NCBI GenBank assembly: GCA_903915625.1
Contig: CAIWTN010000150.1
Location: forward strand, 1-50,216
DNA length: 50,216 bases
DNA from: an uncultured Pseudomonadota bacterium
Lineage (GTDB): Bacteria; Bdellovibrionota_B; Oligoflexia; Oligoflexales; CAIYRB01
Direction: 5' to 3'
Shown: positions 1 through 50,216 of the stretch, piece after piece
How the letters are laid out: each line of letters begins with the position of its first letter
How positions within the stretch are numbered: position 1 is the stretch's first letter
Translations under genes and position numbers: made by a program
The notes under the pieces: generated by a model
Databases searched by the model: none
Told to the model about the DNA's origin: nothing
The model's input: the letters and a program-made list of their open reading frames with translations, nothing else

Positions 1-408
1 AATAATGGTCTGGCGGAACATCCGGTTGCCCCAAGGCACCAAATAGAAATTTGAGTACAGGCAAACAAAAGTAGTTATGAGGGCTACGAACAGGGTCGGG
101 ACCAGCAGCTCGTAGAGGCTGATTCCAATTGCTTTCATCGCGGTAATTTCGCTATCAGCCGAAAGACGCCCGAATACATTCAAAGTGGCAAGAAGGAATG
201 AAATTGGGAAGCTGACCGGGAGGAATGAAACCAGAATGTAGACGATTAGCTTACCAACCAAGTCTGGCGGTGCGCCGTGCAAAATAATAAGATCGGCCAG
301 TTTGAATACCTGGAACATGAGAAGGAGAAACGAGAAAAAGCCAAGCCCACCCAAAAAGGGGAGCAGGATTTCGCGGATGATATAGCGGCTTATCGTGCTA
401 GTAAGCAT
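1..408 (-). CDS. LptF/LptG-family permease, N-terminal part (runs off the left edge)
   Basis: The reading frame begins with ATG at 408 and is open to the window edge, giving 136 residues of the N-terminus. It has a first hydrophobic helix at about residues 15-37, a second at about 58-82, and between that and the next helix the motif SADSEITAMKAIGI, which is characteristic of YjgP/YjgQ (LptF/LptG) permeases. In the Lpt system LptF and LptG form the inner-membrane channel that, with the LptB ATPase, extracts lipopolysaccharide and passes it to LptC and LptA. The start codon lies inside the last codons of the upstream sugar transferase (11-base overlap), so the two genes are probably translationally coupled. 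I cannot tell LptF from LptG on this fragment. Family assignment is firm; the exact paralogue is not. Confidence 0.85.
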   Translation of the reverse strand, partial: MLTSTISRYIIREILLPFLGGLGFFSFLLLMFQVFKLADLIILHGAPPDLVGKLIVYILVSFLPVSFPISFLLATLNVFGRLSADSEITAMKAIGISLYELLVPTLFVALITTFVCLYSNFYLVPWGNRMFRQTII

Positions 409-1816
409 TCTTGTTCACAAACCCCCGCAGTACGGTGAGCAGGATGATTTTAAAGTCGAGAGTGAGCGACCAGTTCTTGATGTAGTAGAGATCGCATTCA
501 ATGCGTTTTTCGATACTGGTATTGCCGCGCCAGCCATTGACCTGAGCCCACCCAGTGATCCCGGCCTTAGTTTTATGACGAAGGTAGTAACCAGGCACTT
601 TCCGACGAAATTGTTCGACAAATACAGGGCGTTCCGGCCTCGGGCCCACCAAACTCATCTCACCGCGCAAGACATTAAAAAACTGTGGCAGCTCGTCGAG
701 GCTAGTACGCCGCAACCACTTGCCCACAGGAGTGGTACGGTCATCCCCGGCTTTAGCCCATACAGCTCCTGACACCTGTTCTGCATCCACACGCATGGAG
801 CGAAATTTGAGCATATAGAAGGTCTTACCATCGACGCCCATACGCTCTTGGCGATAAAGTACCGGCCCCTTGGAGGTCACGGCGACCACAATAGCGACAA
901 TGGCTAAAATCGGGCTAAATAATGTGATCGCCACCAGGGCTCCTAGAACATCAACAGCACGCTTAATGAGGCTACCCGCACCCGCCAGCGGGCTTTCATT
1001 AATAGTTACAACCGGCGTGCCGCTAATAATATCAACGCCAGTAGAAAAACGACTGAACCTAGCCAAGTCGGGTAGTAACCGCACATCCGGAACCTGATCG
1101 GCAACCTGCTCGAGTGCTTGATCAAGTAAACCGTAAGCACTGTGCGGCAGAGCAAAAACAACGGTCGCCGTCGGATGCTGCGAAAAGAAATCAGTCCAAC
1201 TGATCGGCAATGATAGAATCTGCAATTGATTGTCGTGGCAGAGTTGAGCGCCTACCTCCACGAGTTCTGCAGGTCCGGCCAGCATCACGCCAAGAATCTC
1301 ACCGCGCGTTAAATCTCCAGTCCGAGTCATCTCAACAGCCTGACGCAGCCCATCACCACTACCAATAATCAGTGTTTGCCTCGGTGTTGCCCGGAGGCGA
1401 TAGAGTCGCAAAGCCTTCCTAATCCCACTACGGCCTGCCATGATAAACCAAGGATGCAACAGCGCAAAAATCACCATCACGACACGTGAGTAACGATACT
1501 CTTCGTACACATAGGTGAATGCGATGAAAGCAATCGTCGCTAGAAAACAACTTTGGATGACATCAAGCGCCTCCAAAAACGCTGATCTTGACCGTCGCGT
1601 ACGCCGGTAAAATCCCGATAATGCAAAAACCAACAGCCAAATGACCGCCACGAAGGGCAGCAGCTTCATATAAAGAATCGGCTCGGGGATACCCTTAGTA
1701 ATGGGGAAGACCCCAGAAAATCGCAGCATAAAAGCAAGTACCCAGGCCAACATGACCATGATCACGTCGGATATGACTCGCAGCATTAATAAGAGGTCAT
1801 TGTCTCGACGGCTCAC
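398..1816 (-). CDS. Undecaprenyl-phosphate sugar-phosphate transferase (WcaJ/WbaP type)
   Basis: This 472-residue membrane protein is a polyisoprenyl-phosphate hexose-1-phosphate transferase, the enzyme that starts a polysaccharide repeat unit by moving a sugar phosphate from a nucleotide sugar to undecaprenyl phosphate. The N-terminal half has about four hydrophobic helices (residues 10-120) and a degenerate nucleotide-binding-like domain (about 145-260). The C-terminal catalytic domain (about 283-472) starts with the KRAVD membrane segment and carries YRQERMG, KFRSMR, TSLDELPQ, SLVGPRPERP and KAGITGWAQVNG, all hallmarks of the bacterial sugar transferase family. Length is usual for the large WcaJ/WbaP class. 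It overlaps the upstream glycosyltransferase by 4 bases and the downstream Lpt-type permease by 11. The sugar (glucose, galactose or other) cannot be read from sequence. Confidence 0.93.
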   Translation of the reverse strand: MSRRDNDLLLMLRVISDVIMVMLAWVLAFMLRFSGVFPITKGIPEPILYMKLLPFVAVIWLLVFALSGFYRRTRRSRSAFLEALDVIQSCFLATIAFIAFTYVYEEYRYSRVVMVIFALLHPWFIMAGRSGIRKALRLYRLRATPRQTLIIGSGDGLRQAVEMTRTGDLTRGEILGVMLAGPAELVEVGAQLCHDNQLQILSLPISWTDFFSQHPTATVVFALPHSAYGLLDQALEQVADQVPDVRLLPDLARFSRFSTGVDIISGTPVVTINESPLAGAGSLIKRAVDVLGALVAITLFSPILAIVAIVVAVTSKGPVLYRQERMGVDGKTFYMLKFRSMRVDAEQVSGAVWAKAGDDRTTPVGKWLRRTSLDELPQFFNVLRGEMSLVGPRPERPVFVEQFRRKVPGYYLRHKTKAGITGWAQVNGWRGNTSIEKRIECDLYYIKNWSLTLDFKIILLTVLRGFVNKNAY

Positions 1817-2904
1817 GACGGACTCCCGGACATCAGCGCCGCGATCTCGCCACGCATGCGTTGTAAAAAATGATTGCGATTGTATCCAGCGGCGTATTCG
1901 ACAAGTGCTGGCGCCGCGAATTGATCGTGCTTAAACGCAGCAATCTCCGCTGCTAAAGATTCCACGTTTGGATCTTCAAAGAAGATGCCCGTGCGACCGG
2001 GAATCACGAAATCACGCGCTCCACCTGCAGCAAAAGCAATCACTGGCGTTCCCGCCGCCATTGCTTCGATCGCAATCATGCCGAAATCTTCAACCCCTGG
2101 AAATAGCAGAGCATCTGCCTCAGCCATGAGACGAGCTAAAACAGCATCACTTGGGTTGATGACGAATTCTACCTGACCTCCTGCCTGCGCCCGCAGCGCA
2201 CTCTCCATCGGTCCAGACCCAGCAATGACTAAGCGCCGACCTAACTTCAGGCAAGCAGCGATAGCCAAGTCAAAGCGCTTATAAGACACCAAGGCTCCAG
2301 CTGCCAAAAAATAGTCGCCACGAACCTCGGAAGGCCGAAAGCTCTCGACCGCAATGGGTGGATGAACAACCCGAGCTTCGCGGCCATACAAACGCTGCAC
2401 CCGATCACGAACAAAAGAAGAGTTGGCGATGAACCGGTCTACCCTTGCGGCACTGCCAACATCCCACCGACGTAGTCCGGGTGTCATTGCTCTGATGCCA
2501 GCAGCTGCTCCAGGGATATGCTTTACGCCGGCAATATACTCCGCTTGCTGATCCCAAATGTAACGCATCGGTGAATGGATATAGCAAAGATGCTTGGCAT
2601 TTGGCCCTTTAATCGCACCTTTAGCCACGCACGAGGAGGTACTGATCAACAAGTCGTAGTCACGAAGTGGCAGACTCTCTATGGCCCGCGGCAAGAGCGG
2701 GAGCATCAGCTTTCTTAGACGCCGGACACTATTTAACACAGGCGGCACCAATACTCGCCGCTCCGTGATCGTAGACGGCATCGCCGCCCGGTCGTAAAAC
2801 AGGGTAAAGATTGGCGCCTCTGGATAAAGTTCGAGCAAAGCCGCAAGGACTTTCTCCCCACCTCGGTAGGTCACCAGCCAATCATGAACAAAAGCAACCC
2901 GCAT
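1813..2904 (-). CDS. GT4-family glycosyltransferase
   Basis: This 363-residue protein is a retaining GT-B glycosyltransferase of family GT4, probably adding a sugar to a lipid-linked polysaccharide intermediate on the cytoplasmic face. The N-terminus (MRVAFVHDWLVTYRGGEKVL) has the typical first strand and glycine-rich loop. The C-terminal nucleotide-sugar domain has the segment GVEDFGMIAIEAMAAGTPVI, which holds the E-x7-E-like signature, followed by the usual GG loop. There is no signal peptide. Its stop codon overlaps the start of the sugar-phosphate transferase by 4 bases, so both are in one operon with the Lpt-type permease. Donor and acceptor sugars are unknown. It is the first gene of the operon in the window and faces the divergent sigma-54 activator gene across 286 bases. 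Confidence 0.9.
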   Translation of the reverse strand: MRVAFVHDWLVTYRGGEKVLAALLELYPEAPIFTLFYDRAAMPSTITERRVLVPPVLNSVRRLRKLMLPLLPRAIESLPLRDYDLLISTSSCVAKGAIKGPNAKHLCYIHSPMRYIWDQQAEYIAGVKHIPGAAAGIRAMTPGLRRWDVGSAARVDRFIANSSFVRDRVQRLYGREARVVHPPIAVESFRPSEVRGDYFLAAGALVSYKRFDLAIAACLKLGRRLVIAGSGPMESALRAQAGGQVEFVINPSDAVLARLMAEADALLFPGVEDFGMIAIEAMAAGTPVIAFAAGGARDFVIPGRTGIFFEDPNVESLAAEIAAFKHDQFAAPALVEYAAGYNRNHFLQRMRGEIAALMSGSPS

Positions 2905-3190
2905 AAAATACCATCGCCAATTATCGTCAATGTAGCCCCATTAAAGCGCACCCAGGCTGCCGCCGGCAAAGTCTTTTTCGTCGACTTTTGCTACCTCAGA
3001 CACTCACCCCTGACAGGAGACAGGTGGCGGCAATATTTGCACGGCAATTGTCGGATTTGGTAAGATAAAAGTACACGGTACACCAACCTTCTCACGCTGC
3101 TGGCAACACAGCCGGCTATACCCCCCATTTCCCGTCTCAATCTCATCATCCCTTTCTACCGCCCGAACCCGACCGGAGGACGCCCCTTCC
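2905..3190. promoter_or_regulatory. Divergent intergenic region between the polysaccharide operon and the sigma-54 activator gene
   Basis: These 286 bases separate two divergently transcribed genes and must hold both promoters. I see no open reading frame with good coding character. A GGAGG at about 3175-3179 lies 11 bases before the activator's ATG and is its likely ribosome-binding site. A sequence resembling a -24/-12 promoter lies at about 3025-3041, but its spacing is one base too long, so I do not call it. Confidence 0.4.
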
Positions 3191-4408
3191 ATGCGCACAT
3201 TAGGTCCGAATGGCTTTGGCAACAAATCAACCGAGCAATCTTTCCTGCTCGACGAGCGACCAAATGGGATTGCCGATCACTGGCGCCAGTACTTCCCGGA
3301 AGTCATTGGCCACGCCAAGTCCATGATGACGGTGCTCGAAACGGTCGCCAAAGTTGCGCGTTCGGATAGTTCCGTGCTCATTTTGGGCGAAAGCGGCACC
3401 GGCAAAGAACTCATAGCAGCCGCTTTGCACCGCTTGTCCAATCGCTCTGTCCGCCCATATGTGCCACTTAATTGCAGTGCCATCCCGGATACACTCCTCG
3501 AGAGCGAGCTATTCGGTCACGAAAAAGGTGCCTTCACCGGTGCTGACAAGCGCGTGATCGGGAAGTTTCAATTTGCTGAGGGCGGAACCATTTTCCTTGA
3601 TGAAATTGGTGACATGCCCCCCCTACTACAGGCCAAGCTGCTCCGCGTGCTCCAAGACAAGAAGTTTGCTTCCTTGGGGAGCAACATCATGCACGAGGTG
3701 AATGTCCGAGTCATCGCTGCTACGAACATGAACCTTGAACAAGCCATGAAGCGTGGCACCTTTCGGCAAGATCTTTATTACCGGCTTAATGTACTGCCGA
3801 TTTACCTACCAGCACTGCGCGAGCGCAAAGAAGATGTCCCACACCTACTTGCTCATTTTATCGAGAGTGCTAATCGGGTGCACTGCTTGTCCGAGCCGGG
3901 GTACCTCAGCGACTCATTAATTAAAGTGCTCTCCGCATATTCTTGGCCAGGTAATGTTAGGCAGCTGCAGAATCTGGTCGAGCGTCTGATTGTTATGAAA
4001 GGTGGCGGCCTCATCGATGTCGACGATCTGCCGAGCGAGATCCTCTTTGAGGCTGAACATCAGGAGACTGTTGTTACATCCACGATAACGCCGAGTGCGC
4101 CTGTAATCACTCAGGCCCCTCGTTTTCATCTGCCACAAACCTCTCGGCACCCTATAGACAGCAGCGGCATTACGGGTCGCCCGCAAGCTGTTTATCCAGC
4201 CGAGTTCGGTCGGCTACCTGAACATGGGCTAGATCTGGCCGGTTACATAGAATCCCTAGAAAACGATTTAATCCGCCAGGCACTTGAGCGTACCGGCAAT
4301 AATCGCAATCAGGCTGCAAAGTTACTTGGCCTTAACCGCACGACACTCGTGGAGCGGATTAAAAAACGCCATCTAGCGACGCTGAACGAACCGTCTAAAG
4401 AGCTTTGA
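3191..4408 (+). CDS. Sigma-54-dependent transcriptional activator without a receiver domain
   Basis: This 405-residue protein is a bacterial enhancer-binding protein that remodels sigma-54 RNA polymerase by ATP hydrolysis. The AAA+ domain covers about residues 37-275: Walker A GESGTGKE (66-73), the sigma-54 contact loop GAFTGA (113-118), Walker B GGTIFLDEIGD (131-141) and the arginine finger region in LYYRLNVLPI. A Fis-type helix-turn-helix is at about 365-402 (NRNQAAKLLGLNRTTL). The first 36 residues are too short for a receiver, GAF or PAS domain, so activity may be set by expression or by a partner protein. A 60-residue linker rich in Pro, Ser and Thr joins the two domains. It is divergent from the polysaccharide operon, which is its most obvious candidate target. 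Confidence 0.93.
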   Translation: MRTLGPNGFGNKSTEQSFLLDERPNGIADHWRQYFPEVIGHAKSMMTVLETVAKVARSDSSVLILGESGTGKELIAAALHRLSNRSVRPYVPLNCSAIPDTLLESELFGHEKGAFTGADKRVIGKFQFAEGGTIFLDEIGDMPPLLQAKLLRVLQDKKFASLGSNIMHEVNVRVIAATNMNLEQAMKRGTFRQDLYYRLNVLPIYLPALRERKEDVPHLLAHFIESANRVHCLSEPGYLSDSLIKVLSAYSWPGNVRQLQNLVERLIVMKGGGLIDVDDLPSEILFEAEHQETVVTSTITPSAPVITQAPRFHLPQTSRHPIDSSGITGRPQAVYPAEFGRLPEHGLDLAGYIESLENDLIRQALERTGNNRNQAAKLLGLNRTTLVERIKKRHLATLNEPSKEL

Positions 4409-4437
4409 CCTAGAAGCGGCCGAAAAACTCCCGAGAG

Positions 4438-5844
4438 CTAATCCGCCCAACCACACACCTGCTCAAGTTCCGCTCCTAACATCAATAAGAGATCTTCACG
4501 TGCCGGCGGTGCCACCAATTGCACCCCGACAGGCAGTCCGGATGGTGCCGTATAAGTTGGCAGAGACATAGCAGGCTGCCCTGTCACATTGCACCATCCG
4601 GTGTACGGCACCATTTCAGTACAACGCCACAGCAGTCTTTCTGCGTCCGTCTCGCCATTCTCAAATAGCCAGCCAATCGGTGGTGGTTCCATCGCCATAG
4701 TTGGTGTGAGCAGAACATCAAAGTCCTTGCCCCAAGAATGCAAAATCTTGCGCGCGAATACCTGAAGTCGCAACACTGCCTGCAGATAGTCATGGCTACT
4801 TTGAGCCTTTGCCATCGCTCGCAGCTGCTGATTCAACGGCTCCACCTGCGACCAGTCTTTAACGTCCTGATAGGCAGCACCAGTGCACCATACTGCAATA
4901 AAGTCGCGCGCTAGCGACTCATCTGAGTGTGGCCAATCAATTTGCACCGGCCTCACATCATGACCCAGCTCACTCAAAATCGTGGCTGTGCGGGTGACTG
5001 CATCTATACAGCTTTGGGAGACTGATACCGTTGAGTACGGCCCCTGAACCGTGAAGCCGATGCGTAAACGAGGTGGCTTACGACTAGCGCTCTCAAGATA
5101 AGAGGTCTCTGGCCGCGGTAATGTCATCCACGCAGTCGGATCGTATTGAGCCAAAACATCGAGCACCGCTGCAGTGTCAGCAACGGTTAACGAAACACAT
5201 CCGTCAGTCGTAAACCCATGCATGACCTCGCTCACTAAGGGGCCCTTAGGAATACGGGCACGGCTTGGCTTCAAGCCGACTAAGCCACAGCATGAGGCGG
5301 GTATGCGGATGGAGCCACCACCGTCACTAGCATGCGCAATGGGCGCCATCCCGGCAGCAACAGCCGCTGCAGCTCCGCCACTCGAACCGCCAGGAGTGAA
5401 GCCAATCCCGTGCGGATTTCTCGTCGCACCGTGCAACGCGTTTTCAGTGACCGGCAACGTCCCAAACTCTGGCGAGTTTGTACGTCCCATAAAGAGAAAG
5501 CCAGCCTTCCGCAGCAGGCTCACAGCCGTGGTATCAAAGCGGCCAATCTTACCCTGCGACGCCCGCGAACCATGAGTCATGCTCTGACCCGTCGCTTCCG
5601 TCAGATCCTTCAGCGGAATCGGCACCCCGTGAAATGGGGCTAACTGATCACCACGCATCACCGCGTCTTCAGCTACTTTGGCCTCAGCCAAAAACTCCTC
5701 ATCTCGACGCCACACAAAAGCATTAAATTGAGGATTCAGCCTGTCGATGACAGCCAGATAATGTTTAGCGACCTCAACCGGGCTCACTTTGCGAGCTCTG
5801 ATCGCGGCCGCCAAACCTAGTGCTGAACGCTCAAGAAAGCTCAT
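4438..5844 (-). CDS. Amidase, amidase-signature family
   Basis: This 468-residue enzyme belongs to the amidase-signature family (GatA, fatty acid amide hydrolase, 6-aminohexanoate dimer hydrolase and others), which hydrolyses amide bonds with a Ser-cisSer-Lys triad. The triad is visible: Lys79 in IPLKD, Ser154 in PGGSSGG and Ser178 in DGGGSIRIPAS. The C-terminal half varies, as usual for substrate recognition. No signal peptide is seen, so it is likely cytoplasmic. It begins 6 bases after the stop of frr and is probably the last gene of the ribosomal operon, a position normally taken by uppS or cdsA. No gatB or gatC is adjacent, and the C-terminus looks more like a stand-alone amidase than GatA. 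The substrate is unknown. Confidence 0.9.
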   Translation of the reverse strand: MSFLERSALGLAAAIRARKVSPVEVAKHYLAVIDRLNPQFNAFVWRRDEEFLAEAKVAEDAVMRGDQLAPFHGVPIPLKDLTEATGQSMTHGSRASQGKIGRFDTTAVSLLRKAGFLFMGRTNSPEFGTLPVTENALHGATRNPHGIGFTPGGSSGGAAAAVAAGMAPIAHASDGGGSIRIPASCCGLVGLKPSRARIPKGPLVSEVMHGFTTDGCVSLTVADTAAVLDVLAQYDPTAWMTLPRPETSYLESASRKPPRLRIGFTVQGPYSTVSVSQSCIDAVTRTATILSELGHDVRPVQIDWPHSDESLARDFIAVWCTGAAYQDVKDWSQVEPLNQQLRAMAKAQSSHDYLQAVLRLQVFARKILHSWGKDFDVLLTPTMAMEPPPIGWLFENGETDAERLLWRCTEMVPYTGWCNVTGQPAMSLPTYTAPSGLPVGVQLVAPPAREDLLLMLGAELEQVCGWAD

Positions 5845-5850
5845 AGCGAC

Positions 5851-6408
5851 TCAGACTTTTAGAACTTCCTGCTCTTTTTTTGCTAGGCGCTCATCGAGCA
5901 CCTTTATGAAAGCGTCGGTGTGCTTCTGCACCTCAGCTTCCAGACGCTTGGCGTCATCTTCGCTGATTATCTTATCTTTAAGTTGCTTCTTTACTTCGTC
6001 GTTGGAATCACGACGGATATTACGAATCGCCACTTTGGCTTCTTCGGCGAGTTTCTTCAGGTTCTTGACGATATCTTTGCGGCGCTCTTCGGTTAGAGCG
6101 GGAATTGGAACCCGCACCACATTACCGTCATTTGTTGGCTGCACACCGAGATCGGCCTTCATGATGGCCTTCTCAATATCTTGAATCGACTTCTTCTCGT
6201 AGGGAGCGACCGTAATGGTACGAGCATCCGGGGTCGAGAGCGTCGCAACCTGGTTAAGCGGCGTAGGATTCCCGTAGTAATCTACCTTAACACCATCTAG
6301 TAAAGTGATGGATGCGCGGCCAGTGCGCACTTTTAACAGGTCGGCATCGAAGCCTTTAACGCGCTTGTCCATGTTTTGCTTACAGGTTTCAACGACATTA
6401 CCAGCCAT
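5851..6408 (-). CDS. frr: Ribosome-recycling factor
   Basis: This 185-residue protein is ribosome-recycling factor, which with EF-G splits the post-termination ribosome. The length and the central sequences match the family: VRTGRASITLLDGVKVDYYG, LSTPDARTITVAPYEK and VRVPIPALTEERRKD, followed by a long charged helix ending in LDERLAKKEQEVLKV. It lies 24 bases downstream of pyrH and 6 bases upstream of the amidase gene, within the conserved rpsB-tsf-pyrH-frr order. Essential housekeeping gene; identification is firm. Confidence 0.98.
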   Translation of the reverse strand: MAGNVVETCKQNMDKRVKGFDADLLKVRTGRASITLLDGVKVDYYGNPTPLNQVATLSTPDARTITVAPYEKKSIQDIEKAIMKADLGVQPTNDGNVVRVPIPALTEERRKDIVKNLKKLAEEAKVAIRNIRRDSNDEVKKQLKDKIISEDDAKRLEAEVQKHTDAFIKVLDERLAKKEQEVLKV

Positions 6409-6432
6409 GGTCTGCCCCTCTGCATTCTGAAT

Positions 6433-7149
6433 TCAGTTAACAGTTGTACCCACGCCATCATTGAGTAGAGCCTGTCTAACGGATCCCGGCTCAGCTAATT
6501 TAAATACCATGATTGGGAGGTTGGCTTCCATACACATGGTGATAGCTGTCGCATCCATGACGTCCAACTTTTGCGAGATGACGTCCAGATAGGACAGCTT
6601 CTGGTATTTTTTAGCGTTCGGATTTTTCATCGGATCGGAATCATAAATCCCGTCGACCTTAGTAGCTTTCAAGATGATATCCGCACCCACTTCACGTGCC
6701 CGCAAACTGGCCGCAGTGTCCGTCGTAAAGAGCGGATTACCCGTGCCACCGGCAAAAATGACGATGCGTTTCTCTTCGAGATGCTTCATCGCCTTACGGC
6801 GAATATACGGTTCGGCCAATGACGGCATACTGATCGCCGTCATCACTCGTGTGTGCAAGTTGAACTTGTTTTCCAAGGTTGCCTGCAAGGCCAAACCGTT
6901 AATAATGGTCGCTAGCATGCCCATATAGTCCGCAGATGCGCGCTCAATGCCCCACTTGGCAGCGGCCGACCCACGAAAGATATTACCACCACCGATCACC
7001 ACCGAGACCATGAGACCCAAGTTATGGGCATCAGCAATCTCGCTGGCGATCATCAGCAGCGCATCTCCATCGATTCCATAGCCCTGATTACCGCCCAGCA
7101 TCTCGCCTGACAGCTTCAACATGACATGACGGTACTTGCATTGGCTCAT
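6433..7149 (-). CDS. pyrH: Uridylate kinase (UMP kinase)
   Basis: This 238-residue cytoplasmic enzyme phosphorylates UMP to UDP in pyrimidine nucleotide synthesis and belongs to the amino-acid kinase fold. It shows VMLKLSGEML at the N-terminus, the glycine loop VIGGGNIFRG, FAGGTGNPLFTTDTAASLRA and the KATKVDGIYDSDP segment, all characteristic of bacterial PyrH. Length is normal. It lies between tsf (19-base gap) and frr (24-base gap) in the conserved translation operon. UMP kinases of this class are usually hexamers regulated by GTP and UTP; nothing here suggests otherwise. Confidence 0.98.
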   Translation of the reverse strand: MSQCKYRHVMLKLSGEMLGGNQGYGIDGDALLMIASEIADAHNLGLMVSVVIGGGNIFRGSAAAKWGIERASADYMGMLATIINGLALQATLENKFNLHTRVMTAISMPSLAEPYIRRKAMKHLEEKRIVIFAGGTGNPLFTTDTAASLRAREVGADIILKATKVDGIYDSDPMKNPNAKKYQKLSYLDVISQKLDVMDATAITMCMEANLPIMVFKLAEPGSVRQALLNDGVGTTVN

Positions 7150-7168
7150 GGATATCTACTTCTCTAGT

Positions 7169-8065
7169 TTACTTCTGTAATTGCGCTGCAACTTCTGCAG
7201 CGAAATCTTCTTTCTTCTTCTCAATGCCTTCGCCCAATTGGAAACGTCCAAAGGAGGCGATCTTGAGACCTTTTTTAGTACTATCTACATGCTTCTGAAC
7301 GGTTACGTTCGGATCTTTAACAAAGGCTTGCTCGATCAGACAGACTTCTTTGTAGAACTTCTTCATCTGGCCAACCAAGATCTTCTCGACCAATTCAGCT
7401 GGCTTGCCTTCTTCTTCCAAACGCTTGCGTGCGATCTCGCGCTCTTGGTTCAATTCTTCCGCATTAACTTCGGTCTCAACCAAGTAGCGAGGAGCTGCTG
7501 CTGCCACATGCATCGCCAGGTCTTTACCAATTTCAACTACGTCCGCACCGGTAGCACCTTCAAGTACAACCAAAGTACCGATTCTGCCGCCCATGTGGGA
7601 GTAGCCAGTGACCACACCGTTTGTCGCGTGCAAAACTTTAACGCGGCGCAAGTTCATGTTTTCGCCAATTTTAGCGATCAACTCGGTCAGTGTTTCTTTA
7701 ACAGTCTGAGCACCGATTTTAAGGCCTAGCAGTTCTTCATGATCTTTTGCTTTGTGCTGGTAAGCCAACTTAGCAATGTCATGAGCCAGAGCGCGGAACT
7801 CTTCGTTCTTGCTGACAAAGTCAGTTTCACAATTGAGCTCAACGAGAACACCGGCAGTTTGCTCGGGGTTCACGAACACCTCAACTAAGCCCTCTGCAGC
7901 AACGCGGCCTTCTTTTTTAGCGGCGCGAGCCATGCCGTGCTCACGCAACCAAACCACGGCTTTTTCCATGTCGCCCTCGACTTCTGCGAGAGCCTTCTTA
8001 CATTCCATCATCCCGACGCCGGTCTTTTCCCGTAGCTCTTTGACCATTGCTGCGGTGATTGCCAT
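7169..8065 (-). CDS. tsf: Elongation factor Ts
   Basis: This 298-residue protein is the nucleotide-exchange factor for EF-Tu. The N-terminal UBA-like domain has VKELREKTGVGMMECKKAL, and the core domain has the EF-Tu-contacting motif ETDFVSKNEEF. The C-terminal part includes LIEQAFVKDPNVTVQKHV, typical of the second core subdomain. Length is close to the E. coli protein (283). It is separated from rpsB by 111 bases that hold a strong inverted repeat, which may attenuate transcription between S2 and EF-Ts. Confidence 0.98.
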   Translation of the reverse strand: MAITAAMVKELREKTGVGMMECKKALAEVEGDMEKAVVWLREHGMARAAKKEGRVAAEGLVEVFVNPEQTAGVLVELNCETDFVSKNEEFRALAHDIAKLAYQHKAKDHEELLGLKIGAQTVKETLTELIAKIGENMNLRRVKVLHATNGVVTGYSHMGGRIGTLVVLEGATGADVVEIGKDLAMHVAAAAPRYLVETEVNAEELNQEREIARKRLEEEGKPAELVEKILVGQMKKFYKEVCLIEQAFVKDPNVTVQKHVDSTKKGLKIASFGRFQLGEGIEKKKEDFAAEVAAQLQK

Positions 8066-8101
8066 ATCGATACCTTCCTATTTACATATAGTCAGATGAT
8101 T

Positions 8102-8166
8102 AAAAAAGGTTTGCCACCTGGTACCGGCGCGAGCCCAATTAGCTTCGATGAACGCCGGAGTACCAG
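8102..8166 (-). terminator. Candidate attenuator hairpin between rpsB and tsf
   Basis: On the minus strand a 12-bp stem (arms CTGGTAC..CCGGCG at 8153-8166 and CGCCGGTACCAG at 8118-8129, with a 2-base AG bulge) encloses a loop of about 23 bases. A run of six T on the transcribed strand lies at 8107-8102, about ten bases after the stem. The gap to the T-run makes a classical strong terminator unlikely, but partial termination or an RNA-processing stem is plausible. A transcript-balancing signal between rpsB and tsf is known in E. coli; its equivalence here is inference. Confidence 0.5.
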
Positions 8167-8176
8167 ATCACTAAAA

Positions 8177-8992
8177 TTAGTTGATGTCGTCGCCTTCGCC
8201 ATCAGGCTTGCGAGCTTTCTCAACGGCAACAGTGTGGCCTTCGCTGTCGTGGAATTTACCAGCTTCGACCGAGTCATACTTCTCGTCGCTCTCGCCACGA
8301 TCGCGCGAACGCTGTTTACCAGCGATGCAAGCTTCTGCTGCGGTACGAACAAATAGTTGAATAGATTTCAAGCTGTCATCGTTACCTGGGATCAAGTAAT
8401 CGATGCCGTTTGGATCAGCATTGGTATCAGCGATAGCAACCACTGGAATACCAAGGCGTTTTGCTTCAAGCAGGGCGATCGATTCTTTGTGGGCATCGAC
8501 CACAAACAGAGCCCGAGGTAGACCCGGCATGTCTTTGATACCGCCTAAGTTGCGGATCAATTTTTCGTACTCTCGGCGGAGCCCTAACACTTCTTTTTTC
8601 ACTAATTTATCGAAAGTGCCGTCTTGCTCCATCTTCTCGATGCGCTTCAGACGGTGAATCGATTGACGTAGGGTCACGAGGTTAGTCAGCGTGCCGCCCA
8701 ACCAACGGTGGTTGATGTAAAACTGGCCAGCGCGTGCTGCTTCTTCCGCGACTAAATCGCGAGCCATACGCTTGGTACCAACGAAAAGAACATGACCGCC
8801 GCGCTGCGTGGTCCGCTCAAGAAAGTCGCAAGCACCTTTGAAAAGACGTACCGTCTTTTGAAGGTCGATGATGTGGACACCGTTGCGCTCACCGAAGATG
8901 TATGGCTTCATCTTTGGATTCCAGCGACGTGCCTGGTGACCATAATGTGCACCGGCTTCTAGCATGTCCTTCATGTTGATCGTAACACTCAT
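8177..8992 (-). CDS. rpsB: 30S ribosomal protein S2
   Basis: This 271-residue protein is ribosomal protein S2. It begins MSVTINMKDMLEAGAHYGHQ and contains RRWNPKMKPYIFGERNGVHI, RWLGGTLTNLVTLRQSIHRL and DAHKESIALLEAKRLGIPV, all family signatures. The last 35 or so residues form a charged, probably disordered extension beyond the usual core. The gene is preceded by a good ribosome-binding site (GAGGAGCGATTGAG before the ATG). It heads the rpsB-tsf-pyrH-frr order. Confidence 0.98.
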   Translation of the reverse strand: MSVTINMKDMLEAGAHYGHQARRWNPKMKPYIFGERNGVHIIDLQKTVRLFKGACDFLERTTQRGGHVLFVGTKRMARDLVAEEAARAGQFYINHRWLGGTLTNLVTLRQSIHRLKRIEKMEQDGTFDKLVKKEVLGLRREYEKLIRNLGGIKDMPGLPRALFVVDAHKESIALLEAKRLGIPVVAIADTNADPNGIDYLIPGNDDSLKSIQLFVRTAAEACIAGKQRSRDRGESDEKYDSVEAGKFHDSEGHTVAVEKARKPDGEGDDIN

Positions 8993-9115
8993 CTCAATCG
9001 CTCCTCGTGAAGGTTGTTCCTCGGTCGTCCAAAGTGCCGTAGCACACCTTCAATCCGGACGGCCCGCCTATTATTACCGCCTGCAACTGGCAAACGGCTC
9101 CCGTAACCTACTCGT

Positions 9116-9661
9116 CTACTGCGGCAACTTCAACCCTTTAAGCACAGAAAATGGCGAAGACTCCTCAGCCTCTGCACCTAACCCGTAGACCTGTTCCGAG
9201 CGCGTATCGACCTTGCAGACCCGACAACTATGCCCATCCTCTGCCACTGGCAAAAACTGAGTTGGTATCGCAGTCTCAATGGTATCGATAATCAACTGCT
9301 CGATATCGACCGCATGATCCTCAATAAAGTAAATGTCGAGCTCATCTCGGCTCAGGGTTTTTTCCTTCGGCGTCTCATTTGCTTGTTCAGGAAGGAACCG
9401 CACACGCACATCGATTTGCATCGGCCAGTTCATCACTAGGGCACACCGGCTGCAATTGACTCGCGGAGCGTAAGCGACCTCACCAACCACCAAAACAGCG
9501 CCGGACTCTTCGGCGGTTAGCTCCAATTTAGCCGTCAGCAATGGTTGGCCACCAGCTGCCTCTGCTAAGGGGAAATCTTTATAGACCCGCTCCAACCAGG
9601 GCTCGTCGCCACGGATTATCACAGGAGTTCGCTCGGAGATGACGGATAGTCCCAAACGCAT
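9116..9661 (-). CDS. YceD/DUF177-family protein (23S rRNA accumulation protein)
   Basis: This 181-residue protein belongs to the DUF177 (YceD) family, which in E. coli and plants supports 23S rRNA accumulation. Evidence is a CxxC pair in the middle (Cys70, Cys73 in NCSRCALV), a second pair near the end (Cys146, Cys149 in HSCRVCKVD), the acidic DELDIYFIEDHAVDIEQLIID segment, and the C-terminal PFSVLKGLK, which matches the PFAVLASLK ending of E. coli YceD. I chose the ATG at 9661 because it gives the usual family length; the frame stays open to 9907, but that extension is unlike the family and overlaps the divergent gene. The family is normally directly upstream of rpmF; here rpmF lies on the other strand 1.9 kb away. 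The ribosome-binding site is weak. Confidence 0.82.
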   Translation of the reverse strand: MRLGLSVISERTPVIIRGDEPWLERVYKDFPLAEAAGGQPLLTAKLELTAEESGAVLVVGEVAYAPRVNCSRCALVMNWPMQIDVRVRFLPEQANETPKEKTLSRDELDIYFIEDHAVDIEQLIIDTIETAIPTQFLPVAEDGHSCRVCKVDTRSEQVYGLGAEAEESSPFSVLKGLKLPQ

Positions 9662-9710
9662 AGATAAGTACTCGAAAATAATTGCTCTTACGACATTGAA
9701 TTGCCATTTT

Positions 9711-9728
9711 ACAGGCGGCTCCGTCTGT
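9711..9728. repeat. Inverted repeat in the divergent yceD-like/GYF intergenic region
   Basis: ACAGGCGG and CCGTCTGT form an 8-base inverted repeat with one mismatch and a 2-base centre, 50 bases upstream of the yceD-like start. Its compact dyad form would suit an operator, but no regulator is known. Confidence 0.35.
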
Positions 9729-9851
9729 AGCGTTTTAGACCACAATATGCAAGGTGATTCCACCGCCTTTGGAGACCCGACCAATTCCAGGCTGATTGCA
9801 AAAAAAGCACCCAACCACTGAACTTCGCAAGACTTTGCCCGATAAAGATGA

Positions 9852-9870
9852 GGCGAGCAGACCGCTCGCC
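9852..9870 (+). repeat. Perfect 7-bp hairpin just before the GYF-protein ribosome-binding site
   Basis: GGCGAGC and GCTCGCC flank the loop AGACC, ending about 5 bases before the GAAGGG ribosome-binding site of the GTG-start gene at 9888. In the mRNA this would be a stable 5'-UTR stem that could affect translation; it could also be a protein-binding dyad. Confidence 0.45.
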
Positions 9871-9887
9871 AACTGCGAAGGGTTCGC

Positions 9888-11486
9888 GTGAAGGACGCCT
9901 GGTACATCTACAAGGGATCCGGCCAACTAGGGCCGTTCACCGCTGAAGCCATACGGCAAGGCTTGCGGGAAGGAACGATCGACCCATTTGACATGGTGGG
10001 TCGCGACGGCTCGTCATTACGCCGCGAAATCGTCGAGGTCGACGAACTTTTCGTCACCCAAGAACCTGCCTATGAAGAGCAGGATGCCACCGCCGTCCGC
10101 CAGCCCCAAGGCCACGACATCCCTGCGAGCAGCTTTGGCGACATTGGGTTCCAGGATCGCAGCCAAGACTTCTCAGAAATCACCCACCCAAATCAGCGAC
10201 CCGGTAACGCAGGAATACCAGCCATCGGAGGCGGGCCGCTTCATTTGGCAGCTGATCCTCAGACCACCGTCCGCATCGCCGATGCCAAATCGCCACCAAG
10301 AAACCAATCACCGCGACGTCAGCGCACCCCCAAGCACTATTATGTAACGGATGCCGGGGCACGCATGTTGGGGCCTTTAAGCCTCGAAGAAATACGCTCT
10401 TTGTTTTATCGTGGGGTGCTACCACAGGGCGCACGCGTCATGCGCGAGGGCTCTTCAGCGCAAGTACCAGTTAGTAAATTCCTAGCCGTCTTCAGTAACG
10501 GACAAAGAAGCCCCGCAGAATTAGGCGCACACCCGCGTCTGACTCGAAGCCTAACCACTTCACCAAAAGCCAGCACAGCAAACGAGACTCCGATTTCTCC
10601 CCTCGCTGTCTTCGGAATGGTAATAGCACTACTTCTGCTTGGTGCAGCAGGACGGTTGGCATGGGAATCCAAACGCCCCCTTAAGAGCCTATCGCCATCG
10701 ACGTCACTGAACTCGCTCCCTACTCCAGCGCGACGCGCGCCCAAATCCTCGACCCGACGCACGAAAACACCGTCATTTAACGCTACAATATCCGATACTG
10801 GCAGAGTAGATGGCGGCGCACAGTCAGCGGACCTGCCAGAGGACACCCCTTTAGAAGAACCGTTCCAGCTAACACCAATTCCCGCACCACCGGCCTTTAA
10901 AGACGAGCTGGGCATAAATGAGCAGGCAACACAGCCAAGTAGCCGCAACTCTAACAGACGGGATCGCGAGCCTCGCCCGAGCCTTGAGCGTGCGAACCCC
11001 CAAAGCCAGCGCTTAAGCCGCCAGAAGCTCGCCAGGCGTCGCCCAGCATCCATCGCGATCCAGGTAGCGCGCCCCTCGCCGAGAAATTCGACTATCAGCG
11101 CAAAATCGCGGCCGCGGCTTGCCGCAGTGCCCGCCTCGACCTCGACCGCACGCCCCACACCCAGCACAACTCGGGCAACTATTCCGGCAACTAATCCGCC
11201 GATCACGAAAGCCGCTGCCAGTCCCACCTCCCGTGGAATCGGCAGTCTGGTAGACGGAACGCAAGTCCGCAACTTCGGCCCGCTCTCATTTGACCGAAAT
11301 GCGCTTTCTCAGTGCCAAGCCGCTTGCACCATTACCTTTAATAGTAGCGATGGCAGTGTCCGCGGAGTATTCTTTAAGAAAATCTGGGGCCCAGCATTAG
11401 AACGCAGTACCGGCAGCGTCTACGTTAGCGGCTCGGTCCGCAAGGCAGATGGCGGCACGAAAATTATCCTATCCGGCGTCCAATAA
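9888..11486 (+). CDS. Double GYF_2-domain single-pass membrane protein of unknown function
   Basis: This 532-residue protein starts with GTG, preceded by a GAAGGG site. Two GYF_2-like domains are visible: residues 3-53 (WYIYKGSGQLGPFTAEAIRQ) and about 150-200 (YYVTDAGARMLGPLSLEEIR). The form W/Y-Y-x(n)-GP(F/L)-x(3)-E-x-I is typical; such domains bind proline-rich peptides. A hydrophobic helix follows at about 233-252, then a long low-complexity linker rich in Ser, Pro, Arg and Thr (about 260-440), and a small C-terminal domain (about 445-532) with two cysteines (CQAAC). The predicted topology puts the GYF domains in the cytoplasm and the linker and C-terminal domain outside. It may link cytoplasmic partners to the envelope. 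It lies upstream of rpmF on the same strand, but the 87-base gap suggests separate expression. Confidence 0.75.
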   Translation: MKDAWYIYKGSGQLGPFTAEAIRQGLREGTIDPFDMVGRDGSSLRREIVEVDELFVTQEPAYEEQDATAVRQPQGHDIPASSFGDIGFQDRSQDFSEITHPNQRPGNAGIPAIGGGPLHLAADPQTTVRIADAKSPPRNQSPRRQRTPKHYYVTDAGARMLGPLSLEEIRSLFYRGVLPQGARVMREGSSAQVPVSKFLAVFSNGQRSPAELGAHPRLTRSLTTSPKASTANETPISPLAVFGMVIALLLLGAAGRLAWESKRPLKSLSPSTSLNSLPTPARRAPKSSTRRTKTPSFNATISDTGRVDGGAQSADLPEDTPLEEPFQLTPIPAPPAFKDELGINEQATQPSSRNSNRRDREPRPSLERANPQSQRLSRQKLARRRPASIAIQVARPSPRNSTISAKSRPRLAAVPASTSTARPTPSTTRATIPATNPPITKAAASPTSRGIGSLVDGTQVRNFGPLSFDRNALSQCQAACTITFNSSDGSVRGVFFKKIWGPALERSTGSVYVSGSVRKADGGTKIILSGVQ

Positions 11487-11573
11487 TTCCACGCTCAACG
11501 CTTGCCTTTCCGACTTAGTCACGCTAAGAGGTAGCTTCGTTTTTTGTGCGTCAGTTTGTTTTGGAGTAGGGCC

Positions 11574-11792
11574 ATGGCAGTTCCAAAGTTTCGAATCTCG
11601 GCATCCAAGCGCGACATGCGCCGTGCGCATCACGCGTTGAAAGCTACTAGCTTCGCATATTGCTCCGCATGCGGCGAAGCCCAACTTGCACACACTGTTT
11701 GCAAGAACTGTGGCAACTACAAGGGTAAAGTTGTAGTGCAACCGAAGGTCAAAGGCGACCTCGGCGGCGAGGACTTCAACGTCGAAGGATAA
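11574..11792 (+). CDS. rpmF: 50S ribosomal protein L32
   Basis: This 72-residue protein is ribosomal protein L32. It begins MAVPKFRISASKRDMRRAHH and carries two CxxC pairs (Cys30, Cys33 and Cys43, Cys46), so it is the zinc-binding form. A ribosome-binding site GGAG lies about 8 bases before the ATG at 11574; an in-frame upstream GTG/ATG region is not needed. The C-terminal 15 residues extend beyond the usual bacterial length (about 57). It is followed 6 bases later by fabD. Confidence 0.95.
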   Translation: MAVPKFRISASKRDMRRAHHALKATSFAYCSACGEAQLAHTVCKNCGNYKGKVVVQPKVKGDLGGEDFNVEG

Positions 11793-11798
11793 GCAGGG

Positions 11799-12731
11799 AT
11801 GACTTATAGCGGACAAATGCTCGCGATGTTTCCCGGCCAAGGCTCACAGTTTGTGGGCATGGGTCGTACCTTACTCGCTGAGTTTCCCGCTGTAAAATCC
11901 ACCTTCGAAGAGGCTGAAGACGCAGCTAAGCTCAATATCCGGCGCTTGTGTTTCGACGGCCCGGATGATGAGCTTAAACTCACTGCAAATACTCAGCCCA
12001 GTATACTCACTGTAAGCATCGCCATATGGCGGACCCTGCAAGCAGAGTCCGGGATCAAACCCGCACTGTTTGCTGGTCACAGCCTTGGCGAGTACTCGGC
12101 TGTAGTAGCGGCAGGTAAGCTTGACTTCGCACGCGCGGTTCATTTAGTTCGATGCCGAGGCGAAGCGATGCAAGAAGCAGTGCCCGCTGGCGTCGGAGCG
12201 ATGGCCGCGGTACTGAATACCCTCGCTGATGATTTGCAGGGTCGTTGTAGGGATGTATCGAGGTCAGACTCGGTAGTTGAAGTGGTTAATTATAACTCGC
12301 CTCAGCAGCTAGTCGTTGCCGGACACAAGACGGCAGTAGATCGTTTGTGTGCCAATCTAGAGACGAGCGGAATTCGCTTCGTGATCTTACCCGTTAGCGC
12401 CCCTTTCCACTCATCGCTCATGCTCCCAGCTAGGGAAGCGATGACACCTCTCTTAACAGCGTCCAAGTTCCACCAAACAAATGAGCGGGTGATTCCAAAT
12501 CTCACCGCGGAAATCACGCAAGAATACGGCGCAAATTTACTGATTGAGCAGATCAACAGTGCAGTTAAGTGGACACAAACGCTGGCCACTGCTCATGCTT
12601 TTGGCTGTCGCGATTATGTCGAGATCGGCCCCGGCAAAGTACTATTTGGACTAGCTCGCAAGTCATTGCCGCGCGATGTGCAGCTTTTTCACTCCGAAGA
12701 TATCAAGCAGACCATTGCAGCTTTCTGCTAA
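11799..12731 (+). CDS. fabD: Malonyl-CoA:acyl-carrier-protein transacylase
   Basis: This 310-residue cytoplasmic enzyme transfers malonyl groups from CoA to the phosphopantetheine of acyl carrier protein for fatty-acid synthesis. It has the family opening MFPGQGSQFVGMG, the nucleophile Ser95 in FAGHSLGEYSA, the catalytic histidine in PVSAPFHSSLM and the Gln of the oxyanion loop in GQGSQ. Length is normal. It starts 6 bases after rpmF, so the two are co-transcribed. In many bacteria plsX and fabH lie between rpmF and fabD; both are absent here, and fabG and acpP do not follow. Confidence 0.96.
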   Translation: MTYSGQMLAMFPGQGSQFVGMGRTLLAEFPAVKSTFEEAEDAAKLNIRRLCFDGPDDELKLTANTQPSILTVSIAIWRTLQAESGIKPALFAGHSLGEYSAVVAAGKLDFARAVHLVRCRGEAMQEAVPAGVGAMAAVLNTLADDLQGRCRDVSRSDSVVEVVNYNSPQQLVVAGHKTAVDRLCANLETSGIRFVILPVSAPFHSSLMLPAREAMTPLLTASKFHQTNERVIPNLTAEITQEYGANLLIEQINSAVKWTQTLATAHAFGCRDYVEIGPGKVLFGLARKSLPRDVQLFHSEDIKQTIAAFC

Positions 12732-12859
12732 GCAAAAGACTTAACAGGCAGTTTGGCGCTTTAATACCTGACAACAATTAGTTCAGATAATAAGTATCTA
12801 ATGCGAACAGCTTCTCTACATCAGCACTAGTTGTTGGGATTCGCCTCGTAGGAGATTCT

Positions 12860-13969
12860 ATGTCATCTCATGAAAAATCAAAACGCTCACCGAGTGGAGC
12901 GGTCATTGCCCCCATTGAGCTGAGTACGACGTTCACGCGAGATGCAGACGGCACTTATCCTGGCGGTTATTTTTATACTCGCCACGGCAACCCAAATCGC
13001 GAGCAACTTGAAGACGCTCTGTGCTCACTCGAAGGAGGCGCGACTGCAATTGCCTTTGCGTCTGGCACAGCTGCATCGATGGCGGCATTTTTATCTCAAA
13101 GTAGTGGCGATCATGTCCTGCTACCGCAGGAGTGCTATCATGGCACCCAAGAGATGATGCGCCAGATTTTTCCACGCTGGGGCCTTTCCTTCGACTTGGT
13201 CGACATGACCCATATCGAGACAGTGCAAGAAGCCGTCCGACCCAACACCCGTCTAATTTGGGTAGAAACCCCCTCAAATCCACGTCTTAGGCTGAGCGAT
13301 TTAGCCGCCCTAAGCACCATCGCAAAAAAAGCTAAAGCCACCCTCTTATGTGACAATACCTTTGCCACGCCGCTCAATCAAAACCCGCTTAAATTTGGTT
13401 GCGACCTGGTGCTGCATTCCACAACAAAATATCTCAATGGACATTCTGACGTGTTGGGCGGCGTGCTCGTCGCTCGTGAGCAAGGCGCTCTTTCCGAGCG
13501 AATTAGGAGCATTCAGATTTGCGGCGGTGCCGTGCCTTCACCGTTCGATTGCTGGCTTACCATGCGCGGCATGGCAACCATGTCGCTACGAGTTCAAACT
13601 CAATGTGCAAGCGCAGAAAAAATTGCCAAATTTCTAGGTGGCCATCGTCAGATCGAGCGAGTGCACTATCCAAGTCTGACCTCACACCCACAATACTTAC
13701 TGGCAAAAACACAAATGCGCTCTGGTGGCGGCCTGCTTTCGTTCGAGGTGAAAGGGGGCGAGAGCGCAGCCCTGGCCTTCGTGGCTGCAGTACGCAACCT
13801 ACACCGAGCTACCAGTCTTGGCGGAGTCGAGACCCTCATAGAACATCGCGCATCTATGGAAGGCCCAAATACCCGCACTCCGCGCAACCTCGTAAGGCTA
13901 GCTGTGGGTATTGAGCCAACAGCGGAGCTGATTGCCGATTTAGATCAAGCCCTGGCGAGCTTGGACTAA
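12860..13969 (+). CDS. metB: Cystathionine gamma-synthase/beta-lyase family PLP enzyme
   Basis: This 369-residue enzyme belongs to the Cys/Met metabolism PLP family. It shows FYTRHGNPNREQLE, the phosphate-binding ASGTAAS loop, Asp165 in LLCDNTFATPL and the PLP lysine Lys190 in HSTTKYLNGHSDVLGG, and ends with SLGGVETLIEHRASM, typical of the family C-terminus. In the trans-sulfuration route such enzymes form cystathionine from activated homoserine and cysteine, or cleave it. The sequence does not separate gamma-synthase from beta-lyase or O-acetylhomoserine sulfhydrylase, so metB is the best but not certain symbol. A good ribosome-binding site (TAGGAGATTCT) precedes the ATG. A 128-base gap separates it from fabD, so it is probably transcribed on its own. 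Confidence 0.88.
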   Translation: MSSHEKSKRSPSGAVIAPIELSTTFTRDADGTYPGGYFYTRHGNPNREQLEDALCSLEGGATAIAFASGTAASMAAFLSQSSGDHVLLPQECYHGTQEMMRQIFPRWGLSFDLVDMTHIETVQEAVRPNTRLIWVETPSNPRLRLSDLAALSTIAKKAKATLLCDNTFATPLNQNPLKFGCDLVLHSTTKYLNGHSDVLGGVLVAREQGALSERIRSIQICGGAVPSPFDCWLTMRGMATMSLRVQTQCASAEKIAKFLGGHRQIERVHYPSLTSHPQYLLAKTQMRSGGGLLSFEVKGGESAALAFVAAVRNLHRATSLGGVETLIEHRASMEGPNTRTPRNLVRLAVGIEPTAELIADLDQALASLD

Positions 13970-13983
13970 AGCTTTGTGAATCG

Positions 13984-14514
13984 TCAAATACCCGCTTCAG
14001 CTAACAAATTTAGCAAGCCCTGCCATACCGGGGCACTTAACATGACTTCTGTCTCTTCCGCAGCGCGGGTTAAAACTCCTGGCTGCGGGCTAGTAACTAG
14101 ACGCAAAAGATCAACGGCTGTAACCAGCGCAACGACTTGCCCATCCCTAGTTACGGGGAGCCAAGGACCTTGGCGCTCCATGGCCACGATCGCCTCTGCC
14201 AAAGTAGTTGATTCCGTGACAACCAAACCGATCTTTGTCATGACGTCGGCGACTGTTAGCTTGGAATCGAGTGACAACCCGTCATCGTTCATTCCGCGCG
14301 CGAAAAGATCGGACTCCGTAACCAGTCCAGCTAACGCTCCATCACGCATCACTACTAAGGGCTGTGCACAGGCTGTCCGCAAGGCTCGAGCAGCAGCACT
14401 TACATGCTCAGTATGATTAATAGTTAAAAATGATCTTTGCGCTGTCGCGACATCACCAATTGTTTTTGCTTTCATGTGGCGCCTCTGCAATTGCTGAATC
14501 ATCTCAACGAGCAC
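13984..14514 (-). CDS. Tandem CBS-domain protein
   Basis: This 176-residue protein consists essentially of two CBS domains, about residues 20-80 (VVMRDGALAGLVTESDL) and 90-150 (MTKIGLVVTESTTLAEAIVAM, WLPVTRDGQVVALVTAVDLL). Paired CBS domains bind adenosine nucleotides such as AMP, ATP or S-adenosylmethionine and act as energy sensors. There is no catalytic or membrane domain, so it may regulate another protein in trans. An internal Met at residue 14 could be the true start. It is convergent with the MetB-like gene (14 bases between the stops). Confidence 0.88.
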   Translation of the reverse strand: MLVEMIQQLQRRHMKAKTIGDVATAQRSFLTINHTEHVSAAARALRTACAQPLVVMRDGALAGLVTESDLFARGMNDDGLSLDSKLTVADVMTKIGLVVTESTTLAEAIVAMERQGPWLPVTRDGQVVALVTAVDLLRLVTSPQPGVLTRAAEETEVMLSAPVWQGLLNLLAEAGI

Positions 14515-14566
14515 ATTCTAACACAACCTTATCCCAGGTCGACTCCTGTTAGCCCCGGTACCAGTT

Positions 14567-16297
14567 TCACATCAGCTCGAAATCTAATGAAGGCCTTTTT
14601 TCGCCTGAATCTACTGAATCCGCTAAATATTTCGCCGCCTTTGTCATGTTGCCGCCCGAAGCTTTAACAGCCTGCTCAAATGCTGCTTTTGCCTCTACAG
14701 GCATACGAGCACGCAGGTGACAAATTCCCAAATTGAACCATAGTTTGGCCTGCTGCGCTGGATTATGCACAAAGTACATGGCTGATTCATAGTAAGTGAC
14801 AGCCTCGTCGGTTTGACCAGCCCGCGATAGATTGATTCCGATGAGGTTCAGGTACGAGGCAAACTGGTCAAATGGCGGCTTCTGTTCTCCCGAAGACTCT
14901 TGCTTCTCCAGGGCATCCGCAACGAGAATTCCGGCCTCAGCCTTTTTCATTTCCGGATCAATCGCCAGAGCTTTGCCAAATTGTAGCCTAGCTTCAGCAT
15001 AGTGCCGCTGCCCAAGCTCAATCTCTCCCAAGAGACAAAGTCGCTCCACCGACCTAGGGGCCAATGCATCAGCCACCGAAATGAGACGCATCGCCTCATC
15101 TACTTTACCCAAAAACATGCACGCCTTCCCGTAGCCGGTGACCAGCGACAGCCTGCGGTCACCGAGACGCCAGGCCGCAGAATAGGACCACTCCGCTGCC
15201 TCGAAATTAGCCTCGTCGAGAAAACGATCACCGACGATTTTTAGCGCATTCGTAACCAGCTCATCGTAGTCACGCCCCTTCGGCGACAAGTCGTACTTAT
15301 TGGCCGAAGATAGGCTCTGAATTTCGCGCACCAACACCATCAGGTCGTTGATAAACTCGCGGCTTAGCGCCGCATTGCTGACAACCTTGCTGAGAGCCCC
15401 ACTTAATGCCTTGTCGCCTATGGGTAACGGCAGTAGCGAAACGGCCAAATCTTCATCCAACAAACGAAAATCTTGCGCTTGAACTTTAGACGAGAGGATG
15501 ACAACAGGCATAAACCGAAGACGTTCAGTGACTCGAATACGGTTATACAATGCTAGTCCACTGAGTTGCGCCAGCTCCCAGCGCAACACCAAGACATCGT
15601 ATGGACCTGTTGTTAGTAGGTTCCAACCCATTTGGCCGTCTTCGGCTACATCAGCTTGCATGACACACTTGGCAGCAAAACTATGCATCAATTGTCGAGC
15701 ATTTTGCTCACTTGAGTCGACAATTAGAGCATGATTCATCGGAAAGACAACATTAGGAAGGCGTGTCGCTGGATCCAACGATTCACCATTGCTTTTTTGT
15801 AGCAGAATACGAAGTTGGTCAGTTGACGCTGTGAGCATCAACGCTAACTCTGATCGCCGCGCGCTTATGGCATCAAGTCGTTGCTGCCAGCGCCGCTTCA
15901 AGTCGTTTACAGCGACAGATTCATCTGCATTTGCGATGGCTTCCCGCTGAGGCAGACGCACGATTTCAAAAAGTGCCGCACGCATAACTTTCTGCACCTG
16001 CACCTTGGAAAAGGGCTTACGCAAAATATGTTTGGCAATACCAGCGCTGAGCTTGATGCTCTCGTGAGAGCCAATGCAGATGACAGGGACCTGCGGCGGT
16101 AGGTCACGCGTCAAGCTAGCTGCATCACTTGCATCCAAATCTAAGAAGACGACGCTTGCTACGCCAAAGTCCCCGACCGATTCTAGGCCGAGCAAACTAG
16201 GTGAAAGTAACTTCACATCACCAAAATCATCATCTCGCAGCGCCCGCTCCAAGACTTCGAATGACAACTTATCGCGGGAAAATACGAAGGCTTTCAA
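14567..16297 (-). CDS. Two-receiver plus TPR signalling protein
   Basis: This 576-residue protein starts with TTG at 16297 with an AAAGGATG ribosome-binding site. Residues 1-110 form a receiver-like domain that keeps an aspartate (Asp53 in FLDLD) and the conserved lysine (Lys94 in LRKPF). Residues about 187-312 form a second receiver-like domain (HALIVDSSEQNARQL, then VVILSS), in which the phospho-acceptor position is Arg239 (VLVLRWELAQLSG), so it cannot be phosphorylated in the normal way. Residues about 355-560 hold about five TPR-like helical repeats (AEWSYSAAWRLGD, RLQFGKALAIDPE, AVTYYESAMYFVHNP, KAAFEQAVKASGG). It resembles output-less response regulators that act by protein contact. Its start is 12 bases after the stop of the Cys/His-rich gene, so they form one unit. 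Confidence 0.82.
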   Translation of the reverse strand: MKAFVFSRDKLSFEVLERALRDDDFGDVKLLSPSLLGLESVGDFGVASVVFLDLDASDAASLTRDLPPQVPVICIGSHESIKLSAGIAKHILRKPFSKVQVQKVMRAALFEIVRLPQREAIANADESVAVNDLKRRWQQRLDAISARRSELALMLTASTDQLRILLQKSNGESLDPATRLPNVVFPMNHALIVDSSEQNARQLMHSFAAKCVMQADVAEDGQMGWNLLTTGPYDVLVLRWELAQLSGLALYNRIRVTERLRFMPVVILSSKVQAQDFRLLDEDLAVSLLPLPIGDKALSGALSKVVSNAALSREFINDLMVLVREIQSLSSANKYDLSPKGRDYDELVTNALKIVGDRFLDEANFEAAEWSYSAAWRLGDRRLSLVTGYGKACMFLGKVDEAMRLISVADALAPRSVERLCLLGEIELGQRHYAEARLQFGKALAIDPEMKKAEAGILVADALEKQESSGEQKPPFDQFASYLNLIGINLSRAGQTDEAVTYYESAMYFVHNPAQQAKLWFNLGICHLRARMPVEAKAAFEQAVKASGGNMTKAAKYLADSVDSGEKRPSLDFELM

Positions 16298-16309
16298 AGA
16301 TCATCCTTT

Positions 16310-16771
16310 CTATCGAACAGATCTCAAGCCATTGAGAATTTTTTCATTGATGGCTGCGCGTGACTCCGTCACCAAAATCATACTACCGCTGCCAAAAATG
16401 TAAGTGCCCATCCAATGGTCTTCCATTTCCAGCTTTTCACCGAGACGACATTGAAGTGGCACAACCTGACCATCGTAGCGCGTCACGAGAATGGTGAAAT
16501 AAAGGCGCTGTTGCTTGCCGACCAACTTGCCCTTTTCCACTTCGACCACACAAGTTTTGTGATGCGCCTTATGGTGCTTAGTCAGACACGACGTACAAGT
16601 CCAATTGCGCCAGATTTCGCAGAATGTGTTTGAACCCGACTTAGCATCGCAATGATAACACGCACCAATCTCACCAGACCCCGCACCCTTTCGGGAGCCA
16701 GATCCAGCCGGTGAACGCACTTGGCTGTTTGGAAGTGAAGTTGCCACCAATAGATTATAGTACCGAAGCAA
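16310..16771 (-). CDS. Small Cys/His-rich putative zinc protein of unknown function
   Basis: This 153-residue reading frame has no close family I can name. Residues 38-74 hold a cluster of potential metal ligands: Cys38, Cys41, Cys51, Cys59, Cys62, His66, His67, His70, His71 and Cys74. The layout CxxC-x9-C-x7-CxxC-x3-HH-x2-HH-x2-C looks like a cross-brace or treble-clef zinc fold, though spacing does not match a standard B-box or FYVE finger. The C-terminal half (about 78-150) looks like a small beta-rich domain of PilZ- or PH-like length, but I make no call. The start is uncertain: TTG at 16771 gives the longest form, GTG at 16747 is possible, and a TATAAT lies inside this N-terminal stretch. 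It is directly upstream of the receiver/TPR gene. Confidence 0.65.
   Translation of the reverse strand: MLRYYNLLVATSLPNSQVRSPAGSGSRKGAGSGEIGACYHCDAKSGSNTFCEIWRNWTCTSCLTKHHKAHHKTCVVEVEKGKLVGKQQRLYFTILVTRYDGQVVPLQCRLGEKLEMEDHWMGTYIFGSGSMILVTESRAAINEKILNGLRSVR
16754..16759 (-). promoter_or_regulatory. Possible -10 box for the Cys/His-rich gene and the receiver/TPR gene
   Basis: The minus strand reads TATAAT here, with TCGACG 18 bases upstream as a four-of-six -35 match. If used, transcription would begin near 16747 and translation would start at the GTG there, almost leaderless. Sequence-only suggestion. Confidence 0.3.
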
Positions 16772-16856
16772 TAACTTCGTCGAGGTGGCTTGTGTCGGTT
16801 ATGGTCAGTAGCAACTAAATCGAGCCTTCTCTCAACGCGGCATCTAGATCTAGTGA

Positions 16857-16946
16857 TGGTGCCCGCGGCCGGAATCGAACCGGCACGCCCCTTACGGAAG
16901 CACAGGATTTTAAGTCCTGTGTGTCTACCAATTTCACCACGCGGGC
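16857..16946 (-). tRNA. tRNA-Leu (anticodon UAA)
   Basis: The minus strand folds as a class II tRNA of 90 bases including an encoded CCA. The acceptor stem is GCCCGCG paired with CGCGGGC, followed by discriminator A. The D arm begins GTGGTGAAATTGGTAGACAC. The anticodon stem CAGGA/TCCTG encloses the loop CTTAAAA, giving anticodon TAA. A long variable arm (GTGCTTCCGTAAGGGGCGT region) and the T arm GCCGGTTCGATTCCGGC complete the structure. The variable arm and the UAA anticodon identify leucine. Confidence 0.97.
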
Positions 16947-17162
16947 AATTTGCGAGCTCTCATGAGGGCTCAATAGCAGAACCGAGGAAGAATTGGTAAC
17001 ACACGAAAAGGCATTCGCCAACGAAGGATCTAGGGCCCCAGAGAAATCTCTCCATTTACTGAAAAGCACTTCTTATATATTTATAGTAATTTATAGAATC
17101 AATTAAAAATCAAAAAAACAAGGACTTCCACACGCGACCAGGTATGGCATGAAGAAACTTCA

Positions 17163-17182
17163 CCCAGCAAATATTTGCTGGG
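17163..17182. repeat. Perfect 20-base palindrome downstream of the beta-barrel gene
   Basis: CCCAGCAAAT followed by its exact reverse complement ATTTGCTGGG lies 16 bases past the stop of the minus-strand beta-barrel gene. As RNA it forms a stem of 8 bp with a 4-base loop. It lacks a long U-run on the minus strand, so it may be a weak terminator, an mRNA 3'-end protector or a protein-binding dyad. Confidence 0.5.
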
Positions 17183-17197
17183 GTTAAAAGCCCGGAA

Positions 17198-18583
17198 CTA
17201 AAACTTCAAGACAACACCAGCTCCAGCGGTGGTCAAAGTACGCTTGGTCGGCAAAGCCTGGACTGCTTGCTGCAGCTGAGGGCTCACTTGCGGCAATGAA
17301 GCTAAGCCCCTAAATGATGAAGGTATGCGAAAACACAGCTCACCGAAGTCACCGTGACACTGAGCAACAAAAGCCTGAATATCAGCGTCTTTGAACAGCT
17401 TCCAGCTACCGGTCAAGCGGGCAGTACTGGTGTCATCACTCAAGTTACGGAGTCCAGTTATGAAAAATGACGTATCATCCCACGAACCCGGAGCCGGTAG
17501 ATTGAGATAACCGGCAATATAGCGACGACCGCCATAAAGGGTCGGTGATTGCCCTGTGACCAGAGAGTATAGCTCTAAATTTCGGTCATCATAGCCGAGC
17601 TGGTTATAGAAATATTCCACTCCCACCGTAGCCACATCGTCAGAGTTATATTTGAAGCTGCGATCGACGCCCAACAGAGATTGAACAAACCATTTATCGG
17701 GCTCCCGATAAGCAGTTGGTAACTGACCAGTGGTAGTATCTATCCCTCCACGATAAAGCACTTGGCTTTGCCTCTTGGTCAACGCCGACTCACTGTGCAC
17801 ATCTACCGGTCCAACGCCGCTCGAAACATCGAGGCCAAAGCGAATTGGAGCATGGGATGCCATCTGAAAGCTAATTGCTGCCTCACCAATCCCACCGAAG
17901 GCAAACTCACCACGAAGAGCACCGGTCAATTGGTCAATTTGCTTAGCCGAACCATAGAGCAAAATCGCATAAAGATTATATCCCTGCTTCTCAAAAGGCA
18001 GATGTAATTTCAGCATGTCTACGCCTAATCGGCGATCGAATAAAGCCAGAGGATCGATCACGCGAATGGACGTAAAGTCGGTTGGATTCCAAAAGCGTCC
18101 ACTACCCCACCTCAAATGCTGCTTGCCGAAAGTCGCGTAAACTTTTTTCGCAATATCCCACTTCAACCACATCTCATCGAGATCTGAGCGAATGCAACCA
18201 CTGGAGCACACATCCGATTTATTGATAGAATCCGATGTTATTGCTGGCGCACCACCAGACGAGCCGCCCTCAGAAAAACGCAAACGCAAAAAGCCGCGCA
18301 AATCCTTATTCGGACGGGAATCAAAATAAACATCGGCCTGCTTTAGTTTGCCGAAATCCCCGCCAGCAGCGCCGACCCCCTCTTTATGACCGGAGTCGGT
18401 CCGAATCTCCAAGCGCCCTCCGATTTGCAGAGTATCCAGCAAACGCTGATTCATGTCCGTTTCAGGCGCAACCTTCTGCTCTGCCGAAGGCGCCCCAAAA
18501 ATGTCCTGATCGCGTGCATCTTCACCTGCCGCAGCTGCAGTCAGCCCAAAAGACAGCAGTAGACATAGGTACTTCCACACCAA
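17198..18583 (-). CDS. Putative outer-membrane beta-barrel protein
   Basis: This 461-residue protein begins with a signal peptide (MVWKYLCLLLSFGLTAAAAG, cleavage probably after Ala19). The mature protein is rich in alternating polar/hydrophobic strands with aromatic ends, for example GFLRLRFSEGG, VYATFGKQHLRWGSGRFWNP and VATVGVEYFYNQLGY, and it ends in VVLKF with a terminal phenylalanine, the usual barrel-assembly signal. It has one CSSGC pair (near residue 130). I do not recognise a specific family; the pattern resembles uncharacterised barrels of the DUF1302 or porin type. Cargo or substrate is unknown. It is not in an obvious operon: the tRNA lies downstream and a decayed region upstream. 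Confidence 0.72.
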   Translation of the reverse strand: MVWKYLCLLLSFGLTAAAAGEDARDQDIFGAPSAEQKVAPETDMNQRLLDTLQIGGRLEIRTDSGHKEGVGAAGGDFGKLKQADVYFDSRPNKDLRGFLRLRFSEGGSSGGAPAITSDSINKSDVCSSGCIRSDLDEMWLKWDIAKKVYATFGKQHLRWGSGRFWNPTDFTSIRVIDPLALFDRRLGVDMLKLHLPFEKQGYNLYAILLYGSAKQIDQLTGALRGEFAFGGIGEAAISFQMASHAPIRFGLDVSSGVGPVDVHSESALTKRQSQVLYRGGIDTTTGQLPTAYREPDKWFVQSLLGVDRSFKYNSDDVATVGVEYFYNQLGYDDRNLELYSLVTGQSPTLYGGRRYIAGYLNLPAPGSWDDTSFFITGLRNLSDDTSTARLTGSWKLFKDADIQAFVAQCHGDFGELCFRIPSSFRGLASLPQVSPQLQQAVQALPTKRTLTTAGAGVVLKF

Positions 18584-18769
18584 GATCGTCCCCTTGGGCT
18601 CGGCTCACGGCGCCAAGATCCGTTTCGATGGTTGATTGTCCGCCGCTGAGAATACTAACCACCTCAATGCCCGACAAGCCCTATGATTAGCGTTGAATTG
18701 AATCGCCTTGCAGTGAAGAATTGACCAAAACTTTTCGACGACGCTGATCCACACAGTAGTCGGTATGGG

Positions 18770-18991
18770 CTATGTGCTAAAGTTACCGGACGGTGAGCCT
18801 TGTCCTGCGTAAATCGTCGCACCATGCACTGGAGAGGTGAAAGCGGCTCCCGGTAACTGGACTCCCACGCGCCCCTGACCAAAGCACAAACTCACAAAAA
18901 GCCGCATCAGAATAAATCCATTCCATACGAGTACGACGATGCAAGCGGCAGTCAATATCGGCAATCGCAGCCACAGATCACCAAGCCGCAT
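18770..18991 (-). CDS. Small membrane protein ORF, doubtful
   Basis: This 73-residue frame begins 4 bases after the stop of the SulP-remnant frame and has a strong ribosome-binding site (GGGGTGAGGAA before ATG). It predicts one hydrophobic helix at about residues 10-36 (LPILTAACIVVLVWNGFILM) followed by a low-complexity tail. I recognise no family. It could be a real small membrane protein coupled to the preceding frame, or part of a decayed gene; the good ribosome-binding site is the only reason to list it. Confidence 0.35.
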   Translation of the reverse strand: MRLGDLWLRLPILTAACIVVLVWNGFILMRLFVSLCFGQGRVGVQLPGAAFTSPVHGATIYAGQGSPSGNFST

Positions 18992-18995
18992 TTCC

Positions 18996-19364
18996 TCACC
19001 CCCAACAAGCTTGCGTGACCGGAAATGCCGATAATGCCAAGGTCAAAAGAAGAAGTAATGTCACTGCATCGGGATAGAGAATGCCGCTGTCGCGACGAAT
19101 TTGATCTTTAGTCTTCATCAAGTGCCTAATAATCAATCCACCCAAAATCCCGGCCGTCGGTGGCGCACCTGCCGCCAAGGCGATGCCGATAGATAGCGGC
19201 AGAGCGATGAGGAATACAACAAAACCCGCTCTCACATCACCAATCACTGTTGCAGCTTTGCTCTTCGGCAAGAGTGCCTGACGACTGTCGAATTCAGCCG
19301 CAGCTGTCCCCATGTCCAACTCCGCAATGTAATCCAGAATAAATGCATTTTTTCGTACATGCAC
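18996..19364 (-). pseudogene. SulP-type anion transporter remnant (N-terminal fragment)
   Basis: Residues about 36-80 of this 122-residue frame ([20 protein letters not shown], then [19 protein letters not shown]) match the first transmembrane segment and loop of SulP/SLC26 anion transporters. The match stops abruptly at [10 protein letters not shown], and the remaining 40 residues are a different sequence with one hydrophobic helix. A complete SulP has about 500 residues and 10-14 helices, so this is a truncated relic, perhaps fused by deletion to another small frame starting at MKTKDQ (about 19118). Together with the neighbouring doubtful frame, the stretch 18584-19627 looks like a zone of gene decay. 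Confidence 0.55.
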
Positions 19365-19390
19365 GCATCAGTGGGGATCTAAGAAAATTC

Positions 19391-19570
19391 ACTTTCATGA
19401 ACAATATAAGAATCAAGTTTATCATGTAGATTTGAGAGCCAAATGAAATCAAGATGAAAATGCATTCATACACCGACTTTATGTAAGCCCCAAAACCGCC
19501 TCGGCGCTCTCGGAATTTTTCATGTAGAGAAGACTCTGCATGCGAAAAGCCTCGAAATTTTCATGATAGA
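19391..19570 (+). repeat. Short imperfect direct repeats (TTTCATGTAGA-like) upstream of the peptidase genes
   Basis: Near copies of TTTTCATGTAGA occur at about 19393-19403 (TTTCATGAACA), 19418-19430 (TTTATCATGTAGA), 19516-19528 (TTTTTCATGTAGA) and 19557-19570 (ATTTTCATGATAGA), in an AT-rich region before the GTG-start gene at 19628. They may be binding sites for a regulator, or chance in AT-rich DNA. The rest of the 263-base gap shows nothing else I can name. Confidence 0.35.
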
Positions 19571-19627
19571 ATCTTAGGTATAAATCAAGTTGCCCTATTT
19601 ATCTCAATTCCAGGGAGGCTAGCAGAA

Positions 19628-19819
19628 GTGGCATCCAAATATGTCCGCAGGCTGATGCTACCGCTAGGCATCGCCATGACGCTAGCCGCTACTCCTTATT
19701 GTCGCAAAGATAAAAAAGATCAAAATCCGCAGCAATCATCTAAGCCCGGCGATCCCCCTAGCACCTGGGACGGCATATCTGACTGGCCAGAATCGGCACT
19801 GGAGGTCGTGGACGAATGA
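19628..19819 (+). CDS. Small exported protein overlapping the M28 peptidase gene
   Basis: This 63-residue frame starts with GTG, preceded by the strong ribosome-binding site AGGGAGG about 10 bases upstream. It has an N-terminal signal-like segment (LMLPLGIAMTLAATPYC) followed by a charged, proline-rich tail ending in acidic residues. The cysteine at 25 is not in a standard lipobox. Its stop overlaps the ATG of the aminopeptidase gene by 4 bases, indicating translational coupling. I know no homologues. It could be a secreted partner or inhibitor of the peptidase, or merely a coupling leader; no function is assigned. Confidence 0.6.
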   Translation: MASKYVRRLMLPLGIAMTLAATPYCRKDKKDQNPQQSSKPGDPPSTWDGISDWPESALEVVDE

Positions 19820-21513
19820 AACATCTCAAAAGTGTCGCCGTAGCAGTCTCAGTTCTTGCTATATGGACCTGCGGCCATAACCGAGGACAAGCTTTTGTGC
19901 GCAAAGATCTTGCTGCCCGCATCCAGCTGGCGCCGGATGCAGGATTTTCCGACCGCACACTGTGGGCCGGCCACGGCATGCGACTAAAGCAAATTAATAG
20001 CGGCGATGATCTAACCAAATGGGCTAAGGATAAAAAACTAAGAATTGTGTCACTGCCCATCGACAGTAACTTGTCGCGGGACCTCGCCAATGATCCTGCA
20101 ACTCTAGTATTTTCACCTGGCGACAGCACCAACTCGGGCTTTGCCTTAGTAGACATCACAGACAGCAATCGTGAAGCCGAGCTGGCAGTAGCAGCGCACG
20201 CGCAGGGCAGCCATAGCTGTGGAATGCTGCAAAAGTTGTCACTAAAACTACTACCAACTTCATCTGAATTTACCCCACCACTTTTTGCGGAAGTTTTAAA
20301 CAGACAGGCTATCGCAAATTTGACAACTATTGACGCTGGCGCAGTTACGCAATCACTAAGTAATAAGATCCAGACTCTGGAAAGCATCGGTACTCGCTAT
20401 CACACCTCGCAATCCGGGATCCAAACCTCGAGCACTGTACAAAAGTTGTTCGAGACAGCAGCTGGCGGACGCATACCTGGTATGTCGGTACGATTGGTAC
20501 CTCATATCGAAACTGAGCAAAAATCTGTCGTAGTGACGATTCCCGGCACCGAGGATCCACAGGCGACCGGCCCAGTGATTATACTTGGGGCGCACATAGA
20601 CAGCATAAATGCAGCGAACAAGGAAGGTGATGCACCTGGCGCAGATGATGATGCCAGTGGTGTCGCGACTCTAGTCGAGATTGTGCAACAGATCGCAAGC
20701 TCTGGCGCACAATTCAAACGCACTATTGAATTTCACGGTTATGCAGCCGAGGAAGTCGGATTAATCGGCAGTAATGATATAGCTGAAAGCTATGCTGCCT
20801 CAGGCAGGACCGTTGCGGCTATGCTGCAGCTAGACATGAATTCCTGGGCATCCAATCCATCGTCTCAAACGATATACTTAGTCACAAACTCAACTAGCGC
20901 GCTATTACGGAGGTCACTGAAGACCCTCATCAACACCTATCTTGGAGGGAACGTGGTCGAGGGCACCCTGCCCGCCGGAACCTCTGACCACGCCTCCTGG
21001 CAAGCCGCCGGATTCCACTCTGTATTTCCCTTTGAGAATCCGATTGATTATAACGAAGCTTTGCATACCCCTCGGGACACATCAGCCACAATTAATGATC
21101 TAAAGTTAGCTAGTCGCTTCGTCCAAACTGGCCTGGCATTTCTGGGGCATCATGCTGGTTTAAAAAACGCTGAAGGAACCTATCAAGAAGACCTAGCGAA
21201 ATTTCGCGCGGCCACAGCAAAAGATCTTTTTTTGGCAATTAAATCTGGTGAGACTGGAAACAGTTACGGACTCAGTGTCGCCGCAGGATCATTAATAAAA
21301 TCTGTAGAGATATGCGAAGTGAATGAAGCTGGGGGCATCGGTTGTAAGCGCGAACTCTTAATTGGCAAGGCCACAACACAGAAGGGCTCGCGACAATTTT
21401 TCAATCTAGGTGACGATCTACAGATTCGCAGCGGCATTCATATTTCAGTCTTTGGATATGACAGCAACGACAAACTAATTGCTCAAAGGTCCGTCAGGCT
21501 GCAGAAAAAATAG
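19816..21513 (+). CDS. Secreted M28-family zinc aminopeptidase
   Basis: This 565-residue protein has a signal peptide (residues 1-26), a propeptide-like domain (about 27-170), and an M28 catalytic domain (about 180-445) related to Vibrio and Aeromonas leucyl aminopeptidases. The two-zinc site can be read: His260 in GAHIDS, bridging Asp in GADDDASG (277-279), Glu312/Glu313 in AAEEVGLIGS, Asp340 in LQLDMNSW and His417 in EALHTPRDT. The C-terminal 110 residues form an extra beta-rich domain with two cysteines. It releases N-terminal residues from peptides outside the cytoplasm and would suit a protein-degrading or predatory lifestyle. It is coupled to the 63-residue gene upstream. Confidence 0.92.
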   Translation: MKHLKSVAVAVSVLAIWTCGHNRGQAFVRKDLAARIQLAPDAGFSDRTLWAGHGMRLKQINSGDDLTKWAKDKKLRIVSLPIDSNLSRDLANDPATLVFSPGDSTNSGFALVDITDSNREAELAVAAHAQGSHSCGMLQKLSLKLLPTSSEFTPPLFAEVLNRQAIANLTTIDAGAVTQSLSNKIQTLESIGTRYHTSQSGIQTSSTVQKLFETAAGGRIPGMSVRLVPHIETEQKSVVVTIPGTEDPQATGPVIILGAHIDSINAANKEGDAPGADDDASGVATLVEIVQQIASSGAQFKRTIEFHGYAAEEVGLIGSNDIAESYAASGRTVAAMLQLDMNSWASNPSSQTIYLVTNSTSALLRRSLKTLINTYLGGNVVEGTLPAGTSDHASWQAAGFHSVFPFENPIDYNEALHTPRDTSATINDLKLASRFVQTGLAFLGHHAGLKNAEGTYQEDLAKFRAATAKDLFLAIKSGETGNSYGLSVAAGSLIKSVEICEVNEAGGIGCKRELLIGKATTQKGSRQFFNLGDDLQIRSGIHISVFGYDSNDKLIAQRSVRLQKK

Positions 21514-21523
21514 ACAACTCAGA

Positions 21524-22303
21524 TTAACGACTCTGTGACTCAAGCCATGCCTTAGTGAACATATTCACATCCAGAGCATCAAGCTTTACATCTCTCAGCG
21601 CTACAGTAGTCGCATTGCCCTTCTCTACTTCATCAAAGACGCGAATTTCTTTTGGCACGTATACCTCTGCGCCCTTCGATTTGCTGAACATTTTCTCCCA
21701 ACTGGGATAGTAGCTCGTGCGCAGCAGCTTACCCGACAGCGCGAATTCCTGACGTTTCATGACATTTTTCTCGTTTTGATCGATCCAAATTTCCAACACA
21801 GGACTGGCAACTTCAAGACCAGGCTTAGCTGTCAGCTTCAGGTGATAGACCTTAAATCGACCTAAAGATTCATCGGCTACAAATACCGCCTCATACTCTT
21901 GAGCTAATCTAGACTGATCGAAATCATCGCGACGGCTATTAGTCCCGGCGATACTTGCACGTTCAGTCTGGCGTTCCCATTTACCGAGAGCAGGCTCGTA
22001 AAGAAACAAGTTCTTTTCGAGTCGCAAATAACCTTTCCCAGCTTCAGCCTTCGGTTTCGCAAACAAGATCATCCATTTATCATCACCATCTCGACGATAC
22101 ACGCGGGCTTCAAAAGCCTTACTGGATCCGTCTTTCGACTTCTGATCGATAAATACTATCGATGCATAATCACCAACGTTACGCTGCCTGGCATCTATCA
22201 AAGTAACTAATTCTTTGACCTCTTTATCAGTTAGGGCCGTTCCTACTTGAGCGAAAGAAAGAAGACTGAATAGTATCGACAATGAACCTAATATTTTTGT
22301 CAT
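21524..22303 (-). CDS. LolA-like outer-membrane lipoprotein-sorting protein
   Basis: This 259-residue protein has a signal peptide (residues 1-23) and a fold-level resemblance to LolA/LolB and the COG2834 group: the mature part has long beta strands such as KAFEARVYRRDGDDKWMIL, GYLRLEKNLFLYEP and VLEIWIDQNEKNVMKRQEFA. These periplasmic half-barrels hold acyl chains of lipoproteins or other lipids. It is the last gene of an operon with a LolD/MacB-type ATPase and two FtsX-like permeases, 13 bases after the second permease, so it is probably the periplasmic acceptor for that exporter. The substrate (lipoprotein, lipid or polyketide-like lipid) is unknown. It is not the housekeeping LolA by sequence alone. 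Confidence 0.8.
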   Translation of the reverse strand: MTKILGSLSILFSLLSFAQVGTALTDKEVKELVTLIDARQRNVGDYASIVFIDQKSKDGSSKAFEARVYRRDGDDKWMILFAKPKAEAGKGYLRLEKNLFLYEPALGKWERQTERASIAGTNSRRDDFDQSRLAQEYEAVFVADESLGRFKVYHLKLTAKPGLEVASPVLEIWIDQNEKNVMKRQEFALSGKLLRTSYYPSWEKMFSKSKGAEVYVPKEIRVFDEVEKGNATTVALRDVKLDALDVNMFTKAWLESQSR

Positions 22304-22316
22304 ACGATTAACTCCG

Positions 22317-23654
22317 CTATTTACCGCTAAGAAGAGCTTCCACGGGCCTCAAACGAGCCGCCTTAAACGCTGGATAAAGCGCCGCGATACCGGTGACCGC
22401 TGAGAACAAAACCAACGTAGTCACTACCTGCGTCCAGTGAATGTTAAACTGGAACGTATTTGTCATCAAAAATAATCGCACGCCATCACTAGTCACGGGC
22501 ACCTTAAGAAAATTGGTGACCCCGACCAGAGCGCATCCTAAACCGGCTCCCACCGTTGCAGCAAACACTCCAAGAAGTAGGGCTTCGGCCACAAAAATCT
22601 TCACAATCATGGACTTAGGTGCGCCAATAGCACGCATCGTACCGATTTCCTTAGTCCTTTCCCTAACTGCCATCCACATGGAGTTAACAATCCCTCCGAC
22701 TATGATGAGAGCTAGAATTCCGACGACAAAAAATGAAACAAAATCTAACGCCCGCGTTATCCACAAAACGAAAGAAATTTCATCGCTCCAAATGGTGAGA
22801 TCCAGGCGCTGCCCCAACCAGTCTTCGCCACTGACTTTGTCGAACTTAAAGAAGAAAGGTCGCGGATCGTGTTCCATTACTGTTAATCCAGCTTTGGTTA
22901 AATCTCCGCGCAGCCGCTCCATAACCGCAGTAGCTCGGTCTGGATTAGGTAGATATACCATCACCACGCCCGTACTATTAGGTTGCAAACGATACAGATC
23001 AAGCACTGTTTGCCGCGGCACAAAAAGATTCCAATTACTCATGAAGCCAATATCAGAGGCCACCGCAACAATGGTGAGATCCACTGTATTGGCTCTTGCC
23101 CCCTCGATAACCATAGTAAGAGTGTCGCCAACACCCACACCCAACTTCTTTGCTTGAGCCGAAAATATAAGCACTGAATTCGGTTGCTGCAGCCCGGCGA
23201 AGTCACCCAAAATCCTATCGCTCGCGCCAACTTTGTATTCAGATTCGGGCGCCAACCTTAGGGATTTAAAAAAGCGCTTTTCTTCAGCGTACTCAATCCC
23301 ATTTAGTCCGACATTAAAAGATGAGCCTGGGCCGACGATTCGCCCCCATCCACGATGGCGATCGGTCATCGAAACAGCTTCCGGCACAGATTGCTTAACG
23401 ATCTGTTTAACCAGCGACCTATCACTAATCAGCGGGTCAGAGCCCCGTCGACGGGCTTTAAAGAAGCCCCCTACATTCACGTGACCAGCCGATAACGTAG
23501 TAGCGGATTCGATCATACGCTCTGCAATCGAACCAGAAACCACTCGAAGCACTAAAAAAAGAGCTGCCACTATCGCAATTGCAAGACCTAGCAGTAAAGA
23601 ACGCCGCTTTGCCTGGATCATGTTGCGAAATGCAATCCGGAAGATGGTAATCAT
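22317..23654 (-). CDS. FtsX/LolC/MacB-type ABC transporter permease (second permease)
   Basis: This 445-residue protein has the MacB-FtsX architecture: one helix near the N-terminus (about 20-40), a large periplasmic domain (about 45-285), and three C-terminal helices (about 298-325, 350-378 and 408-432). The cytoplasmic coupling sequence ERTKEIGTMRAIGAPKSMIV, typical of the family, lies after the second helix. It forms a heterodimer with the 698-residue permease, whose stop codon overlaps its start by one base. Such type VII ABC systems drive movement of substrates in the periplasm (lipoproteins, toxins or lipids) rather than transport through the inner membrane. Confidence 0.93.
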   Translation of the reverse strand: MITIFRIAFRNMIQAKRRSLLLGLAIAIVAALFLVLRVVSGSIAERMIESATTLSAGHVNVGGFFKARRRGSDPLISDRSLVKQIVKQSVPEAVSMTDRHRGWGRIVGPGSSFNVGLNGIEYAEEKRFFKSLRLAPESEYKVGASDRILGDFAGLQQPNSVLIFSAQAKKLGVGVGDTLTMVIEGARANTVDLTIVAVASDIGFMSNWNLFVPRQTVLDLYRLQPNSTGVVMVYLPNPDRATAVMERLRGDLTKAGLTVMEHDPRPFFFKFDKVSGEDWLGQRLDLTIWSDEISFVLWITRALDFVSFFVVGILALIIVGGIVNSMWMAVRERTKEIGTMRAIGAPKSMIVKIFVAEALLLGVFAATVGAGLGCALVGVTNFLKVPVTSDGVRLFLMTNTFQFNIHWTQVVTTLVLFSAVTGIAALYPAFKAARLRPVEALLSGK

Positions 23655-25750
23655 TACTCCTTCTCCTGGGTTGCATCAGCGGGCTGGATCTTAGCCGCAT
23701 GGCGAGCCGCATAGACCGAGGCCAACGTTGCCACGATGGTGATTAGAATTGGAGCCGTTGTTACCACCGTCCAATGCACACGAGGGTATAATCGCGGCCC
23801 TGAGAAAATAAACGTAACGATATCGTTGCCAGCTGGAATACCAAGGCGGCCAGCCAGGATGATTACTAGCACCGCTAATGCCGTTCCAGAAATTGCGCCA
23901 AAGAACCCAGTTATGCCGGTCTCAGCAAGAAACAGATTCACAATAAAAGAACGCTGGGCGCCGATTGCACGCATAGTTCCAATCTCTCGAGTGCGATTCA
24001 AAGTGCCTACAATTATTGAGTTATTTACAATCACAAAGGCCACTAAAAATATAATCGCCAAGGCAAAGAGCAGAGTCCCTCCAACAATATTTACTAGCTG
24101 ACCCACAATACCCGATGCTTTTTGCCACCCAACAATATTTGCTTTCAGCCCTCGATTCTCTAGGGCGGCCAGCAGTTCTTGCTGTGTCCTTTCTTCCTTC
24201 CCTGAATCCTTCAGCTTAATAGCGGCATTCAGCGCAAGGCCTCGCTGTACTTCTTGAGGATCAAATTGATCTGCCAATCTAGGCTTGACGGAAAGCGGTT
24301 CCGCAGCCTCTTTCTTGTCATTTGCTGCGACTGTAGTTGCCGGACGCTCGCTACCGAAAAGGTCTGTCTCAGCATTTTCCGCGCTAACATCCTTGATGCC
24401 GACTTGAGCCCGCATCACATCTAGCTCCCTACGAGAAGCCTCAGTCATCTGTCCATAGAGTTCCCGAAAACTAACCAAGTCCATAATACTTAGCACACCG
24501 GCCAAATCTGAATCTTCTAAACCATCGAAATTATAGATCCCATACACCTTGAGAGGCAGGGTCTTAATGTATCCACTTCGCGTATAGCTACGGACCGTGA
24601 TGGTTTGACCAGGCGACACTTCATATAGTCGAATTTTAGGCGCGATATTGGCGTAAAACCAAGAATAACGTTGCTCGAAATTAGAATCGTCAACCGTCAA
24701 AAACATGGTCAGCTGATGACTCAAGCGTTGTACCAATTCATCGCCACCGACAGCTGCAATACCTAAATCCGTCAACTTGCGACTTAACTCTTCGGCATCC
24801 GCACGATCTAAATATGAGAGAATCTGCTGATACTGTTTTTTTAAGTCGGAGGCAAAGCGACGACACTCATCGTCGCCAGCGATCGATTGATTGCGTTTAG
24901 TAAGCCGCTTGTGAATTTTATCAAAAATCTTAGCTACTGAATTCTTTAGCTGCTCATCGCGCACTTTTCGGCTGAGCATGATGCCACGCTCACCCGGGCC
25001 TAGCAAAGTCCCCTCTATCAAATGAAATTTCGGGAAGTTGGCTAGATAAGCAGCAATATCTGTACCAAAGTATTGAATGTAGGTTGGCAACTTCTCACCG
25101 GAAAGCGGTGCAATCCGAGTCTCTAAAAACTGCAATTTTTCTTCGCCGATCTTACTCACATCTTGCAGAAACTCAGGCGCGGCGGCGACTTTCAGATCAC
25201 GCTCTTGTTGTTCCAGCTCAGCCTGATCCGCGCTAAGTTGGCGGCGGGCGGTTAGCTCTAAACCAACTTGCTCTAACTGAAAACGCACCTGCTCTACTCG
25301 CCCAGCTATAATAGCCGAATCCTTACCCTTAATCGCACTGCGCAATGCATCCAGGCTGTCATCCAGCTCGTTACCACGCGCCAGGACCGCCATATCAAGT
25401 CCCATGGGGACAAATGCTGCGACATTTGGATGGCGCAAAATTTCATCACGATACGGAGCAAAATCTGGCAAATTACCGATATCAGCACGCCCCATAAAAC
25501 CGCCGCCACCGAACAGCGTCAGACTATCCTTGGCGTTAGCAGAATAAATTTGCAGATCACCAGCGACACTCTGAGTAATACTGGCGCGCATGGAGGCCCG
25601 AACATCGTTTAATAAAGACAGGCCTATAACAGCCAAAAACGCCCCAAATGCTATCAGCGCGCCGATAATCGTTGTTCTAAAACGGTCCAACCAAAGATTA
25701 CGTAAGGCTACCGAGGAAATTAGGCGTAGCTGACCTAGCTGCGAGCTCAC
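23654..25750 (-). CDS. FtsX/LolC/MacB-type ABC transporter permease with enlarged periplasmic domain
   Basis: This 698-residue permease starts with GTG, overlapping the ATPase stop by 4 bases. It has the MacB-FtsX topology, with one N-terminal helix (about 22-45), a periplasmic domain of about 500 residues, and three C-terminal helices (from about 552). The coupling motif NRTREIGTMRAIGAQRSFIV is present. The periplasmic part is much longer than in LolC or LolE (about 400 residues in total) and contains charged, probably coiled-coil helices around residues 150-190 and 275-335, including runs of Glu, Gln and Arg, plus a low-complexity stretch near 455-500. This suggests a stalk that reaches toward another envelope partner, possibly the LolA-like protein or an outer-membrane component. 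Confidence 0.92.
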   Translation of the reverse strand: MSSQLGQLRLISSVALRNLWLDRFRTTIIGALIAFGAFLAVIGLSLLNDVRASMRASITQSVAGDLQIYSANAKDSLTLFGGGGFMGRADIGNLPDFAPYRDEILRHPNVAAFVPMGLDMAVLARGNELDDSLDALRSAIKGKDSAIIAGRVEQVRFQLEQVGLELTARRQLSADQAELEQQERDLKVAAAPEFLQDVSKIGEEKLQFLETRIAPLSGEKLPTYIQYFGTDIAAYLANFPKFHLIEGTLLGPGERGIMLSRKVRDEQLKNSVAKIFDKIHKRLTKRNQSIAGDDECRRFASDLKKQYQQILSYLDRADAEELSRKLTDLGIAAVGGDELVQRLSHQLTMFLTVDDSNFEQRYSWFYANIAPKIRLYEVSPGQTITVRSYTRSGYIKTLPLKVYGIYNFDGLEDSDLAGVLSIMDLVSFRELYGQMTEASRRELDVMRAQVGIKDVSAENAETDLFGSERPATTVAANDKKEAAEPLSVKPRLADQFDPQEVQRGLALNAAIKLKDSGKEERTQQELLAALENRGLKANIVGWQKASGIVGQLVNIVGGTLLFALAIIFLVAFVIVNNSIIVGTLNRTREIGTMRAIGAQRSFIVNLFLAETGITGFFGAISGTALAVLVIILAGRLGIPAGNDIVTFIFSGPRLYPRVHWTVVTTAPILITIVATLASVYAARHAAKIQPADATQEKE

Positions 25751-26436
25751 GAATCTTGCCCCGTTACTACTTTGCCGTCCTTAAGACGAATAATCCGCCC
25801 TGCCTGACGCATCACCTGCGGATCATGCGTGGAAAAGATAAATGTCGTTTTATGAGTCCGATTAATTGTCTTCATGAGTTCAATGATTCGCTCGCCCGTT
25901 GCGGAATCAAGGTTCGCCGTGGGCTCATCCGCAAGCACAATACGCGGCCCGGTGACCAACGCCCTAGCGATCGCTACTCGTTGTCTCTGACCACCAGACA
26001 ATTCACTGGAACGCTGACCTTGCTGCGCCGTAAGATCTACCTCTGCAAGCAGTGCTGTGACCTTTTGCTGCCGTTCAGCACGGCTAAACCGCCCTTGCAA
26101 AAGCAGCGGAAACTCCACATTTTGAAATACTGTAAGGACGGGAATTAAGTTAAAGCTCTGAAAAATAAAGCCTAGCTTCTCCAGCCTTAGCTTCGTCAAC
26201 TCCCGATCACTCAGCTTAGCGATTGGGAGACCTTCGATATAGACCTCACCAGATGTTGGAACATCCATACAGCCTATGAGGTTCAGCAGGGTTGATTTAC
26301 CACAGCCGGATGGACCAGCAATCGTAGTAAACTCACCTTCCTGAATATCCATGTCGATACCAGACAGGGCATGAACCTGCGTCTTACCCAGAGGATAAAT
26401 CTTCTCGACACTAGAGATGCGAACCACGGCAGTCAT
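25747..26436 (-). CDS. LolD/MacB-type ABC transporter ATP-binding protein
   Basis: This 229-residue ATPase has Walker A GPSGCGKST (41-49), Q-loop in FIFQSFNLIPVLT, ABC signature LSGGQ (146-150), Walker B VLADEP (167-172) and the D-loop ANLDS, followed by the H-loop in STHDPQVM. The order and short length match the LolD/MacB/FtsE subfamily. It powers the two FtsX-like permeases encoded directly downstream (4-base overlap with the first). It is 18 bases downstream of the inactive M16 protease gene, so the peptidases may share its transcript. Confidence 0.95.
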   Translation of the reverse strand: MTAVVRISSVEKIYPLGKTQVHALSGIDMDIQEGEFTTIAGPSGCGKSTLLNLIGCMDVPTSGEVYIEGLPIAKLSDRELTKLRLEKLGFIFQSFNLIPVLTVFQNVEFPLLLQGRFSRAERQQKVTALLAEVDLTAQQGQRSSELSGGQRQRVAIARALVTGPRIVLADEPTANLDSATGERIIELMKTINRTHKTTFIFSTHDPQVMRQAGRIIRLKDGKVVTGQDS

Positions 26437-26454
26437 GTGACCTCTACCTTTCTA

Positions 26455-27858
26455 TTAGTCCTTAGCAGCAGTTTGCTTAATAAGGTCTAAGGCCCACTCG
26501 TCCTTGAACTGCTTACGACCAGCGATCACTCCAATGCGCAGATTACTCAGCCATTTATTGGCGAGACGCTTGATATCAGCGGGCGTCACCTTATCGAGCC
26601 GGCGCGGCATGTCGTAGTACTCATTGAAATCGCCGTAGAAGACGTCAGATGCTGCCAATGCTCCAGCTAAAGACGCATGAGTTTCCTGCGTCAAGTAATA
26701 ACTAGTCGCAAAACCACGTTTAAATTCTGCAAGCTCTTCGTCGCTGTAGGCTTTGGATTTAACTGTCGACAACACATCCTGGATTGCAACCAGCGTTGCC
26801 TCCGGCTTTGAGGTCGATACATTAATCACGCCCACCCCGATATTGTACTCAATAAGAAAGGCATGGACGGCATAGGACAAAGAGCGCTTAGTCCTGATCT
26901 CTTCACCTAATTCTTCACTGAGGATTTCATAAAGTAACCGCATGGCCACTGAATCTTCGTCATGAATCCCTGGGGCATTCATCTTCATCCGAATATATGC
27001 GGTGGGCAACTCACGGTCGTAAAATGCGTAGGCTTTAGCTGCGTCGAATTCTGGCACAGCGACTTCAACAGCTGGAGAGCTTGACGCTTTAACCCCGCCG
27101 AAAGCTTGATTTAAATCAGCAACTACCTTTGCTGCTGGCATCGAGGTAACGACCACTATATGGAGTTTATCCGCAGTGAGTATTTCTTTATGAAGTTTAA
27201 TTAAATCATCTCGGCCGAGACCGTCTAACTCCTTGAGAGCTTCATCATGATTGAGACGGTAAGGATGCCCTGGACGGTAGAAAATTGAATTTACGATCTC
27301 GTTAACATAGCTACCCGGATTACTCGGAGTATCCTTTAACTCGGCTTCAATTCTCTCTCGCGTCAAGGCGACATCTTCAGGGGTAAAACTCGGCTCCGTA
27401 AGCAAGGCAGCCATAAGCGGCAAAGCTTTAGACCAATATTCATTCAGAGTGCCAAGTCCACAGGCTGCATACTCAATACCGCCGCTGCACGCCATATCCA
27501 AACTATACTTCTCAGATAGTTGGTACACCTTCTGCTTAGGATATCCCTTGCCGGCCATGGGTAAGGCCATCCATAACCATTCGTTAAGCACTTTGCGACC
27601 TGGAGATAAATCTTTCAGACCGGAACTGAAAGTCACACCAAGTTGCACTATATCGGAATCCGGAATCTGCCTAACAATCACACTCATGCCGTTTTTCAAA
27701 TGATGACGGCTGGTAAGATCCTTCTGGATCTTGATCGATGCGTCCGAAACAAGTTGGTCTGCTGCCACTGCTAAAGGCGCAGTCACACAACTCAATGCCC
27801 CAGCTAAAAGACACTTTATAGCCAAGCTTAGATTCAGCCATTGGTACTTCATCGGCAC
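26455..27858 (-). CDS. M16-family peptidase homologue without the zinc motif
   Basis: This 467-residue protein has a signal peptide (about residues 1-32) and two M16-type halves. The position where active members carry HxxEH reads LNEWLWMAL, so zinc ligands are missing and it should be proteolytically inactive. The second half keeps the family features ELPTAYIRMKMNAPG and RTKRSLSYAVHAFL, the arginine-tyrosine segment that helps bind substrate in the partner's active site. In mitochondrial processing peptidase and in bacterial M16B pairs one subunit is inactive and the other holds the zinc; the active partner is encoded immediately upstream, 33 bases away. The pair probably works in the periplasm. 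Confidence 0.88.
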   Translation of the reverse strand: MPMKYQWLNLSLAIKCLLAGALSCVTAPLAVAADQLVSDASIKIQKDLTSRHHLKNGMSVIVRQIPDSDIVQLGVTFSSGLKDLSPGRKVLNEWLWMALPMAGKGYPKQKVYQLSEKYSLDMACSGGIEYAACGLGTLNEYWSKALPLMAALLTEPSFTPEDVALTRERIEAELKDTPSNPGSYVNEIVNSIFYRPGHPYRLNHDEALKELDGLGRDDLIKLHKEILTADKLHIVVVTSMPAAKVVADLNQAFGGVKASSSPAVEVAVPEFDAAKAYAFYDRELPTAYIRMKMNAPGIHDEDSVAMRLLYEILSEELGEEIRTKRSLSYAVHAFLIEYNIGVGVINVSTSKPEATLVAIQDVLSTVKSKAYSDEELAEFKRGFATSYYLTQETHASLAGALAASDVFYGDFNEYYDMPRRLDKVTPADIKRLANKWLSNLRIGVIAGRKQFKDEWALDLIKQTAAKD

Positions 27859-27891
27859 GCTCCTCTCGGCATGTTGTCACAAAATAGCTAC

Positions 27892-29352
27892 TTAACCTGG
27901 GCTAGCTGAGCTCTCGGGGGCCGTGTCGGCCGGGAGCTCCCTAGTTGCCGGACCCTTGTACATCTCAAGATACTTTTCTGCTAACGGGGCTGAAGTATCT
28001 TTGAGACCTACAGCACGTGCATCTTCGGGCGACAGCAAAACGCTATCGAGATGAGGCGCATTTAGTAACCAAGTCTTGACGCTGGCCCGGACATCTTTGA
28101 GCTTAACTTTGTCGATATTGGTCAAGTAACTGTCGTAGTAATCTAAGCCAGTGACGGCCCACCAAAATGCTAGTTCTTTAATAAACTCAGTCGGAGAATT
28201 CTGTTCACGCTTGCGATGTATCGTCATTTTGCGTTTAACATCGACCAGCTGGGCATCATTGAAATAACCAGGCTTAACCCACTCTTTGATCTCAGCTAGG
28301 AGCTGCTTTTGAACCTCTTTTGCGCGTTTTGGCGCAGCCGTGGCGTACAGGTCGATCTCGCCTGCTTGAGACTGAGTGTAATAGCTAAAGCCAGCTTCAT
28401 AAGCTAAGCCTGAGTCGACAAATTTTTGATAAAACTTGCCACCGCGATGCTCTAATAAATTAACCAATACGTCTAACGGATAAGTTTCTTTCGGTTGCTG
28501 GCGAACTTTTGGGCCATCAAACGTGCTTTGTATACGCACGTTCTGCACAATCGGTCTGGTCATAACAAAGCTAGTCGTTGCTGGAAATTTTGGAAACGCT
28601 GGTGGCTGCAATGGCTTCCATCCTTCCGGAGTGCGCCAATTGGCAAAATGTTTTTTTGCCAGCTTGGCTAAGTCCGCTGGAACGAAATCACCTCCTACTA
28701 AAAGCGCGCAATTAGCGGGCACGAAAACTTGATCCTTGATGCGTAGTAGTTGCTCGCGAGTAGCATTTGAAATAATCGGCGCAAGACCGAGCGGATCCCG
28801 ACGGTATCCAAGCGGTCCATAGATCATATTTCTCTGTAAATTCATAAAATCAAATGCAGGCTGAGCCGCATTTCGCTCGTACTCATTGAGCACCACCCGC
28901 CGCTCACGTTCCATCTCGCTCTGTTCAAGGAGCGGAGTGGCGATAGCGTCGGCCATAAACTGGAGCCCTTCTTCCAAGAAAACTGAAGGTAGGGTTATAA
29001 AGTACCGCACCTTCTCGGCTGAGGTATCACCATTATAGGTGATGCCGAGCTGCCGAATTCTCTTGTTGAATGCCTCTTGATTCGGCAATCGCTGGTTACC
29101 TTTGAAGAACATGTGTTCCCAAAGGTGAGTCAACCCGTTGCTATCTGCTGTTTCGGTCATGGCACCAGCTTTTGCAGCCAGCACAATAGTTACCAAAGGG
29201 ACCTTGTGTGACTCAAAGCCGACCAGTGTAAGGCCTGTGTCCATGGTTTGGGTAGAATATGCCTTAGACCCTGCAGCCTCGGCATTCACACTGAGAAGCA
29301 TCATCAATAAAGACAAAAGCCGTACCATGCGGTGCCTCCCTGCGCAAAACAC
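27892..29352 (-). CDS. M16-family zinc peptidase, active subunit
   Basis: This 486-residue protein has a signal peptide (residues 1-27) and the inverted zinc motif HLWEH (His76, Glu79, His80), followed by the third ligand in the MERERRVVLNEYER segment (about 147-160). The second half is the substrate-binding domain, with the family's R/Y pair in DSGLAYEAGFSYY. M16 peptidases enclose and degrade small peptides and unfolded proteins. It is the catalytic partner of the zinc-free subunit encoded downstream. It lies 21 bases after the Fe-S oxidoreductase gene, in a single run of genes on the minus strand. Confidence 0.93.
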   Translation of the reverse strand: MFCAGRHRMVRLLSLLMMLLSVNAEAAGSKAYSTQTMDTGLTLVGFESHKVPLVTIVLAAKAGAMTETADSNGLTHLWEHMFFKGNQRLPNQEAFNKRIRQLGITYNGDTSAEKVRYFITLPSVFLEEGLQFMADAIATPLLEQSEMERERRVVLNEYERNAAQPAFDFMNLQRNMIYGPLGYRRDPLGLAPIISNATREQLLRIKDQVFVPANCALLVGGDFVPADLAKLAKKHFANWRTPEGWKPLQPPAFPKFPATTSFVMTRPIVQNVRIQSTFDGPKVRQQPKETYPLDVLVNLLEHRGGKFYQKFVDSGLAYEAGFSYYTQSQAGEIDLYATAAPKRAKEVQKQLLAEIKEWVKPGYFNDAQLVDVKRKMTIHRKREQNSPTEFIKELAFWWAVTGLDYYDSYLTNIDKVKLKDVRASVKTWLLNAPHLDSVLLSPEDARAVGLKDTSAPLAEKYLEMYKGPATRELPADTAPESSASPG

Positions 29353-29373
29353 TATGATCTGTTCCTGAACTTT

Positions 29374-31425
29374 CTACTGTAACGAATCTGCAACAATTTC
29401 AGCGATATCTTTGACCACTACACTCTCGCCCTTGCCCTCAGATTTGACTCCGTCAGTCAGCATCGTCATACAGAAAGGACACGCAGTAGCTACGGTCGAT
29501 GCCCCTGTAGCGATAGCTTCTTTGGCCCGATTAATGTTGATGCGTGTACCCTGATTTTCTTCCAGCCACATACGCCCACCGCCAGCGCCGCAACAGAAAC
29601 CCGTTTCTCGACTGCGGGGCATTTCCTTGAGTTCAACTTTAGGCAGAGCTTTGAGAGCATTTCGCGGTTCATCGTAAACCTCGTTATGCCGACCCAAATA
29701 ACAGGAATCGTGGTAAGTCATCTGGGTCATTTCAGCCGGAACTTGCTGCGGCTTTATCTTTCCTTTAGTGCTGAGATCGCTGATCAGCTCACTATGATGA
29801 AGCACCTCTAGATTAACACCAAATTCAGGATATTCGTTTTTTAATGTGTTGAAGCAATGCGGGCATCCTGTGACGACTTTCTTCACTTGATACCGCTTGA
29901 AAGTCTCTACGTTGGCCTCGATCTGCATCTTTGCCAAATACTCGTTTCCAAGCCGCCTAGCTGTATCGCCGTTACACTGCTCCTCAGTCCCCAAAATGGA
30001 GAAGCTAACCCCTGCAGTCTGCATGATTTTAGCGATTGAGCGCGAAACTTTCTTATATCGCTCGTCATAGGACCCAGCGCAGCCAACCCAAAATAAGTAC
30101 TCGACATCGCTCTTATCGGCCATCGTCGTGATATTCTGCCCTTTAGCCCAATCAGCCCGCGTGGATGGGTCCATAGGCCACGGTGATGAGCTGGTCTCCA
30201 GACTTTTAAAGGTATTTGCCAGCTCAGCTGGAAAAGCGCCCTCTGTGAGGGTCAAATATCGGCGCATACCAACGATCGCAGGTATGTGTTCGATATAAAG
30301 CGGACATGCCTCCATACAGGCACCGCAGGTCGTACAAGACCAAAGTTCTTCCGGCGTCACAATCGCACCCTGCTCACCAATGAGCGGTGTACGCTGATCT
30401 TCGGGCACGCCATTGCTGACCTCAGCCACCGCTACTTTAAGGTGTTTCATAATCAACCGCGGGTCTAACGGCTTACCCGTATTGGTAGCTGGGCATTGTT
30501 CGGTGCAACGGCCGCACTCGACGCAAGTAATACCGTCGAGTAGCTGCTTCCAACTAAAATCCTTAACTTTACCAATACCAAAGCTCTCCGCATTTTCGTC
30601 AAATTCCAGAGACTTCAGTCGTCCACGTGCAGTCAAGCTACGCAGGAACATGTTGGGCCAAACCCAAATAAAATGCTGATGTTTCGACGACGGCAGGAAC
30701 ATCATGAATGAGAAAAGAACCAAACAATGCGCCCACCAAAATGACTTGCTTAAGATTTCCCATCCCTCGGTAGAGCTCACACCAAAAAGGCGACCTACTC
30801 CACCGCCGAAAAAGCGAGAGAACAGCAGTGGGCCTGCCGGCAACCCTTGCCCGCCTTCGATAAAGGTCTTCCCGCCCATGTAAATCAATGAGGTGACAAC
30901 CAGAGAGAGGATGAATCCAAGTACGATATACGCATCGACGCGGGAACCTTTTTCCAACTGCGATAGCCGCCATGGCTTGAACACCAAACGTCGAACAAAA
31001 GCCGCGACAATAGCGATGGCTACGACAAAGTTAGCGATATCCTGCGATGCCAAATAAAAGCTGTAGATGCCGCCATTACCCAGAATTAATTGAAAAGAAA
31101 ATGCCTCAAAAATGCCGTGCACCAGGGTTTCCAGAGTACCGACAGAGACAGTCACGAAGCCAAAGAAGATCATATAGTGCATGATCGCTGGCCCAATATC
31201 CTTCAACATCTTAGGTTGAAGGAAGCCGCCCTTAAGCATACCGAAGACGCGCTCAAACACGCGGTCTGTGCGGATATCATCAACGCCGACCCCGACGTGA
31301 ATCGTACCCCAGATCCGTCGCAGATTAACCGCCAAGAAGCTAAAGGATCCAAGGGCGAGCAGTGCAAAAATCAAATGAGGAATCAATGCCACGAGCGTCT
31401 CCTGATAAACTTCGAACGAACCCAT
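29374..31425 (-). CDS. Membrane-bound Fe-S oxidoreductase (HdrD/EtfD-like)
   Basis: This 683-residue protein has five or six N-terminal helices (residues about 12-250) resembling the NarI-type cytochrome b subunit, with histidines that may bind haem (His83, His103). Two [4Fe-4S] ferredoxin motifs follow: Cys301, Cys304, Cys307, Cys311 and Cys364, Cys367, Cys370, Cys374. Two CCG domains (about 440-680) come last; the first has EEQCNGD in place of CCG, which is usual for this subfamily, and the second has GFCCGAGGG. Relatives called EtfD or DUF224 proteins pass electrons from electron-transfer flavoprotein to the quinone pool during fatty-acid oxidation. No etfAB is next to it, so partner and donor are inferred. 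It could be linked functionally to the cytochrome operon 4 kb upstream. Confidence 0.9.
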
Positions 31426-31516
31426 CAGCCTTGCTACGCCACGACGCTTAAAAGCCGCATGAGTTGCGCTGCCTTGAGAGCTAAAACCCTAAATTAGCAC
31501 AAGCTTTAGGACGCGA

Positions 31517-31846
31517 CTAGCGAACCTTATGTTGCCGTAGGGCGCGCAAACTCTGCCGGGCCTTAAAAAGCATGGCATGGGTCTCATATTCAATCCGCGC
31601 CTGCAAAGCGGCATGGCTAACGTCCGTCAGCTCACGAACTATGTCCTCAAAGCGCGGATCAGTGAGCGCTAGACGCTCGACACGCCCCCCTGCGAAGCCG
31701 CCCCTCGCGAGTTCCCCCTTGAGTTGCTTATAGCGTGCCGGAAATAGAGACCACACCCGCCGAGCTATCTGCCGACTAGTCATGGCCGCCTGGGCATATC
31801 TGCTTATAAGCTGCGTGAGCTGCTCGTTGGGAGTTCTTAAATTCAT
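31517..31846 (-). CDS. Small helical protein of unknown function
   Basis: This 109-residue protein is predicted to be almost all helical and basic, with no signal peptide, membrane helix, cysteine or recognisable motif. It begins MNLRTPNEQLTQLISRYAQA and ends in a repeat-like Arg/Leu helix. It starts 16 bases after the stop of the DUF4175-like gene and is probably co-transcribed with it. The gap to the Fe-S oxidoreductase gene is 91 bases. I assign no function. Confidence 0.6.
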   Translation of the reverse strand: MNLRTPNEQLTQLISRYAQAAMTSRQIARRVWSLFPARYKQLKGELARGGFAGGRVERLALTDPRFEDIVRELTDVSHAALQARIEYETHAMLFKARQSLRALRQHKVR

Positions 31847-31862
31847 CGCGGTCCCTCGCGGA

Positions 31863-34295
31863 TTACCGTATCACACGTCGGAGATAGTTCTCCAGAAGGG
31901 CCCGATTTTCCTCGTCATAACCGGAAGATTGCACTTCCTCCAAAATATCCTCGCGGTACCGACGGTCGACCTGGTACTCGCGCTTGATCTCAACATCCCC
32001 CCCTACCACCGACTGCCCGTAGTAATTATCACCCGTGACCCGCCGACGGCGGCCGCGGCTGCGACGCTTTTGCTGCGACTGTTGAGCAGCGCTCTCTGCC
32101 TGCCGCAGAAGTCGACCGGCAAGATCAGCGCCGGCCTCGGCAGAGCGGTAATCAGCAGCGCTTCCGGCCTCTACGACTTGCTCCATTGCTTCCAGCGCGC
32201 CTTGAATCCTCATGGCAGAGGTAGGCGATAACGCACGCATTTGACCCTCTAAAGCGCGCGTTTCTTTGATATTGGTATTCTGCTTCATCCTCGCCGAAGG
32301 CCATTGATCACTCAACTGCTCGGACGACTTTTCGCTAGCTCGGTCCAACTCAGATGAAATCTCACCCTGCCGCTTCTGCAGCTCCTTCAGAGTATCTTTG
32401 GCGGAGGCTAGGCCCTGCTGCCGCTGTCGATCCTCTTCGTCTCGCATCTTGTCTTCATATGCCTCGAGCTGTTGAATCCAAGCGCGGTAATCAGTCACCA
32501 TCTTCGACAAGACGGTCAACTGCTCTGACTGCGCTGCAGCTGCGGGCACTTTTTTGTCCAGCACTGCTATTGCCATCATAGACTGGTGAAAAGGCCGCTT
32601 ACTGTCAATCTGACTCCATTCAGGTGGCTGGAGTTCAGCCTTTAGTCGCCCTACACGCAGACGCCAACGCTCGTGCCTACCGTTCAAGAATACTTTCAGC
32701 CGTTCAACCACGGTAGTCAGTGGGACCGATCGACGCACTGGCTCGGCCTCGAGCTGGTGTGAAAGCATTCTCGCGGCAACAAAGAAATCACGGTCACGCT
32801 CCCTGTCGTCGAGGATCTCGTGTTCAAATAAAAAATCATTCAAAGCCTGACTGAGCTCATAAAGACTACCCGCGTCAGTCCTGTTCGTTAATTCGTCAAC
32901 GCCCGTATCAAAACGGCGAATCTGCAGTCTATCCATCCCGTCAAAGAAGGGCGACCGATCGGATTCGTCCACCGCCTTCTTCACCAGAGTTACTGCCTCG
33001 GGAGGCAGTTTTATTGGTGATTTCTCAGCTGCGCCATCGACCAATGATTTAAGTTCTCTCAGTGTTTGGAGAGCCCTGCGGTATCGCCCATAGGCACTTG
33101 CCACAGTTAGATGAATCGTCTCGCTGCGCCCGATAAGAGGGGTGGGTAATGCCCGATCGACGGCTTCAGCCACTATGTCGATCTCGGCCACATCATTTTC
33201 GACGTGAGGCTCAAGTAATACCCGGTAATCCGTCACAAGCTCAAACTTATCCTCACTGAGAATGTTGGCAACAAGCTCTTTGGACTGCTTCTGATCTGCC
33301 TTGATTAGGAGATGCACGGATTGCAGCGGATGCTCAGCTTTAACCTGGATCTTAAGATTGAGAGGTTGATCGTCAGGCCATGGATTTTCAAGCTGAGACA
33401 ACACCTGCAACTTAACTTTCGGCACTGGCAACTGTCTCACCCTCAAATGAGCCAAAGAATGAGACCTATCAAGATCGGTAATAAATAATTCGACATCCTC
33501 AGACACAGCAAACGAGATCACGTGCTCTGCAATAGTGCCGTCTGCCGAACTGCTGTGAATAGGAGTCATCTGAAAACTCTGAAATACACTTTCGGCAGCC
33601 GCGTTACCGACCTGCTTGCGTCTCAATTCGATGACTGGAGTAATCGAATCACCACCCAGCCCTGCCACTCTGATTTCAATAAGGTTCTGCGCCATTAATT
33701 CAATCGTTCGTGGCTTATTCACCGTCAATTCAAAATTCTTCTCCGCACTATCGGCACTACCCTGTAACACCGTAAGCGTAGCATAAGGATGTAAGCGCTC
33801 GACAACCTTGGACACTTCGCGGAGAGCAATCTGCAGACTTGGAGCCGCCTTAGCAAGAGTCACAACAGTGAGCAAGACCGGAATAATCAGCGTGCTGGCA
33901 AAAGCCAAGCGAACACGCATCTCTTCACGGCGAATTGACTTTCCATCCGCTGCCAAAGCCTCTTGCCACTCTTGACTTAGCTCTTGATCAGCATTCACCG
34001 AACTGAGAGGGGCACGAATTTGCTGGCCATATTGAATTTCTAGGGCTAGTGCCAAATCAACAGCATTAACAGGTGGCGAGGAAACCGGCCGCCGCCCATA
34101 GAAGAGGACCAATCCGAAGGTAACGATGCCGAGCACTATCTGCTCAAATTGCCCTTGAGGCCGCACCAAAGACCATAATGAGATAACCAGCACGGCAAGT
34201 AGAAGAGCAAGGATGCAAAGGATTATTCGCCGCCAAAAAAGGCTATGCGCCTGGATATGATTGCGCTCGTCTACTGCCGACTTAAGCGTCGTCAC
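31863..34295 (-). CDS. DUF4175-like membrane protein with coiled coil
   Basis: This 810-residue protein has two N-terminal hydrophobic helices (about 24-45 and 54-67) and a third at about 130-148. A large periplasmic beta-rich region follows (about 150-400), then a helical region with coiled-coil character (about 600-700) and a basic patch KRRSRGRRRR near 745. It ends in YREDILEEVQSSGYDEENRA plus ALLENYLRRVIR, a C-terminus seen in large membrane proteins (DUF4175 type) encoded near MoxR/BatA clusters in several phyla. No such cluster lies in the window. The family assignment is by resemblance from memory, and the function is unknown. Confidence 0.6.
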   Translation of the reverse strand: MTTLKSAVDERNHIQAHSLFWRRIILCILALLLAVLVISLWSLVRPQGQFEQIVLGIVTFGLVLFYGRRPVSSPPVNAVDLALALEIQYGQQIRAPLSSVNADQELSQEWQEALAADGKSIRREEMRVRLAFASTLIIPVLLTVVTLAKAAPSLQIALREVSKVVERLHPYATLTVLQGSADSAEKNFELTVNKPRTIELMAQNLIEIRVAGLGGDSITPVIELRRKQVGNAAAESVFQSFQMTPIHSSSADGTIAEHVISFAVSEDVELFITDLDRSHSLAHLRVRQLPVPKVKLQVLSQLENPWPDDQPLNLKIQVKAEHPLQSVHLLIKADQKQSKELVANILSEDKFELVTDYRVLLEPHVENDVAEIDIVAEAVDRALPTPLIGRSETIHLTVASAYGRYRRALQTLRELKSLVDGAAEKSPIKLPPEAVTLVKKAVDESDRSPFFDGMDRLQIRRFDTGVDELTNRTDAGSLYELSQALNDFLFEHEILDDRERDRDFFVAARMLSHQLEAEPVRRSVPLTTVVERLKVFLNGRHERWRLRVGRLKAELQPPEWSQIDSKRPFHQSMMAIAVLDKKVPAAAAQSEQLTVLSKMVTDYRAWIQQLEAYEDKMRDEEDRQRQQGLASAKDTLKELQKRQGEISSELDRASEKSSEQLSDQWPSARMKQNTNIKETRALEGQMRALSPTSAMRIQGALEAMEQVVEAGSAADYRSAEAGADLAGRLLRQAESAAQQSQQKRRSRGRRRRVTGDNYYGQSVVGGDVEIKREYQVDRRYREDILEEVQSSGYDEENRALLENYLRRVIR

Positions 34296-34322
34296 AGCTT
34301 TGATCCTTTGTGGCTCTGAAAA

Positions 34323-35342
34323 TTATAGACTCTCACTTGCCGAGGCTTTATCCACCACCAGCTTAGACAACCACCCTAGAACCACCTTAATTGCCGACTC
34401 TCGGCTTGCATCGTCATCAGTAAACACACCGTGACCACTATTGACCAGATCAACGATCTCTACATTGTGGTCGGCATGCAAGGCTGCTGATTTTTTCAAT
34501 TGCTTATAGCTACAAATGCCATCTTTTTCGGGGCACAGTATGAGTACTGACCCACAGTACTCAATAAATCGCGTCTCTGCTCGCTTGATCGCCTGGACTA
34601 ACTCATAAGTCAGAGCGGCTGTGACACCAGGGAACTTAGCACTAAGGCTGCCGTCCTCGCGACTAATCGGGTGCAAGCTAACCCGATGGCTGGTTAGCCG
34701 CGGGCTAAATGGTGACCACAATCGAACTAACGGGGCAATATCAGACAGGAGCTTAAGCAGAATCCGATGCGGCCTAGTCATCTCAGGCTGAAGCTCGAGA
34801 CAGGGGGCGCAAAGTATCGCCGCCTGACAGAAAGCCGCGTAATTTTTGGTGAATTCCATCACCACGAGAGCCCCAAGGCCATTGCCCAAAATTATCGGAG
34901 CACGGCCGTTCTCTTGATACCTAGCCCACGCTGCTACCTGCAAAAGATCCTTAACTAAAGTATCAAAACTTGGGGCATGCCCAAGCTGCCAGCCTGATCG
35001 TCCATGACCTCGCCAATCGAATAAGTAGACTGAATAGCCACGCTCATAGAAGGCGTTAGCAGTCCGTTCATAGCAGTCCGCGTGTTCGCCGACATCATGC
35101 ACAATTACAATCGGAGCGTGCTGGGTATTCGGATATTTCAGGGCCTTGAGGTAGACAGTGGTTCCATAATGATCGACGGGCAATGAAGTGAGAGTAACCC
35201 GACTACCGGCCTCGGTTCCGTCACTTGGAAAAGGAGGCAGCGCAGAGGCAGCTGACCTCTCGACATCCGTGCCGGTGGCTGTGGCAGTCTGATTCACCGG
35301 TTGATCTCTCTCGTGAGGGCCAAACTGAGCCGCCCCATTCAA
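34323..35342 (-). CDS. Alpha/beta-hydrolase (lysophospholipase-like) with the nucleophile serine replaced
   Basis: This 339-residue protein has the monoacylglycerol lipase/serine aminopeptidase S33 layout: strand and oxyanion loop PIVIVHDVGEH (77-87), YLFDWRGHGRSG (106-117), the nucleophile elbow at about 153-157, an aspartate in CPEKDGIC and a histidine in NSGHGVF. The elbow reads G-N-G-L-G where active members read G-x-S-x-G, so residue 155 is Gly instead of the catalytic Ser, while the Asp and His remain. The first 45 residues are a low-complexity tail with no signal peptide. It is either catalytically dead, perhaps a binding protein, or works by another mechanism. It starts the minus-strand run that leads into the DUF4175-like gene 27 bases on. 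Confidence 0.85.
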   Translation of the reverse strand: MNGAAQFGPHERDQPVNQTATATGTDVERSAASALPPFPSDGTEAGSRVTLTSLPVDHYGTTVYLKALKYPNTQHAPIVIVHDVGEHADCYERTANAFYERGYSVYLFDWRGHGRSGWQLGHAPSFDTLVKDLLQVAAWARYQENGRAPIILGNGLGALVVMEFTKNYAAFCQAAILCAPCLELQPEMTRPHRILLKLLSDIAPLVRLWSPFSPRLTSHRVSLHPISREDGSLSAKFPGVTAALTYELVQAIKRAETRFIEYCGSVLILCPEKDGICSYKQLKKSAALHADHNVEIVDLVNSGHGVFTDDDASRESAIKVVLGWLSKLVVDKASASESL

Positions 35343-35438
35343 TGCATAATCGTCCGATTTTCTTGATTTTTATGTTACCAAAAAACATGTTTTAAGGCCA
35401 GCACTAAGAAAAACAGTAAACAAATCGGTAGCTGACGC

Positions 35439-38400
35439 TTAGCGTCTTTTTCCGCCACTAAATGAGAACTGATTATGACAGGTTTCACATTGTTCAAATC
35501 CACTCAGCTTGTGGTCTGGGAAAACGACCTTAACTGCATCCTGAATATGACAGCTTGCACAATCAGCTGATCGCCCCAGATACACCCCATTTGCGTGACA
35601 CTCCGAACATTCAAGCAACCTATGGGCGCCCCGAAGCGGAAACTGTGTCATCGAATGCTGAAAGCGCTGGGCTGACCAAAACTGCTGAGTATGACAATCA
35701 GCACAGTTAGGTTGTGACCCCAAGTGAGCGTCATCTTTCTGGTGGCAAACCTTACAATCATTAGCCGTGCCGGTCAGCTGACGCTTATTAGCATGGCATT
35801 CGTTGCATTCGAGTATGTAATGCACTCCAGTAAGCACAAAATCTTTATGGAAATCCGATGTTTTATCCCATCCAGTCTCGACATGGCACTGCGAGCACTT
35901 TTTACCGTACTGCCCTTTATGCGGATCTGCATGGCAAAGTGCGCAATCCTTGCTCTGAAGCTCGGCGAAAATGAAAGTACCCTTGTGATGACGCGGGGGC
36001 TCCTTAAATTTTTTCGCCGTCGGCTTGTGGCATTCCTCGCATTTAACTTTGAGATGCTTACCCTTTAAATCATATCTTGATTGATTGTGGTCGAATTTTA
36101 TCGGGGCATTGAAATGAACAGTCGAATGACACGTGCGACATGCTTGATTTGCAAACTTCGCATGGAACTGATCTTGGTGTTCATTCGAATGGCAGGCCTC
36201 ACAAAAACCAGTATTCTGGTGTTCGAACTGAAACAGTGATGCCGGCTTTGGCGGCTTTGTTGGCAAATTTTTCTGAGTTTTAATGTGGCATTCACCACAA
36301 TCATTTTTAATTTTTTGGTGTGATCCAGTGATCTGAAAGTCGGTTTGACTATGATCAAAAAGCTTTCTTTTTACAAAATCATCAGTCACATGGCAATCAA
36401 TACAAGGCTTTGAAGCAAATCGAGTGCTAAATTGTTCCTTGTGTACGTTAGAGTGACAACTTTCACAAAATCCGGTTTCCTTATGATCAAATATAAATTT
36501 TCCCGCAGGTCTTGGGGGAATTATCGGAAGCATCTTGTCGGTCTTGATGTGACACTTCACGCAGTCCACTTTGATCTTAGTGTGAGCACCCGTAATCTTG
36601 AACTGCGTGGTATTGTGATCAAACTGGTTTAAATCCTTAAAACTTTTTATATTATGACACTGCTGACAATTATCGCTTCGCGTCTGAGGATCGAATTGAT
36701 CCTTGTGTGGATTCTTATGACATTCCACACAATATCCCTCTTGCTGATGACCGAATATATATTTCCCTGCAGGGTGCGGCGGCTTCACCGGAAGCATTCG
36801 CTTTGTAGGTGTATGACATTTTACACATTGCTGCCCAATCTTCTGATGCGCATCGACAAGGTGAAACTGTGTTTTGTTATGATCGTATTTGAATATATCG
36901 GCGAATTTGGTCGTGTTATGACATTCGACGCAAGCCTGCTGAAGATACTTTGGCTGAAACTGTTCCTTATGCGGAGTCTTGTGACAATCCTCGCAGAATT
37001 GCGTTTTATCACCGGGGAATCGATAAATTTGCTTACCATCCTTAAGATGACAAGCAGCACATTTTAGGGGAACATGATTACCCGTCAAAGGAAATCGTGT
37101 CATCGTTGTGTGATTGAACCCAGCACCCGACGTTTGGGGCAAGATGTTCCAACCCTTAGTCGTGTGACAGGCTGAGCATTTGCTAGTTTTAAAAACCGGG
37201 TTCTTCGCAGGATCATGCGGGCTTTTATGACAGGTCTCGCAGGTACGAGACTCAAGTTCAGGCAACGAGTAATCGCGCGCAGTATTAGGAGTACTACCTC
37301 CGGCGAGTGGCTTGTGGCACTCAAAGCACTTAACTCCAATATGCTTGCCATCTATAGGATACTTCGTATCGGTATTATGATTAAATTTAATAAAGCTCTT
37401 CCAGGCGATTTCGTTATGGCATGTTTGACACTGGGCCAGCATCCCCAGCTTGGGCGAAATCTGGCTACGAAATCCATGGTAGTCCTTATGACAGCCAGAA
37501 CACTGCGTACCAAGTCCAGTAAAATTAAAATCTTTTAATTTTGATACATGCTGTGGCTGCTTGTGACAGGCCACACACGGTTCTTTTGCATGCGCACCAC
37601 GGAGTACAAAGCCGGTGATGTCATGATTAAAGTTTGCAATTTTCCAGCTCTGCTGTCCGTGGCAGCTTTCACAGGCGCCACCCTTGAATTTGCCGTCTAA
37701 ATTCTCTTTATGAAAATCAGCATGACACGTTCGACAGCCCTCACGCTTCAACTCTGGAAAATTGTATTTAACGGATGACTTACCACGGGGCGCGTGACAT
37801 TCAGCACAACTAACCTTGGCATGAGCACCTGCCAGCGGATAACCGGTTTCCTTTTTGTGATCAAAAAATGCATCCTTCCAATTCTTATCCGAATGGCAAG
37901 CATTACAATCACGAGTTCCCCACTTAGGAGGGAAAGCATGAACATCATCTTTCTTGTGACAACTCACGCAGGAGCTATCCTGACCGAAAAAACGAGTATC
38001 ATTTCGACGCACTGGCTTCTCTGTGCGGCGCTCTGTGTGACACTTAGAGCATTCAACGCCTACGTGCCCTCCATTTAGTGCAAAGCCCGTTTTTTTGTGG
38101 TCGAACCCCTTCTGTTTAAAAGCAATTGCATTGAAGTCTCGCCCCTTATGATCGGAGTGGCAGCTCAGACAGGTACCCTTAGCTAACGCGTGGAATCCCG
38201 TCTTTCTCGCTATCGACTTCTTTATTTCAGTGTGACACTCCAGACACTTATTATCAGGAACGCCATTACCGGCGTCATGGCATTTTAAACAACCACCGTG
38301 TTCAAACTCTTTATGACCCTCCATCAACGGACCTGGTGCGAGCAAAGAATTAATCAGACCCTCCCCTGAGGGAATACTCTGGTCAACACCCTTGCCCTTA

Positions 38401-38474
38401 GCTGCTCCAGCATGAGCCCAATTGGGAAGTAGACAGCTTGTAACGAAGAAAAGCGCTAGGATCCGGTTTTTCAC
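35439..38474 (-). CDS. Secreted multihaem c-type cytochrome with 36 CxxCH motifs
   Basis: This 1011-residue protein has a signal peptide (residues 1-22, cleavage after AHA) and 36 CxxCH haem-binding motifs from Cys62 to Cys996, spread evenly at about one per 27 residues. No other domain is visible, so nearly the whole chain is haem-carrying. Many additional His residues (FDHN, GxH, HKxQF) could be the second axial ligands, giving bis-His haems of low potential. Residues 494-843 are four tandem units of 86-88 residues with three haems each. Such chains act as molecular wires. Its ATG overlaps the stop of the beta-barrel gene by 4 bases, and it is the last gene of the electron-transfer operon. 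It is probably periplasmic or on the cell surface. The usual MtrC/OmcA folds have ten haems; this is far larger. Confidence 0.96.
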   Translation of the reverse strand: MKNRILALFFVTSCLLPNWAHAGAAKGKGVDQSIPSGEGLINSLLAPGPLMEGHKEFEHGGCLKCHDAGNGVPDNKCLECHTEIKKSIARKTGFHALAKGTCLSCHSDHKGRDFNAIAFKQKGFDHKKTGFALNGGHVGVECSKCHTERRTEKPVRRNDTRFFGQDSSCVSCHKKDDVHAFPPKWGTRDCNACHSDKNWKDAFFDHKKETGYPLAGAHAKVSCAECHAPRGKSSVKYNFPELKREGCRTCHADFHKENLDGKFKGGACESCHGQQSWKIANFNHDITGFVLRGAHAKEPCVACHKQPQHVSKLKDFNFTGLGTQCSGCHKDYHGFRSQISPKLGMLAQCQTCHNEIAWKSFIKFNHNTDTKYPIDGKHIGVKCFECHKPLAGGSTPNTARDYSLPELESRTCETCHKSPHDPAKNPVFKTSKCSACHTTKGWNILPQTSGAGFNHTTMTRFPLTGNHVPLKCAACHLKDGKQIYRFPGDKTQFCEDCHKTPHKEQFQPKYLQQACVECHNTTKFADIFKYDHNKTQFHLVDAHQKIGQQCVKCHTPTKRMLPVKPPHPAGKYIFGHQQEGYCVECHKNPHKDQFDPQTRSDNCQQCHNIKSFKDLNQFDHNTTQFKITGAHTKIKVDCVKCHIKTDKMLPIIPPRPAGKFIFDHKETGFCESCHSNVHKEQFSTRFASKPCIDCHVTDDFVKRKLFDHSQTDFQITGSHQKIKNDCGECHIKTQKNLPTKPPKPASLFQFEHQNTGFCEACHSNEHQDQFHAKFANQACRTCHSTVHFNAPIKFDHNQSRYDLKGKHLKVKCEECHKPTAKKFKEPPRHHKGTFIFAELQSKDCALCHADPHKGQYGKKCSQCHVETGWDKTSDFHKDFVLTGVHYILECNECHANKRQLTGTANDCKVCHQKDDAHLGSQPNCADCHTQQFWSAQRFQHSMTQFPLRGAHRLLECSECHANGVYLGRSADCASCHIQDAVKVVFPDHKLSGFEQCETCHNQFSFSGGKRR
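35946..36995 (-). repeat. Four tandem 88-residue trihaem units within the 36-haem cytochrome gene
   Basis: Cysteines that open equivalent motifs fall at residues 494, 582, 670 and 758, exactly 88 residues (264 bases) apart, and the next at 844 (86). Each unit has three CxxCH motifs at the same offsets (for example 494, 515, 550 and 582, 603, 638) and shares the pattern CxxCHxxxHKxQF, FDHNxTxFxxxGxH, and a KMLPxxPPxPAGKFIF-type linker. The pattern shows growth of the gene by internal duplication. Confidence 0.9.
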
Positions 38475-39895
38475 AAGATGCGCTCCAATCTCGGGGCTGT
38501 GTCTCGCATTGGCGTCAACTGCCGATGATTTATTCGGTAACCCAGACTTAACAGGAAACTCAGCACCGAAGCCTGCTCATCGCGCGCGGACTCCAACATA
38601 ATCGATCCCATGAGTTGCCTGTTGAACATGGAAGAGGCCTCAAGATCGATGATCAGGGGATGAAGCTTGACGCCAGTATCTCTGTTTTGAGTGGTATACT
38701 GGGCACTACTAGATATCGACGTACTACTTGCGTAGTAGGTCACACCAGCTTTTGTAAAAATGTCGTTACTAATAAAATTCTTCCGGTAACCTGCCCCACC
38801 AAAGACTGTGAGATGGCCACGCAGTAACCCAGTTGCAACGACTTTCCCGCCTACCAGCGCCTGATTCTTTCCGTCATTGCCACGTATACCGTAGGTCGTC
38901 TCACCGACCACAGCATACTGATTACTCAATTTCCACCGAGCATCGCCGCCAACTTGAGTGTAGGCACTAGGAGGCAAGCGATCGAGAAGATCACGACGGC
39001 GCTGATACTCCGTCAAATTCAGATGGATGATCCCGAGAGTACCAATAAAATGCGGGGAAATCGGCTCGTAAAGAGAAGCCCAAAGATTTCGTACGCGCAA
39101 AGATGGTTGAATATCGACATGCGACTGGTAGCTTAAGCGTTGGCCATTTTCATATTGCCTAATCGCATTAGCATACCAGAACAAATAATTCCCAATGGGA
39201 TGATCTGGTGGGAGGGTCGGAGATTGGCCGGGAAGTGTACTTCCTGATAATGGAGCTGCTGGATTGTCCAAAGACTCAATGTCAGTGACTGCTTTCCGCA
39301 TCACAAGGCTCGTGGCGGCGTAGGTATGGCTCTCACCAGCACGCCCCAAATCCTCATAAACTCCGTAGGCTCCAACCTGCCGATCTTCCTCAGTAAGCCT
39401 CAATGAACGGTTGCTTCGGTGTTCAGGGTACAGACCACCGAAAAAGGCGACACGGCTGTTGGCATTCAATTTATAGCCACCCTCGACCCCATCGTTACCC
39501 AGCACAGAGGCATCTGCAGCTACAAAACGGCCGAGCGACCAGAACAAAGCCCCACTACTTGGCGGGGACTTCAGGGCTAGCTGACGCAGTTGAGGCTCAT
39601 TGGCCTGCACCAAACGTCCCAGCGTTGGTTCAACGCGGCCAAAGGAATCATATTTGTCTCGAGCATCCACTATTACTTCGAGATTATCAGACCCTATCCT
39701 AGTCACATCGACGTAGACTCGAGCTAAAGTGAGAAATGCGTCATTTTCGCGAGATCCCGAATCAGTCGTATTGAGATTCTCTCTGGCTGCGTAAACACCT
39801 AAATTAAGTCGTCCGGTATACTCATAGGCCAGTGCTGGCGTCGATAATACCGACGCAAACATAGACAACAGCGATGAGATACGAAACAACATCAA
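38471..39895 (-). CDS. Outer-membrane beta-barrel, putative porin of the cytochrome conduit
   Basis: This 474-residue protein has a signal peptide (residues 1-23, ALA|YE) and alternating strands with aromatic belts, for example YTGRLNLGVYA, DAFLTLARVYVDVTRIG, FIGTLGIIHLNLTEYQ, HLTVFGGAGYRKNF and SVLSFLLSLGYRIN. It has no haem motif. Its start follows the tetrahaem lipoprotein gene by 19 bases, and its stop overlaps the 36-haem cytochrome start by 4 bases, so the three are co-translated. By analogy with MtrB, PioB and the Geobacter porin-cytochrome complexes, it likely forms the sheath through which a cytochrome spans the outer membrane. It does not obviously match any of those barrels in sequence, so this role is inferred from context. 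Confidence 0.78.
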   Translation of the reverse strand: MMLFRISSLLSMFASVLSTPALAYEYTGRLNLGVYAARENLNTTDSGSRENDAFLTLARVYVDVTRIGSDNLEVIVDARDKYDSFGRVEPTLGRLVQANEPQLRQLALKSPPSSGALFWSLGRFVAADASVLGNDGVEGGYKLNANSRVAFFGGLYPEHRSNRSLRLTEEDRQVGAYGVYEDLGRAGESHTYAATSLVMRKAVTDIESLDNPAAPLSGSTLPGQSPTLPPDHPIGNYLFWYANAIRQYENGQRLSYQSHVDIQPSLRVRNLWASLYEPISPHFIGTLGIIHLNLTEYQRRRDLLDRLPPSAYTQVGGDARWKLSNQYAVVGETTYGIRGNDGKNQALVGGKVVATGLLRGHLTVFGGAGYRKNFISNDIFTKAGVTYYASSTSISSSAQYTTQNRDTGVKLHPLIIDLEASSMFNRQLMGSIMLESARDEQASVLSFLLSLGYRINHRQLTPMRDTAPRLERIL

Positions 39896-39914
39896 TGCTC
39901 GTGTTAGTTGTCAG

Positions 39915-40331
39915 CTATGGCACCAGAAAATTCGGCAGCAAATTAGTCCCTGCTCCAGTGGAAAAACTCGTTGTATTGTGACATGAGACACAATCAGTCT
40001 TTTGCGGATGTGGGTCTGCCGGACGCTGCTGAGCATGGCACTCATTGCATGAACTCGGCTTTGGGGTGTGCTTGAATGGCTTAAGAGGTAACCACCCAGA
40101 TCTATCGTCTTTTGGTGTGTGACAACGAACGCACTCTCCGCCCGCACCATGAATTTCATCATCTATTGGAGCCGGCCTTTGCGACTCATGACAAGCAGAA
40201 CAAGTGTTGCTGCCAAGAAATTCCGCATGCTCAAATTTTGGGGTGACAGACTGCGACGCACCTATACCTGGGGTACGCACTAAACATGCGGTAAGACAAC
40301 CGGCCACAACTATCACAACGACACATCTCAT
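39915..40331 (-). CDS. Tetrahaem c-type cytochrome lipoprotein
   Basis: This 138-residue protein has a lipoprotein signal (lipobox LTAC, Cys16) and four CxxCH motifs: CSACH, CVRCH, CNECH and CVSCH. It is small, like cytochromes c3/c7, and the histidines between the motifs could serve as distal ligands. The mature protein should be anchored in the inner or outer membrane leaflet and act as a periplasmic shuttle or wire. Its start overlaps the oxidoreductase stop by 4 bases and it lies just upstream of the beta-barrel gene. In the proposed chain it would carry electrons between the inner-membrane oxidoreductase and the barrel with the 36-haem cytochrome. Confidence 0.92.
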   Translation of the reverse strand: MRCVVVIVVAGCLTACLVRTPGIGASQSVTPKFEHAEFLGSNTCSACHESQRPAPIDDEIHGAGGECVRCHTPKDDRSGWLPLKPFKHTPKPSSCNECHAQQRPADPHPQKTDCVSCHNTTSFSTGAGTNLLPNFLVP

Positions 40332-41680
40332 TTCCTTCGCAACCTTTCACCAAACTTCTTTTCAATTTTGATCCCTAGTCCCTTCAGAAAGGTCGCAGGA
40401 ATCTCGGCACCGGCAAATATAAAAACATAGCTATTATTCATTTTCACCTGACTGCCACCATAATCGACCATTATATGCATTGGGTGAATAGAGGAAATGG
40501 AACTCTCAAATAGGATCCAAATTTTTCCTTTTAGAGCTAGTGCATTCACAGCGTCAATATTCTCTTGATTAGCTCTGTTAAAGGACTTACTACGAACAAG
40601 CAATGTTACACGATTTTTCAATGCTGGATTTGCTAACTGTAGAGCCGCTTCAACAGCAGCATTACCACCACCTACAATTGCAATGTCGCGGCGACGATAT
40701 TGTTCGGGCTCCAGCAAATTATAAGTGACCTTCGGGAGTTCCTCGCCAGGCACGTTAATTTTCCTAGCCGTACCCCGCACGCCCATCGCTAAAATCACTT
40801 TCTTAGCTGTCAGCACACCAAGCGAAGTTTCCACAGTGAAGACATCATTATTTTTTGAAAGGTTGATAAACTTACAACCCTCTCGAATTTTTAGGCGGTA
40901 TTTTTTCCGTATTTTACTCCAGTAACTTAAAAGCTCCTCTTTCGAAACTTTATTACCCGCGAACTCCATTGCACCAACCATCGGCAGTTCAGCGGGCTGG
41001 GTCATGACTATCTTCTGACGGGGAAAATTATAGATAGTCCCGCCCACACTGTTTTGTTCAATGCATGCGTAGTTAATGCGACCCTGCACCGCAGCCAGTG
41101 CTGCCGATAATCCCGCTGAGCCAGCTCCGACGATGAGAAGATCTAAATCTGCCGAGATATTCGGCGACAGAGTCGAGATCGCATGCGCTGCCGCCATTTT
41201 CCCTTGACGCACCGCATTTCGAATTAAGCCCATGCCACCCAGTTCACCTGCGATATAGAGACCTTTAATATTGGTTTCATAATTAGTCGTGATCCGAGGA
41301 AGTTCCATCCCCCTTCGCTTCGTACCGAAGACCAAATCAATTGCACCAAACGGACAAGCGACTTCACACTGACCATGTCCGACACACATGTTTGGTTTTA
41401 CAAGTACAGCCCTGTGGTTAATAATCTGCAGAATTTCACCTTCAGGGCATGCCTTAACACATGCCGTGCATCCAGTGCACCGCGCTGCATCAATCTCTGG
41501 ATGTAGGGTCGTTGGTTCGATAAGGTCGTTGGCGACTGTGGCCTTAAATGCTTGAACTGCCCTTTGTTGATCTAGCCTACGCCGTCTGACGCTCCAATAT
41601 GCCATGGCTCCGACAAGGGCAAACCCCACCGGAGCGACAATTTTAGCCATATATATTGAAAGCAGACTCCAGAAGTGCAT
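40328..41680 (-). CDS. Membrane-anchored FAD-dependent oxidoreductase with two Fe-S cluster motifs
   Basis: This 450-residue protein has an N-terminal hydrophobic helix (about 10-30), a ferredoxin-like domain (about 60-115) and a thioredoxin-reductase-like flavoprotein domain (about 178-450). The first cluster motif is complete: Cys68, Cys71, Cys74, Cys78. The second is CVGHGQC-x3-CP (Cys99, His102, Cys105, Cys109), with His where a Cys is usual, a variant common in this type. The dinucleotide loops are VGAGSAGLSAAL (FAD) and VGGGNAAVEAAL (NAD(P)H). The CxxC redox pair of thioredoxin reductase is missing, so electrons probably leave through the Fe-S clusters. It begins the cytochrome operon and would feed electrons from NAD(P)H to the cytochromes, or run in reverse. 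Confidence 0.88.
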   Translation of the reverse strand: MHFWSLLSIYMAKIVAPVGFALVGAMAYWSVRRRRLDQQRAVQAFKATVANDLIEPTTLHPEIDAARCTGCTACVKACPEGEILQIINHRAVLVKPNMCVGHGQCEVACPFGAIDLVFGTKRRGMELPRITTNYETNIKGLYIAGELGGMGLIRNAVRQGKMAAAHAISTLSPNISADLDLLIVGAGSAGLSAALAAVQGRINYACIEQNSVGGTIYNFPRQKIVMTQPAELPMVGAMEFAGNKVSKEELLSYWSKIRKKYRLKIREGCKFINLSKNNDVFTVETSLGVLTAKKVILAMGVRGTARKINVPGEELPKVTYNLLEPEQYRRRDIAIVGGGNAAVEAALQLANPALKNRVTLLVRSKSFNRANQENIDAVNALALKGKIWILFESSISSIHPMHIMVDYGGSQVKMNNSYVFIFAGAEIPATFLKGLGIKIEKKFGERLRRK

Positions 41681-41772
41681 AGATCAGTTAGCCTCGGTAG
41701 GCAAGCTTTCGCTAAACAATCACCAAACTTGAGTATACGTTAGCTGGCGCCACTATGCGCGATATGGACCCG

Positions 41773-42540
41773 TCATCGAATATCAATGTTTTTTTGTTTA
41801 CCTAGAATTTCTCGACCAACCACCAAAAGAAACGCGGCATTGGAGGCATATCGCTTGACTAATCGTCTTGGGTCGCTAAGCATCCGATAGATCCATTCGG
41901 TACCGGACCTTTGCATCCATCTTGGAGCTCTTTTCAAAAGCCCCGCTTGAAATTCAATTGCAGCCCCAACACCCAAACAGATACCAACATTTAACTGTGA
42001 CCTAAAGCGGGCGATCCAAATCTCCTGCTTAGGGCTACCTACACCAACAAAAAGCACTCCAGGAGCCTGTTCGTTTATTAGTGTAATAATTCTTTGATTT
42101 TCTATGTCATCAAATTCAAAACCAAACGGAGGACAGTATTCCCCCACAATTAAGCCCGGATGTTCCTTCTTTAGAGAATCTGCAGCATTTTTTGCAGCGC
42201 CTGGTGGCCCACCAAGAAGATACACACCGATTCCATGAGTTGCCGCACTTTCACAAATTGATGGCAGCAAATCTGCTCCAGTGACTCGCTCTGGCAAGCC
42301 TTTACTCCGCAAACGAGACAACCATACTAAAGGCATTCCGTCAGCAAGCACGAGTGCTGCGCTCTGATAAATCTGCCTAAGTTCTGGCGATTTTTCCAAT
42401 CGAAGCAGATGATCTACATTGGGCGTCACAACGAAGGGAGTCGGCCGATCCCTACGATTCGCTATCGAAATAATCCTGTTTACAGCTTCATTAAATCTCA
42501 GACTATCAAATTTAAGTCCAGCTACTTGCACCCGATTCAT
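41773..42540 (-). CDS. WecG/TagA/CpsF-family glycosyltransferase
   Basis: This 255-residue protein belongs to the WecG/TagA/CpsF family (GT26), which adds the second sugar, often N-acetylmannosamine or its uronic acid, to a lipid-linked sugar. It has VVTPNVDHLLRL (37-48), LADGMPLVWLSR (66-76) with the catalytic-type Asp67, RVTGADLLP, and GVGSPKQEIWIARF followed by GVGAAIEFQAG. The C-terminal segment with RRLVKRYASN is the usual membrane-contact appendage. It is divergent from the GT4-type gene at 42632 and close to the start of the cytochrome operon, but is probably part of the polysaccharide machinery. Confidence 0.92.
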   Translation of the reverse strand: MNRVQVAGLKFDSLRFNEAVNRIISIANRRDRPTPFVVTPNVDHLLRLEKSPELRQIYQSAALVLADGMPLVWLSRLRSKGLPERVTGADLLPSICESAATHGIGVYLLGGPPGAAKNAADSLKKEHPGLIVGEYCPPFGFEFDDIENQRIITLINEQAPGVLFVGVGSPKQEIWIARFRSQLNVGICLGVGAAIEFQAGLLKRAPRWMQRSGTEWIYRMLSDPRRLVKRYASNAAFLLVVGREILGKQKNIDIR

Positions 42541-42631
42541 GGAAACCTCTGACTAAGTTAAACATAGTGTAGTTATGATAGGATGAAGCAACGTTGATAG
42601 GAAACTTAACTACAGGACATCAGGATCGTCA

Positions 42632-43822
42632 GTGGCTAATATTCTTATACTATCAGCACTACAGATATTCCCACCGGTTTCCGGAGGCAACTACAGAACG
42701 GCTATGATCGCGGAGGGCCTAGCGACGTATGGCCATTCTGTGCGCATCCATTCTCTACTTGGACGTAAACACGACATGCTCCGAGGCAAACCACAGGGAA
42801 TTGCCTATATCAGCGAAAAAATACTCGAATTTGTGCAGCGATCAAAGTGGCTCTGGGTAGAGGCAATGGTCTCCTACAAACGAAATCGGCCGCCATTCTG
42901 GGCAACCAAAGCACTGAATAATCCAACTATTCACCTTAAGTCAGATGCTGAATGGGCAGACACTATTATCTTCGATTTCCCTTTCTCGTTTTGCGAGATC
43001 GCTCAATCAAATCAACTAAAGATACTCAATACGCACAATATTGAGGAGAATATATTTAATGCTCTTGATGATCGACAAAAGAATACTTCGAACAAGGTAG
43101 CCCAGCAAGAAATCCAAGCCATCAACAAAGTTAATCTTGTTTGTTGCGCATCAGTTGAGGAATCGACACATTTCTCTGCATTGGCCCCAAATCAACGATT
43201 TATCGTAATACCTAACTGCGTAGACAGAAGGCGTTTTCACGACCTTTCTATTCAAAGGGAAACAGTCCGCCATCAACTCGGTATTAATGCACAAACCAGA
43301 GCTTTGCTATTTCCAGCCAGTCGTTATGCACCAAATCAAGAAGGATTTGATTTCCTCTCTAACTTCGCCGAGAGAAATTCTGATCTACTCGAAGAACTCG
43401 ATCTGACTTTCGTCGTCACCGGAAGCGTTACAAAGAAACCACTAAAATCCGGACGTCTAATAGCAACTGGCCCAGTACCAGAGATCGAACCGTACTTCGG
43501 AGTCGCAGACTGGGGACTTAATCCCATTTTCAAGGGATCGGGCACCAGCATAAAGGTCGCTGAAATGATCGCAGCTGAATTGCCGCTGCTTACCACAGCA
43601 GTCGGAGCGCGCGGTTTTGACCTAACCAATCAAGAGGACGTAATTTTTTTCGACCGCGAAACATTCGCTGAAACGTTAAAAAAATTGCCTATTAATCACC
43701 AACATCTGAGGAAGATGACTTCCCAAGCAGCAGTTAAAAACGCGAGATACTTCGACCCTCATTTGGCCGTAGAGTCCCTACATCAGGCGATTGATCGCTC
43801 GTTCCGAATAGTGCCCCGTTAA
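42632..43822 (+). CDS. GT4-like glycosyltransferase
   Basis: This 396-residue protein starts with GTG, with CAGGA 6 bases before it. It has a GT-B layout: an N-terminal domain opening with ANILILSALQIFPPVSGGNY and a C-terminal domain with LFPASRYAPNQEGFDFL, the nucleotide-sugar region FKGSGTSIKVAEMIAAELPLL and TTAVGARGFD, which fits the GT4 signature only loosely. No signal peptide or membrane helix. Donor and acceptor are unknown. It is divergent from the WecG-type gene and lies upstream of the carrier-protein cluster, with a 178-base gap that probably holds the cluster's promoter. Confidence 0.82.
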   Translation: MANILILSALQIFPPVSGGNYRTAMIAEGLATYGHSVRIHSLLGRKHDMLRGKPQGIAYISEKILEFVQRSKWLWVEAMVSYKRNRPPFWATKALNNPTIHLKSDAEWADTIIFDFPFSFCEIAQSNQLKILNTHNIEENIFNALDDRQKNTSNKVAQQEIQAINKVNLVCCASVEESTHFSALAPNQRFIVIPNCVDRRRFHDLSIQRETVRHQLGINAQTRALLFPASRYAPNQEGFDFLSNFAERNSDLLEELDLTFVVTGSVTKKPLKSGRLIATGPVPEIEPYFGVADWGLNPIFKGSGTSIKVAEMIAAELPLLTTAVGARGFDLTNQEDVIFFDRETFAETLKKLPINHQHLRKMTSQAAVKNARYFDPHLAVESLHQAIDRSFRIVPR

Positions 43823-44000
43823 TCTAGAATGAAATTTTCTATTCGGGTTTAAATTAACGAAAAAATTGGCGTATTTAGACATACTTTAACAACGATAAAA
43901 ACAGTTAGATCACAGTTCCTAGTGTGAAATGTTACTATTAAAGAAGCCACTTACCGCCGAAAATTTTCCCCGCTAAGAAGTGTAACTTCCATTGATAAAA

Positions 44001-44435
44001 ATGCTCCGAAAACTGCTGACCATAGCGGTAACTCCCCGAGTTGCGGTTGGTTCAGATATTGTCTGGGTTCCTGACATTAGGGAATCAGTTCAGCAATTCG
44101 GGGAACGCTATCTGAGGTTCATTTTCACAGAAAAAGAGATCGCGAACTGCACGAGAAACAAAGAAGACATTTCTTGTTGGGGATTAGCCGCCCGCTTTGC
44201 AGCCAAGGAGGCTACTATGAAATTGTTACGGCCCGACCGCGACCAACTTCTACCGTGGCGGTCCATCGAAGTAGTGCAGAGTCTAAATGGGGCTGTAAAT
44301 ATAAAGCTGCATGAACCCGCTTCCCGAATGGCGGATGCCGCCGGTATCGACCAGATAACCTTGAGTATGAGTCATGAACGCGACTACGCAACCGCGGTAG
44401 TCGTCGGTATCGGCAAAGCCACCTACCAACAGTAA
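44001..44435 (+). CDS. acpS: AcpS-type holo-acyl-carrier-protein synthase
   Basis: This 144-residue protein is a phosphopantetheinyl transferase of the AcpS type, which moves the 4'-phosphopantetheine arm from CoA to a serine of a carrier protein. Motifs VGSDIVWVPDI, FTEKEI and AARFAAKEATMKLL are present, including the magnesium-binding Asp and Glu. I chose ATG at 44001; a TTG at 43992 in frame is also possible. It lies 64 bases upstream of a carrier-protein gene. It may be the cell's general AcpS or a dedicated enzyme of this cluster. The 178-base upstream gap is AT-rich and likely holds the promoter, but I see no clear -35/-10 pair. Confidence 0.88.
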   Translation: MLRKLLTIAVTPRVAVGSDIVWVPDIRESVQQFGERYLRFIFTEKEIANCTRNKEDISCWGLAARFAAKEATMKLLRPDRDQLLPWRSIEVVQSLNGAVNIKLHEPASRMADAAGIDQITLSMSHERDYATAVVVGIGKATYQQ

Positions 44436-44499
44436 TTAACATCCACTAGGGACAATTAGCGTTTAATACAAAAAAATTCCCAAATTAAGGAGTGGAAAC

Positions 44500-44739
44500 A
44501 TGGAAGGAAAGATTCGGCAAATCCTAAAAGACCATGGGCGGCTTTCCGTCGATACGACCACTCTGGGCGTTGATTCTGACCTTTACCAGGCAGGTATGAC
44601 TTCTCATGCAAGCGTAAACGTTATGTTGGCGTTAGAGGGAGAATTCGATATTGAATTTCCTGATCGCATGCTCAAGCGAAGCGTCTTTGAAAGCATCTCA
44701 GCAATTCAGACTGCAATTTCAGAGCTAAAAACTAACTAG
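44500..44739 (+). CDS. Stand-alone carrier protein
   Basis: This 79-residue acidic protein has the acyl-carrier fold: DLYQAGMTSHASVNVMLALE with the phosphopantetheine-accepting Ser35, then FDIEFPDRML and a final helix with FESISAIQTAI. The usual DSL motif is replaced by TSH, as in carrier proteins paired with amino acid:[carrier protein] ligases. A GGAG ribosome-binding site lies about 8 bases before the ATG. In this cluster it should receive an amino acid as a thioester. It is distinct from the fatty-acid ACP by sequence and neighbourhood. Confidence 0.88.
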   Translation: MEGKIRQILKDHGRLSVDTTTLGVDSDLYQAGMTSHASVNVMLALEGEFDIEFPDRMLKRSVFESISAIQTAISELKTN

Positions 44740-44796
44740 ACAATCATATCCAGTGCAATAAGACCTATTAATTCACCATCAGCGGAGACTGATGCC

Positions 44797-45966
44797 TTGA
44801 CGAAATCCGCGACGTCATCATTGATAGAAATCGCTCGCAGCATTGGTCAGAACATTGCCGGACCTGCGGCTAATGACGTCGACGAAAAGGCCAGATTTCC
44901 GATCGAAGCACTAAATGCAATGAAAGAGCAAAGCCTACTTAGTGCCTACATACCCCAATACCTAGGCGGAGCGGGTGCAAGTCTCAGAGATCTCGCTATG
45001 ATCTCAGAAGAACTAGGCCGTCACTGCGGCGCCACTGCGATGATCTTTGCCATGCATCAAATCCAGGTAGCTTGCATCGTACATCATGCAGTCGACCGGG
45101 AGTATTTTAGAAATTATCTAAGCGACCTGGTTCACAATCAGCATCTAATCGGATCAGTCACCTCTGAATTGGGGGTGGGGGGCGAGATGCGATCAAGCAT
45201 CTGCGCCATCGAGGAGGAGGCTGAAAATTTTATCCTAGTGAAGGACAGCACCACTAGCTCTTATGGAGCCTACGCCGACGATCTTTTAGTTACAGCGAGA
45301 AAGTCGCCTTCATCACCTGCAAACGATCAGGTGCTCGTGCTGGTAAAAAAGGGCGATTTCACAATGGCCCAAAACGGCAACTGGAACCCCATGGGTATGC
45401 GGGGAACTTGCAGCGCTCCGTTCAAATTAACGTCAAAGGGGAACATCGACCAGATATTGAAAGTCCCTTTTTCAACAATTTCCAGCCACACCATGGTTCC
45501 GGTTTCACACTTTGTCTGGGCGGGCACATGGGTAGGCACAGCCCGAGCTGCTGTCAGCAAGGCGCGCGCATTTGTCCGAGGTCAGGCCCGCGCAAAGCCG
45601 GGGACTGTGCCACCTACAGCCTTGCGGTTAGCTGAAGTAGTGCCTCTACTCCAACTGCTAAGAACCTCAACCGATGCCTTACTAAGCGAATACGAACGCT
45701 TAATTTCATCATATCCACCGAGTGAAGAACTTTCATCTATTTCATACGCCTTAAAACTAAATAATCTCAAACTTTCTGGATCAGAACTTATTGTAGAAAT
45801 CGCCAACCGCGCCCTAAATATTTGCGGTGTAGCTGGCTACAAAAACGACTCAAAGTTTTCTCTTGGTCGAGTTCTTCGCGATGCTCACGCGGCTGCTCTG
45901 ATGGTCGGAAATGACCGCATACTTCATACCAATGCTGGGATGCTTCTAGTTTTAAAAGACGACTAA
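44797..45966 (+). CDS. Acyl-CoA dehydrogenase-like flavoprotein
   Basis: This 389-residue protein starts with TTG, preceded by a CGGAG site. It follows the acyl-CoA dehydrogenase layout: helical N-terminal domain (about 1-115), beta domain (about 120-230; GSVTSELGVGGEMRSS replaces the usual T-E-x-x-x-GS form) and C-terminal helices (about 240-389). At the end, where dehydrogenases have the catalytic Glu in YEGT, it reads LMVGNDRILHTNA, so that Glu is missing. It is likely FAD-dependent and may act on an aminoacyl-carrier-protein thioester, as do PltE and RedW on prolyl thioesters, or as an oxygenase of the DszC type. It lies between the carrier protein and the ligase that charges it. Confidence 0.85.
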   Translation: MTKSATSSLIEIARSIGQNIAGPAANDVDEKARFPIEALNAMKEQSLLSAYIPQYLGGAGASLRDLAMISEELGRHCGATAMIFAMHQIQVACIVHHAVDREYFRNYLSDLVHNQHLIGSVTSELGVGGEMRSSICAIEEEAENFILVKDSTTSSYGAYADDLLVTARKSPSSPANDQVLVLVKKGDFTMAQNGNWNPMGMRGTCSAPFKLTSKGNIDQILKVPFSTISSHTMVPVSHFVWAGTWVGTARAAVSKARAFVRGQARAKPGTVPPTALRLAEVVPLLQLLRTSTDALLSEYERLISSYPPSEELSSISYALKLNNLKLSGSELIVEIANRALNICGVAGYKNDSKFSLGRVLRDAHAAALMVGNDRILHTNAGMLLVLKDD

Positions 45967-45988
45967 AAAGTTACGAGGTAATGAATTC

Positions 45989-46900
45989 ATGACTCCAGAG
46001 TTCTCTTCAAAAAGCCTTTACGACGACCTAGTGAAATTTGGACACATCATCCCAGTCGGTGTACCAGGTATTTTCGGACGCGGCGCGATATTTGAAGATA
46101 TTCTGACTCGCTTCGAAGCAGCTGTAGGCCGACTTGCTGCGAGTGACCATGCAACCAAGGTACACTTCCCCCCCTGCATCAATCGGCAGATACTTCAAAA
46201 AAGTCTCTATATTGACTCCTTCCCGCAACTGAGTGGAACTGTATTTAGCTTTACTGGAAACGACGCTGCTCATCGCGAACTTAGCAGCCGCCTGAAAGAT
46301 GACAAGCCATGGGGCGATTTGCAGACGATGACTGATTGCTGCCTAACTCCAGCAGCTTGCTACCCAGTATATCCAACGTTCACCGGTACTCTTCCGACTG
46401 ATGGCGCGCTAGTTGACGTTCAGAACTGGGTATTTCGCCATGAACCGTCTGACGAACCGACCCGAATGCAGGCCTTTCGAGTTCACGAGTATGTCCGTCT
46501 AGGGACCACAGATGTCGTAGTAGCCTGGCGCGACCTGTGGCTTCAACGTGGACTGGATATCCTTCTCTCGCTGGGGCTAGCGGTTAAGGCAGAAGTAGCG
46601 ACCGACCCATTCTTTGGTCGTGGAGGGCGAATGCTCGCGGCAAACCAGCGTGAGCAAAAACTAAAATTTGAGGTTGTTTGCCCGGTCATATCAGCCGAGA
46701 AGCCTACGGCACTTTGCTCTTTCAATTATCACCAGGATAAATTCGGCACCATCTTCAACATCAAAACGTCAACGGGCGAAACAGCTGACACAGCTTGCCT
46801 CGGATTTGGCCTCGAACGAATCGTCATGGCACTACTCAAAACTCACGGCATGGATCCGGGTAGTTGGCCAAAACCGGTGCGCGAGGTCCTCTGGACATGA
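45989..46900 (+). CDS. Amino acid:[carrier protein] ligase (class II aaRS-like)
   Basis: This 303-residue protein is related to the catalytic core of atypical seryl-tRNA synthetases but has no tRNA-binding domain. It matches the amino acid:[carrier protein] ligases described from Bradyrhizobium and Agrobacterium, which activate glycine or alanine and attach it to the phosphopantetheine arm of a carrier protein. Class II motif 2 (FRVHEYVRLGTTD, about 163-175) and motif 3 (LGFGLERIVMAL, about 271-282) are visible. The three likely zinc ligands are Cys124 (PAACYP), Glu167 and Cys270. The ligand set indicates amino-acid rather than serine-tRNA chemistry. Its stop overlaps the next start by 4 bases. 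The amino acid used cannot be read from sequence. Confidence 0.9.
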   Translation: MTPEFSSKSLYDDLVKFGHIIPVGVPGIFGRGAIFEDILTRFEAAVGRLAASDHATKVHFPPCINRQILQKSLYIDSFPQLSGTVFSFTGNDAAHRELSSRLKDDKPWGDLQTMTDCCLTPAACYPVYPTFTGTLPTDGALVDVQNWVFRHEPSDEPTRMQAFRVHEYVRLGTTDVVVAWRDLWLQRGLDILLSLGLAVKAEVATDPFFGRGGRMLAANQREQKLKFEVVCPVISAEKPTALCSFNYHQDKFGTIFNIKTSTGETADTACLGFGLERIVMALLKTHGMDPGSWPKPVREVLWT

Positions 46901-47877
46901 GCACTTACTGCTTCAGCTCAATAAATCCACAGAACTACGTGCCACACGAGCTTCATCGCCTCGAACGGGCATGGACAGAGACAAACTGCTATGTAGATGT
47001 CTGGATTGAGATTCTCAATACAAAGGGATTGGACCCAGCGGCTTGTCTATCGATGGTGCTGGCCGTTGATTTTGACGGAGATCAGTGGACTTTTTTCAAA
47101 CCACCACATGAGGATCTCTTCGAACTTTATGGAGTTGATGTCCAGGAACTAAACGTCTGGCGAACGTTGATCGAGAACACTATTGAACAGCTTAGCCGAG
47201 GTCGCTTGGTACTAGCAGAGACTGACGCTTTTTATTTACCAGACACTTCTGGAACGGATTACCGGACAAAGCACACAAAGACCACCATCGGAATCCAGGA
47301 AATCGATCTCAAAAATCAAACCCTGGGTTACTTTCACAATGCCGGTTACTACCGCTTGTCTGGCGAAGACTTCGTTAAATTGTTACGGATTGACTCACCT
47401 AACGACCCAACACACATGCCGTTTTTCGCGGAGTTCATCCGCTTCGATCGACTTACTCATCGGAACTCAAAGGAACTAGCCGCGATTTCAAAAACCCTGG
47501 CGAAGAAGCACTGGGAGCGACGACCCCGCACCAATCCGATCCGCCAATTCACACCGCGCTTCTTACGTGACGTGGAGGCACTAAAGGCCGAGGGCCTTGC
47601 CAGTTTCCACGCATATGCATTCGCAACATTAAGGCAAATCGGTGCAGCTTTTGAATTAGCTGGATACTACTTATCTTGGTTAGGACAGCACGGGCAGCTT
47701 AGTCACACAGGAATGGTGCTTGAAAGTGAGCGCATCTCGACGACTACCAAATCGCTATTAATGAAAACAGCCAGAGCCGTCAATACCAAGCGCGAAGTTG
47801 AACTAACACCCATGCTTGATGAGCTTTCCATCAGCTGGGACTCACTGATGATCGCTTTACATCAAGAATTCACTTAA
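46897..47877 (+). CDS. DUF1839-family protein
   Basis: This 326-residue protein is a DUF1839 family member, a family found next to amino acid:[carrier protein] ligases. The ATG at 46897 overlaps the ligase stop by 4 bases and is the likely start. Visible sequence: NPQNYVPHELHRLERAWTET near the N-terminus, DFDGDQWTFFKPPHEDLFEL, then DTSGTDYRTKHTKTTIGIQ. No signal peptide, membrane helix or cofactor motif is evident. The conserved context suggests it handles the aminoacyl-carrier product, for example by transferring it to an acceptor, but this is inference only. Its stop overlaps the next gene's ATG by one base (TAATG). Confidence 0.85.
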   Translation: MSTYCFSSINPQNYVPHELHRLERAWTETNCYVDVWIEILNTKGLDPAACLSMVLAVDFDGDQWTFFKPPHEDLFELYGVDVQELNVWRTLIENTIEQLSRGRLVLAETDAFYLPDTSGTDYRTKHTKTTIGIQEIDLKNQTLGYFHNAGYYRLSGEDFVKLLRIDSPNDPTHMPFFAEFIRFDRLTHRNSKELAAISKTLAKKHWERRPRTNPIRQFTPRFLRDVEALKAEGLASFHAYAFATLRQIGAAFELAGYYLSWLGQHGQLSHTGMVLESERISTTTKSLLMKTARAVNTKREVELTPMLDELSISWDSLMIALHQEFT

Positions 47878-50216
47878 TGCCCATCAAGATGCAGCCCAAA
47901 AGTTGTATACAAACGCCGGTGGACTCTGGCTGGGATTATGTGTCGCTTGTGCCGAATCAAGCACTTATTCCAACCGACCTCGCGAATCTGCCCCTGACTT
48001 GGCAACCAGCAGTTGTACCCGGAACCGTTGCTGGTAGCCATCAGGCTACAGGCATCTTCAAATTCGGCGAACTAAACTACGATGAGCAAGATTATTGGTA
48101 TCGATGTCAGATCACGTTACCAAGGGCCGAATTTGTCGCACTTTACTTCGGCGGCTTAGCCACGCTGGCCGAGGTCTACTGGAATGACGAGCTCATTTTA
48201 AGCTCAAACAATATGTTTCAAAGTCACTGGGTCGACATGACCTACAAGCAGAAGTTCGGCATTCTTCATATTAGATTTCGCTCCTTAAAAACCGAGCTAG
48301 TGGTTAAGAGGCCGCGCCCCCGCTGGCGGACTCGCTTGGTCGATCAACAGCAACTACGGTGGCTGCGAACTACTTTGCTGGGCCGGATCGCACCATGGTC
48401 ACCTCCTGTTGCTCCGGTTGGTCCGTTTCGAGGGATCAGCATTTACAGCGGTGATAAAGTCTTTGTCAAACAGTCGCAGGTTAGCGCAAGCCTGGATGGC
48501 TCTAGAGGAGTCATACACACCTCTATTACCTTACAAATGCTAGGCAATGGCTTTTTGACTAAGGCAACCCTACGAGCAGGATCCAATAGTGAGCTCATCC
48601 AATTCACTGACATTGGTGATGGACTTTTCCGCACCGAATGCAGCGTGCATATCGAGAATCCGCCATTGTGGTGGCCACACACCCACGGGACGCCAGCTTT
48701 AATAGATGTGAGTTTAGAGCTTGAAGGGAGTGACTTCACCACAGTGTTAGAGCTAGGAAGGACTGGATTCCGTTCAGTTGATGTCGATCAGCAACAGGGC
48801 AGCTTTACCATCATTGTGAATAACATCCCAATTTTTTGCCGTGGCGCATGTTGGACACCTACCGACGTAATCGCGCTAAGTGCAGACAGCAAGTCTATGC
48901 GAGCCACACTACTTGCCGCTAGAAACGCTGGCATGAACATGCTCCGCATCTTTGGCTCCATGTTGTACGAATCTGATGAATTTTACAAAACCTGCGATGA
49001 ACTCGGCATCATGGTCTGGCAGGACTTCATGTTCTCGAACATGGATTATCCATTAACGGACACAAACTTTCTTGCATCAGTTGTAGAGGAAGTTAAGCAA
49101 TTCACCAGCAGAACACAGCTATCTCCCTGTATCACAGTATTTTGTGGAAATAGTGATGTTGAGCAACAAACATCAATGCTTGGCCTACCCAAAGAACTCT
49201 GGCGTGATCTCTTCTTTGCCGAAACATTACCGGAACTCATCAAATCATTGCGAGCTGATACGATTTACTGCCCTTCTAGCCCAAGTGGAGGCGACGTACC
49301 TTTTCAGGTGGACACCTCGATTTCGCATTATTACGGAGTAGGTGCCTATATGAGGCCCTTGAGTGACGCCAGACTGAGTGGCGTCCGCTTCGCGGCGGAA
49401 TGTCTGGGTTTTGCGAATATTCCGGAGGAATCTACGATAAATGGATTTCTCAAAGACGGCGAGGCACCTGTTCATCATCCGGCGTGGAAATCTCGGGTAC
49501 CGCGCGATGGCGGTGCGGGTTGGGATTTTGATGATATCCGTGATCACTACACCCGAGAGATCTTCTCAGTTGACCCAGCTAAACTCCGTTATTCCGACAT
49601 GACCCGATACCTTGCTCTGTCTCGTGTCAGTAGCGGGGAGGTAATGGCTCGCACTATCGGTGAGTGGCGCCGAGTCGGCTCTAGCTGCCAAGGAGCGATC
49701 ATTTGGTGGTTACGCGACCTCTGGCCTGGCGCAGGATGGGGTCTGATAGATGCAAATGACACACCAAAAGCCGCTTATTATTACTGCAAGCGAGCCATGG
49801 CTCCCGTGGCTCTGGTGATCACTGACGAGGGTCTGAACGGACTTGAAATCCATGCAATTAACGAAACCTCAGAGGATATCCATGGGGTCCTGAACCTATC
49901 CTTCTACCGAGATGATTCAGTCCGCACAACTCACGCCAAAACCCAACTCCTAATTCCCGCACGAAACAAAATCAAACTAAAAGCCGATGCAATCATCGGT
50001 CATTTTATCGATACTGCCTACGCGTATCGTTTCGGTCCACCGAATCACCATATTGTTACGGCGAACATTCAAGGTCCTTCGAATGACGTTCCAATCTGTG
50101 AAGCTTTTAATTTTCCTCTTGGTTTGGCTCTCAGACAAGACAGTGACCTTGGACTTAGTGCTATCGTTTCTCAACGGCTTGATGGCTCATGGCAATTGGA
50201 TCTACACACACTTAGA
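47877..50216 (+). CDS. GH2 family beta-mannosidase-like protein (runs off the right edge)
   Basis: The frame is open for 780 codons from ATG 47877 to the window end with no stop. The first part is a GH2 sugar-binding domain (WQPAVVPGTVAGSH, DYWYRCQITLP, YFGGLATLAEVYWN); then an immunoglobulin-like domain (about 200-300); then the TIM barrel with FCRGACWTPTDVIA, ARNAGMNMLRIFG and IMVWQDFMFSNMDYP. The acid/base loop reads CGNSDVEQ (Asp427, Glu429) where beta-mannosidases have GNNE. The likely nucleophile is Glu508 in FAAECLGF. There is no signal peptide, so it should be cytoplasmic, unlike a scavenging hydrolase. It is translationally coupled to the DUF1839 gene and is the last gene seen in the cluster. 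Confidence 0.86.
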   Translation, partial: MPIKMQPKSCIQTPVDSGWDYVSLVPNQALIPTDLANLPLTWQPAVVPGTVAGSHQATGIFKFGELNYDEQDYWYRCQITLPRAEFVALYFGGLATLAEVYWNDELILSSNNMFQSHWVDMTYKQKFGILHIRFRSLKTELVVKRPRPRWRTRLVDQQQLRWLRTTLLGRIAPWSPPVAPVGPFRGISIYSGDKVFVKQSQVSASLDGSRGVIHTSITLQMLGNGFLTKATLRAGSNSELIQFTDIGDGLFRTECSVHIENPPLWWPHTHGTPALIDVSLELEGSDFTTVLELGRTGFRSVDVDQQQGSFTIIVNNIPIFCRGACWTPTDVIALSADSKSMRATLLAARNAGMNMLRIFGSMLYESDEFYKTCDELGIMVWQDFMFSNMDYPLTDTNFLASVVEEVKQFTSRTQLSPCITVFCGNSDVEQQTSMLGLPKELWRDLFFAETLPELIKSLRADTIYCPSSPSGGDVPFQVDTSISHYYGVGAYMRPLSDARLSGVRFAAECLGFANIPEESTINGFLKDGEAPVHHPAWKSRVPRDGGAGWDFDDIRDHYTREIFSVDPAKLRYSDMTRYLALSRVSSGEVMARTIGEWRRVGSSCQGAIIWWLRDLWPGAGWGLIDANDTPKAAYYYCKRAMAPVALVITDEGLNGLEIHAINETSEDIHGVLNLSFYRDDSVRTTHAKTQLLIPARNKIKLKADAIIGHFIDTAYAYRFGPPNHHIVTANIQGPSNDVPICEAFNFPLGLALRQDSDLGLSAIVSQRLDGSWQLDLHTLR

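Follow-up and report, generated by a model that had tools for sequence, protein, structure and literature searches.

A predicted PCC3-type electron conduit with a linked flavoprotein in a Bdellovibrionota-like genome

The four-gene operon at positions 35439-41680 of the window (the whole stretch of 50,216 nucleotides analysed here) probably encodes a PCC3-type trans-envelope electron conduit, cytoplasmic end included, with a cytoplasmic NADPH route (probability about 0.6). By homology of its parts, it is a Bdellovibrionota version of PCC3. Judged by gene neighbourhood and co-occurrence, the flavoprotein is a constant, near-obligate partner of PCC3, a fifth component missing from the open-access descriptions. 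A search of open-access full texts returned no description of a flavoprotein linked with PCC3.

PCC3 was described in 2017 as a putative porin-cytochrome complex consisting of a porin, an extracellular cytochrome (median 34 haems), a periplasmic cytochrome (median 21 haems) and an inner-membrane protein in which HX13H occurs twice (He et al. 2017, PMC5566968). Further sources are Gallionellaceae (PMC10734462) and Sideroxydans lithotrophicus ES-1, with the clusters Slit_0867-0870 and Slit_1446-1449 (PMC8788666). Leptothrix cholodnii is a further cultured carrier of PCC3.

Operon layout and gene products

Four open reading frames on the minus strand, at 40328-41680 (450 aa), 39915-40331 (138 aa), 38471-39895 (474 aa) and 35439-38474 (1011 aa), reproduced the overlapping operon reported in the first-pass annotation, with 4-base overlaps at 40328-40331 and 38471-38474 and a single gap of 19 bases. 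This gap, which precedes the barrel gene, widens to 22 bases should the barrel really start at the ATG that follows the TTG. The CxxCH counts also agreed exactly with those first noted, 36 in the 1011-aa product and four in the 138-aa lipoprotein; the flavoprotein and the barrel have none. The following features were assigned.

40328..41680, minus strand: flavoprotein with N-terminal membrane helix, two [4Fe-4S] motifs and TrxR/YpdA-like FAD and NAD(P)H domain (domain matches, homologue alignment)
41609..41665, minus strand: predicted transmembrane anchor, residues 6-24, with RRRR on the cytoplasmic side (hydropathy)
41339..41503, minus strand: ferredoxin-like domain with two cluster motifs, residues about 60-114 (Fer4_10 match, alignment)
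40355..41143, minus strand: FAD/NAD(P)H oxidoreductase domain, residues about 180-442, with GxGxxA and the Arg pair R363/R369 (domain matches, alignment)
39915..40331, minus strand: predicted tetrahaem lipoprotein with LTAC lipobox (ORF, CxxCH count, head layout of L066:11377-14274)
38471..39895, minus strand: predicted PCC3-type outer-membrane porin, 22-strand barrel (hhalign, AlphaFold2 model, Foldseek)
35439..38474, minus strand: predicted 36-haem c-type cytochrome with signal peptide and 12 trihaem repeats (CxxCH count, masked HMM)
35475..38291, minus strand: 36 CxxCH motifs in 12 units of three (motif layout of the 36-haem protein)

The genes are taken as real from their dN/dS values of 0.06-0.12 and from the gene order kept in relatives. 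Relative to the sister species G005, dN/dS was 0.075 for the flavoprotein, 0.099 for the tetrahaem protein, 0.121 for the barrel and 0.062 for the 36-haem protein; on these ratios, all four genes are under purifying selection. A promoter and terminator scan of the operon gave matches near chance expectation. The host genome, a MAG, comprises 4.4 Mb in 252 contigs. Conserved synteny, proposed as a check in the first-pass annotation, was found: the flavoprotein, the barrel and a cytochrome of 24-36 haems occur together in five congeners and, beyond the genus, in another family of its order, often joined by a tetrahaem lipoprotein, so the suspicion that the genes might not keep company in related genomes does not hold.

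The flavoprotein matched Pyr_redox_3 (9e-41) and Fer4 domains in Pfam and contains a single hydrophobic helix (residues 6-24) directly followed by RRRR, in line with the anchored FAD/2x[4Fe-4S] enzyme recognised earlier. By the positive-inside rule, this arrangement would place the catalytic part in the cytoplasm. The second cluster motif reads CxGHGxCxxxCP, with His replacing the second Cys, and its ligand positions C99, H102, C105 and C109 were invariant in 96 homologues; the second Cys of the first cluster was Ser or Thr in 20 of the 96. In TrxR-family enzymes, an Arg pair after GxGxxA goes with a preference for NADPH. The pair R363/R369 is conserved here as in NADPH-preferring relatives, R369 being invariant in the same 96 sequences, which points to NADPH as the probable partner. 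For the flavin domain, the nearest families are YpdA/Bdr, thioredoxin reductase and TrxR-like ferredoxin-NADP reductase. Compared with the bacillithiol disulphide reductase YpdA/Bdr, its closest relative in this domain, the window flavoprotein adds a membrane anchor and a ferredoxin domain. It scored 169 bits with NCBIfam TIGR04018, under the cut-off of 340, and its best named relatives (50-56% identity) belong to Bacteriovoracaceae, Bdellovibrionaceae and Oligoflexia MAGs, all of Bdellovibrionota type, which points to this phylum for the host.

The 36-haem protein is built of 12 trihaem units, most of which end in an FDHxxTxFxLxGxH-type segment before the next CxxCH. It had first been read as a secreted outer wire. 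With the haem motifs masked, it scored 178 bits with the PCC3 periplasmic profile versus 61 with the extracellular one, which rules out the extracellular class and identifies it, by homology, as an expanded PCC3 periplasmic-type cytochrome. Most PCC3 periplasmic cytochromes have 18, 21 or 24 haems, those of Bacteroidota 20, and relatives have 24, 27 or 33, likewise multiples of three; as far as motif counts go, this shows that the haem number of the periplasmic wire tends to shift three at a time. Extrapolated from MtrA, which measures about 100 angstrom for 10 haems, a 36-haem wire might reach roughly 300 angstrom.

The four-haem layout of the tetrahaem lipoprotein recurs at the N-terminus of a 37-haem lipoprotein (L066:11377-14274), where Thr/Gly-rich repeats follow. 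The same head is common to relatives with 8 (L065), 20 (L063) and 37 haems (L066), the first two being intermediate. The tetrahaem lipoprotein thus looks like a reduced PCC3 extracellular cytochrome, namely the N-terminal head alone, and would be located at the cell surface; extracellular cytochromes of PCC3 usually have 10 or more haems. With a 36-haem periplasmic-type cytochrome and a four-haem extracellular-type head, the window operon would therefore invert the usual PCC3 sizes, combining a long periplasmic wire with a minimal surface cytochrome. The CxxCH motifs are presumably loaded with haem, and haem insertion is plausible given three cytochrome c assembly proteins (PF01578) in the genome.

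The barrel and comparison with known systems

No Pfam or NCBIfam match was obtained for the 474-aa barrel. Its AlphaFold2 model has 22 beta strands (pLDDT 74), and the Foldseek matches were generic large outer-membrane barrels, with the FimD usher as the best and MtrB absent from the best 50. Profile alignment was more specific: hhalign gave 97.1% (E = 7e-11, about 420 columns) with PCC3 porins of Bacteroidota/Ignavibacteria, 94.5% with the short class of PCC3-type porins and 73.8% (E = 2.9e-5, about 420 columns) with gammaproteobacterial PCC3 porins, versus less than 1% for controls with reversed profiles and with a second putative outer-membrane protein encoded in the window. On profile homology the barrel is a PCC3-type porin, which bears out its original assignment to an electron conduit. 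It does not have the N-terminal AMIN/TPR or SH3-like part found in other PCC3 porins.

The window system thus resembles PCC3 in its porin and trihaem-repeat periplasmic cytochrome and, through the tetrahaem head, possibly in the lipoprotein extracellular cytochrome (profile or motif homology), and the genome also encodes, in a paralogous operon, an inner-membrane protein of five helices that carries SGxxG and two HX13H motifs. Published PCC3 comprises four genes without a flavoprotein, whereas the window operon includes one. Against the PCC3 medians, its periplasmic cytochrome is the longest, with 36 haems rather than 21, and its extracellular-type cytochrome has four rather than 34; the porin has no periplasmic domain, and the inner-membrane protein lies at another locus. 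Because the latter is absent from the window operon (copy A), this operon is a PCC3 variant and not a standard member. The first-pass annotation had proposed a trans-envelope conduit with an NAD(P)H-type flavoprotein, and this part is upheld by synteny and the PCC3-type porin; its view of a composition unlike named systems was abandoned, its parts being PCC3-like by homology (He et al. 2017, PMC5566968), as was the 36-haem outer wire.

PCC4 also has an HX13H inner-membrane protein with an Fe-S protein adjoining or fused to it, but its cytochromes have 4, 5 and 10 haems and none of them is extracellular (PMC5566968). The Geobacter OmbB-OmaB-OmcB and Ext conduits follow the same general plan according to the literature, and differ by their descriptions in haem counts and gene order. 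In its working principle, the system would be like NADPH oxidase/ferric reductase (NOX/FRE), where a cytoplasmic NAD(P)H-FAD unit feeds a membrane cytochrome b whose two haems go with HX13H pairs. This is a likeness at motif level, Pfam and Foldseek having given no match above their thresholds; in contrast to NOX/FRE, the parts here are separate polypeptides, with a TrxR-like flavin domain and Fe-S clusters, and electrons would pass onward to c-haems.

The inner-membrane protein and its link to the flavoprotein

A protein of the PCC3 inner-membrane type, a class of about 300 aa with two WX3HX13H motifs and SGxxG, is present in this genome outside the window; the profile search located it at G000:C146:53636-54412 (E = 5e-115). 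Four His residues, H97/H111 and H255/H269, were invariant among 36 homologues from many phyla, and the H-x13-H pairs flank SGxxGR. The protein is a predicted dihaem cytochrome b. Its AlphaFold2 model (pLDDT 91) matched no solved structure in Foldseek at E below 0.6 and Pfam Ferric_reduct was under the cut-off, so it is on the HX13H motif that the haem assignment and the NOX-like role rest. A PDB sequence search with cytochrome b and the 36-haem protein as queries yielded nothing useful. Two distant genomes (L156, L157) encode the same cytochrome b as a fusion with a polyferredoxin region at its cytoplasmic face, which suggests an ability to trade electrons with Fe-S centres of the cytoplasm.

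In the paralogous operon, copy B (G000:C146 here, and L041), a flavoprotein and a barrel accompany a cytochrome of 24 or 27 haems, with a membrane protein of 261 aa encoded upstream. In the flavoprotein tree, copies A and B form sister clades within the genus (support 0.90), adjacent to the single-copy family f6, whose only operon also holds a membrane protein (286 aa). All six congeneric genomes have exactly one such protein, at copy B, and no cytochrome b gene in the copy A operon. As both the f6 operon and copy B have this gene, copy A appears to be a duplicate that lost it while keeping its own flavoprotein and a larger cytochrome. Our guess is that the single cytochrome b of copy B serves both operons. 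The presence of cytochrome b beside the flavoprotein in relatives, and in copy B here, also speaks against the earlier proposal that the flavoprotein is joined directly to the conduit with no inner-membrane redox step.

The association between the two proteins was followed in 250 Burkholderiales genomes, chosen as the order of the Rhodocyclales MAG G134, with a strong inner-membrane-protein match defined as E below 1e-60. The flavoprotein and a strong match were found in an identical set of 14 genomes (Fisher's test, p = 4e-21), and their genes adjoin in divergent orientation in every one. Two weaker matches (E about 1e-32) occurred without the flavoprotein, in a different 10-haem cluster. Each of the seven Burkholderiales loci opened contained the inner-membrane protein, a 24-haem cytochrome and then a cytochrome of 11-62 haems, and the PCC3 porin was next in all six that extended far enough. 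Among 115 genomes spread over the domain, the membrane protein was present in 16 of 17 flavoprotein carriers (Fisher's test, p = 5e-15). The inner-membrane protein is included in 61 of 80 named flavoprotein loci from many phyla (median gap 332 bases), and was encoded elsewhere in 11 of 19 checked genomes without a copy in the flavoprotein locus. As linked loci supplied both the flavoprotein and the inner-membrane-protein profile (A1/A4), these counts could be tilted towards linked relatives. The flavoprotein also stands beside PCC3-like genes in several further phyla.

Proposed electron route and alternatives

In the proposed conduit, electrons would pass from cytoplasmic NADPH to FAD and the two Fe-S clusters of the anchored flavoprotein, and from there to the dihaem cytochrome b, encoded only at the paralogous operon G000:C146. 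Cytochrome b would reduce the 36-haem wire, which would span the periplasm and thread through the 22-strand porin to the tetrahaem surface lipoprotein and an external acceptor. This order (NADPH-FAD-Fe-S-cytochrome b-wire-porin-lipoprotein) is the simplest fit to predicted topology and homology, and the parts are presumed to be in physical contact. In the alternative direction, an external donor would feed the conduit and NADP+ would be reduced. The NADPH route could replace the published quinone link or work alongside it.

That link underlies a rather unlikely reading in which the PCC3 conduit trades electrons with the quinone pool via cytochrome b and the flavoprotein is an accessory and not the entry point, acting for example in redox sensing, in haem or thiol reduction during cytochrome maturation, or in cytochrome b protection. 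The inner-membrane protein was indeed drawn acting on quinones (He et al. 2017, PMC5566968), and the nearest solved relatives of the flavoprotein are the thiol-disulphide reductases Bdr/YpdA and thioredoxin reductase. However, no CxxC active site is present in the flavoprotein, disulphide chemistry needs no anchored domain with two Fe-S motifs, and the near-invariant pairing with cytochrome b, together with the cytochrome b/Fe-S fusions, favours direct electron transfer.

Electron uptake, with extracellular donors reducing the wire and electrons moving inward to NADP+ for biosynthesis, is unlikely. PCC3 was found in iron oxidisers (PMC5566968) and many flavoprotein carriers are Gammaproteobacteria of lithotroph-rich groups, yet such a flow would have to climb to NADPH with no obvious source of energy. 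Moreover, both PCC3 clusters of S. lithotrophicus ES-1 decrease on Fe(II) (PMC8788666), evidence against a plain role as Fe(II) oxidase in that organism.

It is similarly doubtful that copy A is a rewired or partly decayed duplicate, its 36-haem wire being reduced by the flavoprotein or by another quinol enzyme. The lack of cytochrome b from the copy A operon of every congener, with one copy per genome, fits such a history, but the low dN/dS across all four genes and the retention of an own flavoprotein and larger cytochrome speak against it. The MtrCAB/MtoAB/PioAB systems share with the proposed conduit a cytochrome threaded through a porin, but the window has no MtrA-type decahaem above cut-off and no CymA, and its porin is unrelated. 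An MtrCAB/MtoAB-type complex is highly improbable: parts of the 36-haem protein do match TIGR03508 (DmsE family decahaem), but at 79.9 bits versus a cut-off of 192.2, and the barrel, without a Pfam match, aligns with PCC3 porins instead.

PCC3 has long been listed as a putative complex for iron oxidation or electron uptake that connects to quinones. PCC3-like systems now extend to Bdellovibrionota-like genomes, Bacteroidota/Ignavibacteria, KSB1 and Nitrospirae. A flavoprotein beside cytochrome b points PCC3 toward the NAD(P)H pool and not toward quinones, and this link would explain how the PCC3 inner-membrane protein might be fed. More tentatively, and at somewhat less than even odds, PCC3 may be a NOX-like, quinone-independent NADPH-to-outside system across many phyla, with two wires sharing one cytochrome b in this genus.

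Genes flanking the proposed conduit operons

LolA-like protein and FtsX-type ABC permease genes were located within a few kb of both conduit operons of this genus (the 36-haem operon of the window and its paralogue, copy B, at locus L041). They possibly encode a lipoprotein exporter tied to the system, or their position is possibly coincidental. A heterodisulphide-reductase-like membrane protein was also encoded near the window operon, and this proximity was kept in two compared genomes, G003 and G004. Divergent from and upstream of the copy-B operon, a monohaem lipoprotein gene was present at L041 and retained in several congeners.

Window 21524-26436 and L041:254-2414, LolA-like and FtsX-type ABC permease genes
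Window 26455-29352, minus, two M16-type peptidase genes, side by side
Window 29374-31425, minus, heterodisulphide-reductase-like membrane protein carrying two CCG domains plus a [4Fe-4S] dicluster
Window 43992-47877, plus, AcpS-like, acyl-CoA dehydrogenase, 303-aa protein and DUF1839
L041:9718-10083, plus, monohaem CBB3-III-like lipoprotein

The 303-aa protein had no Pfam match; we take it to resemble class II aminoacyl-tRNA-synthetase-type amino acid:carrier-protein ligases.

Flavoprotein homologues

In the first [4Fe-4S] motif, the second Cys was replaced by Ser/Thr in 20 of the 96 homologues, while His was the second ligand of the second motif in all 96. Examples of these homologues are:

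L053:10103-11398
L056:7216-8499

A Sel1-plus-ankyrin-repeat protein of roughly 650-790 aa was encoded immediately 3' of the flavoprotein gene in four gammaproteobacterial clusters (L077, L095, L107 and L137).

Cytochrome b fusions and a putative Burkholderiales conduit

At loci from two distant genomes, the PCC3-like dihaem cytochrome b was part of a fusion protein that also contained polyferredoxin domains and, N-terminally, a cyclic-nucleotide-binding-like domain; at L156, one 6-haem and one 27-haem cytochrome gene followed downstream.

L156:7510-9492, plus, cytochrome b fusion protein
L157:4857-6842, plus, cytochrome b fusion protein

Two Burkholderiales loci, L151 and L152, lacked a flavoprotein gene; there, genes for two 10-haem cytochromes and for large proteins lay beside the gene of a distant HX13H inner-membrane protein. 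These clusters represent a putative conduit of a different type from the PCC3-like one.

Follow-up and report, generated by a model that had tools for sequence, protein, structure and literature searches.

A gene neighbourhood for which the ligation of an amino acid to a sugar amine was proposed was described by Iyer and Aravind in 2010 (PMC2922099). The coupling of a carrier protein (CP)-bound amino acid to an amino sugar is carried out by CcbD, which uses a catalytic cysteine and works by a ping-pong mechanism (PMC12945683). The right-hand part of the window, the 50,216-nucleotide stretch of DNA analysed here, contains genes that can be compared with both systems, and the locus probably encodes a self-contained aminoacyl-transfer pathway in which an amino acid is loaded, oxidised and transferred as an amide to a sugar-bearing acceptor.

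Six genes run on the forward strand from 43992 to 50216: an AcpS-type phosphopantetheinyl transferase (44001..44435; PF01648, and TIGR00516 above its cut-off), with an ATG start at 44001 in an open reading frame that reaches back to a TTG at 43992; a CP (44500..44739; PF00550, and PRK07081 at 108 bits against a cut-off of 72); a flavoprotein of the acyl-CoA dehydrogenase fold (ACAD, 44797..45966; PF02771/PF00441) that lacks the canonical catalytic Glu; a SerRS-like amino acid:[carrier protein] ligase (45989..46900; PRK07080 at 400 bits against a cut-off of 357); a DUF1839 protein (46897..47877; PF08893 at 364 bits); and a beta-mannosidase-like glycoside hydrolase of family GH2 (47877..50216; PF22666 at 56 bits against 27). 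The last three genes overlap by 1-4 bp, in an ATGA at 46897-46900 (ligase/DUF1839) and a TAATG at 47875-47879 (DUF1839/GH2), and the GH2 frame is still open at the contig end, which leaves 780 of about 841 residues. The open reading frames and family matches confirm the gene order, single strand and overlaps read in the first-pass annotation. The sequence beyond the right edge, to which that annotation looked, can be followed in congeners, where the operon continues into a tandem alpha/beta-hydrolase gene directly after GH2. This gene was not found in the home genome, which fits the contig break and proves nothing.

Our analysis of 43 well-covered DUF1839 loci from genomes outside the home genus reveals that the module genes are linked beyond chance: ACAD and CP genes occur in all 43, the ligase in 42, GH2 in 40, the hydrolase in 31 and AcpS in 19, and ACAD, ligase and DUF1839 are collinear in 42. 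The high counts of both ligase and GH2 refute the suggestion that these two genes might fail to co-occur in other genomes. In the home phylum, ligase (above cut-off) and DUF1839 are found together in the same 6 of 58 genomes. The gene set, of five to seven genes, occurs across at least eight bacterial phyla and is mobile; stand-alone CP-ACAD-ligase-DUF1839-GH2 operons, often also with the alpha/beta-hydrolase, are carried on plasmids of Azospirillum, Rhizobium, Phyllobacterium, Mycetohabitans and Caballeronia. Some loci can do without GH2, since three in Alphaproteobacteria keep CP-ACAD-ligase-DUF1839 but lack this gene. The ligase is not adjacent to the module in four loci (L048, L050, L055 and L067); an adenylation domain was considered as its substitute, and such a replacement is not claimed because the domain lies near only two of the four and on the other strand. 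The distances between module proteins correlate (rho 0.35-0.72) and were not used as evidence, since host phylogeny confounds them. No ligase relative was detected in a scan of viral contigs.

The first functions proposed for the module concern the loading of the carrier protein and the oxidation of its cargo. The phosphopantetheine serine of the CP, Ser35, lies in GMTSHAS and is kept in all 76 sequences compared. Its genome holds no second AcpS of this size, the other PF01648 match lying in a 237-aa frame, so it is not certain that the AcpS of the window is dedicated to the module. The ligase, encoded two genes downstream of the CP in the same operon, matches Bll0957 with an E value of 1e-69 and has the same kind of zinc ligands (C124 and C270 in 79/79 sequences, E167 in 75/79 with Asp in the other four); its 303 residues align with just the catalytic part of SerRS, and the tRNA-binding domain is absent. 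The AlphaFold2 (AF2) model of the flavoprotein has an acyl-CoA dehydrogenase fold (Z about 41). Across 80 aligned sequences, however, the site of MCAD Glu376 is occupied by Val, Ile or Leu and that of IVD Glu254, which we take to be the position of the IVD catalytic base, by Ser, Ala or Thr; every relative with a residue there lacks a carboxylate at both known dehydrogenase sites. Structure comparison does not separate a dehydrogenase from a monooxygenase assignment, ACADSB, SCAD, ColB1 and DszC all falling within about 2 Z units.

The DUF1839 protein, to which the first-pass annotation gave no role, is now the candidate for the transfer step. Its AF2 model (pLDDT 95.3) aligns with CcbD over 287 of 326 residues (Z 20.0, rmsd 3.5 A by VIA-align), followed by AziU3 (Z 18.8) and CtaG (Z 17.6), and all 19 Foldseek matches at E <=0.001 are to CcbD, AziU3 or CtaG. 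A sequence profile search against solved structures gave coiled-coil chance matches only, and the model is therefore the basis of the fold assignment; among the family profiles PF08893 matched, and BtrH_N (PF14399) did not. Three residues, Cys31, His147 and an intervening Thr/Ser (Thr129 here), are kept in 85/85 sequences, and both this conservation and a published account (PMC10318531) give the order Cys-Thr/Ser-His, whereas the third residue of CcbD and CtaG is acidic. The His of DUF1839 seems to occupy the position of that acidic residue, so catalysis would not be identical to that of CcbD and CtaG. We predict from the model that DUF1839 is a CP-dependent amide-forming transferase like CcbD/LmbD. 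A common fold is no proof of common function, and AziU3, with the same fold, plays another role.

The best solved relative of the GH2 protein, with the intact protein of a congener as query, is the beta-mannosidase 5n6u; the C-terminal domains lost to the contig end in the window are present in the congener. The nucleophile, Glu508, and the Trp typical of mannosidases, W381, are each kept in 71/72 relatives. At the acid/base position the window protein has Asp427, in a Ser-Asp pair; Ser precedes this position in 62/72 relatives, 58 of which have Ser-Glu, and the Asn-Glu motif of GH2 beta-mannosidases is absent from the window protein. In the published scheme, Ser-Asp marks the glucosaminidase subfamily, Ser-Glu GH2_14 and Trp the mannosidases (PMC12243196). 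With Asp in place of the acid/base Glu, the window enzyme could have weak or no hydrolytic activity, to judge from these residues. The cytoplasmic location suggested earlier is supported by the lack of an N-terminal hydrophobic segment in all 72 relatives.

From gene content, linkage, conservation and predicted fold we infer the following series of reactions. AcpS would arm the small CP with phosphopantetheine, and the SerRS-like ligase would place a small amino acid on it. The flavoprotein would then oxidise the CP-bound aminoacyl thioester, oxygenation or an unusual dehydrogenation being likelier than ordinary alpha,beta-desaturation because the usual ACAD base is missing. The cysteine of DUF1839 may accept the modified aminoacyl group and pass it to an acceptor amine; the resulting amide would correspond to the one that CcbD/LmbD make with an amino sugar. 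In favour of this scheme, CP-ACAD-ligase on a Priestia plasmid without DUF1839 are accompanied by an ATP-grasp gene of the amide-ligase type. The acceptor sugar, probably mannose-configured or amino-substituted, would be cleaved, trimmed or transferred by the cytoplasmic GH2 protein, and the tandem alpha/beta-hydrolase, with its cysteine nucleophile, may take the same intermediates, acyl or ester, as substrates. The nature of the acceptor is suggested by just two components, the analogy with CcbD and the GH2 protein. The scheme put forward in the first-pass annotation, in which an amino acid is loaded, possibly oxidised and passed to a sugar-containing acceptor, is compatible with this evidence, except that simple dehydrogenation is doubtful since the usual carboxylates are absent in all relatives.

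What the product might be is the point on which the main alternatives differ. The module may decorate a secreted polysaccharide: the surrounding genes would make an exopolysaccharide, one of whose amino sugars would receive the aminoacyl group, and GH2 would edit lipid-linked precursors. This reading, put forward by Iyer and Aravind (PMC2922099), departs from the pathway proposed above in the acceptor only, and we place it somewhat below even. In the home genus, two glycosyltransferase genes, which the first-pass annotation had noted directly upstream, flank the module on one side, and a GH44 EpsB-like and a Wzx-like gene on the other. Of the two, the GT4-type gene (42632..43822, forward strand; PF13692) is kept in three congeners only (L092, L094 and L095), and the divergent WecG/TagA/CpsF-family gene (41773..42540; PF03808 at 199 bits), found near the module in the home genus only, is on the opposite strand; both are neighbours outside the conserved module. 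AcpS, CP, ligase and a relative of the tandem hydrolase also sit among glycosyltransferases in Tsukamurella, and a glycosyltransferase lies within about 10 kb in 21/43 loci. However, glycan genes are lacking nearby in the other 22 and in a number of plasmid operons from rhizobia and Azospirillum, which rules out glycosyltransferases as integral parts of the module and removes the weight earlier given to them. These self-contained operons, one of which adjoins nif genes in Rhizobium gallicum, speak for another reading, in which the module alone makes a diffusible small molecule, either an aminoacyl-sugar or a modified amino acid, that acts as signal or antimetabolite, a possibility we hold tentatively. 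A Priestia plasmid carries CP-ACAD-ligase with a transporter, an ATP-grasp (amide-ligase-type) gene, an alanine permease, an alanine racemase and a D-Ala-D-Ala ligase, as might be expected if the host protects itself against an alanine mimic; yet neither DUF1839 nor GH2 is present in this cluster, which may encode another pathway, and a dedicated exporter is not among the conserved module parts.

Two further readings touch the enzymes themselves. A protease or thioesterase role for DUF1839, with the module degrading or editing something, would agree with its papain-like fold (PMC10318531), but the full-length match is to CP acyltransferases, about 10 Z units above the papain-like proteases (Z <=7.5), and we regard this as very unlikely. 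The interpretation offered with the discovery of the ligases in 2010, as relayed by Iyer and Aravind (PMC2922099), places them in a nonribosomal peptide (NRPS) pathway. An amino acid:CP ligase with a free-standing CP is consistent with it, as are genes for adenylation domains in the vicinity of four loci (L022, L028, L048 and L050); these genes are rare, however, and lie on the opposite strand, the conserved neighbours include no recurring condensation domain or NRPS gene, and the transfer role is covered by DUF1839, which makes this the least likely of the alternatives.

If the proposed aminoacyl-transfer pathway is correct, building aminoacylated sugars is a widespread, so far uncharacterised use of a tRNA-synthetase relative. 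With DUF1839 as a CcbD-type fold, the question of the ligase product, standing since 2010, becomes a two-enzyme assay with a few amino-sugar acceptors, and the stand-alone operons of culturable Azospirillum and Rhizobium allow clean genetics. A bolder and distinctly tentative extension is that in this pathway, which is widespread, moves horizontally and is present on symbiosis plasmids, a tRNA-synthetase relative feeds lincosamide-synthetase-like chemistry to give an oxidised aminoacyl-aminosugar amide, with GH2 as a cytoplasmic maturase or transglycosidase, and that the products are signals, antimetabolites or glycan building blocks of a class not seen so far.

Among known systems, the lincosamide synthetases CcbD/LmbD (celesticetin, lincomycin) share with DUF1839 the predicted full-length fold, the catalytic Cys and a CP partner, and the joining of an amino acid to an amino sugar is by analogy likely for DUF1839 as well. 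The differences are in loading, by a SerRS-like ligase rather than an NRPS adenylation domain; apparently in the active site, Cys-Thr/Ser-His against Cys-His-Glu, at 11-12% identity; and in the GH2 and ACAD partners of DUF1839. CtaG (closthioamide) and AziU3 (azinomycin) resemble the predicted fold over about 270-287 residues but differ in acceptors and chemistry and apparently in active-site order (CtaG variants C11, H128 and D144). Bradyrhizobium amino acid--[acyl-carrier-protein] ligase 1 (Bll0957) has in common with the window ligase the family cut-off, the zinc ligands and the missing tRNA-binding domain; characterised relatives use glycine or alanine. The beta-mannosidases 5n6u, 6ddt and 2je8 share domains, nucleophile Glu and active-site Trp with the module GH2, which has Ser-Glu (Ser-Asp in the window) for their Asn-Glu and no export signal. 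The neighbourhood of Iyer and Aravind (Atu2574 and others; PMC2922099) contains, like the present module, an ACP, a redox flavoprotein, a highly conserved uncharacterised ORF, a glycosidase and a SerRS-like ligase, and the proposed purpose is alike, although the identity of Atu2574 with DUF1839 is not confirmed by sequence. The available portion of that account assigns the ORF no CcbD-type fold, mentions no tandem alpha/beta-hydrolase and offers no counts, all of which the present analysis provides, the predicted CcbD-type fold of DUF1839 being new here. The window locus is an additional case of a system known since 2010, now with a testable mechanism.

The six genes of the module are encoded on the plus strand at the right end of the window, which is the entire contig C150 of an assembly totalling 4.42 Mb in 252 contigs: AcpS (44001-44435), a carrier protein (44500-44739), an acyl-CoA-dehydrogenase-like flavoprotein (ACAD; 44797-45966), an amino acid:carrier protein ligase (45989-46900), DUF1839 (46897-47877) and GH2 (47877 to the window edge). 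The carrier protein, ligase, DUF1839 and GH2 exceed the curated cut-offs of their family profiles, and the ligase/DUF1839 (ATGA) and DUF1839/GH2 (TAATG) overlaps are typical of translationally coupled genes. The first-pass annotation described the cluster correctly but for the upstream glycosyltransferase genes, one of which is divergent. Elsewhere in the window, a protein of 1011 aa containing 36 CxxCH haem motifs (35439-38474, minus strand) adjoins a possible outer-membrane protein (38471-39895) and lies near a protein with 4 CxxCH motifs (39915-40331) and a FeS/FAD oxidoreductase-like protein (40328-41680). This region (35439-41680) is possibly an electron-export locus, and ORFs of similar size flank the module in two relatives of the same genus, L092 and L095.

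Scanning of genome contigs with DUF1839 yielded 80 loci, assigned by record titles to Pseudomonadota, Myxococcota, Acidobacteriota, Verrucomicrobiota, Planctomycetota, Gemmatimonadota, Actinomycetota and Chloroflexota. Linkage was counted over the 43 loci with enough flanking DNA. The proposed association of GH2 with the ligase is borne out in other genomes (40 and 42 of these loci, respectively), and since loci were picked by DUF1839 alone, this co-occurrence is not built in by selection. The other partners are ACAD (43), the carrier protein (43), a tandem hydrolase (31) and AcpS (19). ACAD, ligase and DUF1839 are collinear in 42/43 loci, and the order carrier protein-ACAD-ligase-DUF1839-GH2 is found in 27/43; the remaining loci are rearranged, often with AcpS-carrier protein-GH2-hydrolase as a second, sometimes divergent, block. 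A glycosyltransferase is recognisable within about 10 kb in 21 loci, a lower bound since the profiles were home-made, and not in the other 22. Among 58 genomes of the home phylum, over-cut-off ligase matches and DUF1839 occur only in the six of the home genus, which points to horizontal gain.

The locus described here joins, as a new member, the system whose ligase neighbourhood was described in 2010 (PMC2922099). Our analysis adds the linkage counts, the tandem hydrolase, the stand-alone forms, the absence of the ACAD bases, the GH2 motif and the predicted CcbD-type fold of DUF1839, as judged from a literature in which post-2010 subscription papers were covered in part.

The ligase matches Bll0957, a Bradyrhizobium amino acid:carrier protein ligase, at E 1e-69 and retains the three zinc ligands of Bll0957. 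The carrier protein serine is invariant across relatives. Characterised ligase relatives use Gly or Ala (PMC5370406). The loaded amino acid would then undergo oxidative chemistry by ACAD, for which monooxygenation was suggested in 2010 (PMC2922099). Profile and structure comparisons give ACAD an acyl-CoA dehydrogenase fold, with nearly equal scores for dehydrogenases and oxygenases. In the alignment, Val occupies the catalytic-Glu position of butyryl-CoA dehydrogenase; relatives have V/I/L at that position and S/A/T at the alternative base site. His79, His89, His230, Trp233 and Trp237 (numbered from 44821) are invariant, a set that suggests chemistry differing from the usual.

The closest solved structure to an intact GH2 from the same genus is a beta-mannosidase. 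Among 72 relatives, the nucleophile Glu is conserved in 71, and the acid/base residue is Glu in 63, Asp in 6 (four of the home genus, plus L067 and L068) and Gln in 3. The preceding residue is Ser instead of Asn in 62/72, and the mannosidase Trp is retained. Ser-Asp has been associated with glucosaminidases, Ser-Glu with GH2_14 and Trp with mannosidases (PMC12243196). For the sugar, a mannose configuration with a C2 substituent, such as an amino group, can be offered only as a reasonable guess.

Five relatives of the same genus carry the ligase, carrier protein, ACAD, DUF1839 and GH2, and in four (L091, L092, L094 and L095) GH2 is directly followed by a protein of about 600 aa with two alpha/beta-hydrolase domains, resembling exosortase-A-associated hydrolases 1 and 2 at scores below cut-offs. 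The nucleophile position of domain 1 is Arg in 45/48 tandem hydrolases, and domain 2 has Cys and His in 48/48, a pattern that may indicate acyl transfer rather than simple hydrolysis. The L095 copy (15219-17042) has the domain 1 Arg and the invariant domain 2 Cys nucleophile. Members of the genus also have GNAT, GH44 EpsB-like and Wzx-like genes near the module, so that there it lies within an apparent exopolysaccharide locus.

The operon also stands alone, without adjoining glycosyltransferases, on Azospirillum, Rhizobium, Phyllobacterium, Mycetohabitans and Caballeronia plasmids. On a Rhizobium gallicum plasmid carrying nitrogenase genes (L098, 7367-13539), it is directly downstream of nifN, nifX and fdxB and is preceded by a small gene annotated as exopolysaccharide production repressor. 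Three Alphaproteobacterial loci have only carrier protein-ACAD-ligase-DUF1839, and L048, L050, L055 and L067 have carrier protein-ACAD-DUF1839-GH2, with no ligase between ACAD and DUF1839. The Priestia megaterium plasmid cluster L102 (1890-15713) contains AcpS-carrier protein-ACAD-ligase, lacks DUF1839 and GH2, and neighbours genes for a DMT transporter, an ATP-grasp protein, alanine permease and alanine racemase, with D-Ala-D-Ala ligase upstream. This gene set is compatible with alanine as substrate and a different amide-forming enzyme, and has the appearance of a route to a mimic of alanine, accompanied by genes for self-protection. The Tsukamurella plasmid cluster L103 has AcpS, carrier protein and ligase amid glycosyltransferases and a Wzx-type gene, lacks ACAD, DUF1839 and GH2, and encodes a relative of the tandem hydrolase (15293-16888; 27% identity, E 1e-21) annotated as hypothetical. 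An orphan DUF1839 gene (12001-12936), with the other module genes absent within 11 kb, occurs on the conjugative plasmid p3 of Rhizobium sp. NZLR1 (L097), and a Cupriavidus campinensis plasmid (L100) has two DUF1839 copies about 9 kb apart, one adjoining the hydrolase and the other the ligase and GH2.

A 2023 survey (PMC10318531) assigned DUF1839 to the papain-like superfamily, gave its site as C(T/S)H and offered glycan processing as a guess at its role. Our predicted model (mean pLDDT 95.3) argues for a CcbD-type fold: all 19 Foldseek matches at E up to 0.001 are AziU3/U2, CtaG or CcbD, proteins of azinomycin, closthioamide and celesticetin biosynthesis, and VIA-align gives Z scores of 20.0 for CcbD, 18.8 for AziU3 and 17.6 for CtaG, against 7.8 for the next match and at most 7.5 for papain-like proteases. 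Cys31 and His147 (numbered from 46897) do not vary across aligned relatives, and position 129 holds Thr or Ser in every one; by residue number only, the three lie near Cys11, His128 and Asp144 of CtaG, the residues mutated in its deposited structures. CcbD and its lincomycin counterpart LmbD attach a proline-type amino acid, supplied on a carrier, to an amino sugar via an acyl-cysteine (PMC12945683).
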